From contig NC_064767.1 of assembly GCF_011397635.1 (NCBI RefSeq), positions 19,890,537 to 19,954,536 of the forward strand: 64,000 nt of DNA, given 5' to 3'. Shown piece after piece: positions 1-64,000 of this stretch; within the stretch, counting starts at the first letter, position 1; each line of letters begins with the position of its first letter. The DNA is from Epinephelus fuscoguttatus. Taxonomy: Eukaryota; Chordata; Actinopteri; Perciformes; Serranidae. A model generated the notes under the pieces. The model had not been told where the DNA came from. It was given only the letters and a program-made list of their open reading frames with translations, and searched no databases. Both the position numbers and the translations under genes were made by a program.

Positions 1-700
1 GAGCTAGCAGTACTTCGGAAGAAAGAATATAATTCCTAAATTAAACTGCTCACAACAAGGTCTGTGGATTTTTTTGCCGCTTTGAACACCACAAGCTGAG
101 TGCCATCTACTTCCATTATATTTGAGAGAAGGAAGACATCTCTATATCTCCAATACTTTGCAACTCACAGCAAAACAATGTAGATTCATAAATAGCACTA
201 CAGGTAAGAGGGTAAATATGCATTTTTGGTTTTGGGGTGAACTGTCCCTTTAAGAGGTAAAGTCAACTATAACTCCCAGGGGCATTTTGGTAAGCAACAC
301 TAAATTACCAAGTTTAGATTTTAAGACTGCAACTAGTTATTTTCAGTCTGTAAAATGTTAGAAATGGAGAGAAATGCCAATCACACTTTCCTAAATACTA
401 AGGTGATGTCCTCAAGCATCTTATTCTGCTAAACATTACAAGACACATTTACATGTCTCTACTTTGCAGAGGCTTATTTGAATTATTAGGCAATATAAGA
501 TTAATTCAGGAACTATGAAGAGATGTGAGAGAGACTTCTCAATTTATGTGTGAACATTGAAGATATCATCATTAAAGGAGAAAAACTCCTGCCCTCCCTC
601 TATGCAACTGTATCACAATTCAGTTTTATTTGCTTTTTCAGACTCAACCAACATTTTAAGTCTGATCAATAATAGTGAGTATCTAGAGAATCTACAATAC
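1..700. other. chst3 intron or flank with a MITE end
   Basis: No coding exon is recognisable on either strand. The stretch around 195-253 ends in a GGGGTGAACTGTCCCTTTAA-type sequence, the terminal inverted repeat of a common fish MITE with a TTAA target. I see no matching left end inside the window. The rest is AT-rich and unremarkable. Confidence 0.45.
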
Positions 701-3427
701 CTTTCAAAAACATCTTTGATTACTGGACTGCAGACAGATTCTTCACAGAGCGATAAACTTGACTCTCTGCGGAAAAGAGCCGGGGTAACGTGTTCCTGAG
801 GAGAGGGGGAGATGAACTTCTCAAGGGGAGAGAAATCACACAGGAAAAGCCCCTGGAGTACATCCCGGTAGATTCCTGCCAACACTGTTCCGTTGTTTGC
901 CTCGGATGCCATGGTCAGCATGCGCTCGACATGCCACAGAGGCTCAAACAGATAAAACATGTTCTCCCCGTGCTGGTTGAAAAATTCCCCCACAAATGAG
1001 GAACCCGTTCGTGTGGTGGCCAAGAGTAATATGTGCTTACGGCCACCGCTGAAGCTGTACATGCCTAAATCATCTAGTTCGTCCTCTTCTTGCTCCTCGG
1101 ATAGATTTGAGTAATTCCCTTTTGTGCCGGTGAGTTTGGAGAGCAGCATTTTGAGCATCATCAGGGAGCCATTTTGTGTTGTGTTGCTGTAATCCAATGG
1201 AGTCTGTGGGGTCTGCTGCGGAATCTGCCTCTGGATCAGCTTATCAGAGACCCTGATGAGATACAGAGGCTTGATTAAAGAATATCGACAGGTGGAGCAA
1301 TATAGACATCTAACATAGGTCTTACATTTACATTATTCTTACACTTTTATATATGAAGCTACAGCCAGATATTAGCATCAAGACTGGGAACAGGGAAGCA
1401 GTTAGCATGGCCTTTGTATTGATTAAACAAGGGAGATGTAACATGTTAAACAGTGAGCTATTGAAGTGCTAGTAGCCTGAGCTTATAACCTATGGACAAA
1501 GTCAGGGTGTCTGCTTCCCTCTGTTTTCAGCTGCTGGCTGTATCATATGAGAGTGGTATCAATCTTCCCATCTAACTCCCTGCAAGAAAGTGAATAAGTG
1601 TATTTTCCAAAATGTTATTCCTTTAAAGTTACAAGGTAGCCTCTAGCCACTGGGATAATCTTCCACCCAGTCTCTGCAGACCAGGTAGATAGATACTTTT
1701 ATTTGTCCCTGTAGGAAAATTGGTTTGCAGCTTAATGACAAAGGCATTCATGTACCCATACATATACCAGGTAGGGGGGATGGACCAGACCAGCTGGACA
1801 TCTTTTATAACCACAAAGGTGAGGAAACAATAGGGCATATGACGCTGGTGCATTATCTGATAAAAACTTAAAGAAGTTTTTCACAGATATAAAGAGGTTC
1901 CTCACATAAAATAGGCCACCTATGCAGTAGAAAGACACAGATACTTTTGAAATTGGGGTTACATGACTAAGAAAACAGAAAAAGAGGGCTGTGGCATTCG
2001 CTTTTCCTCAAGAGGTAGAAAACCTGCATTTACCAGAATGCACTCCACCGTACAAGACCAATAAACACTCCTGCTGGTGGGTAACATAATGCAATCTCAT
2101 GTGTTTAAGAAAATGGCGGCTGGCTGGTAGTGAACGATCTCGAATTACAGTTAAACACTGAGCTAAAACATGCTTCTGAAAACATTTGAGGCAAGAAATA
2201 AGCAATGTACTAACACAATCTTGGTTTATATTCAATCAACACTGCTTAGTTTTACCATTTGATCTCAGTACTTTCGGCCTCCGTTTTCACTGTGCAGGAG
2301 GCAGTATGGCGCCCACTTTCTGTTCACAAACTCTCACTATTACAGCTTATCTGGGCATTAAAATATGTTTCTGACAACATTTTAGGAGAGTCATATAGGC
2401 AGTGCAGTAACATAATCTTGATTTATAGTCAGCTGTCTGTCTCTTGATCTGCTTCTATACTCTTTGTGTCTGCAGTGGCAGCATTGGTGGCAACAAAATG
2501 AAACCACAAAAGTGCATCCTGTACTTCGAACAACTGCCTGAGCACCAGCTATAGATGATGATGTGAAATATGTTGTCAGGCGGAGTTTTGCCAGGGGAGC
2601 AGGAGGAGGGATATCTAGGCACTGGTTAGATGGAGTGAAGCTTACCACAGTTAATCTACACACACTATCCATATTGTTTTAATACAAAGCTGGTTGAAAA
2701 TCAGGGAAGTATTCCTTTAATGGCATGTGGAACAAATAAAAACTTGGATCTATTTTATTGAACAGAGGAGGGCAATATTGTCACCCAGACAAAGTCAAGG
2801 AGATGTCTCTGGTCACCCACAATGCTGTATGCTTTCTTCATCGCTCTGTCTCTGTAGATGCTTTCCATACTCGGTTATGTAATATCTGACGGTTTGTTGG
2901 TCATAGTTACAGCCTTTTAGTCTTTTTCTGTGCCTCAGTAGCACTGGCAAACCAAAAGACAATGGAGAAGGATGGGACACTTTCAATAAAAGCTAAATAT
3001 TCAGAGCATTTTGCTGTGGACATTTAAAAATAGCCATTTCTTTAGAAAGTACATTCTCTGCTGTGTCTGAGTGCCAATCAGGTCAGTCCACAGAATCTAA
3101 TTACACTTGTGGTCAATGATGATGCCAAGGTACATGTAATTTGTAACAGATTGTATTGGCTCTGCAGTGATAAACGAAAGGTGCAGCCCTCTAAAATCAA
3201 TGGCTATGTCCTTTGTTTCAGAGGTGACCACTGACCTATGCATTTTCAAGTGCAATGTAGATATTTAAACAGACAGGAGGCAAGATACAGGGCTGGCACA
3301 CATGCATTTCCAGATTGCAGATTACAGATTGCTCTTTATTCTTTTACCTAGATAGGATGTTGCTTTCCTTTTCGATGATGACCAGGGCCACGATACAGAT
3401 GAAGACAATCGCATATTTGGTCTTCAT
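701..3427 (-). CDS. chst3: Carbohydrate sulfotransferase 3 (chondroitin 6-sulfotransferase), 5' part, partial
   Basis: Golgi type II enzyme that transfers sulfate from PAPS to C6 of GalNAc in chondroitin. Two coding exons are visible on the minus strand. Exon A is 3427-3348: the ATG is at 3427, and an in-frame stop lies upstream in the same exon, whose acceptor is near 3514. It encodes a short cytosolic start and a hydrophobic signal anchor (residues 5-18), then ESNILSR. Exon B is 1252-701 (acceptor tctcatcag, donor AG|GTATTG) and holds a Glu/Asp-rich stem and the 5'-phosphosulfate-binding motif TTRTGSS (about residues 106-112), followed by FVGEFFNQHGENMFYLFEP, very close to vertebrate CHST3. 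Phases agree (2 nt + 1 nt giving Arg27). About 210 residues are present. The 3'-phosphate-binding site and the rest lie past the left edge. Human CHST3 has no intron at this point as I recall, so the donor at 701-700 is unusual. CHST1/CHST7-type relatives are less likely given the ISRVSDKL-like junction. Confidence 0.82.
1253..2739. other. chst3 intron, no gene seen
   Basis: AT-rich intronic sequence with no convincing exon. A segment near 1686-1725 resembles the 'tttatttgtccctgtaggaa' type of 3' end common to fish retroposons, but I could not delimit an element. Confidence 0.4.
2740..3255 (-). mobile_element. LINE (L2/Rex1-like) reverse transcriptase C-terminal remnant in the chst3 intron
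   Basis: Conceptual translation of the minus strand, broken by stops and frame shifts, gives blocks typical of the thumb and connection region of L2/Rex1-type reverse transcriptases: ETKDIAIDFRG, then YMYLGIIIDH, and further on FIESVPSFSIV and WFASATEAQKKTKRL. The order matches a LINE ORF2 read on the minus strand, and the copy is clearly dead. It sits between the two chst3 coding exons. Family assignment is from memory of the motif pattern only. Confidence 0.6.
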
Positions 3428-4492
3428 TCTTGAGTCCTGGCTTCGTAACTGGACGTCTAGAGTTTAGTGTGTGTGTCGGTCATAGCTTGTCATGCAGAGG
3501 CTAAAGCTTCAATCTGCAATAAGAAAAGTACATTGATTTAGACAGTAAAAAAAATACATATGTATCATAATTCCTGTGCAAACTCTTGATGTTTCTTGGG
3601 TAAATACAGTATAAAGATCAATAAGAGGTAAGAAAAAATCTCTGTCCTGGATTACGCTGAAGACATAAACCGTTATAAAAAGAATCTCCCATTTTAGCTC
3701 TGAGAGACAGACCTAAACTCAGCCAGACCTTTTTTTTTTATATTGAAACAACAGACGCACTGATCTGAAACCTGAGGAATGTTCAGCAGTTTGTACAACA
3801 CATTGCTTTTTTAAAACCTGTTTGCCTCATTTCTGAGAAGCCCTGAAAAAGACAGTCTTACCGCACTGGGGTTGGTGATAAAGCAGAAAACGGATGAGAG
3901 GGAGGTAGTTACTGTAAACAGAGGCTGGTTTTCAATGCCAGCAAACACAGTGTAACACTTCCACATGGCACTGAGTCAAGGAAACAAGGCAACTTTCTCT
4001 TTAACATGAAGCCACTTCACATAAGTGAATGTGTTGCTGAGGTGCACCATCTTACAGGTGAATTCTTAGATATCATTTCTGGGAAGTTTGCCCACATTGA
4101 TGAGTAACCAAAAAGACACAAGCCTCAACATGTCGACAGTAAAGTGATTTAATGATACTGATGATCTCATATTTGCTGCAGTGCAAGTTAGAGCTTGAAT
4201 CACATACAAATCTCATGTCATTAGCCGTAGTGGTATCATTCCCCGCCTTTGGGAGTATTGTGTTACTCTGCAACCTGAACTCATAAACTCATAAACGGCA
4301 ATTCTGTTGGGGACACAATCCACATTTATGTAGTCATACCCGCCCACACTGGTGTCACACCGCTCCTCTGAAAGACTTCTGAACAAATTAACTATTTTGA
4401 CATCATTTGAAATGATTCAGTACGACAAATCTCTTAATTCTGAATAAATTGTCCACACACATTTTTTAGTGACTGAAAAAGAAATGTAAACT

Positions 4493-4524
4493 ACACACAC
4501 ACACACACCCCACACACACACATG
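4493..4524. repeat. (CA)n microsatellite
   Basis: Interrupted run of CA dinucleotides (acacacacac, cccc, acacacacac). Confidence 0.9.
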
Positions 4525-7164
4525 CCATTTGGACCTGTCAAGCCAGTGAATAATCTCTACAAAGCATATCATTAAGGGAAAAAGACACAGTTTTCAAGGC
4601 GTTGCGGAGTGATTGTGTGCTCTGTAAGTAAATATCACCCAATTATCTGGGCTTAATACACCATAGCCGTCAAACTGTCAGGCTGAAGCACTTGAGCTGA
4701 GCACTTTTACATATTCAAGAGTCAGTGGAGCGTTTGGCAAATCTGACTATCTGCTCAAGCAGAAACACACATCACTCTGTTTATCATCTCACTACAAATT
4801 ACATTAATGGCTGCCTTCAAAGCCTTGAAGCAGCATATCATGGAGACGCTGAAAGCTGAATTCCCACTGAATGTTTTGCTGTTCATCCAGGGGTGTTCGT
4901 GTAAGCAATTAACTGTTACAGCCAAATGCTGAGAAATGTTACACTATGGGTAGGTGCTGTGTATCAGTTATAATTGATTGATTTTAGTTTGGATGTCATT
5001 TAGATATAAAGAAAACTACCCCCTCAGTGTGCTGTGTGAGTGGTGCCTATTTAATCCTATAGCAGTCATTAGGGGGGAGGGGGCTTTCAATTCAGGAGCA
5101 TTTTCCAACACCCCCACCACTGAACCAGAATGAATACAGACTAATGAATACTTCTGCATACTATTAATCCCTGATGCCATTAGATGAGGGGATGATGTTT
5201 CCACATATTCAAAATCAAATCTGTAAAAATGGTTAAATGAGCAACTCACATCTGTAACAGAAAGAATTATTGATTATAGTGGACTCCGTGGCAGCCTCCA
5301 TGTTTGCACAATCACCATTTATATACCTGCATCATGCCAGAAAACACACATCACACATGTATGCTTTGACAGTTGGATTTGAGGTGGACTTTATCATTAT
5401 TCATCATGTAACGCGTTTTTTTTCCGCGCATGGCAGCAGGATGTTTACAAGCTGCACCGTGTGCCGGTGGCTCTGTAGGTTGTTTTTCTTTTTTTTCCAG
5501 CTTTGAGTCATTTCCTTCCAGAGAAAAATAAGATGCGGATATATTGGAGTAGCGGAATGCACAAACCTTTAGCTGATCTCTCTCTGCAATCGAGCAAAAA
5601 CAATCCTGATCTTGTGAGAAACAGTATCGTCCCCTCTGTAGCATCTTGCTGCATTGTGTCGGACAAGGACACACTGCTTCATTGTATCCTCGGACGCGGG
5701 CTCCTCTCCTCTGCTGGATGAATGAGAGGCAGCGCGGACGCACGGATGTCTTGCAGAAACATCGGCACCAGCGAAGGAGAATTATGTTTGTTTGTTTGCT
5801 CTTTTTTTGATTAAATATTGAGTCGAGAAAAATAAACTCGGAGCCACAGAAGTAATTGCAAAATTCTCCCCGACAAGCCCGACTGATAGAAGCGCTAATT
5901 CGCCTCTAAATTACGCTTGTGTCGCTTTAAAACTTTTTCTCCAACTTTCACCATGTGCTGGATGCCACCGCGCGCAAGCGAGCCGACTGTGGCCACGCTT
6001 CAAGTCACCGCTCTCCCTGCGTGGGACATCCTGTGCTGGCGAGGTCACGTGATCCCCAAACACCCTGCAATTATGTGTGTAGACACCCCCACCCCCATGT
6101 TTGAGGAAGTGCCCCCAGAGCACAGAGGCTATGCCACTGTGTGCACTGTTAGTCATTTAAATCACATTTAATTACATGTTTTTTAGTGTTGTAACCTGAA
6201 ATTTTGTTTCACAGCCAATAGGCTACCATGTTAATTTAGGAATTACTGCCATAACATAATGCAGTGTCTATTCACTCCATGCATGAAGCATGAAGTCACA
6301 TAATCTGTCAGATATCTTAATGCATCTTCAGAGCAAAACATGTGAACCTGTATGCTACTGTGCAAATTTCTGTCCATCTTGATCTTGACATAGGCTAGTT
6401 TGGGTAAGATATAAATGCATATAAATACCTCCATTAGATAAATAAGAAATTAATAAGAATAAAAAGTACTGCTTTTCTTTGAATCAGAAAGAAATGCATT
6501 TATTGATCTCCCAAGACAATAGGTCTCCTTTTGACCTTCCCTGACACCCGATGGTCTTAACCCTAGGGATGCCATCTTTCAGCCTCAACCTTCCTGTGGA
6601 TATAGTACGAACTGGCATGTAATTGTATTTTCTTTCCTTTAGCTGGCAGTGTCCTATCATTACTACTATTTTTTATTTTATTTTGTTTTTGTGGTGGTCT
6701 TTTTATTCTCTGTCCTGTATTTCTTATGTCTGTTTTTGTGTTAAATACTCAGAAATAAAATGAAAGAAAGAAAGAAAGAAATGCACTTAATGCAACTTGC
6801 CATTACTTAAAATTGTCTCCTGATTGCACCCCTGTAATTATGTTATAAGCCACTTGAACTGATTATCTGCGCTGAACAAAATAAAATGCATATATTCATT
6901 GCTTTACAATACTTTGGGTGTTACAGTGCAAGTACTAACACATTACCACGCTTGGGGAATGAGACCTTACAGGTAGAACTGCAGATCCAGTCACCTTCCT
7001 CCCCCTCATGTTTGGGGAGGTGCTAAGTGTTTAGAGTTATCACTGCTATCAGGTGGAGTTCTCTTGGGCTCATTAGTGTCTGCTGGAGGAGGTTAACAAC
7101 ATCCACTGCAGGTAAAGCAGCAGCCATTTTCTGTAATCACCATAATCACTACCAATGGCGTAGG

Positions 7165-7664
7165 TTTTGTGTATAAAGGGACAGGTGTAGGTGTAGATTT
7201 TGTGGGGGCAAGGAACATGGTTATATCTGGTGACCAATCACTGCTCTTCATTACACGCACCCAGTTAAAAACTAGAGATGATCGAGCATTTTCAGTTGTT
7301 GGTCCTAAACTGTGGAACAGTTTCCCACTTACAGTCAGATCTTACCCCTCCACATTTAAAACCCCCATCACTTTGCTTTAGCCTTTTAGTTATCTTTATG
7401 ATGATATGTCTGAGCACACTGCTTAACACATGTATTTTCTGTATTTTATTTTGTTTTTTGTGCAATGCTGTTTTTGTGTTAGGATTTTGTCAAAATATTG
7501 TATGCTCTTGTTCATTTTACTTACATTTTCCTATTTATGACTGTTTTCATTTGATCATTACTGTTTTTTAAATCTCTTTCTGAAGCACTTTCATCAACAT
7601 TTGTTTTTAAAAGTGTTCTGTAAATCAATTTGACTTGACTTGACTTGACTTGACTTGACTTGAC
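7165..7664 (+). mobile_element. 3' end of an L2-like LINE with terminal TTGAC pentamers
   Basis: The plus strand encodes a remnant containing RDDRAFSVVGPKLWNSFPL, the conserved C-terminal block of L2/Maui-type LINE ORF2 proteins, then a stop and a short 3'UTR. It ends with about six perfect TTGAC/TGACT pentamers at 7628-7663. Pentamer tails replacing poly(A) are characteristic of L2-clade elements. The copy is 5'-truncated, since only the last part of ORF2 is present. Confidence 0.72.
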
Positions 7665-8401
7665 ACCTCCCCCGCAGTATTTACAACATATGCATTTGTC
7701 CATCCCCCATCCCCCAATAAAACCATGGAATTAGCAGAGGACTTCTATTTTGACAAAATGCAGAAAAGGCACAAATTAGTACATAAAAATCGACTATAAT
7801 GCAGGAAACTAAGTGTCTGATGCTCAAAACTTTCTGCTTGATGACCCCCAGACCTCCTGTTTCATGTGTCTTGGGCACGTATGAAATATGGGGATTGAAA
7901 CAGGGGGGTTACTGCAACAAATTAATGTTTTAAATGTCTTTAAATTGTTGAAATATAAGTCCTCTGCTACTTTTATATTTTTATGGCAGGGGAACAAATG
8001 CACTTGTTCTAAATATTGAGGGAGACATATCTCCTGCATTCCCCACCCCCGAAATCTACACTTATGATTGTCACCATTACCTCCCACAGTATCAGAATCT
8101 GAAAGATAGTTATGTTGTGCTTTACAATGCACACAACACACCAACAATTGAAAAGAACGTGCTGATCTTGAAGAACCATCTGTAATGTGGTCCAGTGTTT
8201 TTAATCATGTACAAATGTCAGTCCTTCTAGGTCCTTTTCAATTAAGACTTTTTGTCACAAAAGGTGTAAATCAAAATATGAATGGTGGCTGAGCTCCATT
8301 CACCTCCTTCACCCTGTCCACAACTCCAGATAAACAAATCTATTTCTAAATATTTCCAAACATACTGTACTGTTAAGTAAAAAAGTGAGAATGTTTTGAC
8401 A

Positions 8402-8407
8402 TTTATT
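8402..8407 (-). terminator. Polyadenylation signal of the unrecognised terminal exon
   Basis: AATAAA read on the minus strand, 17 nt past the TGA at 8426-8424. The very short spacing gives a minimal 3'UTR but is compatible with a functional signal. Confidence 0.5.
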
Positions 8408-8423
8408 GTCCACCAGCAGTTTT

Positions 8424-8563
8424 TCACCACTTGGAGGCAGCAGTGTAAAAGAATGCCAAGTCCTGGCGCAGCAGATCAGAGAGGGACTGACTGCCTGAGA
8501 GCACCAGCTTAGTTTCAGCTCCAGGGTCCAACATGATGTACGTCAGCATCATGTCAAACTCAC
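8424..8563 (-). CDS. Terminal coding exon of an unrecognised gene
   Basis: A minus-strand exon with a clean acceptor (tatttttgtag at 8574-8564), entered in phase 1, reading EFDMMLTYIMLDP, then GAETKLVLSG and SLSDLLRQDLAFFYTAASKW, then TGA at 8426-8424. The codon choice and amino-acid pattern look like real protein (45 residues plus a split codon). A canonical AATAAA (8407-8402) follows 17 nt after the stop. I do not recognise the protein. Upstream exons should lie at higher coordinates on the minus strand. Possible pieces at 8863-8907 and 13858-13922 are described separately but do not join in frame directly. A processed fragment is unlikely because of the intact acceptor. Confidence 0.55.
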
Positions 8564-10004
8564 CTACAAAAATAATATTTGACGCAAGTTAGTTTTGCAG
8601 CTGCATTGCATTTAAACATATTAAATACATGCATGGAGGCTTTTCAGTTTGTACATTTCTATAAATCACTTATTTGGTTTCATACACACATTTTAAAATC
8701 ATTTTTATTTACTTTTGTAGTCACAGATTTTGTGTGTTTATGCTTGATTTGCACATATGTATCATGCATGGGTCTGAACAGTGACAACCTCTGCCAAGGC
8801 CTTAAGGTTTTGTTGAAATCTTAGAAACATCCACAAAACAGGACTTATATAAACTATCTTACCGCCTCAAAAGACTCCTGTTACTGGTCTCTAAAGTCCA
8901 ATGACTCCTGCAGACATAGTGTGTCATATCTTTTCGGATTTTGCCTGATTCATGACTCTGTATTCACTCTAGCACTCTCTGAGGTTTATAAAATGAAAAG
9001 GCTGTTAACCTACAGTATACTCTACATGGAGAGATTAAAGGAATGACCTAGTTTTAGAGTGGACCAGGACTAAAAGCAAACCTCTGCCCTTGGCAAACCG
9101 CACTAGAGATTATCAATAATAATCCAAAATGGTAAAGCTGAATTGGGTATCTTGACAACAGGTGCTCTGACAAACAGAGTGATCCTATAGTGACACAAGA
9201 TCTGAAGGTTACAAATTATTCAAACTCTCCCTTTCTATTTTTGACCCGGTAAATCTCTCTTTTTTTTTCCAAGTAAGCTCCAGAATTTTGTATTTGTAAA
9301 AAAGCAGGGAAAAAACAAGGATTTACCAAAGCAGTATTTTGTTTTTTACTACTCCAGAAACAAATACACTGTACACTATACAAACTGCTGGAGAAAACAT
9401 TGCTTACTTGGACTGATATATATTTGATAATTGATATAATGATACTTTTCATATATATTATGGGTGTATTTTTGGTGTATGTGGGATTCTTGTAATCCAA
9501 AATACTGCAGTGATAAGCTGTCATTTGGTAGTGTACACATATATTTGACATTTTTATGGACCCTCACGTTTCAGAGACATGAACAGGACTGCAGCCAAAC
9601 TAATTCTACTTGCAGCTCTCTCTGTCAACATCGCTTCTTGATGAACGGCCAAAAACGTGCTCTGAACTTCAGCCACTAATGTAATCAGGAGGGAGACATT
9701 TGCTCATGTAATAATTTCATGTCATTTGAAGATCAAACACATTTAAATGCTTTAACTATCATTTAATTAGGATAAAATAACCTCTTCACATATTCATTTG
9801 ATTTCAGTTACTCTAGTATTTATTTTTATGGCCTTTATAATGTACTAGCTCATATTTACTGAAGGCTTTCTTATCTTAAACTATCCACTTAAGTGCATGA
9901 ATTCAAATTTGTTTATGCCACACCCCACCCACTGATGAGGGCATGCATTATTTTTCCTGTCCTAAACTTAAATCACAGTACTTCTTGCACAAAAGGCCAG
10001 GAAA

Positions 10005-10420
10005 GGTTGCTTTATTTACACAGCACATTTCATAAACAAGTTAATGCAGTGCTTTAGGTATAAGTCACTGAAATAAACAATAAAAAGGAGGTTGGGATAA
10101 TAAAAAAGCAAGCTAAAAGTAAAATATAATGAAAAAATAATCAAGATAGAGGTATTTTAGTAGACGAAATAATAACATTTAGAGTGCAGATTAAAAGCAA
10201 GTGTTTGAGAAAGATCTCCTAGAAGTGTGTCCCAGGTATTTACAGCACAGTAGCTAAAAGCAGGTTCACCATGTTTGGACTTAATTCTGGGAACAATCGG
10301 CAGACTGGTGCCTGCTGACCTGAGAGGTTTGGCCATTTGATGATGTGGCTTCCTTGATGTGTTTTGGTCCCAGAGAAAGATGACCTTGGCTTATGATGTT
10401 GCAAAGAAGCATACTAATAT
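10005..10420 (-). mobile_element. 3' end of a second LINE (CR1/L2-type)
   Basis: The minus strand shows a decayed ORF2 C-terminus resembling VPRIKSKHGEPAFSYCAVNTW, the VPR.R.KxGExAFSYxAxxxWN block of fish LINEs. An AT-rich 3'UTR follows, ending with 'gaaatgtgctgtgtaaataaag' type sequence. 5'-truncated and inactive. Confidence 0.55.
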
Positions 10421-12989
10421 CTACTATATTTCATCCTCTGCCGCTCTTGATTTCTTCTTTTCACATGGATGCTAAACCTTCTGAGGGTCAGTTCCTTTCT
10501 AAAGTGGCTGAAGTGGTCCATCTGGTCATGATTTGAGACACTGTACATTGGCGTCAGTGGCTTATCTATACTGATACTTGTATCTTAGGACACACTGAGG
10601 CTGTTTAGACACAGGTTTGGCTTTGTCTATTGATGACGATAATCCTCGCAGCAGCAAACTGAAGTTAAGAGAAATTCTCCCATGGGCAGCCTCGCAGCTC
10701 CATCCCCAACAGGAACAAAGAGGTCACCATGTGCCGCTGTGATTGAAGGCACGGGATTAGAAACTAAGACGATGACTACAGATGAGCAGTGAGCTTTTAG
10801 CCGTATTTTTTTTTTTTTTTTGCAGTGATCTTTGCAAAGACACTTGCACATTTAAGCTTCAGTGGCAGGTTTTTTATTGAGGAATATGCACACTGGCACA
10901 CATCTGAGGGTTTAAACATTTTAAACAAAGGTCACTGTGACAAATGATAAAACAAAAAAGCAGAGTGGAGGGGGCTTCACATCCAAAAAACTTTTAAGGG
11001 ATGCTGGATCAAAAAATCGGACTAAAGCAATAGCCAGACAGGAGATCCGCACATTATATTGAAAGCTTCCAGTAAATTGTGCAATGTGAGAGATGAACGT
11101 GTCTTAAAATTGCTTTTTCTGCTTTGTGATAGTGATTTAAAAATGTCTGATGAAGATCTCTGTTAGACTGAAACACTGCACAGCTAAAACTACTGGGAGT
11201 TTTAAATACAGTGTGTGGATCTGCTGCCTGGTTCCTGCTTTAGATGATAAAAAAAAACTCGCATAATGTCCCACTGTATGTAACAAAGGAACCAGTCGAC
11301 CCTGCTTGCAGCTGCATTGTGTGTGCTAATTGTGCTTTACATTTATGACTTATGGAGTCTGTGTGACCACAGACAGGCTCTGTGCATTACAAGATGAGGA
11401 GAGATTAGAGCACAGTGGGTTAATCTTTAGGCCTGCCATCTGCCAGGACCATGAGAATTAAACCTGAAGCCATGGCCTTGACCAACACCATACAAAAGTA
11501 ACCTGACAGGTGATCTTTGGTAATGAGTATATTATGCAATCTTTGTATGAAAGTTATGGATCTTCTGCTTCAAATGGCATACAAATATAATTGATGTGTC
11601 TTTGAATACTTTTCTGTCTGGTCACATTATGTTTCCAATCTATAAGCTCTCACTGTACATGCAGGGCGGTTGTCTGCTGCCAAAGGTCACAGATCTTAAA
11701 CCATAATGTTTATAAAAATGAATATTTATGGTTTTTAAATCTGTATATGTGTGTGTTGTCCTCTCAGTGACTCTGTACCAACTAACAGTTTTTCTAAATG
11801 CACAGTTGGTGCACCAAGCATTTGCTGAGGTCATGCTACACGCTGTACATTCTACCATCACCACTCAGATTATAAAGTAGATTTAATTTCAGTATATGAG
11901 AATGGATTGTAAAAGGTTTATGCATGTGTGTAAATCCTCCTGCACGCAACATGTTTTAATGGTGTGTGCAGTTGTTCTGTTGAGTTATTATTTTTTAAAT
12001 GGGAACAGCAAAATATTACAACTGTAATGATTTCATTTATTTATTTTTAATCATGAATGCCTTTTTTGTTTTGTTTTTTTCAGTTGCAGATCGAAGACAA
12101 TTTAAAACACAGCAGGAAGTAGAAAACAAATATGGATTTAATTTTAAACTTTTAAAAATTAATAAGACAAGAAATGAGTCATTTGAGTTGCATTCACTCA
12201 CTTTTTAGTGCAAAAGCTAACTCATTAAATTGAAGACATACAGTGACCAGTCGATGGGTTGGTGTTTGTAGAAAGATGATCCAAATCAAATGGAGGACCA
12301 GTGGGTTTATATTATACAACATTTGTTTACCAGACTTTACCTCTGGGTGGTTTTAGATTATCAAACAAGAGGATTATCAAACAAGAAGATTAGCCAGCTT
12401 CAGTGCCCAGAATACCACTCAAAAAGTCCCAGAAAGACAGATAGTTAATCAGAGGGGTTTTTAATTAGAGAATCAACACACAGTGTAAACATGGCAATAA
12501 ATAAAGAAATGAATGAACACAGAAAGATGCAAACCAACAAAAAAAAAAAAACAATTTGCATGTAAAACAAAATGATATGGTAAAAACATTATCCTGTCTT
12601 GTTTGTCATTATCATCTGTTTATAATTTATCAGTGTAACCCAAACTGGCACACATTCACTTCCTGGTTTCCACCAGACAGGACAGGAATCAAACACAGAG
12701 TATAATCTCATCAGATCATTCACTGCTGTCATCTACATCATCTTAATTTTCTGATTATTCTATTATTGACTAAATCATGGAGGGTTTTTTTTCTTTGTCT
12801 CGTAATGCAGCAGATGGCTGTGGTGTGCATAGCAGATGGTACTGTACACAGTATGGGGAAAACACTGACCATTATAACAATATAGATTCTGTATCACAAT
12901 AATCCCTTTACTTTGACCATGACTGAGCCAGTCACGGCACTTCATGTAAAATTATTAGAATTCAAGAGCAAGAGCAGATTGTATTATTA

Positions 12990-13343
12990 AGTTTTAGTTT
13001 ATTTACTTTATTAATCCCCCTGAGGAGAAATTCAATGTTTTCACTCTTGCTTGTCATTAACACACAGGTCCGAAAGACACACACATGCACAAACAGGACC
13101 TATACATGCACAAATTGGAGAGATGTCAAGGTGAGGGGGCTGCCCTTGGTGAGGTTGGGTTGGGTTGGCCAAGCGGTTGGGGGTGCCTTGCTCAAGGGCA
13201 CCTCGGCAGTGCCCAAGAGGTGAACTGGCACCTCTCCAGCCACCAGTCCACGCTCCACATTTTTTGGTCTGGACGGGGACTCGAACAGGCGACCCTCCAG
13301 TTCCCAACCCAAGTCCCTATGGACTGAGCTACTGCCGCCCCCC
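12990..13343 (-). mobile_element. tRNA-derived SINE, minus orientation
   Basis: On the minus strand the element starts GGGGGGCGGCAGTAGCTCAG, with a tRNA-like A box (TAGCTCAGTCCA) and B box (GTTCGAGTCCC). The body contains GGGGCACTGCCGAGGTGCCC-like sequence, and the 3' end is GGATTAATAAAGTAAATAAA-like. A related copy lies at 38745-39045 in the opposite orientation. The tRNA-like head cannot form a proper gene (no intact cloverleaf), so it is a SINE promoter and not a tRNA. Confidence 0.75.
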
Positions 13344-13993
13344 TTGCAGAAGTTATGTGTCAGAATTGTCATTATAAAGGACTTAAACACTTTTAGCATC
13401 AGCTACAATTCAGTATAGACTGTGTGGTTGTAAATACAATATCATAGTCCCAATGTTAACGCAAAATATTACAATAGCTGACATTGTGATTATTCAAACA
13501 GAAATTTATTAAATTTCTTAAATTTTTAAGTTTACATCCTGATGGCAAGGTTATTAATTTGATAGCAGTATTATTAGCAGTTATTGCAAATACAACATCT
13601 GTATTAGCCTGTAGATTAGCACTGAAACACTAAATGACAAGTATAATTTGACATTTGTAAAATCATAATATTCTGATGGTTTAACTTTCTTATCTTCAAA
13701 TACAAGAATCTCTTTCATGATATTATTCTATTTTCTCCCTAAAAACTTGCAGAAAATGACATGTTTATTTATTATTTGTGGTTAATTAAATGAAAGCTGC
13801 TGATCTACATCAAAAGCAAACAAAAAAGCAAAAAAATAAAATAAAATAAATATATACCTGTCCATCATCTGCAAACTTGTGCTGTATCTTTGTGTTGTTT
13901 GCCCTGCAGGCTGAGCCATCTCCTGCAGAGTGGTGGGTGAAGAAGCCCAGCTGGAGAGAGGGGGCCCAGGAGTGACTCTTAAGATGTGTCATT

Positions 13994-13999
13994 GGATTA
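13994..13999 (-). promoter_or_regulatory. CRX/OTX-type TAATCC motif upstream of cdhr1
   Basis: GGATTA on the plus strand (TAATCC on the minus), about 107 bp before the first in-frame ATG of cdhr1 and overlapping an ATTGG (inverted CCAAT) box at 13991-13995. CRX binds TAATCC in photoreceptor promoters. Function here is inferred from position and gene identity only. Confidence 0.3.
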
Positions 14000-14105
14000 G
14001 CATGTGAGCATCTGCCTTTAGCCTCCTCCAGTCGCACTCAGACACCTTGAGAGCTGCATCTCATGTACAGGACTCTCGACGGAGCCGTCTTCATGGTGCA
14101 GTTTC

Positions 14106-17100
14106 ATGACTTCACTCTGTAGGATGAAGAATGTAAAGATATTACATTTGCCACTGCTTTTTGTGTTTGTGCACGCCTGCTTTGGTAAGTTACACTTCTT
14201 TATTCTCTGCTTACGGTTGGCGTGTTGCTGTGATCAGACTGGGAAAACTGTTCAGATATATTTGACAGCCTCTGGGTTGTTTTTTACTCAGTTTATAATT
14301 GAGTTATATTCTGTTTTCAGTTCAGTCATTTTCGTTTCTAACCTGGTTAGATGCTCTTGTATGTGCATATGTGTTTACACTCTGTATGACTATCATACTG
14401 ATTGATTTGTTTGGTATATGAATTTAGTTTCAATATTTAGATGATTCTGCTATTTCAAATAAAAACAGCATTATTTCTACCACCAGAGATCTTAAGTCTA
14501 TGTATAGAAAAGGTATATTAGGAGGTTGACGTAACTCACCTGTAATCCCACTCAAAGTGGTTGAGAAAGCAGGGGGGCGAGAGCTCAGTAGGCCTACAAT
14601 CGCCTTGGTTTATGTCACTCCAGTATTAAAAGCAAGACCATGTAATATTTACTGAATTCAAATTGGACTACTGAGCTTGTGTTTGCGACCTTGTGAGTCT
14701 TTTACACAAAGTTGTGAACTCAGAGGTCTCTGAAAATGTTCACTTTCGATGTTGTGTGTACCACAACCAGGGGCTGTGTTCATATGGACTCTTCACATGG
14801 TAAACACGACTCCATTTCAACGCAGCATTGATGATAATTGACCATGGTGATCACAGATGACAAAGAACAATTAAGTAATATTACGCTTAAGTTTGCTAGC
14901 ATTAGCAAACATTAACCACCATGCTACTGTTTATATCAGACCAAGTACTGTTGCAGCAAAACTCCTGAGTGAACTAAATTGATTATGTGTTTTAAGTTGT
15001 GAATTCAACTTTGTAAAAGGAACATTATATTATTTTTTCATTCCTGGTCTCACTTTGAGGTGAATTACTTTAAACTTTCAAGCTTTTAATGGTGATTTTA
15101 TGTCACTGTCCTCAGCACAAGCAGACTTCGCCCCCTATTTCTACGACAATGGACCCTACAGCTACAACGGAAACCTGGCACTGTTCAGCCTCTCGGAGGA
15201 CACGGCTGTCGGTGAGATCAACCTCTGACATACTTGACGCTTATCATGAACAGCTAATAGTCAGGTGGAACAACTTATCAACAAAATGGCATCTTTTTGT
15301 TGCCAGTACCTCAGAGTCCAAGATGTTAAACAGTCTTTGATAGATGAACAGGTGTTGTGTGGTGTTACACGCTAACATGCTCACCTGCCAGTGCCACCTG
15401 TTGATGTGAAGGACAGTTTGCTGGCTGTGAATGTGGTGCAGCTGTCCCTCTACAACTTCTGTCAGTCAGGGTACTTATTATACTGCTGGCTGCTGTGTCT
15501 CAGTTTGCTCCACCACAGTTTTGCTCAAACAACTGTTTAACTACGTTCCTGGATTGCTGATTAATTTTGCCAGTTTTGATCAATATTTTATTCTTAAAGT
15601 TAGAAATGGAGAAGGAATTAACTTCTTTGTCCATAAAGTCAACTGTTAAGGCTAATTTGACTAAATTATGATGTCTTCTTTCAGGTACACAGATCTACTC
15701 TCTCAATGGCACAGACCCTGAGGGCCAGGAGGTGAGTTACGGCCTTTCGTTTGATCCAGGGTCCAAAGAATACTTCAGGGTCGACCCCAAATCTGGAAAC
15801 ATCACACTGGTGGAAAAGCTGGACAGAGAGGTAAACTTAACATAGGCTTAATAAATGATTAAATTGACTTTATATGTAATTCCTATAACCCTTTAAAAAA
15901 CTAAGATGCTATCTTTTTCATCGTGTATGACTTCATATCGACTTGTTTTCTTCTTCACAGAAACAAGACTCTATAGACGTTCTTGTCAGCATCACAGATG
16001 GGCAAAGCAAGGTATCAACATCTGTGATTAAGCCATTTAGTGCCATTCTTATAATGAATCAAGCTGAGATGAACTTGAGCATGCTTTTATTTTTGTTCTT
16101 TTTAGGTTGTGGAAAGAGTCACAATATTTGTAATGGATGCAAATGATGAAAAACCTGACTTCCAAAACATGCCAGCAATCATTGATGTACTGGAAGTAAG
16201 TTAAGCTAAAAGTGTCATTCTCTCCAGATAAAATGAAAAGGACAGTACATTACTATAAAAATGTTAAGATAAATGTGTGTTGCATCATTTTATTTTCCGC
16301 CCCATATGTTGTGACCTGAATTATTTTCTGTGTTTTAGACGACTGAGTCTGGCAGCAGCATCTACAGAGTGGAGGCAGTGGACAGAGACACAGGCTCAGG
16401 GGGTTCAGTCACATACTACCTCCAGGTATCACTCGGCCCACTCACATACCACACTATCTGAGTATAAATAAGCTGAGTAAAAAAGCACAGATAAAACCTT
16501 TAAGAAAAAGTGCTCCTCATATGACATACTAGCTGAAACTGGCCAGTTCGAATGTTAATCTGCTTGTCATGGAACTAATGTATAAATGTACTTATAATGA
16601 GGTTAACATCAGTTGGATTTTCTGATGCTCATGTGTGTATGTGTGCATGTGCCTAAGTATGTTGGTGTAGTTATGGGGCAGGGGATTAAATCACAATTAC
16701 ATTTGTGTTAGGTATTGGAGGCTTAGAGGGCTGCTTTGGCAGGGGGTGGCAGGGAATGTTAGTTTGCACTTTGGACTATTAGGAACAAAGAACAGCTGGC
16801 CCGGAGTGACAGTGACGAGCGAGGCACCGCACATCTGGGCACAGCAGCTTTCACCTGCCTGCCCTGTCCTTGAACATATGGGCTCTTTACATCCAGATGG
16901 ACAAAGAGATATACTTTATACATGATGTGGCCTAATTCAAGTGGCTACTGAGTGTTTTAATGCTGCCATCTGACCACTTTTCATGATATCTCACGTGAGT
17001 GGTTGTAAATGGGGTTTAGAGGTTTCAGAGACAGGCTTTTACTCGTGTGACCTAAAATGTGTCTCAGTGTGTGCTTTTAAAATCCTGCTTTTGTCCTGTT

Positions 17101-20100
17101 CTCTGTCACAGAATCCTCAGTCTACTTTGTTTGCCGTAGACAGGCACAGTGGTGTCCTTCGTATCAAGTCTGGAGAAATGTTGGACTATGAGAAAACAAA
17201 GACACACTTTGTCACTGTCATTGCAAAGGTAATGGGTGCACCAAAACTGATCTAATGTTTCTGCAACAGTGTACTTTCATTTTCATTTTTAAAGAACCCT
17301 GTGGAGTTTCTGAATGTTAAGAATGTTAGTGGTGTTTTGCGGCAAAACATGGCTAGCATTAATGGATTAAACAACGCAGGTGTTTTATGACGATGGAAAT
17401 ATATTCAACATGTTTGGTAGGAAACACAAAATACATCTGGGTAAGAAACCCTGAATGTAACAATGTAAATGTTTCTCATGCATATAAATTAGAAGGGGTC
17501 AGTTACATCAACACATTCTCATCCGAAGTCCTAACATATCGCTGCTTTGTCAGTGGTCTTTCACGTCTACAGTACATATTACATGTTATGTATCCTTCTG
17601 CTTCTGCCGTTGATGTTCCAAGAGGGGCTACCAACACCAGGACATCAACATGCATAAGCACATGATTGGATTTAAGCAACAAAAGCACTTCGTCTGGCAT
17701 TTAGGAAGCAAACACCAGGCTCTTGGGTGAAAGTCTGGGGATTTGTTTGACCAACCTACCACCCCTTCCACCTGCACTACAGAGACTGTCTTGCTTCTTA
17801 TATTACATTGTTACCAGCAGTGTTTCAACTTGACACCATCCAGCAGTGCATCATAGTGCCACAACAGGTGCTGTCTGGCTGACTGGCAACGAATCATAAC
17901 AATGCGAAAGGTTACACCTGGCTGCATGCTAACACTGCCCAGACGTGTATCATACTGCTGCATGATGGATTTTGGCGTCAGGTGTCTGATGCCAAAGTCA
18001 AAGACATAGCAGCGGTATTTGACGATTTTGGAATGAGGACAGGCTGGCTACATCTACCAGTATGTACAGAAGGCCGTTATCAGCTCATTAACTGGCATTT
18101 ATCAGGAGCATACACACAAACATGTCAACCTCTCATGGTCATAGTAATTATGTCGGGAGCAAAGGAGGAAGTCAGGTGATGCAGTTTAATGAGCAACAAA
18201 TTCCATGTAGGGAGGTGGTCACGGATTTGTCAAACAAACACAGGACTTTCATCCAGGAGACTGCCTGTGTTCTGACTCCTGTGTGAAACCAAAAGTCAAC
18301 CCTGACGTAACATAACTGATATATGTCATGTCAACATAAATAGTGATAAACATTTCAAAACATAGGCATAACTGTTTATGTTTATTATGTCTTTCTTAAA
18401 ATGTAGCTTTAAACTGCACATTTCTTTCGTTTCAGGATGGTGGTGGCAACTTTAATGGCAAGGAGCAGTTCATGTCATCCTCTGCTACCCTGACGATCAA
18501 TGTGATCGATGCACAGGACACTCCGCCATCTTTTATTGGGACACCGTATTTTGGCTACGTTTATGAAGTCTCTGTGCCAGTGAGTATGAAAACACAGTTT
18601 ACTGACGTTCTGCTTTGACTGACATGAGAGTCTGTATAACAACTATTCAGAGCACAAGTCTTAAACATTTTGTAAAGTTCTTTTCTGCCACGTTTCTTTT
18701 GTATTGCAACAGATTTACATCTTCAATGAACATCACGTTGAATTATCACAGTACAGCGAGGCTTAGTAAACTAACATAGTGAATGCAATTTATCTGTATT
18801 CATGGCATAAATAAGAACCCACACCACAAGGCAGCATCGTCTCATGTCACACAGCTTTAATTGCTGACATTTTACACTAATACCCACGGTGCTTTCTTCA
18901 TAGCTTTTCTCACAGCAGGTGAAAGCCACATTATCTCCTCAGTCACCAAATGTCACTGCAGTCATAGGAGAGAGATTGCATGTTCTGACTTTCATCTGAA
19001 AGGGAATAATTAGGATCATGACATTTGAATGTACATCTGAAGACTCAGTGAAGATCAGGTGCAGAATAGATTGTTGTGGTATGTTTTAAATAGCTGTGCA
19101 CCAGTCACAGGGTAGCTCAATTACGTAAATGTCCTGCTTCCCTTTGAAAATGTGATGTAACCTAATACAGAGTTACATCATGGTAAGAGTGACATATTAG
19201 AGTTGTCAGAGAGTCAGTCGTGTCAGTTATTAAAGAAATGTTAATAATTTGCAGTATATTTTAAAGTAAGCTGGCTTTACAGCCTGGTTATCTTAAACTA
19301 CCAACACTAACTATCAGCTTTGTGTCATCACTGATTTAACTGCAAACCTTTCTGCTGATTTTTTCCCCAGGGATCTGAAATATTCACTGTTGTAGCTAAA
19401 GATGGCGATGTAGGAAGCCCAAATCCAATCCGTTATTCTTTTGACGATGGTAAGCATTTCATTAAAACAAAGCTGGAGTGACTCTGAAATAAAGCAAAAG
19501 TGCTCATAGAGTAGGTCTGTCTGTTAATTGTCTCTCCAGGCGACGATGGTGTTTTTAGCATCAATAGATCAAGCGGTTGTATCACCCTGCTGAGTCTCCC
19601 CATGTTTCTGAAAAGAGAAATCTTCAACATTAAAGTCAGGGTAAGTTGCGGTTCACAAAGTACAACTGATCTGTGAACCTGGTAGATTAAACATCTCACT
19701 GGTCGAGTAATAAATATGACCTGTATAATCTTTATGCCCCTGTGTGTCCAGGCATCAGAAGTAAGTCCTGAAGGCAGACCCATGGACTATAGTGTGACCA
19801 CGGTTGTGATCCGTGTGGTGGACCTCAACAATAATCCACCTACTTTCTACGGGGAGAACGGCCCACAGAGCATGTTTGAGTTGACCATGTATGAGCATCC
19901 ACCTGAGGGAGAGATACTCCGTGGGCTGAAAATCACTGTCAATGACTCTGATCAGGTGGGGAGAACACTACTGTCATCCATATTTTATTTTCTCATACAC
20001 TGACTCATTAGTATGAAAATGCAATCCAATGGCAAGAATAAATGTAGGTATTGTTTCTGCAAACCATGAATATGTTATATTTGTACATTTTATATAAGTG

Positions 20101-22882
20101 GATATGTTGAAAATTTACATTTCTTTAAGTTTCAATTTTCAATTTAACATTCTGATAATGATGTGGATAATGTGTGGTATAGATTTAGGCACATAAAATA
20201 TTTGGTTATGGTTAGAGAAAGATAATGGTTTGGCTTAAAATACCCACTTTTGTCGGCACAATCTTGGTGGAAATGTCTGCACATGTCCTTAAGAAATATA
20301 TAATTATGTTGCTACAGTCTCGCACAGGTATAGGCACAAAAAACTCTTGGTTATGGTTAGGAAAAGATCATAGTTTGGCTTACAATACCTGATTTTATCA
20401 CCACAATCTCAGCTGGAAAAGTCCAGATTGGTCTTTGCTTCTGACTGCAAAGTCACTGCAGGATAACTAAACAAGTTATTAGGGGAAGATCACAATTTGG
20501 CTTAAAATACCTGCTTTTGTCGCCACGATCTTGGTTGGAAATGTCCCAACATGCCCTGAAAAAATATACGGTGTTGTTGCTACATTTTCACCAAGGTTTA
20601 GGCATAGAAAATACTTGGTTATGGTTAGAAAAAAATCATAGTTTGGCTCACAATACCCGCTTTTATCGCCACAATCTCAGCTAGAAAAGTCCAAAACTGT
20701 CTTTAAAAAGCATCAAAGCACTGGTGGTGTCATGCCATCCATCAGCCCCTCCTCCTCCATATGTCAAACTCATCTTACATGTAATCTGTACTACGTCACT
20801 TTTATATGTATGAGACATGCAAATGTACTGCAAGAAAATTTAAATTTATACACCCCTAATTGTGTCTCTTCAAGTTTTGACCCATTGTTTTTGGGTTAGG
20901 GCTATCAGAAGCCTAAAAACAAATCTGACATAAAAAAAAAAAAACACTGTGGTTATCATGTGGTTAAGTTTAGGCACAAAAAACACTTGGTTAAGGGTTA
21001 GGAAAAGATCAGCTCTTGGCTTAAAATATCTGTTTTGGTGGCACAAACATGGCTGGAAATGTTCCAGTGTCTCGTCAAAAACACCCAGTATTGTCACAAT
21101 AAACACAGCTGGAAGTGTCCCAACGTCTCATTAAAGATATCTGGTTTTGTCCACAAACAAGGTTGGAAATGTCGCTGGTCTCGAACAGTGGTCTGCTGCT
21201 TGTCAGCTGCTGTCTTGCCTAGCTGTCATTACGACCACAGTACCCCCCACTGCTGATGAGAAACTCAGCTCTTTAACATTCAGTCAGAACTACGTCACGT
21301 TAAAAATGCTGATATAGTGTGATTCATATGAAACATACAAATGCAACATATCCTCAGCTTCCAGAGACGTACAGTGCCAACATTTTATTCTGTTGACTGG
21401 GTCTGAAAATGACTCAACAAATCACAAACAATAGCTTTTTCCAGTGATGTTTTAGTGAGCAGGAATCATCTTTTAGCACTGATACAGTATTATTGCCACT
21501 GAAAGCTGCATCACTTAACCAGGGGGAGGAACACTACAGTGATTATGATACAGCAATTATGTAATAACACTCATTTTCCAACCAAATTACATTGTTATCT
21601 AATAAGAAACTGATTAAATCAACATTCACTGCACCACAGTGTTGCGCTCAGGCTGGTGTCTGCCTTTATTTCTGTTAAATAACTAAGCCCGCCATTATCA
21701 CAGACAATCCTTTTAAAAATTGCACAAATTTGAAATTAAGCCAACACAAATTAAAAGGTGCCCCCGAGTTATGCCATTTGTCAGCTTATGCAAGTCTCTT
21801 TGTGTTTCCAGCTCCTTGTATGAGCCTCATCCAAATGGCTGATGTTCACCAAATGTGTTCTCTGATAATACTGTTACAACATCAGGCCGAGCTCTGTTTG
21901 TCCAGTGATATTACGTTTCACCACGAATATTATTGTTGCCACTGATATCCTATTGATTCTCATACATTACTGTAATAATGAAAAGATACAAAGCTTTTAT
22001 ATTGATTGAATGGACTATACTGCATGGATTATACTGTATGTGATAGCTTTATAACAAATGCAGATTACTAAAAATAGGTTCACTCATGTATGACATTTCT
22101 GACTAATGTGATGATGTGTGTTGTGTTCCTGCAGGGTGCGAATGCTAAATTCAACCTGAGACTGATTGGACCTGGAAGGATGCTGAGAGTCGTCCCTCAG
22201 ACTGTACTCAATGAGGCCCAGGTCACAATCTTAGTCGAGGACTCTGCTGCCATGGACTATGAGAAACACCACTTTCTCACATACAAGGTTAACCCATTGC
22301 ACCACAGTAGACCACCTCACTGGCAGTGTTATATCACCTGCATCTGTTGCATAATTGCCCTTTTCCCATTTATTTATTCCTAATCTTTCTCCTCATTAGC
22401 TGCTCGCAGTTGAGATTGACACACCCGAGAGATTCAGTGCCACAGCTGACATTGTCATTCACCTCCTGGACACCAACGACAACGCTCCCAAATTCTCCTC
22501 AGACTACTACATCGCCAGAATCCCAGAAAACTCACCCGGCGGCTCCAATGTGGTGTCAGTCACGGTGAGAGAGAGAGTCTTCACCCTATCTAAAAATACA
22601 TGCCAACACCAATGTACGTCACTGTGAGCTAAAGAGGAATGCTGATTTTTTCCAAAATGCCCAAGCAGGGCCATTAATTCCCTAAATGTAGACTTTTTGA
22701 GCGGTGGGGGTTGGGATAATATGTGAAAACATGTAGATAAAAGCTAGGCGAGGTAAGCTGCCAGATGGCTATCACTTTCATTTTGTTGTGTAACACCAAA
22801 TTCCCTGATTTTTTTTTCCTAATGCTCAGTAGCACATGCAGCTGCAGCTCAAAAATATGTGCAGAAATAACATGAGCACTTT

Positions 22883-22914
<32 letters not shown>

Positions 22915-25900
22915 GACTTTTTTTTCACTATCTCATCCTTCGCCCTTGTCAGTTCCTATCAGCCCTGCAGAGGCTCAAAGCAACAGGGGGGCTCGCTGAT
23001 AAATCCTGCCCTTGCGTGAACACCACAGAGGCTCATTTCCTTGATCCCAGGCAATTTCAATCAGATAAAAGAACAGCCAACAAGTGACCTTGGACACACG
23101 GAGACAGCGAACAGGCATCCCTGCAGCGACAGACAGACAGATTAGCCGATGCCCATGATGATGTTCCTATGACATCAAACAAACAGAAAAAAACACAACA
23201 GTCTTTTTATAGCTGACCCCTGCAACATCACCTTCCAATCCTGCACGGATTCATTCAGTTTACTGAGCCCATGGCAGCAGACAGCTCTCTCTTCTGCTTT
23301 GGTAAAGAGGAACAAACAAATCTAACATCAATATTATGGGGTTTATCGGCGGTATGACGTCGAACATAAGTGGGATATGCCTTAGCTCACTGAGCTGCAT
23401 ATAAAACTCCTAAAGAGGAATTGCAGATTAACTCAACTGCTGTGAAAGTTATGTTGAACTGACCTGATTCATGTAAGTGCCACAACCAAGCTCATATTTT
23501 TTCTCTGTTCCCTGTCTTTTCTGTTTATGCACAGGCAACAGATCCAGACTCAGGACCTTGGGGTGATGTGAAGTACTCCATCTACGGATCAGGGGCTGAC
23601 TTGTGAGTATAAGTGTGTAACTTAAAGTTAAAGAAATGGGCTTTTTTCAAATTCCTCTCATCCTCCTAACACTATTATTTCATCAATAACGACTGCCATG
23701 CTTATTAAAGCTTAAACAGCATTATCTCACTGTCAAAATAAGACATATTTAAAATCCACTGGTGAGATTTCTTTTATTCTGCATAAGAAAAAATAAATCT
23801 ATTACTGTATAAAACAACCAAACAATGTTTCCAAAGCACCAGACTATGTTTTTCTGCCTCCAAGTCTATTCATTAGTCACTGTGTAGTGATTTTGTCAAT
23901 GTGAACTTGTGACTGTGTGAAAAAAAAAGAAATCACAAACACTTCTACAACCTTATGAGCAGCTGATATCCTGAGTATTTGGCAGCAGTAGATAAACAGA
24001 CCACACACTGAGGCATTTATCTTAAAGGGGACCTATTATGCTCATTTTCAGGGGCTACTAGAACATGTATACATGCTTTAGTGTTCAAAAACACTTTATT
24101 TTTCTCATACTGTCTGTCTAAATATACCTGTATTCATCCTCAGTCTGAGATGCTCCAATTTAGCGCCTGTCTCTTTCAGCCCCGAGCCATTATCACAGCT
24201 GCAGGAATGGTGATGCCTGACTTTCTACCATGAAAAATCACCAATAAGCTTCTAGATCAAATCTTGCAGCAGAAATATGACCCAAAATTAGGGAGAAAAT
24301 AACTACATTGGTAACCAAGATAGCTACATGTAGCAGTGTATGTAATGTAAACACTTGCAGTAGTGTGCCTGGGGCAGATGACCACATAAAGAAAATCCAG
24401 CAAAAACACTTCTGCCTGAAAGCTGCACAGAAATATGACAGCCGACTTGTTTTTCATTTTAGACTTGGTCCTGTTTATTGCACCTAAGCACTGTAGTCCC
24501 TCAGAGGATTTGCTGGCATTTTCTCTCAACTCGATTTTTATTAGATTTCCAGTTAGAAGTCTTACCTCTGAGAAAAAAGCTCAGTGGTCACTGTTCTTGC
24601 TTAATAACACACAGTATTCCCACAGCTTACTTTTCCTTTCACATCACTACAGAGTCAGTCCTAAAGGTCATTGGCATTTTGGGTAAAGTTAAGGTTGTTT
24701 TTTTTAAGCAGACAGGTGTGTGATAGTAAGGGCATGTTTAATCTCTCAGGGCTAAAAAAACACTTGTTGTATACACTGAAATGTAGGTAGTAGTAGAGTA
24801 TTTTTAGACTTCTCGGTACAGATTTTGAGCTCTGTAGCAACGAATTAGAGGAGATATGTGATGTCACTTGGCATCCAGGAAAAGGATTTCCAAAATAAGC
24901 AGAAGAGAGAGAGATTTGGAATACTTTTATCTTTGTGCATGTTTCCTTTGAGATTATTCCAAAACGTCTCTTTGAAATTTGTTATGAAGCAATAAATGAC
25001 TACATGTCACAGTAGTACATCTGTAAAATTAGGCTTTTTAGATGTCAGACTTTTCTACAATATCTTGTTGGATACTTCAGCACACACAGGACCGTGCAGT
25101 CGTGATCTTTGTCTGCTTGCCCTCTGTCTTTGTTAATCCTGTAATAGGATTGGAGGAGAAAATAGACTGTTCTTTGCTTCTGACTGCAAAGTCACTGCAG
25201 GGTAACTAAACAAGTCAGTCAGTGAAACAGTCTAATTCCACTCTTGCTCTGGATTTTTACAGTTCAGTCTTTCATGACTTAAGTTCACTGGCAGTGGTAT
25301 CAAAGTGACCTATTGCTTTAAAGTTTCAAGTGCAACATATCAACACAATTACCAAAATAAATGCTGGCATCGTACATTTCTCTACATTTGTATATTTTGT
25401 ATTTAGTTGATATGTTGAAAATCTACATTTCTTTAAGTCTCAGTTTTCAATTTGATGTTGTGACAACGCCGAGTATAACAAAAATATTTGGTTAGGCTGA
25501 AGGAAAGATCATGATTTGGCTTAAAATACCTGCTTTTCTCACTACAATCTTGATTGGAAATGTCCTGACATGTCCTTTAAAAAATACCCAGTCATGTTGC
25601 CACAGTTTCACGAAGGTTTAGGAACATAAACTAGGCTACTTAATAATGGTTAGAAAAAGATCATAGTTTGGCTTTCAATAACTGCTTTAATTGCCACAAT
25701 CCCAGCTGGAAAAGTCCAAAACTGTTCTCAAAAAGCATCCACTTTTCTAAGAACTAAACAGTGGTGCTCCGGTCTACTGCCTCGCAGCTGTCTCCTAGGT
25801 GTCACGCCATCCACTAGCCCACTCCTCTGTATGTCAACCTCAGTTTGTTTACATGTAATCTGTACTAGGTCACTTTGATACGTACGAGATGTGCAAATGT

Positions 25901-28900
25901 ACCGTATGCCAACATTCTCCTCTGGCAACTTGGCTGAGCATATACATATATCTGATTTTAAAAGAACCTCATGAGCTTCCAGAAAATGATGCCATCCAAG
26001 AGAAAGGTTTATACATTCTCAGAAAGATAATGAAGGTGTACACTCAATCATAATAAGTATTAAATCAGTGTTAAATGTTCAAGACTGTTCAAGGAAAATC
26101 ATGGCTGTCAGTTGCATGCATATGGTAAATCTGAATTAAATTTAAAAAAGTCCCCTCATATTTACAGGTTCCTGATCCAGCCTGCATCTGGGATCATCTA
26201 CACCCAGCCATGGGCGAGCCTGGACGCAGAGGTGAGGTCCAAGTATAACTTCTATGTGAAGGCAGAGGACGCAGAAGGAAAGTACAGCCTCGCTGAGGTC
26301 TTTGTGACTGTGCTGGACCTGAACGACCACCCACCTGAATTCAATGATAACTTCCTTGAGACAACTATGGTGATTGGAGCACCAGTGAAAATAGAGGTAT
26401 TTGCCTTTTGTGATTTATCATGTTGGATAAAGTAAAGCTCAAGAATGAAGTCAATACTATGATGTTTATCTTTATCTACACAGGCTGTAGATGACGATGC
26501 GGAAGTGCCCAACAATGTCATCGAGTATGCCATCATGAAAGCTGAGCCAGACAACAACATCTTTGACATTAACGCTGACACGGGGGAGATCATGCTCAAG
26601 TCCTACATCAAATCAATGGCCATCATTCAGAACATCACCAAGCAGAGAGACTGCACCTGGTCGCTGGTAGTGCAGGCCCGCGACCGAGGCCAGCCGTCCT
26701 TCAGCACCACTGCGGTCGTCAAGATCGACATCACTGAGGCTGTAAGTTGCAAGAAAGTTAGATGTCAGTCAAACCTACTTGAGGGATAATATCTCTCTAT
26801 GATGAATTACACTGATTTTTCAAAAGCTATACACTTTCATAGATGAAAAAATAAGAGTCTGCAAAGTTGCTGATTCACTTCATATTCCAGTTTCCTTTTT
26901 CTATGACAGCCCGATGATCAGAAGAAAATAACGGCTTTGTACGTTTCTGCAAACCACAGATTCATTCCATTTGTACTATGTCATTTCTAAAGTGATTTGC
27001 AACACATTCTCACTCTGACCTCGTCAAATATCAACGCATGATCATGGACTTTCCACTTCCAGATACAACATGAAAGGTACCCTGGGTGTGTTGGTTGTTG
27101 ATGTTCTGGGATGCCATGTCAAGTTCTTCCTGTTACATGCATTGTCTTCTTTCAAAATACACTTCCATTTTTACAGGAAATTTACAGTTTACATACAGTC
27201 TCGCACTACATTTGTACAACACCACGGGTGGTTGAGCTTAGGCAACAAAAACACATGGTTGGATTTAGGAAAAAACAACAGGTTTTGGCTTTATAATCCT
27301 ACAGGATACAAACACGACTTACCGGGGGGTAGGTTGGTGTTTGTTGGACCCATCCACCATCCCTCCTGCCTGATCTAAATGGACTTTCACTCACTGCCTT
27401 AATTATTGTTCTTGTCAAGCCATGTTTCACCCCGACGCCGCTGAGCACCTTTGTACTATAATAGCAACTGGCTCGTATCATGCCAACATTAAAGTTTTTT
27501 CATCAGTGTCTGACACCGTAAGTCACTGCCCAAGCATCAGATTTCGATGACTTCGGAGTGAGTCCGGGTTTGTCATTGGGAAGTAGAGGGGATGGCGGAT
27601 GGTTTTTCATGGAGGCATCATTGTTCCCATGGTGATTGTGCCACCAAAACCGGGTATTTTCAGCCAAAACATGATATATTCCTAACCATAACCAAGTGGT
27701 TTTTGTGCCTAAACCTAACAACAGTGTTGTTGAAACATAACTAAACATAAATTTTCAACATATCTGCTACATAAAAATGTACAAATGTAACATATCAGTA
27801 GTTTGCAGAAACATATAATGCCAGCATTCATTCTAGCAACTGGGCTGTCTATCATCAATTTGTAATGCAAGGGAATGATCCAGTGTTGAAACTTCTAATC
27901 AATTTGTATGTGGAGGTGCAGCTTTTCTCATCACAGCCCAGACTATCAGGTTCACCAGTTGTTTGCTTCAGCAGCAATTAAAAAACTGTAGTCATAAAAA
28001 TAAGTATCTTACACAATTGCAATTTGTTTTCAGATCAAATCCAGATTTGTCTCATACTTCCTGGGCCTAAGGAAACGTCCCGGGGCTGTGTTTGGGATTT
28101 GTTTGACCGTTGTCACCTTCGCCATTTCAGTGACAATCTTCATTTCGACTGTCATATACTGGAACTCTGTGAAAAAGTCCCGTGTTCAATCTCAGGGCAA
28201 GATCAGAAAGATTATAAGGAGGCCTGTGCCATAAATGAAGCTTGCCTTGAGATCACCAGCACAGAAGTACTGTTGTTTTTACTCCGCAGTACCAAGAATT
28301 TCTAGCAGTTCATTTTCTAAGGATTTTGTTGTAGAACAAGGCTGTGTCTGTAAAAGAGTACAGGAGCACAATTTTCCCATGTTTTTGATTTAGTACTCAC
28401 ATTAGGACACCACAAACATCACTAGAGTAAACAAATTAGTTCTGCTTTTTTCTTTTTCACACAAATCCATACACAGTATTCATACTCAGATGCTGGATGG
28501 TCTCAGCAGTGGGTTTCCCAGTCAACCTCTCTGATCTTGTCTTGACAAATTACAAATCAATGGAACAATGAATTTAAGTATACGCGTTGTTTTTATCTTG
28601 TTTACTTTGCAAGACATCAAAGAAGCGGTATTAATGCAGTACGTTCGCAGTAATTTATCCCTGGATATTACAGTTTTGTATTTTGCACCTCACATGATAT
28701 TTTTGGCCAAACGTTGAACACATGCAGTACCACAGTACATACAATATTTAGACGTTAATCTTTGTGTGAGCAATTATGACTTGAGTCCCATGGATGTGAA
28801 TTCTCCCTGTGCTCTTTTACAGACCCAACTCAGTGGGGGGCCTTTGGGATCATTTTTGATGCAGAATAGAAACAAGCCTTTGCAAATTCTAGGCATGCTT

Positions 28901-29386
28901 GCTGGTGTCATTAGTCTCATGGTCATAGTCACGGTCATCATCTCCACTGCAACATTCATGCGCAACAAAAAGTCCAACCGGATCCTCCCTAACCGCCGAG
29001 TAAGGAGGAGGCGGAAGCCACAGCCCTGGAACTTGAAAAACCCCTTTAAGACACCAGAAACTCCCGGAGAGAAATTCCGAGTAGAGGAGGAAGAGCCAGA
29101 GCCAGAGCCAGAGCCGGAGGTCATCGTGGAGAATGTCAACTATAACAACAATGTCAACAATGTTGTGAGACACTGGCCTCCGCCGCCGCCAAGTGCCCCA
29201 TCTCTTCCCCCTCCACCTCCTCCTTACATCCCAGGGGAGAGGCAGTGGGCCGTACCCACCATCTCTGCAACAGTGGCACCCAAACCCAGAAAGAAGCCAG
29301 TGATGAACAGACAGGACACTAAGAACCTAGCACTGGTGTCAGAGCTCAAGATGAAATTGGAGCAGAAGAGGATGCTGAAACATTAG
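14106..29386 (+). CDS. cdhr1: Cadherin-related family member 1 (photoreceptor cadherin, protocadherin-21)
   Basis: Single-pass cadherin at the base of photoreceptor outer segments, needed for disc formation; loss causes cone-rod dystrophy in humans. The 17 exons are 14106-14184, 15116-15211, 15685-15830, 15961-16011, 16106-16195, 16339-16425, 17112-17228, 18436-18579, 19371-19449, 19540-19640, 19752-19955, 22135-22287, 22400-22564, 23535-23602, 26168-26396, 26484-26741 and 28823-29386. All have GT-AG sites and consistent phases and total 2631 nt (876 aa; human about 859). Signal peptide residues 1-27. Six cadherin repeats end at DANDEKP (~135), DAQDTPP (~247), DLNNNPP (~354), DTNDNAP (~473), DLNDHPP (~577) and IDITEA (~689). 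Transmembrane helix 711-734 is followed by RNKKSNR. The long tail has a Glu-Pro run and a polyproline segment. A second in-frame ATG at 14124 has a better Kozak context (A at -3) and would give 870 aa. An alternative last exon lies at 28034-28234. The bounding neighbour lrit2 is convergent. Confidence 0.93.
16426..18435. other. cdhr1 introns 6 and 7 around exon 7
   Basis: Apart from exon 7 (17112-17228), nothing coding. In intron 7 the stretch about 17585-17965 resembles an interspersed fish repeat also seen near 27225-27380 (shared phrases such as 'gaaagtctgggg' and 'tttgtttgaccaacctacc' versus 'gtttgttggacccatcc'). Confidence 0.4.
20085..21260. repeat. Tandem repeat array inside cdhr1 intron 11
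   Basis: At least five diverged units, each carrying a core like TTGGTTATGGTTAGGAAAAG, then ATCATAGTTTGGCTTAAAAT, a 'cacaatctcagctggaaa' block and 'gtcc'. Units begin near 20200, 20346, 20480, 20616 and 20985. Two unit types alternate, so the higher-order period is about 270-275 bp. Similar units recur in introns 14 (about 25480-25760) and 16 (about 27230-27300 plus, about 27600-27740 minus), so this is a dispersed family that has spread through the gene's introns. Confidence 0.65.
22885..22914. repeat. (GATA)n microsatellite
   Basis: About seven uninterrupted GATA units in cdhr1 intron 13, followed by a T run. Confidence 0.9.
24022..24900. mobile_element. MITE-like repeat with a TTAA edge in cdhr1 intron 14
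   Basis: Begins TTAAAGGGGACCTATTATGC, the left end of a very common teleost MITE (TTAA target, piggyBac-type). The internal sequence to about 24900 has the character of this family, but the right inverted end was not found, so the copy is truncated or rearranged. The end coordinate is approximate. Confidence 0.5.
25380..25930. repeat. Second copy of the intron 11 repeat family, in intron 14
   Basis: Two core units (near 25484 and 25640) sit in the same order as the intron 11 array. They are flanked on the left by 'gatatgttgaaaatctacat' and on the right by 'aggtcacttt...gagatgtgcaaatgtac', both of which also flank the intron 11 array (20105 and 20790). A separate phrase, tctttgcttctgactgcaaa followed by gtcactgcagg, is shared between about 20433 and 25172. 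The whole composite element was therefore duplicated or inserted twice. Confidence 0.6.
27180..27860. repeat. Repeat cluster in cdhr1 intron 16, including an inverted unit
   Basis: The plus strand at 27230-27380 carries a 'ggtggttgagcttaggcaac' type unit. At 27600-27740 a unit of the intron 11 family lies in reverse orientation (gtttaggcacaaaaaccact and ggttatggttaggaa read on the minus strand). The right edge 'aatgccagcattcattctagc' matches edges near 21383 and 25905. Confidence 0.5.
28034..28234 (+). CDS. cdhr1: Alternative 3' exon of cdhr1: second transmembrane segment with a short basic tail
   Basis: In the last cdhr1 intron an acceptor (aatttgttttcag) opens a phase-0 reading frame that joins exactly to exon 16 (donor after 26741, phase 0). 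It encodes 66 residues and TAA at 28232-28234. The peptide begins [17 protein letters not shown], has a ~25-residue hydrophobic helix ([20 protein letters not shown], then ISTVIYW), and ends with a basic tail rich in Lys and Arg ([15 protein letters not shown]). It aligns with the start of exon 17: FL, basic residues before Pro, Gly, T.xIST, then KKS occupy matching positions. A duplicated, mutually exclusive exon is therefore inferred. The isoform would be about 755 aa and lack the polyproline tail. No AATAAA or ATTAAA occurs before exon 17; an AGTAAA variant is at 28426-28431. Confidence 0.7.
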   Translation: MKSRFVSYFLGLRKRPGAVFGICLTVVTFAISVTIFISTVIYWNSVKKSRVQSQGKIRKIIRRPVP

Positions 29387-29401
29387 TAATGCTCGACAAA
29401 G

Positions 29402-29664
29402 CAATCTCACCTCAAGGTCCATTTAGTAGCTGTGCCAGAGCTTTCACCACCTTCATCAGCAGATCCAGTCTGCCTAGTTTTAAGAGAAATGTACACATTC
29501 AGATTTACATTTTTTCTTCTTCTCATACATGCTGCCATATAGACAAATAGAAAAATAAAACTGAACTCTGAACGAGCATCTTCATCCATCTGAAGATGAT
29601 GACGATCATGTGATCCGATCAAAAGCTCCTGATCAGACACTAAATGGACCTTGAGGTGAGATTG
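29402..29664. repeat. Perfect 26-bp inverted repeat in the cdhr1 3'UTR
   Basis: Positions 29402-29427 and 29639-29664 are exact reverse complements (core CCTCAAGGTCCATTTAGT on the left arm), separated by 211 bp. Outward the match continues about 7 bp further with one mismatch. It starts 16 nt after the cdhr1 stop codon. Transcribed RNA extending to the distal poly(A) signal could fold into a long stem. No target-site duplication was evident. Confidence 0.85.
29554..29559 (+). terminator. cdhr1: Proximal poly(A) signal of cdhr1
   Basis: AATAAA 168 nt past the cdhr1 stop, lying inside the loop of the inverted repeat. Use of this site would exclude the right arm from the mRNA. Confidence 0.5.
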
Positions 29665-29739
29665 TTTTGTCAGCTGATGTTTCCAAAGTCAAGAATGAAC
29701 TGTGAAACTTAATCATTAATAGTGCTTTGTGTGTGTACG

Positions 29740-29776
29740 TGTGCCTGGGTGTGTGTGTGTGTGTGTGTGTGTGTGT
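29740..29776. repeat. (TG)n microsatellite
   Basis: Run of GT dinucleotides downstream of cdhr1. Confidence 0.9.
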
Positions 29777-30350
29777 ATTTCAAGAAAGATTAAATACACT
29801 GAAACAGCTTAACTTCTTGTGTATCAAAAATCTCAGTTTTCATGTGATGGAAAAAAATCCCTTCAGGTGTACCATCACTCAGATCATGTCTCCAATTCAT
29901 GATGTTTATTTCCAGTTTCTGTGTCATCGTGTAACAGATAAATTCCACCTTTTGAACCATTTGTTGACACCCTAGTGGCTTAAAGTTCCTCACTTCACAT
30001 CCCTTGTCGGGAATGAAGTCATTCCAACTCCAGCAAGCAAGACTATTTATTTGGGACCCGACCAAGCTCCTTACAGGAGATTTCATGACACTTGAACTGA
30101 CTAAAGAGATCAGCCGGGGGAAGGGAACCAAAGTGATCACGTTAGGAAGACCTTTAATCCTTCCACGCAGGTGTAAAGCACTGTTTAGACCCCTGTTTCG
30201 CAGCAGTCACGATATGTTTATTTCCTGATTGAAAAGACTGCGCTTTTTGTTTACTGCTGTATATTTGGTTGTTTTGTTTGTTTCAATTGGTGTATTTATG
30301 TCAAAAAAAAACCCTGAGGCTGTCAATACACCTGTCAAGATTTTACTACC

Positions 30351-30356
30351 AATAAA
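30351..30356 (+). terminator. cdhr1: Distal poly(A) signal candidate of cdhr1
   Basis: AATAAA about 965 nt past the stop codon, just before the hAT element at 30379. Confidence 0.35.
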
Positions 30357-30378
30357 ATAACTTCATTTGTAATTTCAA

Positions 30379-31284
30379 CAGAGGTGAAAGAAGTATCAAG
30401 ATCATTGTGCTCAAGTAAAAGTAGTAATACTGCACTTTGAAAATACTTTACTTTGGTAAAACCAAAGGAGTGTCAGCAACATCAAATATGTAAGTACTCA
30501 TTACTGCATGTAGAGTGGCCCCAATCATGGGTGTATTACCGAAGGGCTCAGGGGCCCCTAAGCCAGAGCCTCTGCATGAAGTCGATGTTATTAATTTTGC
30601 ATTTCTTGTCAAAGGGCTTACTCATTCATGTCAATAACAGAGCCCCTCCTCATGCACCAAGAGGTGGTACTAATGTAGTAAACAAGGTAGCGATGGTAAA
30701 CAAGCAGAGAAAAGGTTACCTAGCAAAAGACATTTCTTGCTAAGTAGCGGACATGGCCACATCAAAGAAGCAGAGGAGCCGATGGTGAGGGAAGGGAGAG
30801 GGATGACATGCAGCAAAGGACTGTGGGCTGGAATTGAACTTGTGGCCGCTGCGGCAAGGACATTGCGTTTGTGCATGGGACTCTAGCTCTATCCACTGAA
30901 GTGTTGCTGCTTTTAGGAGTAGTGGAAAGTTAAATTCTGTTTCACTGAAAGACAAAGAAGTTGTGTTTGTCGAGTTTGCATGTGTTGTTGTTTTTAAATA
31001 ACCCATACGATGCAAGAAGCAGCTGGCCCCCACGTATTTTACATTATTTAATCTGGCCCCAATTTAAAAAAAGTTTGGACTGCTCTGTAGTTTAATCTGT
31101 AACAGTGCATCAATTTTTTTGTAAAATTATCAAATGGTTTGTGATAAAATATTAATCTGGAAAGTAACTAGTAACTACAGCTGTTAAAGTAATGTTTAGC
31201 AGTAAAATGTAGAGAAGAAAATACTTCAAAAATGGTACTAAAATACAGTACTCGACCAATGTACTTTGTTAATTTTCACAACTG
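30379..31284. mobile_element. Non-autonomous hAT transposon with target-site duplication
   Basis: Left end CAGAGGTGAAAG, right end CTTTGTTAATTTTCACAACTG (reverse complement CAGTTGTGAAAA): hAT-type imperfect terminal repeats. It is flanked by an 8-bp duplication, AATTTCAA (30371-30378) and AATTTGAA (31285-31292), with one mismatch. Internal sequence shows the 'aagtaaaagtagtaatactgc' and 'actagtaactacagctg' phrases typical of fish hAT MITEs. No transposase ORF. A tRNA-SINE fragment (about 30780-30905, minus) is nested within. Confidence 0.72.
30780..30905 (-). mobile_element. tRNA-like SINE fragment nested in the hAT element
   Basis: Read on the minus strand: CAGTGGATAGAGCTAGAGTC, then a B-box-like stretch (AGTTCAATTCC), then CCTTTGCTGCATGTCATCCC, a phrase I associate with an abundant teleost SINE. 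Fragmentary; end points are approximate. Confidence 0.5.
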
Positions 31285-34200
31285 AATTTGAATTTTAGAT
31301 GAAATCACAGTTGGATTATTGACAACAAGCAGATAAACTGTGATTTTTTTTTAAAATGTATTTTAGATTTCACATCACTTCATTGATTCTGCATGTATTC
31401 AGGCTGCCAGTGGGACAGTGTGGCCAATCTGGTCACAACCAGCTACAACTGCCCAGGATTACAACACACTGAGTCCAGCACGCTCAGATCATTAGACTGT
31501 AGCCTTGAAGGTTCTGTGAAAGACACAGAGAGAAAACAGCTTTGCTGCCACTACAGCTTAAGACCAACACCTCCTTAATGAGCTGGCAAATATACTCTCC
31601 TGCCCCCTTCTGGAGACGGAGGAGAAGCTGCTTGACCACAGCCCCGGGGTAAAAGACTAAGATTTGGGATCACTGTAACCAAGTACTCACTAATGTAAAA
31701 AAAAAACAGAGCAAAATTACCAAATCAATGTATCCAAACACTGAATAAAACACACAGAAAACAACAGGAATGTGCATACGATGGGAGTTAGAATGAGATG
31801 TATGAGGAAGGCCTTACACAACAGTATTATATTTGCTGTTGTTTTTAGTAAGACCTCACCAGATGTTCTGAAAATATGTAATATATTATCCTGATACAAG
31901 CCCTTTTGCTCTCCTTAGCTCCAATATCAATGTGAGCACTACCAATTATGAAGTTACACCGAACCACTCATTGGGTATTTGTGTAGACATCACAACCAAA
32001 CATGCACACTATTTCAAAGTTACATAAAACATGAAATGTGCAGATTACCCTCACTAATCCAAGGACCAACTTGTTCATCTTTGCACAATATTGCATGGTT
32101 GGCCAAAAACCAAAAGTCCATCTGCCCTGATTTAGTTTGGACTGACAAGATGTGTGTGACTGGCACTGAACTTTCTGCAGCCTCTGCTGGCACATTTCAT
32201 ATGGTTATGATGACGCAGAGCAGACTCTGGGGATTAATTTTTATTTATTTATTTATTTTTTTTGACAAAGTAAAAACTGCCTCCTAAATGCAAATTATAC
32301 AAACAAATGTGCCATAGATTCTGAAGGAACTAAATGCAAATTTTGGGTCAAAATGTTGCACATGTGAAAAGTTTTCAGTGTTGCAAGCTGTTAATGCTCT
32401 GAAATGAAACGAGGGAATATGAGAACAGCCCAAATGATCATGCATTATGCCATGTAAGAGGCAGCCAGGATTACTGGGCTATTTGATAGAGGATTACAGA
32501 GTTAAAAGTTGCAAAGAGCATTGATGATTTAGAATGAAAGAAAGCTACGCACAGGGCTCAAAAACCCTGGTATGTGTTTGAAGCAACAGAGGTTTTAAAA
32601 GGTAAATGAAATATTTGATTTCTGGATAATAAAAAATATATAAAAGAAAACATTATGTCAACAGTATTAACGCCTGATCTTTGAATGTTTATGCCCGTTA
32701 GATCAGCAGTTTTTATATAGCTAAGTGTCTAGATAATACATAGCTTAAAGCAACATCAGGACACATAAGGACAAAAATAAGATACAGATTTAATTCATGT
32801 GTGATGTGTGCTGAAATCGCTCCAGAATTCCCACAGTCTTGTGTCATAGACAGTGCATGAGGATTACAACAAAAAGCAGCATCAATCCCCCACCCGCAAA
32901 TCATATAAACACGTCCGAACAAGCAAGAAAGCAGATGTGTCTGTGCTCCAGAAAACGAGAGCTGCCAATCTCAGCCAGTCATTTTAAACCTTGATCTTAA
33001 GTCAATAGAAGCGGGGCCCCAACAGAGATGAAGCGCTTGCATCACAGCAGACTGCAGCACATGGAGATGGAGGAGGGGGCTGGTGTGATCTGATCATAAA
33101 GTGACGGCAGGAGGGGATGTTGGAGAGGATGCCAGTGTTTGGGTATTATGTCAAAAGAACAATGCCATTGGCCGAGGCATATCCGGCGTGCCATCTGTCT
33201 GGGTAGGTCGCCACAGATCATGTGTGACGCGTGGCTGCTGTGTGTTGTGTTCGCAGAAGTGGGAGATAAGGAACTGTGACGACGTGCATGTACAGTGACG
33301 CAGGGAGGATTAAACATATGTTAATGAAACTTTACAGTTACAGTTTGTGTACAGATACAACTTCATCAACACTTTGGTGGTTGTCTTTTGTCCACAAAAA
33401 GCGAAACATCCAAGCACTGACAATTTTCGGTCCTTGCAAGTTTCTGTTTGTAAACTTGTATTATGGATAAAATTAATTCAGATACAATATGAGTGAGCTT
33501 TGCCCTGTGACCTGATCAAACAAGTAGGTAGTTAAAGGCTCGGTCAGGTTTACAATTTTTGTAAGTAAGTGTAGGATTTAGGGAGCAGAAATGGGAAAAA
33601 CAGTGGCTTTAGGTAGGGCCATTCGTATTTTCACATTGGCCACTGCAGCCACTCCATGAACAGTGTGTAAATCTTACACACTGTTCATTTAAATCACTAA
33701 ATAGGTGTTTACATGAAACAGTTTTTGCTTACAGTAATCATTCTTCCTGTTCACACTTGCCATTAAGAGATCCCTTTCCAAAGCATTTTTATTTACATAA
33801 AATACAAAGTTTAATTAACATATCAGTATAATTCAACCCCAATGTGTATGTGTGTTACTAGGTTACTGTGAACTACATATAAGAGACAAGAAATTAAGGT
33901 TTTATCACTTTGTGTGACATTTTGTGAGTCATAATGCTGCTTTAGAAAAAATACTACACCAAGGGCAAATGTCACAGAACACCTGGTATGATCCCGAACA
34001 CACACACAGATGAATGCACAATTTCATTTAAGAGCTCTAACTGAACATTTCATATTGTGTATCCAAATCCACCGATGTATGATGTGTTTTCTTACTGAGA
34101 AAAATATGTAATTACATTACAGTTACTAATCAAAATGTTGGCGATTACAAAAAAATTACATCAGTATATATTCTTTTTGGTGAAAAATAAATACATTTTT

Positions 34201-34503
34201 ATGTAGAATATAGCATTCATTCTGTTGTTTTGCATCTTTTCACCATGCAGGACTGCCTTCTTTTGTCACAGCCTATTTCCGCACATTTGTTAGCTTCATT
34301 GCCCAGTTCAAAACTGTTGTTAGCATCAAAAAGTAACAATATAATAGGTTACATTACTTTGGTGAAGTAATTAAAGTAGCTACATTACTTATTACATTTA
34401 GTAATCAATTATTTACACTTATCATCCCAAATCTGTAACATACCGTATACTAGATTTACTTCATTTAACTAAATCTACTGACAGAGTGCACAATCATTTC
34501 ACA
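31285..34503. other. Intergenic cdhr1-lrit2, no gene seen
   Basis: AT-rich, without convincing exons on either strand. Holds a compact perfect hairpin at 33656-33688 and repeat-like sequence with the 'gtaattacattac' flavour at about 34080-34450. Confidence 0.4.
33656..33688. repeat. Perfect 15-bp palindrome with a 3-nt loop
   Basis: atgaacagtgtgtaa (33656-33670), atc, then ttacacactgttcat (33674-33688). Perfect arms; too short for a microRNA precursor and not followed by a T run. Confidence 0.8.
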
Positions 34504-35446
34504 TAACTGACCCTTTGCTAAGTCCCGCCCCCGGATGCAGACTGGCCTATCATAGCGTAGCATCAGGCCGGCTCAGACCAGGGTCCGACAACAGCACAGC
34601 TGTGTTCCATTGACTCTAATGCAGTCGTTTCAGATTTCCTTCATTTTCAGGATGGTTTTGTGGATTTGGAGCTAAATGTTGTGCCTGGGGCACGTCGTGT
34701 ATTAATGATACTCGTTACCTGGAGAGGTTGGAAAAAGATAAATGTTTCTTCCCTGTTCCAAAAACAAAATCAAACCCTGAAAAGTGTAGGGTTAGCTAGC
34801 TAGCTACTGAAGATATAGCCTACTGAATGTATACACATGCTGCTTTTGCTTTGTAATGATTATAACAGTGAAACAAAGACCAACCCTGCTGTACAGGAAC
34901 CAGTGAAGGGAAGCAGGGAAACTTTGCTGATATTCAACCAGCTGTGTGTCATCCCAGTGTGCACAGATGAACGTTGTTCAAGTTCCTGTGGAGATCCCTG
35001 CCCTTCCAGTGGTGGCGGTCCGAGTGCTGGCAGCGGCATGAGGGGGAAGCCAAACACCATTCATCTGCACACTGCGCTGCCACACAGCTGGTTGAATATC
35101 AGCAAAGTTTCCCTTTATATTCATTGTGTTCTGTGGCGATCAGCAGTGATGTGGTGGTTCACTTTTACACTGTGATCTGTAGCCTATAGTTCGGCTTTAG
35201 CTTCTAACTATCTTTGTCTTTTTAACCTGTTGTTGCTGCTGAGTCAGTTTGACATCCTGGATATATCCTTCAAACACAGACTGTAGACCCCTCTGTCTGC
35301 TTCTCTCTGGAATCACTACTTCATTTTTCCAAAAATATGATAATATTTCTTCAGGGAGTGCAGTTAGTTACAGTGTGGGCTCCATGCTTACTCTGACAGT
35401 TTGTCGGACCATCAGAAAGGGGTGGGGCTTAGCGAAAGGTCAGTTA
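34504..35446. mobile_element. DNA transposon with TAACTGACC terminal repeats and a THAP-like zinc-finger remnant
   Basis: Left end TAACTGACCCTTTGCTAAGT and right end (reverse complement) TAACTGACCTTTCGCTAAGC form terminal inverted repeats of about 28 bp, with TA (or TTA) at the junctions. At 34680-34790 the plus strand reads CAWGTSCINDTRYLERLEKD, followed by CFFPVPKTKS and KC, the pattern of a THAP-like C2CH domain (Cys, WGT, DTRY, FPxPK). It ends at a possible donor (AGG|GTTAGC). A 33-bp perfect inverted repeat is nested inside (34916-35113). I see no complete transposase, so it is probably non-autonomous. Confidence 0.6.
34916..35113. repeat. Fold-back repeat with 33-bp perfect arms
   Basis: 34916-34948 and 35081-35113 are exact reverse complements (arm contains TTTGCTGATATTCAACCAGC). 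Pairing continues inward with mismatches and a 2-nt gap (cagtgtgcacagatgaa against cagtgtgcagatgaa), so most of the ~200 bp can fold into one hairpin. Confidence 0.82.
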
Positions 35447-36017
35447 CCATCTGGTTTAGGATATTTTCTTGTTCACATATACACACATATATATAAATAC
35501 ACATATGAACAAAAAAAACAATATTAAAGTGCTAACACAGAATTACATAAAGATAAAGCAGAAGATAAAGTATGTACCTAAAGCTGAGAGATTTTTACAA
35601 AATGTACAAAACAGAAGTAACTGTGAGCACTCTTCCATTTGAATCAGTCACAGAGGCTTCGTGTAAAACAGCAGTTTAAAATGTGTGATAATTGACATTT
35701 AAGCATTTCATAACAAGACAAACAGGAGACATTTCAGACAGGAGAAAAAAAAAACAGCAAACAGTGGTGCAAATCCTTGAATTACACTCTTGATAGTCAT
35801 CATTCACATCTTTGCAACAAACTCCTCGGCCTAGAACAGAGGAAGAGATGAGATTAAAACCAAGGCAGACAACACGGTCATTTTTTTTAATATTGTACTT
35901 GTGAGAGTATCAAAGTCAGATCTATTTTTCTACTCTGATATGGATACTGATACAGAGCCACCAGCCTAATACAAGGTCAGTTCTATGTTTTCTCTTGTTG
36001 CTTCAACAAATAGTAAC

Positions 36018-39000
36018 TTAATATAGTTCAGCTGTGAGTCTGCTGTGGTCAGCTTTGCCCTTATACTGTCTGTCATCTGACCTCCTCCTCACCTTCCTGT
36101 CTTCACTGGAATCTTTCATAACCAGGCCCTCGTCACTGGGGGCCTGCAGGCTGTCAAAGGTGCCCTGCCTCTCCCGCTCCATCCCAGTGGGGCTGCTGTC
36201 TCTCCGTCGGTTCTTCCAGGACGCCATGATACCCTCCAGGCAGGCGAACTTAGTGTCAGTGGTGCAGGCGTACATACCTATAGGCACAGCCAGCACCATG
36301 GCTAAAACTATCACCACTATATGAATCAGCTTCTCCCTCTGTTCCATCTCAGTGACGTCACTTCCTGTTACAAACACAATGCACTGGCCGGGACGCGGCG
36401 CCTGGCTCTTAAGGGTCACACAGATTTCATATTTGGTTGCAGGCATCAGATCAGTGACAGAGTAAGAGTGAATCCCTGGGCCGATGTTGATCTTTTCTTT
36501 ATTATCAGCACCCGCGAGGCCAAAGTGGATGGTGAACCAGGTTTCGGATGGGTGGTCCAAGGCGGCACGCCACTCAATGGTAATACCACGTATTGTCTGT
36601 TTGACGATGCGGATGTCAATGTAGATGTTTTCATCGTGAAAAGCAGGTGGAGCCAGATTGCCAGGGAGGAGCGATGACTGGGAGCCGTCAGGAGAGTGCA
36701 CGTCCAGGAGGACGCTGGCTGAGGAGTTTCCAATGAAGTTGACAGCAGTGCAGGTGTAGGTACCACGGTCGGCTGCATGGAGGGATGGGATCAGCAGGAC
36801 GGATCTGAAGGTGTCTTCATCCACTCTCTCCTGAGACTCTGGGAGGAAAACAGGGATATCCAGTGTTATTTTAAGAGACATGCAAGCACAGACGATAAAA
36901 ATGTTTGTAAAAGACACACTTTGTTAATTATCTTAAGACATTTTTCCACATATCAAGTTGAACACAAATTATTTCACCAAATTCAGGTGACTTTTCAGCT
37001 TGAAATCCAATCAAAGAAGCCAATGAATGAAGCCACTTGTGTTCATTAAAGGAAAAATCTGAACAATAATATCCTCTTGAGACCCTGTGTCCTCATATGG
37101 GGACATTACTTTTATATATTATGGACCATATGCTTCATTCTGCTGAAATTAGGCCTTTTGTCCTTGTTTGTGGACACTTCTTTGTGCCATCTAGTGGTAG
37201 TAAGAGCACAATACTAATCCATGTAAAAACAAGATGGCAGTCATCTCTGCCAAGTCAGTCTGCAGCCGACCCAACTAAAAAGTAGACAAGGTTCCACACC
37301 TTGTGATTATTAATAATGTTTGTAGTTTGACATGCCGTACAAACTTTACCAATTTTAGCGAGAGTAGCATGCTCAGATGCTGTTTATTACAAAGTACTCA
37401 ACTGAAGACATTGGGACTTTAGCGTTTCATTTTTTATACTTATCAGATCCTACTAATCCAAAATAGCTAGGAGAAATTAAAAATGCATACCAAACAAAAG
37501 TTTGGCTCTCAGGAGGATATGACTCCTACATGCAAACAGGGACGTACAAGAAAAGAGCGGCAAGACTACAACAGCTTTAAAATAGATACAAATTGTAGGC
37601 TGCAAATAAATTTCCATCATCATTTAATCTGCCAGTTATTTTCTCAATCATTCAAATAATTGTTTGAAAACAGTATATCAGAAAACAGTGAATATTAGCC
37701 ATCATAACTTAAGTAAAACTGAGGTGACATAAACAAAGTGTTTGTTTTGTCTGCACAACAGTCCAGAACTGAAAAATATTCAATTTAACATAAAATAAGA
37801 AAAAGGAAAGACAAACAAGTTAAATTTTCAAAATTGCAGGTTTAAACTAGATTTATTTGTTTTTTACATTTGTGTTTGAACACATCTTAGGCTTAGATTT
37901 GGGAATTATCTCAAAATATCAGGACATTGCAACATGTTACTTTTTAGGATGATAGTTACATGATCCATGCATAATATGCACATAACAATAAAATGCATTT
38001 CCTCACAGATGTAATTAATCTAATGTTGATCTACATGGAACATTTGTGATGATGCTTAATAAATGAAGGCTGGAGATGTTGTCATCATGTAAATTTAATT
38101 ATCTTAGAGGAGATGATCTGTGGGTGAAACAATATCAGTCATGTCCATGTGGAATAAAAGACCTGGGAACAAGACAGCAGGAAGCAGCTGTAACTCTGAT
38201 GGATTTCTTAAATGTTAATAAATATCTTTCTTTTAATTTAAAGACCTAAATAAAGGACACTCTTGAAAATTAGCCTTTTTTAATATCAAGAGGTTTTTCT
38301 GGTTGGTTAAATAAATAAATAAAGATCAGTTAAACTAATAAGATAAAAAAAAATTCTGGGCTGCCATAATTCATGAAGCTCTTAATTCGCCAGGAGGGCG
38401 ACTCCTGTGGATTATTTGACCTCTGACCTTGTGGAAAACAGCTGTAGAGTATCCAAAAAAACCCACATTTATTAACAACTTATTCATATTTCAAAATGTG
38501 CACTTTAGACTTCATCGATTATTTTACAAATCTTTTATTAATGACTTATTGACATATATGAAAACAGATGACTGACTAGCTTTTGCTGTTGGATATTAGA
38601 TAGTGAGAGAACTTTTACTTATTGACTACCCTATCAATTATCGACATGCCTGTAAATAACTTGTATTCAAGGAAGCTTTTTCACTATGTGGCAACCTAAA
38701 AGTTGTTCTCAACAATGGCTAATAACTGGAATATGAGAATTAATGGGGCAGCAGTAGCTTAGTCCTTAGGGACCTAGGTTGGGAACCGGAGGGTCGTGTG
38801 CTCAAGTCCCCGTCCGGACCAAATATACAGTGTGGACTTGTAGCTGGAGCCTCTGGGGCACTGCCGAGGTGCCCCTGAGCGAGGCACCAAACCCCCAACA
38901 GCCCCCTTGCTCAGACATCTCTGCATTTTAATGCATGTATAGGTCCTGTTTGTGCATGTGTGTGTATTTCAGGCCTGTGTGTATGACAGCAGTGTGGAAA

Positions 39001-40830
39001 AAATTGAATTTCCCTTTTGGGATTAGTAAAGTATATCTTCTTCTTCTAATCAATAATTTATTACCCAGTTTGAAAGCAGTAGCTACAACTTATAAACCCT
39101 TTAAAATGCTTCATAGTGTAGTATGGATTTTAGTGTTAGTCATTATTTTGAAGACTACTTTTACTTTTACTTGGGCAGTTATCATTATAAAGTATATGTA
39201 AAAGTATTTTTACTTGGCTCACTTTACTCAACAACACCTTTTTCTTAGATAGATGACTGTCAGCAGCAGGAGTGATGATGGTGTGATAGTGTTGTGATAG
39301 TAACAGGGACACCAGTGGCAGTAGCAGCCGGTTTGCTGTTTGTTTATGCTGCACTGGTTACTTTCAGTCATGATCTGCAGTAAGCACTCCACTCTGAAGG
39401 TTAAGTCTAATGACGCAGATGTTTACTTAATTACACAGTAGCCCAACACGGCTGACATTAGGTAGGCTACAGCACACTATAATCTCCAACACTCTTAATC
39501 AACGCTGATGGTGTTGTGCAGATCGAGAGAATCAGTGGTGATTATCAGTGGGCCAATATCCAAATACTCAGATTTAGTTCTCCTCGTCTTAAGGAAGGGT
39601 TATGAGGTCTGCGATTAAACTGTGTTTAAGTATCTAATTTACCACAAGATATCACTCTGGGTGTGCGGATGACACATCGTGGACATCACACTTACCATGA
39701 AATCCTCTGATTATCTTCAGGCCATATGTCCACCACACCGCAGGGTCTGGCCTGGCCTTGGCGAAGCAGCGCAGGGTGACGTTTGCGCCCTGAGGCAGGC
39801 TGACTTTGGAGGACGGGGTGGTGACGATGGGCTTCATGCACGCCTGCAGCTCTATCTCATGGAAGAACTTGCCCGCCTTAAAGTCCGGCCCTGAGCAGGT
39901 CAAGTAGGAGTTCATCAGTATAATCGGGGGACTCAGTGACCTGATGAACTCCACGAAGCCCTTCAGGCGGCAGTCGCAGAGCCACGCGTTGTCGTGGAGC
40001 GCCAGCACGACGTTCGGCCCGAAAGCGGTCGCCTCCCGCTCCTCCGTGCTCTGTAGTTTTTGGTACAGAGGCCAGTTTTGGAACACCTCCTTCGATATGA
40101 CCGTAAGCCGATTGAAGGATAAGTCTAAGTAAGTCAGACCTGGCAAAAATTTTAACGCATGCTCCGGCAGGACGTCCAACTGGTTGTGCTTCAGGTCCAG
40201 GATCTTTAGGGCCGGCGTGTCCTCGAACGCTGTCCATGGTACTGAACGGAGCTTGTTCCCTTGCAGACGGAGCTCGGTTAAGTTCCCCAAACCTTCCAGA
40301 CCCTTTGAGTTTATCACTGTGATATCATTGAAGTTCAACCACAAGTTTTCCAAAGCAGGCGTTTTTGAGAATGCGCCTCTGGGTATTTCAGTGAAGTGAG
40401 ATTTCTCTATGCGTATTTTGGTCATATCATCTGGAAGGTTCTCTGGTATGGCCCCAAACGCGCTCTCCTCCATACAAATGAGTGACCTATGATAAAGAAA
40501 GAGTTTACATTGACATTTGGTCACTGTATAAGCTGGTTCTTTATAAACACGGGACCATAGAGCTCAGTCTACTCCCTAAAGGTAACCTTTATGAGACAAT
40601 ACACACTCTCCACACAACCATATGTCTTTAGTTTATCTGCAGTCACCTACTGACACAGTTGCATAAGTTAATAATGCCTCTATCTACGTGAAGCTCGGAC
40701 TGCATGAAAGCAGGTCTTACCTCCCATGACGGTCCTCCACACAACTGCACCCACGTAAACATTGTGAGGAAGTTTCATACGTCTGGATGTTGAGCAAAGC
40801 TATGACCAGCAGGTAACAAATTATGTCCAT
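36018..40830 (-). CDS. lrit2: Leucine-rich repeat, Ig-like and transmembrane domain protein 2
   Basis: Type I membrane protein of the retina; LRIT2 is photoreceptor-enriched, with an adhesion or synaptic role inferred from its domains. Exons are 40830-40721 (ATG at 40830), 40486-39696 and 36838-36018, with phases 2 and 1 and consensus splice sites: 1722 nt, 573 aa (human 550). Signal peptide residues 1-22. N-terminal cysteine cap C24, C28, C30, C41. About five leucine-rich repeats run from 58 to 180 ([32 protein letters not shown]), with C-terminal cap NAWLCDC, C234 and C253. The C2-type Ig domain uses C277, W288/289 and DRGTYTC330. FN3 domain ~370-462; transmembrane helix ~471-491; tail rich in Arg, Asp and Ser, ending RLTAELY. 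Convergent with cdhr1 and in tandem with lrit1. Intron 2 (2.9 kb) holds a SINE. Ig residues and the FN3 phrase [14 protein letters not shown] follow human LRIT2 closely. Confidence 0.93.
36839..39695. other. lrit2 intron 2
   Basis: Apart from the SINE at 38745-39045, AT-rich sequence with no coding signal on either strand. Confidence 0.5.
38745..39045 (+). mobile_element. tRNA-derived SINE, plus orientation, in lrit2 intron 2
   Basis: Starts GGGGCAGCAGTAGCTTAGTC, with a B box (GCTCAAGTCCC), middle GGGGCACTGCCGAGGTGCCC, and 3' end GGGATTAGTAAAGTATATC with a CTT repeat. Same family as 12990-13343, in opposite orientation. Confidence 0.75.
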
Positions 40831-40915
40831 AGTCCGCGGGAATCCCTGAAGTTAAAGTCTACATTCGTTCTTCAAGACATGTCGAGTGCGGCAGACAAGT
40901 GAAGCCTATTAAGCT

Positions 40916-40921
40916 TAATCC
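40916..40921 (+). promoter_or_regulatory. CRX/OTX-type TAATCC motif upstream of lrit2
   Basis: TAATCC 86-91 bp upstream of the lrit2 start codon (gene on the minus strand). It matches the CRX core site used in photoreceptor promoters. Inference from position only. Confidence 0.3.
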
Positions 40922-41089
40922 CTGACGTACCGCGCACTGAACAAGTGGCATCTAATTCTTGGGAGAGACACGCATGATTAACACAGGACCAGCAGGTCTG
41001 ACCCACTATTTGTTTGAGCTGGAACCACTCTCTGATTGGTTAACCTCTATAAAGGTCAGCCTATATAAAGGTTGACTGATTGTAACTAA

Positions 41090-42710
41090 CTGATAATTTA
41101 CTAATTACCTATAGACCACAAGAACAAGTTTTTGGGTTGCCAGTTTATGAAAAAGGCCCTCTGACTCATGTCTAACCTTCCTATTTGGCAGCAAAGGAGG
41201 TTTAACACTTGGCAAGCCATTAATAAATACCTTAGTACTCCACTATCCACTCAGACATCAGGTCTGTAGCTACAGTATACAACAATTTGATCTAGATTCT
41301 CTGCATGTTTTCCCAGAAAGTAAGTGGTCTGTTAGAGGCTCTTACTGATAAATGAAAGTGCTAAAAAGAAAAATGTCCTGCTGGAAAGTAAAAAGGTTTT
41401 CTTTTCACCCGAAGGTTGCTCCTATTAATTGCTCATAACTGATAAATAAAGTATAAGTAAATTATTTTTTAATGTGCAAATGCTTTATCTATCACATGTA
41501 TGCCATTAATAAGTACACGTTTTTGGGTTGCCAGTTTGGAAAAAGTCCCTCTGACTGGTATTAACTCTTCCTGTTTGGTAATAAAGCAGTTATGAAAGTT
41601 GGAAAGCCATTAATACATTTCCACGCTCTAATCAGCCATTAAGTCTGCAGCTAAATAAGTTTTTAAGTTGTTAATATATTAAGTTTGCTCTTGATTATCT
41701 GAATGTTTTCCAAAAATAAATGAATAAATAAATAAATACCCAATTAGAGGCTCTGATTGATGAATAAAGAGCTAAAAAGAGATGTAGCAACCCAAAAGTT
41801 GATATTATTAATTGCTTATAACTGACAAATAAAGCATCAGTGATTTATTATGTATATATATACATTTTTTTACAGTTATAAATGCTTAATCAGTCACTTA
41901 AATGCCATTAATAAGATCACGTTTTGGGGTTACCACTTTGTGAAAAGTCCCTCTGACTGGTATTTACACCTCCTATTTGGTAACAAAGCAATTATAAAAA
42001 TTGGCAAGCCATTAATAAATACTTGAAAGTTCCATTTTGTAATTGGCCAACAAGTCTGCAGCTAAAGAAGTTGATATGTTGTTAATATATTCATTTTGGT
42101 CTAGATTCTCCAAATGTTTTCCCCAAAAAAAAAAAAATTACTCAATGAAAGACTCTTACTGACAAATAAAGAGCTAAAGAGAGACACGTCTTGATGGAAA
42201 CCTTTTAGAGGATTTTTTCACAATCTGCCAACCCAAAGATTGTTCTTATTAATCACATAGAATTGGTGTTCAAGGCATAAGTAAATGATTTATTCATTTA
42301 CAAATGCTTTATCAATCACTTACATGCCATTGTTAAGAACACGTTTCGGGGTTGCCAGTTTGTGAAAAGTCCCTCTGACTGGTATTTACCCACTCTATTT
42401 AGTAATGGGCAGTTGGAAAGCCATAAATAAATATGTGAAGTTTCTAATCAGCCAAGTCTGTACCTAAACAGGTGATTATGCTGTTAGACCAGCATTTTGG
42501 TCTGGATTCTCTGCATGATTTCCCAGAAAATAAATGGTCCATCAAAGGGTTTTATTGATGAATTGAAGAGCAACAAACTGAAAGTCCCTGCCACAGGTTT
42601 TTTAAAGGTTACTCTTATTAGTCGTTTGTAATATATAACATGTATAAATCCAATACAACTTGCAAACCTTTTATGAGGAGTGACTTATCATAAAGTGTTA
42701 GACCACCTGA
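41090..42710. repeat. Tandem array of about four ~400-bp units between lrit2 and lrit1
   Basis: The phrase GGGTTGCCAGTTTGTGAAAA followed by GTCCCTCTGACTGGTATT recurs at about 41134, 41525, 41938 and 42348 (spacing 391, 413, 410). Each unit then has 'ggcaagccattaataaata', 'agccaagtctgcagctaa', 'ttttggtctagattctc' and 'tgcaaatgctttatcaatca'. Units 2 and 3 also carry reverse complements of the opening phrase (for example TTTTTTCACAATCTGCCAAC near 42214), so each unit contains inverted arms of ~35 bp. The units differ by substitutions and small indels, so the array is old. Confidence 0.8.
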
Positions 42711-42924
42711 GACAGACACGAATAGTCAAGTGTTGGCTGATTCAGACCTCATTCCTGTAAATAAGTTTGATCAACCATCAAACCAGCCACATTAATAAAA
42801 TAAAGAAATCCATGTCACCCTTTTCAAATCATTTCTGAAACCCCCTTTGTCAACTGATCAACATGGTGAGAGGGAAATGGAGATATAAGAACACACAGTA
42901 CCGCTACCTGGATATGTATAAAAG

Positions 42925-42930
42925 TTTATT
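42925..42930 (-). terminator. lrit1: Poly(A) signal candidate for lrit1
   Basis: AATAAA on the minus strand (TTTATT on plus), about 1.03 kb past the lrit1 stop; the first canonical hexamer I found downstream. It would give a 3'UTR of about 1 kb that includes a C-rich stretch (43680-43950 on the minus strand). Confidence 0.4.
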
Positions 42931-43679
42931 CAACTATATTCAAATAATATCATTAGAATGAATAGATCTACATTTAACGGGGTAATGATGCCTCTAGGTG
43001 GCACGAAACAGGAACATAAAGATATTTCAGTATGTGTCTCATTGCTGGGAATAAAAATTGTTTAACATTTCATTTTGCATCATTTCCACTCTATTTACAT
43101 TGTGTCATAGTTCAGTCCTTTCTGTACTTCTCTCCAGCTCCAGCTTTTCTCCATACACCAGAGTGTTGAACCATGCCTATGTGTATATCTTCTCTGAGAA
43201 CATATGACAGATATATACAGAGGCACAGACTTAACTGTATATGTAAGTGTACATCATCCATTAAAGTATATACAAATCATACACATACATATATGATATA
43301 AACAATGGAGTGTCGACCGTTGAGTTCCCTTTAAGTCAGATCACGTTGCAGAGGTTTCTTCGCTGGGCAGTGCAAGTGAGATGAAATATAATTTACAATT
43401 GTTATTGTTGTGCTCTTTCAGCTTTTGACATGTTTTCTCTTACAGGCTTTGTGATAAAAACATTCTTTTGGACATGAGAGTGTGAGTGTGTTTGAATGTT
43501 GCCATACAATCAGCGCATGGACACGTGTATGACAGTCCAGTGAGCTTCACTCTATCTGTAAGAAACATGAAATATTCCACAAATATCTGGAAAAATAAAC
43601 AAGTTAATTAATGTCAAATATTCCTCTAAACTGATATTTCCATTATAGTGCAGCGTGCAAAAGTCCTTTGATAGAAGTT

Positions 43680-43955
43680 GGATCTCTGTGGCGGTGGAGT
43701 TGGTGGCGTGATCCAGCGAGGAGGGACAGGTGGGGGGGAATCCCATGGTGTGGGCGTTCGGGAGCACGTGGGAGGGGGACTGACGTCAGGATGTTGCTGA
43801 GGGTGAGAGTACGTGTAGTGATGGGGATATGGATGTGGGTGGACGTGGGGATGGGGGTGGTGATGAGGATGTGAATGGGTATTAGGGGTCGGACTGGGAC
43901 GTGGATGCGGGTGAGCGCGGGGAAGATGGCGTGGAGCAGGAGCCGGAGCTGGAGC
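43680..43955 (-). other. Low-complexity C-rich stretch in the lrit1 3'UTR
   Basis: Minus strand is C-rich with imperfect ~6-12 bp repeats of the CATCCC/CACCC/TCCACATCC kind (plus strand GGGGATGTGGGTGGACGTGG). It stays open for 104 codons only because of its composition. Probably UTR and not a gene. Confidence 0.55.
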
Positions 43956-43961
43956 ATGACG

Positions 43962-45805
43962 TCAGCAGAAGTACTCGTTAGGCTGTCCCTCTATCTTAGC
44001 TGTGGCCTCAGAGTCCAGGCTGGAGCGGGCTGACAGCAGCCTGTTGGACTCCTCTGGGTTCAGTCTGTTCAAATACTCGCCCTCGAGCCCTTTGGCCTTT
44101 GTGCCAGGCGACAGTGTCTCAAAGGTCACATATGAATCTTGGATGTCCTTGGATTTCTTTCCCCAGTACTTCTGAATGCGTCTCTTCAGAGCCCCACAGC
44201 ACACGATGACAGTGAGTGGGACTGCGATGATACAGGCCACTGTGATCACAATCACGTTAATCAGCCGCTGGGTCCCAGTGGCACTGGCTGCTTCATCGGT
44301 GGAAAATATGACACACTGCTCTTTCTTGGGGATCAGCCCCCTCACACACACACAGGCAATATACTTGGTCCTGGGCACCAGCCCCTCGATGGTGACACGG
44401 TTCTGCCCCGCCCCAACATTGATCTTCCTCATGTCCCTCTCTCCAAACACAGCATACAGCACACTAAATGCTGTTGTGTTCTTGGCCTTAGGGGCTCTCC
44501 AGTTCAAAGAAATTGTATTGTCTGTATCCCCCACCACCTTTACAGAGCGGACCACCCTGTCCGGGTCCTGCTGCAGTGACGACGTGTTGGCCGCCAGGTT
44601 GCTTAGATTAGTCTTCTCCAGATCCAGCAGTGCATCTGGGTTGGAGGAGGTGGCAGGCCCAGGGGTGGCTCTGTCAACCAGGCTGTAACTGGCTAGTCCA
44701 GGATCAGGACCAAGACCAGGTGGAAGGCCTGGATCCAGGGCAGGCAGGGATGAAGGGGGGGAGGTTGGGACCACATATCTGGCTACCAGTTTCTCCTGGT
44801 AGGCAGCTTTGCCCATCTGGTTGGGTTTCTTGACTTTGGCTTTCTTGTCGTTGCTGGTTTGGTTCCCCTCTTGTTTTGGCGAGTTAGAGACAACGAGAGA
44901 AATGACAGCTTCAGCGTTCCCTGCGTAGTTAGTGGCCTTGCAGATGTATTTCCCTGAATCCCGATAGGACACAGCTGGGACACTGAGGACTGACCAGGTG
45001 ATTCCTTCCTTTGAGGTTTCCTGCTGGACTGTGGCAGCAAGAGAGGGGAGAAATGGTCATTACACCATGGTTACAAAAGGAATGAAATTAAAAATGAAAT
45101 ATGATGTGAAACATTCACTTTCATTGATGCACGAAGAGACACCAAGCAGGTGGTTACACAATGTTGCAATGATCATCAGCAGTGTTGCATAACTCACTGT
45201 TGTAGCCACAACTGTTAGTTAGACTTACAACCTGACCATCTCCACAGTGCAGACAAAAACATCTGATCTCAGACACAACACAGAGAAAGACCCTGACATT
45301 CAAAGATCTGCTGACTCACCTGTTCCATTAAGGAGTCGCCCATCCGCCTTGCGCCACGACAGGTCTGGGATGGGGACTCCAATGGTCCCACAGCGGAGCA
45401 GCACATTGTTCCCAACAGCACTCCGGACTCGTGCCACAGCTGTGTGGATACGTGGGAGCTGACAACGCCGCAGCTCTGCATCACTGAACAAGACCCCTGA
45501 TACACTCTCTGGGGCTGAACACCTGAGCCTTGTGTCAATGAATGCCACCGAAAGAGACGGGGACTTCTGGAACTGGACCAGGTCGTAGAGCCGACAGTCA
45601 CACACCCAGGGGTTGTCGTGGAGACCTGAGGGTGAGGGCACAAGTGAGGCTACAGGAGGAAGACGAGCGTCCAGCTGTGTGCAAAGTAATAGACCAGCCT
45701 GCAGATGGCCGGTGTGGATGTTAGGATGTTAATCCTGTAAGAGGATTAACATTTAATTCATAAACTACATCATGACCATGACTATGGCAATGACGGTGGT
45801 GGTGA

Positions 45806-45836
<31 letters not shown>

Positions 45837-47363
45837 CTAGTGTTCAAGGTCAGGTTGTGCTGTCTTTCCACCCTCCTGTGCTTGACCAAAGCACCAGCCT
45901 TCAGAGCTGACCCTGGAACAGTTGTCCACTGTTCTGAATATGAGAATGAGGAGCAAATGTAAAATGAACTTTGTATTTTACATATCAACAATCCACAGAA
46001 AGTAGTTGACAAATACATCATCATATATTGTAAACTATTTATTAAATGTTTATATAAATGCTAAATAGGCTGCGTTAAAGTAAAGTGTTACCTTCATCTT
46101 TAAATGTTTTTTTTTTTTCCCAAAGCACACAGTCTTCAAATATTAATGGGGATTTTTTTTTTTTTTAATGAACTACTACCATCCTCTACCATACATCGAA
46201 TGTGTTGCCTAGCAACTGTTATGTCCAGTTGCTGTTAGAAAGTCGCTCACACTCTCCTTTACGCACAGTGTTTAGCGCGCATTTTGTATATTATGATTAA
46301 GGCAGACATAAATCTTCTTACCAAGTATCATTTTGGAGCTCTCTGGCCCTTGCACAGGTTTTGCCGCCAGCCAGGTGGACAGCACCTCTTCCGGCAGCGT
46401 CAGCAGACTGTTGCTGGACAGATCCAGGTAGGTGAGGTTCTTGATGTAAGAGGTGGCCTCCGCTGGCAGCGAGGTGAGCTGGTTGTTGTGCAAATCGAGA
46501 AGTCTGAGACTGGGCATATCCATGAGACATTCCCAGGGAAAGGCGGTGAGGGCATTCCCGTCCAGACGAAGCTCTTCCAGGTTGAGCAGTCCCCGGAAAC
46601 TGTCCGGACTCAAGGCGGACAGCGTGTTGAAAGACATCCACAGGAATTCCAGACTGGAGAGGTAGTTGAAGGCTTCGCTTGGTATCTGCTGGATGGCAGT
46701 CTTCTCAATCCGCAGCTTGGACGTGTCAACAGGAAACCCGACAGGCACGAGGGATATCTCGGGATCGTTGCAAATCACGCTTCTGAAAGGGAGACATCAT
46801 ACTTGTGTTCACCTCTAAATCACACATTTAAGGACATTTTTACAATGTAACATAAAACTAAAATAATAATAAATTACAAATTAAAATTAAGTAAGGTTAT
46901 GGGCTTTAGATGATATATGTGGTAAGTTCACAAGAAGCAAACATTCTGTGGTGAATCATTCTGAAAGAATTAGAGATTTCCCAATCCATCCAAACTCGCA
47001 TAAAACGCATAGATGGGGAGGTTGAAAGTGCCTTTGAGAGATAATCCTGCATTAAATAAAATTGGACCGACATGCACTCCCTGAATTATCTTTTGTACAC
47101 GTGTTCACCTCTATGCAAACAGCTGTCCTCATATGAGGACGAGACCTGTGTGTCTAAAAAAGATGTGTCTGTGCGTAAAACCCAGAGCACATTATAGTGA
47201 CTTTTTGGCATAAAATAATTTTCTTTGGACATCCTCCTTACCTGGCCTTTGATCCATCACTCAGGTTGTGGTAAAAACAGCTGCACTGCGACGGGCAGGA
47301 GCTCACTGGGGAGAGGAGCTCACCTGTGGCCACGTAGAGCCCCAGGAGCAGGACGAGGAACAT
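43962..47363 (-). CDS. lrit1: Leucine-rich repeat, Ig-like and transmembrane domain protein 1 (PAL-type)
   Basis: Photoreceptor membrane protein; LRIT1 acts at cone synapses and affects mGluR6 signalling and adaptation. Exons are 47363-47242 (ATG at 47363), 46782-46322, 45625-45320 and 45028-43962, with phases 2, 1 and 1: 1956 nt, 651 aa (human 623). Signal peptide ~1-22. N-terminal cysteine cap CPSQCSC and C45. Leucine-rich repeats ~62-180 (LWMSFNTL, LRLDGNAL, LDLHNNQL, LDLSSNSL). C-terminal cap DNPWVCDCRLYDL. Ig domain C273, W285 (SWRKADGR) and DSGKYIC326. A low-complexity Pro-rich linker ~380-450 follows. FN3 ~455-540 (VRSVKVVGDT, KNTTAFSVLYAVFG, KEQCVIFST); transmembrane helix ~552-575. 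The tail ends RLLSARSSLDSE...NEYFC, the same C-terminus as human LRIT1. The end matching human exactly makes orthology secure; the a/b duplicate status cannot be told. Confidence 0.94.
45795..45838. repeat. (GAT)n/(GGT)n microsatellite in lrit1 intron 2
   Basis: About eight GAT units flanked by GGT units. Confidence 0.85.
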
Positions 47364-47546
47364 TTTGGCCCACTTTTACGCATACGCAGCTTTGCCTACA
47401 TGCGCCCAGTTTGCGCCCACTGAAGTCAAACAGACTTGCCTTTTCCTTTCATTTACAGGAATATCATCCGCATGGCTTTGTCCCACCGCTTCGCTGTCCC
47501 ATAGTGATCCGACTGCTATGAGTCCCGAGATAAAAAGGATAGACAA

Positions 47547-47552
47547 GGATTA
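47547..47552 (-). promoter_or_regulatory. CRX/OTX-type TAATCC motif upstream of lrit1
   Basis: GGATTA on plus (TAATCC in lrit1 sense orientation is its complement), 184 bp upstream of the lrit1 start codon. Inference from motif and position only. Confidence 0.3.
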
Positions 47553-48139
47553 GCGAAAGGACTGGCGTTCTTTTCATTTGGATGCGTATTGCATCCCGGA
47601 ATCCGATAGGCTGCGCAGAGACGTCCCTATTTATTATCACAGAAAAACACTTCCGAAATGGTCATAATCCACTGTGATGTTTGGATTTTTTCTTTGCCTC
47701 AAATGTAGCTTGTTCATTTGAGCCCTGCCGTGACTGTTAATCTGTAAGTGGACAGCACTATGTTTTACCACAAGGTGGCCCCTATATCATAGCCTGTGGC
47801 TCCCAACATGGGGCCTTTGCACTCAGCAGATGTTCAAATAACATTTTCTTAATCTGCCGTTTTTTTTATTTGGAAACTTTTAATGTTTTTATCACAAGAC
47901 AACTAATATGCCCACAGTTAGAAAGCAGTTACAGAGACTTTGACTGAAACTAAACAGCAATATTCAAACATTTTTTATCATGCAGAATAAGAGAAAATAA
48001 AACTACTGTGCTGTTGGGGCCTGGAACATTTCACCACAAAGTCTTTCGTCACAGACATGCATGGCTTCTTAGAGAGTGGGCCCCTGGGCATAGATATGCA
48101 ACAGGCCCCACCACCTCTTTGACAAAGAACCAGGACACA

Positions 48140-48360
48140 CAGACTTTGTTTTGGGTTTGCCTCTGTTTTTGTTGTTGTTTTGTATGTCTTTGTCATCATG
48201 CACTTTCTTGTGGTTTTATGTCTCTGTGGTTATTTTGTGTGCCCTTGTAGAAGTTTTGTATCTCTTTGTAGTAATTTGTGTCTCTTGCACTTACTTTGCA
48301 TCTCTTTGTGGACTTTTGTGTGCCTCTTTGTGGTCATTTTCAGTCTCTTCCTTGTTGGTA
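48140..48360. repeat. Minisatellite of ~18-24 bp units
   Basis: Imperfect repeats of a TTTGTGTCTCTTTGTGGTCA-like unit, about nine copies. The array is bracketed by 'cccctgggcatagatatgca' on the left and 'tttggacccctgggcctgtg' on the right, a combination typical of a dispersed fish repeat. Confidence 0.65.
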
Positions 48361-48486
48361 CATATTAATGTAAGTGACATCTTGCAGGTAGAGGCCTGGG
48401 GGGACTGTAACACTTTGGACCCCTGGGCCTGTGTCCAGTAGGCTCTTTTAGTAATCCATGAGCACCAAAAACACATATCCTTGAAA

Positions 48487-48517
<31 letters not shown>

Positions 48518-51173
48518 GGCACTTCCAACCCCTGTCATCCTATTTCTGTACCTGCACATGAATTATGCAGGTAAACTATTCATGTGCAAGAAACAACATA
48601 TTATTTCCTGAACCAACACAATTTGTCAGAGTAAAGAAAAAGTCTACAATAGTAAGGCATGCATGTTAATCATTATGAATGAAAGAGACTTACGGTGGCC
48701 TTTATTTCAACTTAGTAACCCATTCAGAGTTTCACGCTACAGGAAAATACCTCAAATTGTAAAGCTTTTGTTTTGCAATGTTGGTAAATACTACATGAGT
48801 AATTTGGCATCGGTTCCTCGTATTTCATCACGTTGTAAGGTCAGTGTAACACTTGGCTGGCACTACAGAGTGTGCCGACCCTGGCGATGGCGAAACACAG
48901 GCATTTGATGTGTGTGAACAACTTGGCAGCAAGAAGCCACTTTACATCTGACCCACATTTGACCACAGAGCCAGGTCAGAGGTTTCAGTACACAACTACG
49001 AATTTGATAGAGATTATTAAATCTTATAAACTGATAATATCAGACTGACAGAGACAATAAAGTTCCTGACTTGTGTACTACATGTTGATATATTAAAGCC
49101 TTCCTTCTCCCATCATTAGTATGTCTTTATTTTAGATTTATTACACTATACGACTGTTTTCATTAAAATCCCTTTGAGTCAAGTCACTCAGTATGAATGG
49201 TTTTACAACCGTGCAGGTCTGTGCTGAGGCTCCAAACGTGTTGAGCAATCATGTTCACTTATGTTGAAAAACTTAAACATTCCATATCGCACTGCAAGTA
49301 GTTAATCTCATTTACCCAAGCAAATAAAGCTGCCCTTTTACATTGTGTGAACCAAAAGACTGGACTTTATCTGAGGTGCTATGTCATTCTTACTGTGCAA
49401 AAAAAAAAAAACTCTTATAAAGACAGATTTACTGGAGTCACATTAGAAAAGTGTTTACTAATCACACAATAACATTACTGGGCTAAAAATAAAGCAGGAG
49501 TTGTCAAAATAAACTTTGGTTTGCTTCAGTGCACAGCCACTTTCAAACATTTAAATACTGTTGTATATATTTAACTTGTGTCAGCATTTCTTTACATGGT
49601 TCCTACTTAATATGGAATAGTATGACTTTGTGAAAGACTCTGTTTTTAGTGTGACCAATTTTGAGATGGAAAATTAGGACTGACAGAAGAAGGAATAAGC
49701 ATGCAAAATGTGACAAACCCACACTTAAACTCATGTTGGGTTCAACCCAGGGCACAGGGATTTATCAGTTTTCAGTGGGAGCAATTCGATTTTAGCAGGA
49801 TGTAAAGTGTCCTAAAGTTAAAAATGTATATATATAGATATATATTGGATCTTGACCATTTGTACATCCATATGATAAAGATCTTTTCTCATATTTTAAC
49901 CTATATTTTCTAAGATCTTTTGATCTTATAATCCTGAGACTGAGAAAACTTGAGCCACACAATGTCAGGGCTTGTGTCCCCTCTATCCCTGTGGCACGAA
50001 AAGCTGCAAATGATGTTGCAACTGAAACATGAGGGATCCACTGAAGCCTGGGGATGATGGTTGGATTTCATTTACATGCTTGTTGATCAGCTAAAGCCAA
50101 ATCGGAACACAGGCTTTTATTGTGTGCCACATTCAAGCCCTTATCACACAGGGAACTCCAGACTGAATCAAGCCTTTGTTGACACATGTTTTGTCTGCAG
50201 TGCAAAAGTGCAATTTTATATTGTCCTTGATGGCAGATGCCATATTGGGTTAATCTTTTTAGGTCAGTGTGTCTAGCAAAAGTTTTATTCCTTACAAAAA
50301 ACATTCACAAACAACCGCTGACGCTGATGTTTCACATCCACTAGTAAAAACACAGTCCTGCCATATGGGACAAAGGATTAATAAAGATACAGATCAACAG
50401 TGCTCACATGGATTCTCTGTAGTCTCACAATAATCACTTTGTGTCATCAATCAGTGAATGGGCAGGGTTACTATAATGAATTGAAATACATCACGTGTAT
50501 TTTATTTAAATATAAACTGTGCGTAAACTGGAAGGCACTAATGTGCGCAAAATCTGCAAGTCCTAAAACCTTTCTGTTACATACAAATAAGACACCGCAT
50601 GTTATGTATATTTTTAACGCTGTAGTCTCTGGATTTGATTTATTAAATCAAACTAGCTTCTGGCAAGAACATGAAAGTCTGATCATTACGGGGTTATTAT
50701 GTTGTTGTAAGTGGAGAAATGTGGTTGGAGGGCTTTGCGAGTGTAGATCTGATTGGCAGGAGGCTGGAGCTCTGCAGACACCTGTTGTGTCTCCTTAAAG
50801 CGACGGCGGAGCTGTGGGCTGCATCAATCGCGTCGCCTCGTCCTTTGACATCAGCAGCGGCTGCTGCATCCTCACCGGGACGCGGAGACACAAAGGCTTG
50901 TTGTGTAACTAATTGAGGGCTTTACTGGTCGCGGTGGGCAAATACGCATTAAGGGTTGCGGTTTGTGTGGTTATGTTCATTAAGACATTCCTGCACGGAT
51001 TGGGGCGACAGAGAGTGGAGAGCTTTACATAATAAAGTGCATGCTTTTCACGTGAAATGCCCCTTTAAAAGCGGGCTCCCTTCAGCCACATTGAGGCACA
51101 TCGTAAACGAGCGGACTGGGAGGAGTGAAAAGTCTGTGACAGCTGCACTTTGTTGTGTCAATTCGGCGTCAGT

Positions 51174-54100
51174 ATGGTCTCGTCTTATCCTTTACCGGAG
51201 GGCTTCTCCGACTTTGATGTGTTCTCCCTGGGATCGTGTCTGCTGGTGGAGGGTGAGTGGTTTCTTTTTTTTTGTTTTGTGTTGGAATTCAGCCAAAACA
51301 CTACGAGGCTACGAGGGCATGACAGGACCTGACGCAGCCCGGTCACTGGCAGTATAATGATGTGGGAGGCAGGGTCTGTTGCTTTCTCTTTAAACTCATG
51401 AATTAACCTTCACATATAGTATGTAAACAAAGGCATGGTGCATGCTTATGAAATGCCACGGTGCTGCATGTGGCGCAATATGCATCGCCGTGCGCACTGA
51501 TTTCCATTCATCGCCGCGCGTTTCCAATTTCATGATTGTTTATTTCTGTTCCATCCAAAGGTCTGCTGGGCTTCTTTCTAAATGCGGTGACAGTCATTGC
51601 TTTCCTCAAAGTGAGAGAGCTGAGGACCCCCAGCAATTTCCTAGTGTTCAGCTTAGCGTTGGCTGATATGGGCATCTCAATGAACGCCACCATCGCCGCT
51701 TTCTCCAGCTTCTTGAGGTGAGTGATGTAACCACTCCTTCCTTTCATAATGAATAGCGAGGTCTGGCGAAATGTAGTCACATGAAATACAATGAGCGAGT
51801 AATACCTGGCTACCATCATCATCATCAATCATATATACATGGCGCTGTATAATCAATACAAGGAGGAATAATCAGGGCTGTAGGTTGGAGGAGGGGGCGG
51901 TCAATGCTCTGTTAAAGCCAATAGTCATTATATGCAGGGGGGATTTTCAAGCTGTAATCACGAGATGAGAGATGCTGCTCCCAGTGTTCAGGAGTCAAGG
52001 GATTATATGTACTATTATTATTAGTTATGTAGTTTTAAATATAAACTCATGGCCTGAAATAGGTGAATTGATTGATTGCTTGAATTAATCAGTGTTTCCA
52101 TCTGTTTGGTTGAGAAGCATTTTAGCATTTTTTCCTGCTATAGTGGGCTTAACTTTCATTAATTGTCCACCTTCTGTCTCCAGGTACTGGCCTTATGGCT
52201 CTGAGGGATGCCAGACTCACGGTTTCCAGGGTTTCGTGACAGCTCTTGCCAGCATCCACTTCATAGCCGCCATCGCCTGGGACAGATACCACCAGTACTG
52301 CACTAGTAAGATGAAACCTTGTTCTGTCCCTGTGGACAAAACACAGTTACAACAAAAAAACCATTTTATTTTCCCTCACCAACAGAGCAAAGGCTCCTTT
52401 TCTTACTCTCTATGTTTCAAACACACACATGACATCCAAGCATACACTGAGCAGGTTTTTGTTCTTGGTTTCCAGCTGATTTTAAGATCTCCTGCTCTTC
52501 TGAAGAGGCCAGCTGGTCAAAGAGTGGGCTGTTGTATTTAATTTGCCACAGACTCCCGTGATGCCAAGGCAAAATAATAAACAAATACCCTGTGACGATA
52601 GCAAACAAAGAAGGTGCTCTAAGCAGATGAGCAGATGGTGTTAAAACCATGACCTGGGAGGCTTCAGTGCTGAGTAGGAAACGTTTTTTTAATAGTGAGG
52701 AATAAAATCAGCCCCTGGGCTATTATTAGCCCTCATTAATAACAGGATGCAGGGGAAGAGGAGGTGACTCACACCTGACTTGCAGTTCACACCGTTTTCT
52801 GTGCTTATTAGACAGCTAGTTACTTTGGTGTTAACACATTGAAACAAAGTGTTTCTTCAGTAACGTGACCTTTGTTGGAGGTGTGTGAAATCGTAATGAT
52901 GAATGTTTCAAACTTGCTCTTATCAGGGACAAAGCTGCAGTGGAGCAGCGCCATCACTCTGTCTGTATTTATCTGGCTCTTCACCGCCTTCTGGTCTGCC
53001 ATGCCCCTCATCGGCTGGGGAGAGTACGACTACGAGCCCCTCAGGACCTGCTGCACTCTGGACTACAGCAAGGGAGACAGGTATTGTTACACACACATGC
53101 ACAAACACACTTTGAAATACAGTCAAGATAAATGTAGATTGCATTCCTCACCCTCACTGTGAGTATTGATTTTGCCGCCCTTTGTGCATTTTTCTCTCCA
53201 CAGAAACTACGTGTCCTACTTGATCCCCATGTCTATCTTCAACATGGCCATCCAGATGTTTGTTGTCATGTCCTCCTATCAGTCCATTGCACAGAAATTC
53301 AAGAAGACTGGAAACCCCAGGGTAAGTTTGAAAAACAAAATAAAGCCAACAACATAGGGTCAGAAGTGTAAAGTGATACACACAGATTTGAGTTCAAGTT
53401 GGCGCAGTCATTTGATTTTTTTTCATACCAGCACAGAGACAAACTGGCTCTGTTGTGCGTCAGTTGCTCATAACCCAAATTCAATCACATGCTTGATGCA
53501 GAGGAATTTAGAGATGACTGAAATCCAAGACACAGACTGGTGAGTAACAGAGCAGTTAACTAATGCACAAATCCTTACAAATATGCAACCCATACAAAGA
53601 TTCATCCTGCTTTGAAGTCACTCATTGGCAGGAATATTACTAAGTGCCTTTACTTAGGTGCTGGACTTAAATACACATTTGATCTACTTGTACTTTATAT
53701 AGTATTTTCTGTTCGTGCCACTTAATGCTTCTACTCCACTACCATTCAGTGGGAAATATTGTACTTTTCACTTTACTATATTTAACCAACAGCTTTAGTT
53801 AATTTACAAAGTAAGATTTTTGCATACAAAACATATATAGAGCTTATAAAATATGATGTTTCTTATAAATCAAACTGCTCAACAGTGTACAGAAGTACAA
53901 CTGAAACAATAACAGAAAATTAATTGGTAACTGTTGTGATCATTTAAGTCATTTTTCATGCACAAACATTTCATGGTTCCGGCTGTACAAATGAAAGGAT
54001 TTGCTGCTTTTCCTTTTAATAATTTTAATTTATTTTAAATAATTTGGAATTTTGTGCTATTTGTTGGACAAAACAAACACTGTAGAGGAGAGGCTTTGGT

Positions 54101-56923
54101 CTCTCTGTTGCTGTGAGGGCACTTTTTTCAGAATTTTTATGAATGAAAAAATCAGTCAGTTAATGGGGAAAATAATTAGCAGATCAGTCCATAATGAAAA
54201 TAATCATTAGTTGCAGACCTATACAAAGTAGTTAAACAAGTAGCCACACTTAAACATACTGCAATAGTAGAACCCTGCTTTTAAATAAATGCATGAAAAT
54301 AATGATATTTAATAGTATAACAGACACAAGGGGATTTTTTTTTCTGCATTGGGTACTTTCACTTTGAATACTTTTACACTTACTCAAGTAACATTATCAA
54401 AGCAGGACCTGTTTTTACAGTGTAGTATCAGCACTCACACTTCAGTAAAGAATCTGAATACTTCCTCTGCCGCTGCCCACTGAAAGAAATCAGAGGAACT
54501 CTCCCCATGATGACATCTATTGAATCTCTTTCTAGTGTAAACACAACTTCCTCACGTGGTCCTCATTCAGAGTGACAAACAGACAGTGAATGTGGAGCAC
54601 GTGGGCCTTGACATATATAGGTCATTGCTTGAGGGGGAAGACTGAGTGCTTCAGTCCGGAATCCGGACAGTAGCTGGTGTGTGCTGAAAACAACAATGTA
54701 TCTGTGAATGGCGAGTTCAATAATGGGGTTCCTCAGGGGCTAAATCAGTTTGCCTCACTTTATGTTGCGTAAGCCCATTATTAACAGTCATCTGAGCTGA
54801 CCCAGAGACACTTTCATTACACACAAAGGCTGCAGAATGGAGACACCAAAGCTTGCCACCAGGGCAAAGCAATTATGTAATGTAATGTATAGTCACACGC
54901 TGCTCAATATGTGAAGCACATGAGTGTGTTTTCAGCACAAACTCCTGCTGTGCAGCCAAACTTTGTTGAGAGTTTGAATTTTTTACTTTGTCTTAACATC
55001 ATATAGCTTCAATGCAGAGTTGAAACAAGCTAAAACAGAATATATAATATGGTCAGACAGTGTGGGATAAAAGGATTTTTCTAACCTCAAAGCTACTTAA
55101 GAGGCGAACCTGCATTTTAAGTGGTCAAATGCCTACTTTGACCACTGGATTACGGCAAACTGCCCTTTTACTCACTAGCTGTTTTCTAGCTGAGCATGAG
55201 TGATCTTAACACGGACACTCCCAGACATTATCCCAGGCGTGTGACTGGACCACATGACAAAAGGCGTTTTTGTTTCTTTCACTGTTCATGGTTGATCAGT
55301 AATTAATCATGTATGTATATTCCTCCTGCTCTGCCTCTCTCTGTGCTTTACCCTCTGTAGTTCAACCCCAACACTCCTCTTAAAACTATGCTGCTCTGCT
55401 GGGGCCCCTATGGTGTCCTGGCTTTCTACGCCGCTGTGGAGAACGCCAACCTGGTCTCACCAAAGCTCAGGATGGTAAGGACAGTCAGCACCTACATGCA
55501 CACAAAAACCTTCCACTAGAATTCAAATATATTAATCTGAATATTTTAAAATGCAGATCATATAATCTGCACCCTGTTGCACTTTGGACATACATACATG
55601 TATAGTAAAATATTGTAAAAGTCCCCATGTGTAGAATGTGAGGATTTTTGATGTGAATTTTGATGGGATAATGAAGATTCTACATATCTTGGGGGCGGCA
55701 GATTTACCAATCTGAAAATCATCAGTCCACATGTCAAAGTATCCTTGAGCAAGATACTGAACCCCAAATTTTTCCCATTGGCTATATTGTATGGCAGCAT
55801 TGGTCACCAGTGTGTGAATGTGTGTGTGTGAATGGGTGATTGTGACTAGTAGTGTGAAAAGCACTTTGAGTGGTGGGAAGACCAGAAAGGCACTAAGTGC
55901 AAGTCCATTTGCCATTTAATCCTTTAAAACCTGAGCAAATTGGTTTGTGTTCTTTCAAAAACATTGGAAGAAGGCAATGAGCAATGAAAGAGGAAAATAC
56001 CCCAAAAAATGCAAAAAAAAAAAAAATAGTGAAAAGAAAAAACAATTCAAAACAAGATAATTAATAAAAAAGAAAAAAAAGGAAAAACAATTATTTATTT
56101 ATTCATTATTTAAATATTAATTTCAAATATGTTGAACATTTCTTACCAGGTTCCTTGTTGTCTTTTTTCCCCATGTATTTGAAAGAAATTGCACCAGTTT
56201 GCTCAGGGTTCAAAGGTTTAAATGCTTGCGAAAGGCATCTGAAAGCACCACAAAAATTGATTTCACTCCAGGTTTCAAAGGGTTCAAAGGAAAACCACCT
56301 AAAGTAGGAATTCCAGTATGTTATACTTATGGGCATGTGTTACTCTTTTCCAAAGCGAGAAACCAGAGAAGTAAATCAACTGGTATAAAGTCTGGAGCTG
56401 CTCCATAGATAATGAATGGGAAACAGATTTTGTGGAACCACAGAATATTTGTTTTATTATTATTATTAGTGTTTGTCTCAGATCTGAAACTGAACATGTA
56501 TCCATATACTCAGAACATTCCTCTGGGTGCTCTCAGAACATATTTCCCTATTCAGTGTCTACAGAGCAGCTCCACACTTTATACTCAATGACCATGAATT
56601 TTAATTTAGGCACTCTAGTGTGAATTTTGAAAATAGGCGTAGTTCCCCTTTAATTAATCAGCTTAACAAGCAGTTCTGCTTGATAGCTGTATTTTAGTGC
56701 ATTTTCGTGATAATCTGCAACACTCCTTGAGGTCTTTAAAGCACTAACAACCTTGTCATGCTTGCACCTGTCTCTGCAGATGGCACCTATCCTGGCTAAA
56801 ACCTCTCCCACCTTCAATGTCTTCCTGTACGCTTTGGGAAATGAGAACTACAGAGGAGGCATCTGGCAGTTCCTCACCGGGGAAAAGATTGATGTGCCTC
56901 AAATTGAGAACAAGTCCAAATAA
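51174..56923 (+). CDS. rgr: Retinal G protein-coupled receptor (RGR opsin)
   Basis: Opsin of RPE and Müller glia that binds all-trans-retinal and supports chromophore regeneration. Exons are 51174-51252, 51561-51717, 52184-52305, 52927-53080, 53204-53321, 55361-55474 and 56780-56923; phases 1, 2, 1, 2, 0, 0; total 888 nt, 295 aa (human 291-295). Seven hydrophobic segments. The retinal Schiff-base lysine is K255 in ILAKTSPTFN, the same number as in mammalian RGR. Disulfide C88 to C162 (or C161); H91 is present; the helix-3 motif is DRY (112-114), where mammalian RGR has GRY. Helix 7 motif NVFLYALGNENY, tail ending IENKSK. Exon 6 ends and exon 7 starts with ATG codons, giving an RMMAPIL junction. 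N-terminus PLPEGFSDFDVFSLGSCLLV matches fish rgra as I remember it, so the a paralogue is likely. Introns 5 and 6 hold repeats. Confidence 0.94.
53640..54480. mobile_element. hAT-type non-autonomous repeat in rgr intron 5
   Basis: Contains the usual teleost phrases 'cttctactccactaccattc', 'agtgggaaatattgtacttttcac' and, at the right, 'acacttactcaagtaac' with 'ttcagtaaagaatctgaatacttcctctgccgctg' in outline: the reversed hAT end. The left end is not clear, so start and end are approximate. Confidence 0.5.
55690..55920 (+). mobile_element. Fish SINE/RTE-type 3' tail in rgr intron 6
   Basis: Contains 'tgagcaagatactgaacccc', 'gtgtgtgaatgggtgattgtgactagtag', and 'aaaagcactttgagtggt...gcactaagtgcaagtccattt', in that order. 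This module is common in teleost introns and UTRs. The 5' head was not recognised. Confidence 0.6.
56320..56660. mobile_element. MITE right end in rgr intron 6
   Basis: The segment ends 'attttgaaaataggcgtagt' 'tcccctttaa', a known type of fish MITE terminus with a TTAA edge. The left end was not identified; the start is approximate. Confidence 0.4.
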
Positions 56924-57140
56924 ACTAAGCATGCAATAATTACACACACTTACTGTCCTGGTGGTTTCTCACAGGTACCTCAATGTTTCTGTCTGTGGGT
57001 GTACGTGCATGTGGTGATAGCCATTGTCCCTTGTTAACATCTGTCCCGGATTTGTTGTTCTTTGTGTCTGCAACTGTGTTTCACAAAAGATTTGTCACAC
57101 AACACAAGAATGAACTGGAATATCATAAAAGGTGAACAAA

Positions 57141-57146
57141 ATTAAA
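57141..57146 (+). terminator. rgr: Poly(A) signal candidate for rgr
   Basis: ATTAAA 218 nt past the rgr stop codon. No AATAAA was seen closer, so this common variant is the best candidate. Confidence 0.35.
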
Positions 57147-57915
57147 CATGTCAAAACAATTCGTCTTGGGAGGGACTACAAAGTGCAGCAGCGTTTCATT
57201 ATATCATGCAGTAAATGCAACACAAACACACTGGACTTTGCTATTTGTGTAACAAAGAGATTTCTCTGGTTTTCTCAGGTCAATGTGAAATTTAATGTCA
57301 TTTTTTAATGAGAATTTTTTTAAAAATTCATCTTAAATACTTCATGTGACCAAACGTCATCGGTGATGTAGATAAATTATTTTTGTTACAACGTAAAATA
57401 CGAACAGTCTCTCAGTGAAAGTTATGTAAAGGCCAAATCACAGATGCTGTAGATATTAGCTAACAGAGGATTCACGTCACAGATTTACGTTTCACCTCTG
57501 TGGGCCTGGGGACAGCCAGGAAAGCATCCTCCCTTGTATATCGCGCCTGCAAATGAAATGGGAATGTGTTTGCATGCAACTCTCATCATGCTCTTTACAG
57601 TTGTGAGTGACCTCTGTATCCAGAGTAGAACTGCGCTAATCCTCTAAACAAGAGGACCATTCTTCAATATACAGCCCCCACGACAAGTTAGAGATTAGTC
57701 GTGGCTGTAGATTAACTGGGCGTGTTTCTTGCCTGCTGATTTGCATATAAAGTAAAGATAGAAGCCTGTGTGACATTTAAACAGCACCACAATGAGAAAA
57801 GTATCAATTTATTGCAGTTTATTTCAATTTACTTAACAATGAATAATGAGAAATTAGCTATGGCTGCTTCTAAATGTTATTGAAATCCCTTCCATGACTG
57901 AGACTTAGACATTTT

Positions 57916-58362
57916 TTAAAGGAGCTGTATGCGACATTCAGAGCATCAATATAGCGGCAAACTACTATAGTAATGGCCTCTTGACCAGACAATGAAGTCA
58001 TGCTACCTGTGTGTGTGGTCCGATCTAGATTGCTAGATCCAGTTTCTCTGTTCTTTATTGTGGTAGCCATCCCAGCCACAAGTGCATGGAAGTCCCTGTA
58101 TGTGTGTCCCAGTGACTGGCTAACTGTCACCACTCTGCACTGCTCTCATACTGCAGTTAACGCTGATATCAGGACAGCATCGTTGCAGAAGCAGAGTGTC
58201 CACTCTAAGGACTGTTGCTGTTGTTAGCACTGCTTATAGAGCTAGCACTGTTAGCTGCTAGCTTCCAGCTCAGCCACCGTCATGTTGAAAACCTTATGCA
58301 GACTTTCACGCCCCAGACTCTGAATCATAGATATGCTTTGAATGTCACACACAGCTCCTTAA
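57916..58362. mobile_element. TTAA-flanked MITE (piggyBac-like)
   Basis: Left TTAA|AGGAGCTGTATGCGACATTC and right GAATGTCACACACAGCTCC|TTAA are near-perfect inverted ends of ~20 bp around a ~440-bp body. TTAA on both sides fits a piggyBac-type target. No ORF of note. Confidence 0.7.
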
Positions 58363-58499
58363 ATTCATTAAACTTTCACATATCATAATAATAAAAAATA
58401 CAAAGACTGTGTTTTTTCCCCCACATATGATTCTGTTTTTTTTACAAACCTTAAAAACAACAAGACTTATAAATGATACACAATAACATACTGGTTATC

Positions 58500-59840
58500 A
58501 TGTGAGTGGAGCAGCAGATAAACTCTCATACTATAACAATGGTGCATTTTAGTAGAAAAGCATAAAAATTCTAGCATTTCATAGCATCATAATGTTTATT
58601 ATCAGATGCTGAGGGAAGTCAAATTTCACCTCTGTGGACCATGTGAGATCAAATCCAAGATGGCTGCCAGTTTACCTAGTCTAATGTTGAAATGCATTTA
58701 ATTCTGTAACTAAACAGAGTGAAAAACATTTAAGATGTCATTTACAAGTGATTTGGGGATAGCCATTTATTTCTGGTGTTACTTCTGAGGTCACCAGAGG
58801 GCAATAAAAATCAAATAATATAATGGTGCTATGACAAGATCTGTGGTAATAATCTGGACCCGTCTCATGTTTTTATAACAGATGGTGCAGGAACAGAAAA
58901 GAGACATTTAATTAGAGCACTACAGTATGAGTCATCAAGGCTACTATTGACACTGTGTCGTCACCCTTTGTACATTTGTGTATCGTTAACTGCTCCGACT
59001 GGCATTACTGCAAACAATTTATATGCTTCAATTATTTTTTTATAATTATTATAATTCACGTAACAATGGCACAGGCATGAAATTACTCTACACACCTCTA
59101 TATATAATAGCTTGTCTGCCAAATACAGTCAGTGCAAATTTTTATAGTTGATGAATACCCATGGTTGATCACAAACTGATGGCACATATTCATTGCAGAT
59201 TATGGCAGATCACACAAAGTGATGATTTATCCCCGTTCAGTGATGTAAGTGTGGTTGTTGTTGGAGATATTTTTCCCACTGCTTCCAGTAAAAATGAGGC
59301 TATTGTATATTGACAGTGTAGGTGTGAACCTGCGGTGTAACGTCTTTAAAGTTGTCATATTAAATATTATTGTTAGGCAGAAAGATGCTGTGTTTGCAGT
59401 TATTAAATAGAGTAAACATTCAAAAGGAGCGCCACATAAGCAAGTGATGTAGATTTGCTGGAGAGACGTTAAACTGGTGAAGACACATTATTGTTGTACA
59501 TTTTTCACACGAATGTTCAAGTTAGTAATCTGGAGCAATTATTGAAAATGTGTAGAATATATAGACATAGATGCTCAGGATTTTAGACATAATAAAAAAC
59601 AGAGAAACTTGAAATAATGCATGGACATCATACTGAAGTGTATAATGTGGATGAAAAGCTGGTTCTGTAGTTCAGTGGATACGTTCTCATATTATAGTAA
59701 TTGTGCATTAAAAGATAAAAGCATAACATTTCTAGGATATTTAGTACATACCATTAGGTTTATTTTTCAGATGTGGACGTCAAATCCAAGATGGCCGGCA
59801 GTCAGCCTGGTCTAATGCACAATGGTCTAATTTTGGAACT
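58500..59840. repeat. Two diverged copies of a ~170-bp repeat
   Basis: About 58515-58690 and 59670-59825 share, in order, 'gataaactctcatactataa', 'aaaagcataaaaattctagca', 'cataatgtttatta', 'tcaaatccaagatggc.gccag' and 'ctagtctaatg'. They are direct repeats about 1.15 kb apart. Confidence 0.6.
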
Positions 59841-60106
59841 AGAAAGAACAGCAGACGAGATACCCGCACACCAATGAAACTGGGCTAGAAAGCCACAAGA
59901 AGGTCCACTGGCTGAGATCAAATCAAAAATAGTCTATTTATTTAAGACATCTGTGCATAAAAAAGGTGGTTTTGACAGGAAAGATCCATCATCTTTCACA
60001 GTGCATGAGTTTAGTTTCCAGATCTGTATTTTTGCAACTAGGATTAACTACATCAGTGCCAAAGAAACGGAGTGCAGTGGCTGCATGTTTGGCCTCCTGG
60101 AAGTGT

Positions 60107-60525
60107 CTAGGTACAGTAGATTTGGGAGAAGCCCATCGAGGCTGAGGACAGTGTTATGTCAGTCAGCGTAATTTGAGTATCTAAAAAATGAATAGCACAA
60201 GTGTTAAATTCCATACTGAGTTTGATGGTATCATAAAGTGAATTGATATATTCACCAAAAGCAGTCAACTCAGATTGTGAGCCCCTGAAAATCAAAAAAA
60301 TGTCGTGGAATGTAGCCCATGAACAGATTAGTGGAGTCTGGCACAAATGTCACACTCATAGCAATGCCCTGAGTCTGTAGGAAGAAATCGTTTTCAAAGG
60401 GAAAATAGCTTTTGGTCAATATGAGATTGGACATATCATCCAGGAGCTGTGTGGAAGGTGTCAGGTCATCACTGTTGTCCAAAAAATACTGAAGGGCCTT
60501 TAGTCCACTAGAGTGAGACACTACG
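60107..60525 (-). mobile_element. Penelope-like element reverse transcriptase remnant
   Basis: The minus strand reads, in one frame, LLDDMSNLILTKSYFPFEND, then FFLQTQGIAMSVTFVPDSTNLFMG in outline, and after a frame change ATFHDIFLIFRGSQSELTAF, then IKLSMEFNTCAIHFLDTQI. The order (LxNxF, QxxGxAM, APxxANLFMG, DDIFxIW-like, IxFLD) matches Penelope-like reverse transcriptases. The frame break and the loss of the catalytic Asp pair (HDIF) mark it as dead. No endonuclease domain is seen. Confidence 0.7.
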
Positions 60526-62953
60526 TTGTATCAAACTTTGTGTGAAACTTGTGTCCTGTCCTATTTTCACAGAGAAACTGTGACATGCACTGAATCTCTT
60601 GCTGAACATCATCTTTACAATTGATGACCTTGTCCTAAAAGTCTTAAATAATTCATCCTGATAAACTTGTAACGCGGCTCCATGCTACGTTTGCCTGTCC
60701 TGCAGCAAATATTTTTTAAGTGACACCCCAGCTCTATCAATAGTAATCCTTGTACTTCATGTACTGGCTAAGCCCAAGCTAGTTTAAAGGAAAACTGGTG
60801 ACTAATTCCACCTTTACTAGTGGCCCTTTTTTCTTTTGGAACAGTGGGTGTATAGGACACTATATAATTTGTGGGGGAAATGTACAAAGATGATGTGTCT
60901 TCAACAGTTTCTTGTCTCCTCAGCAAATCTACGTCACTTGCTTCATTGGCTCCCTCATTACATGATCAGCGTCCCACTTACGTGGCTGTTTTCTTTCTCA
61001 CCCTGCCATTCACTCCTACTACACATGCTCACTTTCCATCTCTAGCTGTCATTGTCTGGGCTGTCAAATGAGTCATCAGCTGATTCTCAATCAGCCAACA
61101 GCACAGCGACACACCTTCTCTGTCAGCCTATCATCTTACTGCTCCTCATTTTAAATATGGTTCTTTCTCTGCCATACTTCTTTCTTGCTGCTGCACCCTC
61201 CACCTCCCCATCACCACCTAGTCTTTACAGATCCATCAGCCTCATCCGCCTCATCATCCATTAGCCACCACCACCAGTGTCTGGACTCCATGGGGGGATT
61301 TATCCTACTGCTGCTCAGATGTCCCTCGATCACAAAATATCTCTCTCTGGTGTACAAGCGCAAAAGACTTCTAAATCTTAATCAGCATAAATCATCTGTT
61401 AATCTGTACACTCTTATTCTGTATTAAATATTATCTTACTTCATTCTCCTGTCTCTTTTGACTGAAAGTCCATTTGGGGCTACTTTATACGTCTTCTCCA
61501 CTACATTACAGAGGGAAATATTGTACTTTTTACTCCACTACATTTGTTTGGCAGCTTAATTTTCTAGTTACTTTGCAGATTCAGATTATTAAGACAAAAT
61601 ACAAACAAATATATTTCCTCATCATAGATTAAGCCACCAATAAAGCATTTAAAATTAACCACATCTTTACCTGTGACAACATTACAGTGACATGTACATT
61701 GTGCTATTGCTAATTTTACTTAAAGAGTTTTTCTGGATGTATGTTGGTGGATTTACTGGAAGTAGACATTCAATGAGCACGATATAGATAACACCCAGAG
61801 GTTACAACATACAGTAGAAGCTCCCAGTTGGCGTTTCTAAGCAGATTAATTGACGACAGCCTGTCAGTGGATTCTTGCATAATTATGCAGTAAAGACACA
61901 TATGCTGTGGGCAAACCCAGCCCCGTCGTAATCAGTATCGTTCTGATGTACTCCAGCTAATTCAGTCATCTGCAGGAAAAGAAACACCACAGATAAGACT
62001 CTTCAGATTGAATAAAATTCTCTTGAAAAAAGGGATTAAATGTGCTGCATGTACCAGTCCTGAGCAGATTACTGTCATTATAATCGAAATAAAACTTCCA
62101 CCAGGCCCTCCATGACAAGAACATCAAAGTCCCCAGACACTGATGGACATATGGAGCCGTCATCTGGTGGGAAGTTACTTTGACCTCACTTCCTAAACCG
62201 CTGCAGACCAACATGATCAACTGCCAACACGAAAGGATGTTTTTTTAGAGTTTCAAGGAATATTATGTAATAAATAATTATAAAAATACCTGATGCATCA
62301 GTGGAAGTTATTTGTTTGCTGTAATAAAAATACTTTCACTTTCCTCATGGCGTTTATTCGTATCTCATAATGATTGTTCATCATAGACTATGTACACAGA
62401 TCAATTATTTAAACCAGATTTATGTCAGATAACTGCTGGATTATGATATAGTTTGAATTCAAATGTCTGGCTGCAGATCACAGTTTGCTTTTTTTTTCTT
62501 CCCCTCTCTTACAATCAAACATATTCAGGTACTTAAGAGTTCACAGAGGATTATGTCTGGTCAACCAATGAAGTTTTCATATGGGCTTTTTGAGAGGATT
62601 ACACAGCAACCTGACTGCGACTGCAGGAGAGAGAATCAAAGTGAGAGAGGACTGTTCCAGAAAGAAAGAAGAAGTTATATGAATCAGCTTCCCCTGAGCA
62701 ATGAGGGAGAAAAGAATAATAATACGGGGCTGATGAGGACGGTTGTAATACTGGATAACACTGGCAGCACGAATCAACAACAAGCAACAGATCATGTGGT
62801 TTTTGTACAGATGCTGTCTGCACCAGTTTTGCAGTAAACAAGTGAATGATCAATCAAAGACTGGGAGAATCAGCTGACCCTGGAAGTAAATAACATGCTG
62901 CTCATTTGTGCTTGTATATGCTGTATTAATTATTGTTAGACTATGAGGTAGTT

Positions 62954-63120
62954 CAGGGGTTGGCACCTGCAGCTCCGGAGCCACACGTGGCCCTTTAGCC
63001 CCTCTCTAGTGGCTCCCTGTGGCTTTAACAAATATCATATGGACATGAGCAACAGTTTGTTTTGGGTTTTGTTGACATTTTAATTTTCATTTATCATTTT
63101 TTGGGGGGCCTAAAGTGACT
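62954..63120 (+). mobile_element. hAT-like 5' end
   Basis: Begins CAGGGGTTGGCACCTGCAGC followed by 'tccggagccacacgtggc', a hAT-type terminal sequence (CAGGGGTYGGCAAC) well known in vertebrate genomes. No reverse-complement end lies downstream in the window, so the right limit is approximate. Confidence 0.5.
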
Positions 63121-64000
63121 CTTGCCTTTGCCAGTTGCAAAATGTGTAGCCTATACACACCCAAAAAAAAAAGTTTCAATATTTGTCAACTAAAATGTGT
63201 GTCAAATGACTAAAGCCTTTTCCTCTAAATCTTCCCAAACCTCATTAGCAGAGGCTCGTCTTGAGTCTCCCCAGTGAGGCTAGTTATAGATTCCAAATCC
63301 AAAACACGGAAAATCTTGGTGGAAAAAAGTTTAAGTAGCAAAGTTTAAGAACCAATTATCATTAATAGGCCACTGCAGTGTAGCCACATTGGTAAAACAT
63401 ATAAATGAATGCTCATTTCAACCTATTAGAAATGTTGATAGGCTAATTTATACCTAATTTTGTTTTGTCATTAGGCGCTTAAAAATGGGAAAATAGGGCC
63501 TAGGCTGAAAAATACCTAATTTACCTTTTAGGAAATGTCAGTGATAACAAAACCTAATGGTCACAGCAGCAAACCTGGATAATAAGTGCTTGCGATGCTA
63601 CCAATGAAGATGGAATTTTGACTAAATAAACAAGCATGCTTGAGATTTGAAAAGTTGTAAGTGGTGGCAAATGCTGTGTTCTCACCCACTTTGTCATACA
63701 CTGTCCTGCTAAGGGAGAATCAATTTTTTTGCATGAATGTTGTGTGTTAAACACGCACACAAACCCAAAGCGTGTAATTAAAATAAACTAATATGTAAAT
63801 TATTTTTTCCTCTGTCTTTAAAACACGATCAAGGGTCTACAGCCATACTATTGGCTGATGCTGAGGCTATGCTAACAACAATGAGGGTAGCATGCTGGTG
63901 CTTAGCAGGTGTAATGTTTCGTTAAGCATGCTAAATACTAACACTTGCAAAGTAGCACTAAATACAAAGTGCAGCTGAGGCTCAAGTGATTGTCATATTA

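Follow-up and report, generated by a model that had tools for sequence, protein, structure and literature searches.

The last intron of cdhr1a in Epinephelus fuscoguttatus contains an alternative last exon that is likely the counterpart of the one in annotated CDHR1 isoform 2. This exon would place the unchanged ectodomain on a short basic tail, in a protein that probably works mainly outside photoreceptors. The exon lies in the window, the 64,000-nucleotide stretch of contig NC_064767.1 (positions 19,890,537 to 19,954,536, forward strand) that was analyzed, where 16 shared cdhr1a exons are followed by a near and a far last exon:

14124-26741, + strand: shared exons 1-16 of cdhr1a, 683 codons, placed by splice signals and paralogue matches (14124-14184, 15116-15211, 15685-15830, 15961-16011, 16106-16195, 16339-16425, 17112-17228, 18436-18579, 19371-19449, 19540-19640, 19752-19955, 22135-22287, 22400-22564, 23535-23602, 26168-26396, 26484-26741)
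28034-28234, + strand: alternative (near) last exon, coding part and stop, with a juxtamembrane segment, transmembrane helix and short basic tail; matched by the paralogue (C20:25136105-25136302) and by 50 of 52 retrieved proteins
28823-29386, + strand: normal (far) last exon, coding part and stop, 187 aa; matched by the paralogue from C20:25137003

The gene model was assembled by combining splice signals with matches, exon by exon, to the paralogous locus on C20. Exon 1, for which the paralogue gave no match, was picked on the basis of an ATG, a donor and the reading frame. Exon 16 ends at 26741 with a phase-0 donor (GCT/GTAAGT), and because the summed length of the 16 joined upstream exons is divisible by three, both last exons are entered in phase 0. 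The predicted short isoform has 749 aa (683 shared plus 66) and the predicted long isoform has 870 aa (683 plus 187). At 144 nt and 258 nt (86 codons), exons 8 and 16 are as long as their human counterparts in PMC5539332. The exon 12 donor at 22287 (AAG/GTTAAC) is unusual at +3, and a crude weight table gave no usable score for it.

The initial annotation had described a phase-0 exon in this intron with an acceptor, 66 codons, a hydrophobic helix and a stop, and all of these elements were confirmed at 28034-28234. The acceptor (TTTTCAG) ends at 28033, the 66 residues are coded by 28034-28231 and the stop occupies 28232-28234. In the same crude weight table this acceptor reaches 2.6, that of the normal last exon 4.5, and the remaining scored acceptors range from 1.9 to 6.3. 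The peptide consists of a juxtamembrane segment, a helix (residues 17-37, Kyte-Doolittle mean of 2.35) and a basic tail built around a 19-residue stretch. The 29 residues C-terminal to the helix include eight K/R and no D/E, and the net charge of the short tail is +6 to +10 in 52 of 52 aligned rows. The normal tail of 147 residues has 28 K/R and 15 D/E, with one acidic run plus proline runs. The proposed exchange of tails holds for the short, mostly basic tail of about 20 residues, but the normal tail, which had been described as acidic and proline-rich, is not acidic overall. Pfam at E 0.001 assigned no family to either last-exon peptide. The six cadherin repeats that the short isoform was said to keep were recovered by Pfam in orthologue P0010, a short isoform, as five stretches above the cut-off and one just below it. 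A Siah degron was considered as a difference between the two forms and rejected. Zebrafish Cdhr1a is reported to have a degron from residue 857, and the Labeo normal tail contains PNAPVMP. In E. fuscoguttatus, neither of two degron patterns tried occurs in the normal tail of cdhr1a or of cdhr1b, or in either short tail, which means that escape from Siah does not explain the difference in general.

The near-exon DNA has a single other match in the 1.05-Gb genome, located on C20. There, the paralogue cdhr1b has the same exon in the corresponding intron, upstream of its own normal last exon, with 33 of 63 residues identical (52%) and no stop. Nucleotide differences between the two copies fall on the three codon positions as 24, 10 and 31 over 63 codons, a third-position excess with a binomial p = 0.011. 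Divergence between cdhr1a and cdhr1b is similar for the near exon (identical at 33 of 65 residues) and for the start of the normal exon (36 of 65 over its first 66 residues). A frame open by chance, or a decayed and unused exon, is scarcely credible given that the near exon diverges like the start of the normal exon and that the paralogue and 50 of the 52 retrieved proteins have a similar, uninterrupted frame. A match on C4, fifth in the genome by protein (E 0.68, two stops), was discarded as noise; its sequence looks repetitive.

Protein databases were searched with three tails. The fish query kept 47 of 90 candidates, the frog query 12 of 22 and the bird query 6 of 19, which gave 52 different proteins (P0002-P0053). 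The searches cover annotated proteins, and the fish, frog and reptile records are predictions. Because only annotated proteins are returned, the frequency with which species lack the exon is not countable from this set. Fifty of the 52 proteins end in a 64-70 aa version of the near-exon peptide. The record titles label 40 of them isoform X2, X3, X4 or '2-T2' and P0048 isoform X1; the other 11 lack such a label. The two exceptions combine the last exons: P0046 (Gymnothorax) continues from a portion of the near exon to the normal one, and P0048 (Labeo) is a chimera. Both are probably prediction errors due to the similarity of the two exons. Identity to the near exon in the window is 48-92% among the 15 proteins compared. 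The near exon changes faster than the ectodomain, with 65 versus 76% identity to gar and 59 versus 68% to the bird. No mammalian tail was among the proteins retrieved with the fish, frog and bird queries. At the level of these database peptides, conservation of the near exon extends from ray-finned fish, gar among them, to tetrapods, represented by frogs, one bird and one snake.

A tree was built from 23 shared parts, consisting of 21 of the 52 proteins plus the E. fuscoguttatus cdhr1a (own_a) and cdhr1b (own_b), the latter joined by hand, and was rooted at the midpoint. The cdhr1a group comprises own_a and nine rows (97/93), the cdhr1b group comprises own_b and five rows (96/92), and the teleost group is supported at 100/100. 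Gadus, Knipowitschia and E. fuscoguttatus keep the near exon in both genes. Since it occurs in both the cdhr1a and the cdhr1b group, the exon predates the divergence of the two teleost genes. Its occurrence in gar, Amia, sturgeon, frogs, a bird and a snake dates it to before ray-finned fish and tetrapods separated.

The near exon and the beginning of the normal last exon are homologous, which means that an ancestral membrane exon was duplicated in tandem, as the initial annotation had proposed from residue matches that are indeed present (for example, T-x-IST). A whole-genome search with the cdhr1b near exon ranks the normal last exons third and fourth of 11 (cdhr1b, E 0.0012, 39%; cdhr1a, E 0.018, 30%), directly after itself and the cdhr1a near exon and ahead of seven weaker matches. 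The cdhr1a near exon also places them third and fourth, of five (E 0.04 and 0.30). Searching in the opposite direction, from the normal exon, gave weak results: the near exons came fourth and seventh of 10 (E 0.16 and 1.7) and lay among noise. Comparison of a profile of the 52 near-exon rows with one of three normal rows gave a probability of 96.8% over 63 columns, a type of score that is raised by membrane composition. Pairwise, the near and normal exons share 15 of 63 residues in cdhr1a and 25 of 63 in cdhr1b. The counterpoint is that two membrane exons can resemble each other by composition alone.

The sequence between the two last exons contains a candidate 3' end for the short form:

28426-28431, + strand: AGTAAA hexamer, a candidate poly(A) signal for the short isoform, with a T-rich stretch after it; from a scan for 12 hexamers
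28345-28373, + strand: possible conserved element of the alternative 3' UTR, a 13-nt identical core in 29 nt; from local alignment with C20:25136373-25136401

Besides AGTAAA, the scan for 12 hexamers found only AATGAA at 28567 between the two last exons. The paralogue has an AATAAA at C20:25136421, 119 nt past its near-exon stop. The score of the 3' UTR element was reached by 4 of 500 shuffles, and its conservation between the paralogues is suggestive only. The two isoforms of the initial annotation stand as predictions, but with its own stop and a probable poly(A) signal the near exon is better described as an alternative last exon. The position of the near exon, first in order and with a candidate poly(A) signal, would also suit a role in dosage, in which the exon and its poly(A) site chiefly reduce long-form levels and the short protein itself does little. 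Dosage control would not require the peptide to be conserved, however. The tail pattern and charge persist in 52 of 52 rows, and differences are distributed over the codon positions as in coding sequence, which makes control of dosage very unlikely.

The intron upstream of the near exon shows no conservation between the paralogues (score reached in 167 of 200 shuffles). This part of the intron contains a repeat (26933-27822) with 44-nt end arms that are 80% complementary (26933-26976 and 27779-27822). The repeat gave at least 49 match rows in its own genome, itself included, from 40 scored of 11,235 candidates, and is likely a DNA transposon-like element. Origin of the near exon from a transposon is not supported despite the repeat upstream, because the near-exon DNA matches only one other genome site, the paralogue. 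A 22-nt inverted repeat (82%; arms 28192-28213 and 28524-28545) flanks the candidate poly(A) signal at 28426 and may be due to chance.

The closest known relatives of the short form are human CDHR1 isoform 2 (NP_001165442.1) and the records named 'cadherin-related family member 1 isoform X2/X3/X4', which represent the same gene with the same branch after exon 16. The isoform X2/X3/X4 records from fish, frog, bird and snake align with the near exon. According to PMC6201214, human isoform 2 has 745 aa compared to 859 aa for isoform 1, and the first 680 aa are identical. The human variant c.2040+5 causes skipping of exon 16 (PMC5539332), which places the end of human exon 16 at codon 680. The 680 shared residues and this exon border together indicate that isoform 2 leaves at the same border, with a 65-aa tail. 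The predicted near-exon form has the exons through 16 in common with the long form, branches there in phase 0 and has a C-terminus homologous to the annotated short isoforms. The human isoform 2 tail (NP_001165442.1) was compared with the near exon by length (65 versus 66 aa) and branch point.

The short isoform is therefore already known at the level of annotation. The initial annotation knew of no published description in fish; fish database records already carry the exon, and beyond annotation no study of a CDHR1 short isoform, nor any on CDHR1 with an alternative last exon, was found in the mainly open-access literature searched. That literature also yielded no discussion of how the exon was duplicated, how old the duplication is or why both teleost genes retain it. 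One variant is named on the short-isoform transcript in PMC9368980. CDHR1 expression in human skin and keratinocytes is reported, with the isoform unspecified, in PMC3688712; the 'isoform 2' appearing there is of a different gene and was set aside.

The proposed use of the near exon is drawn from the anatomy of the gene. Exon 16 would be spliced to one of the two copies; with the near copy, the transcript would end at the poly(A) site belonging to that exon. Either product would have the same ectodomain, and the near copy would give a tail of about 20 mostly basic residues and drop the proline-rich tail with its C-terminal ALVSELKxxLEQK-like end. With less certainty, the short form would show the same adhesive ectodomain without the partners of the long tail, could not stand in for the long form in human photoreceptors, and would have its main role in other cells that express CDHR1.

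CDHR1 is a human retinal dystrophy gene, and we know of no settled role for its cytoplasmic part. The initial annotation had suggested that choice between the two forms could switch the link to cytoplasmic partners at the disc-forming edge. On this view, photoreceptors would make both forms and shift the balance between them so as to attach CDHR1 to such partners, or release it, where discs form. CDHR1 acts in photoreceptors, and the two tails differ strongly, which fits such a switch. The retention of the exon in cdhr1b does not. Zebrafish cdhr1b is reported not to be expressed in retina or photoreceptors (PMC7719784, as 'data not shown', and PMC13090022), yet the cdhr1b of other teleosts keeps the exon, which argues against a purely retinal switch at the disc edge and for use elsewhere. 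The homozygous human variant c.2522_2528del (p.I841Sfs*119) segregated with retinal disease in one family, according to PMC5539332. Residue 841 lies beyond the 680 shared residues, so isoform 2 should be intact in these patients. Disease despite a presumably intact isoform 2 suggests that isoform 2 does not take over from isoform 1 in human photoreceptors. The frameshifted protein also gains a foreign tail that may be harmful in itself, and a need for the long form leaves room for an added role of the short form in the same cells. The disc-edge proposal is thus not supported and we regard it as unlikely; use of the short form mainly elsewhere is the probable alternative.

Drosophila Dscam1 exons 17.1 and 17.2 rejoin common downstream exons, whereas in cdhr1a each of the two copies supplies a separate tail and stop and rejoins no common downstream tail. 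The two genes are alike in that one adhesion receptor has two alternative exons for the transmembrane segment, and the cdhr1a pair is homologous and in tandem, subject to the weak reverse search. The choice between the Dscam1 exons decides between dendrite and axon (PMC2566808). We tentatively suggest that the duplicated membrane exon might be a vertebrate two-way switch akin to Dscam1, in which the long tail would direct the protein to the photoreceptor disc base and the short basic tail to another membrane or tissue. The short form would then have a conserved job of its own, kept in both teleost duplicates and apart from the disease-linked retinal role. PCDH15 is a long cadherin with the alternative cytoplasmic tails CD1, CD2 and CD3 behind a shared membrane segment. 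It resembles cdhr1a as a long cadherin with alternative C-terminal exons and differs in that the membrane segment also changes in cdhr1a. Zebrafish Pcdh15b is reported as a possible Cdhr1a partner.

An isoform with the same ectodomain and another membrane segment and tail separates adhesion from tail function and would allow the purpose of the normal tail to be tested. The short form is conserved between ray-finned fish and tetrapods and is testable through one small exon. It also bears on which CDHR1 isoform a gene replacement supplies and on the reading of variants in the normal last exon, by which isoform 2 should be unaffected.

Other loci were noted downstream in the window. On the - strand, 35000-47000 contains leucine-rich-repeat frames (39655-40563 and 46275-46796) and immunoglobulin/fibronectin frames (36021-36923 and 43965-45056), which we take to resemble lrit2 and lrit1, the neighbors of human CDHR1. 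On the + strand, 52089-52538 has a weak rhodopsin-family 7tm match under the Pfam cut-off (26.9 versus 30.5 bits) and, by its place, is perhaps rgr.
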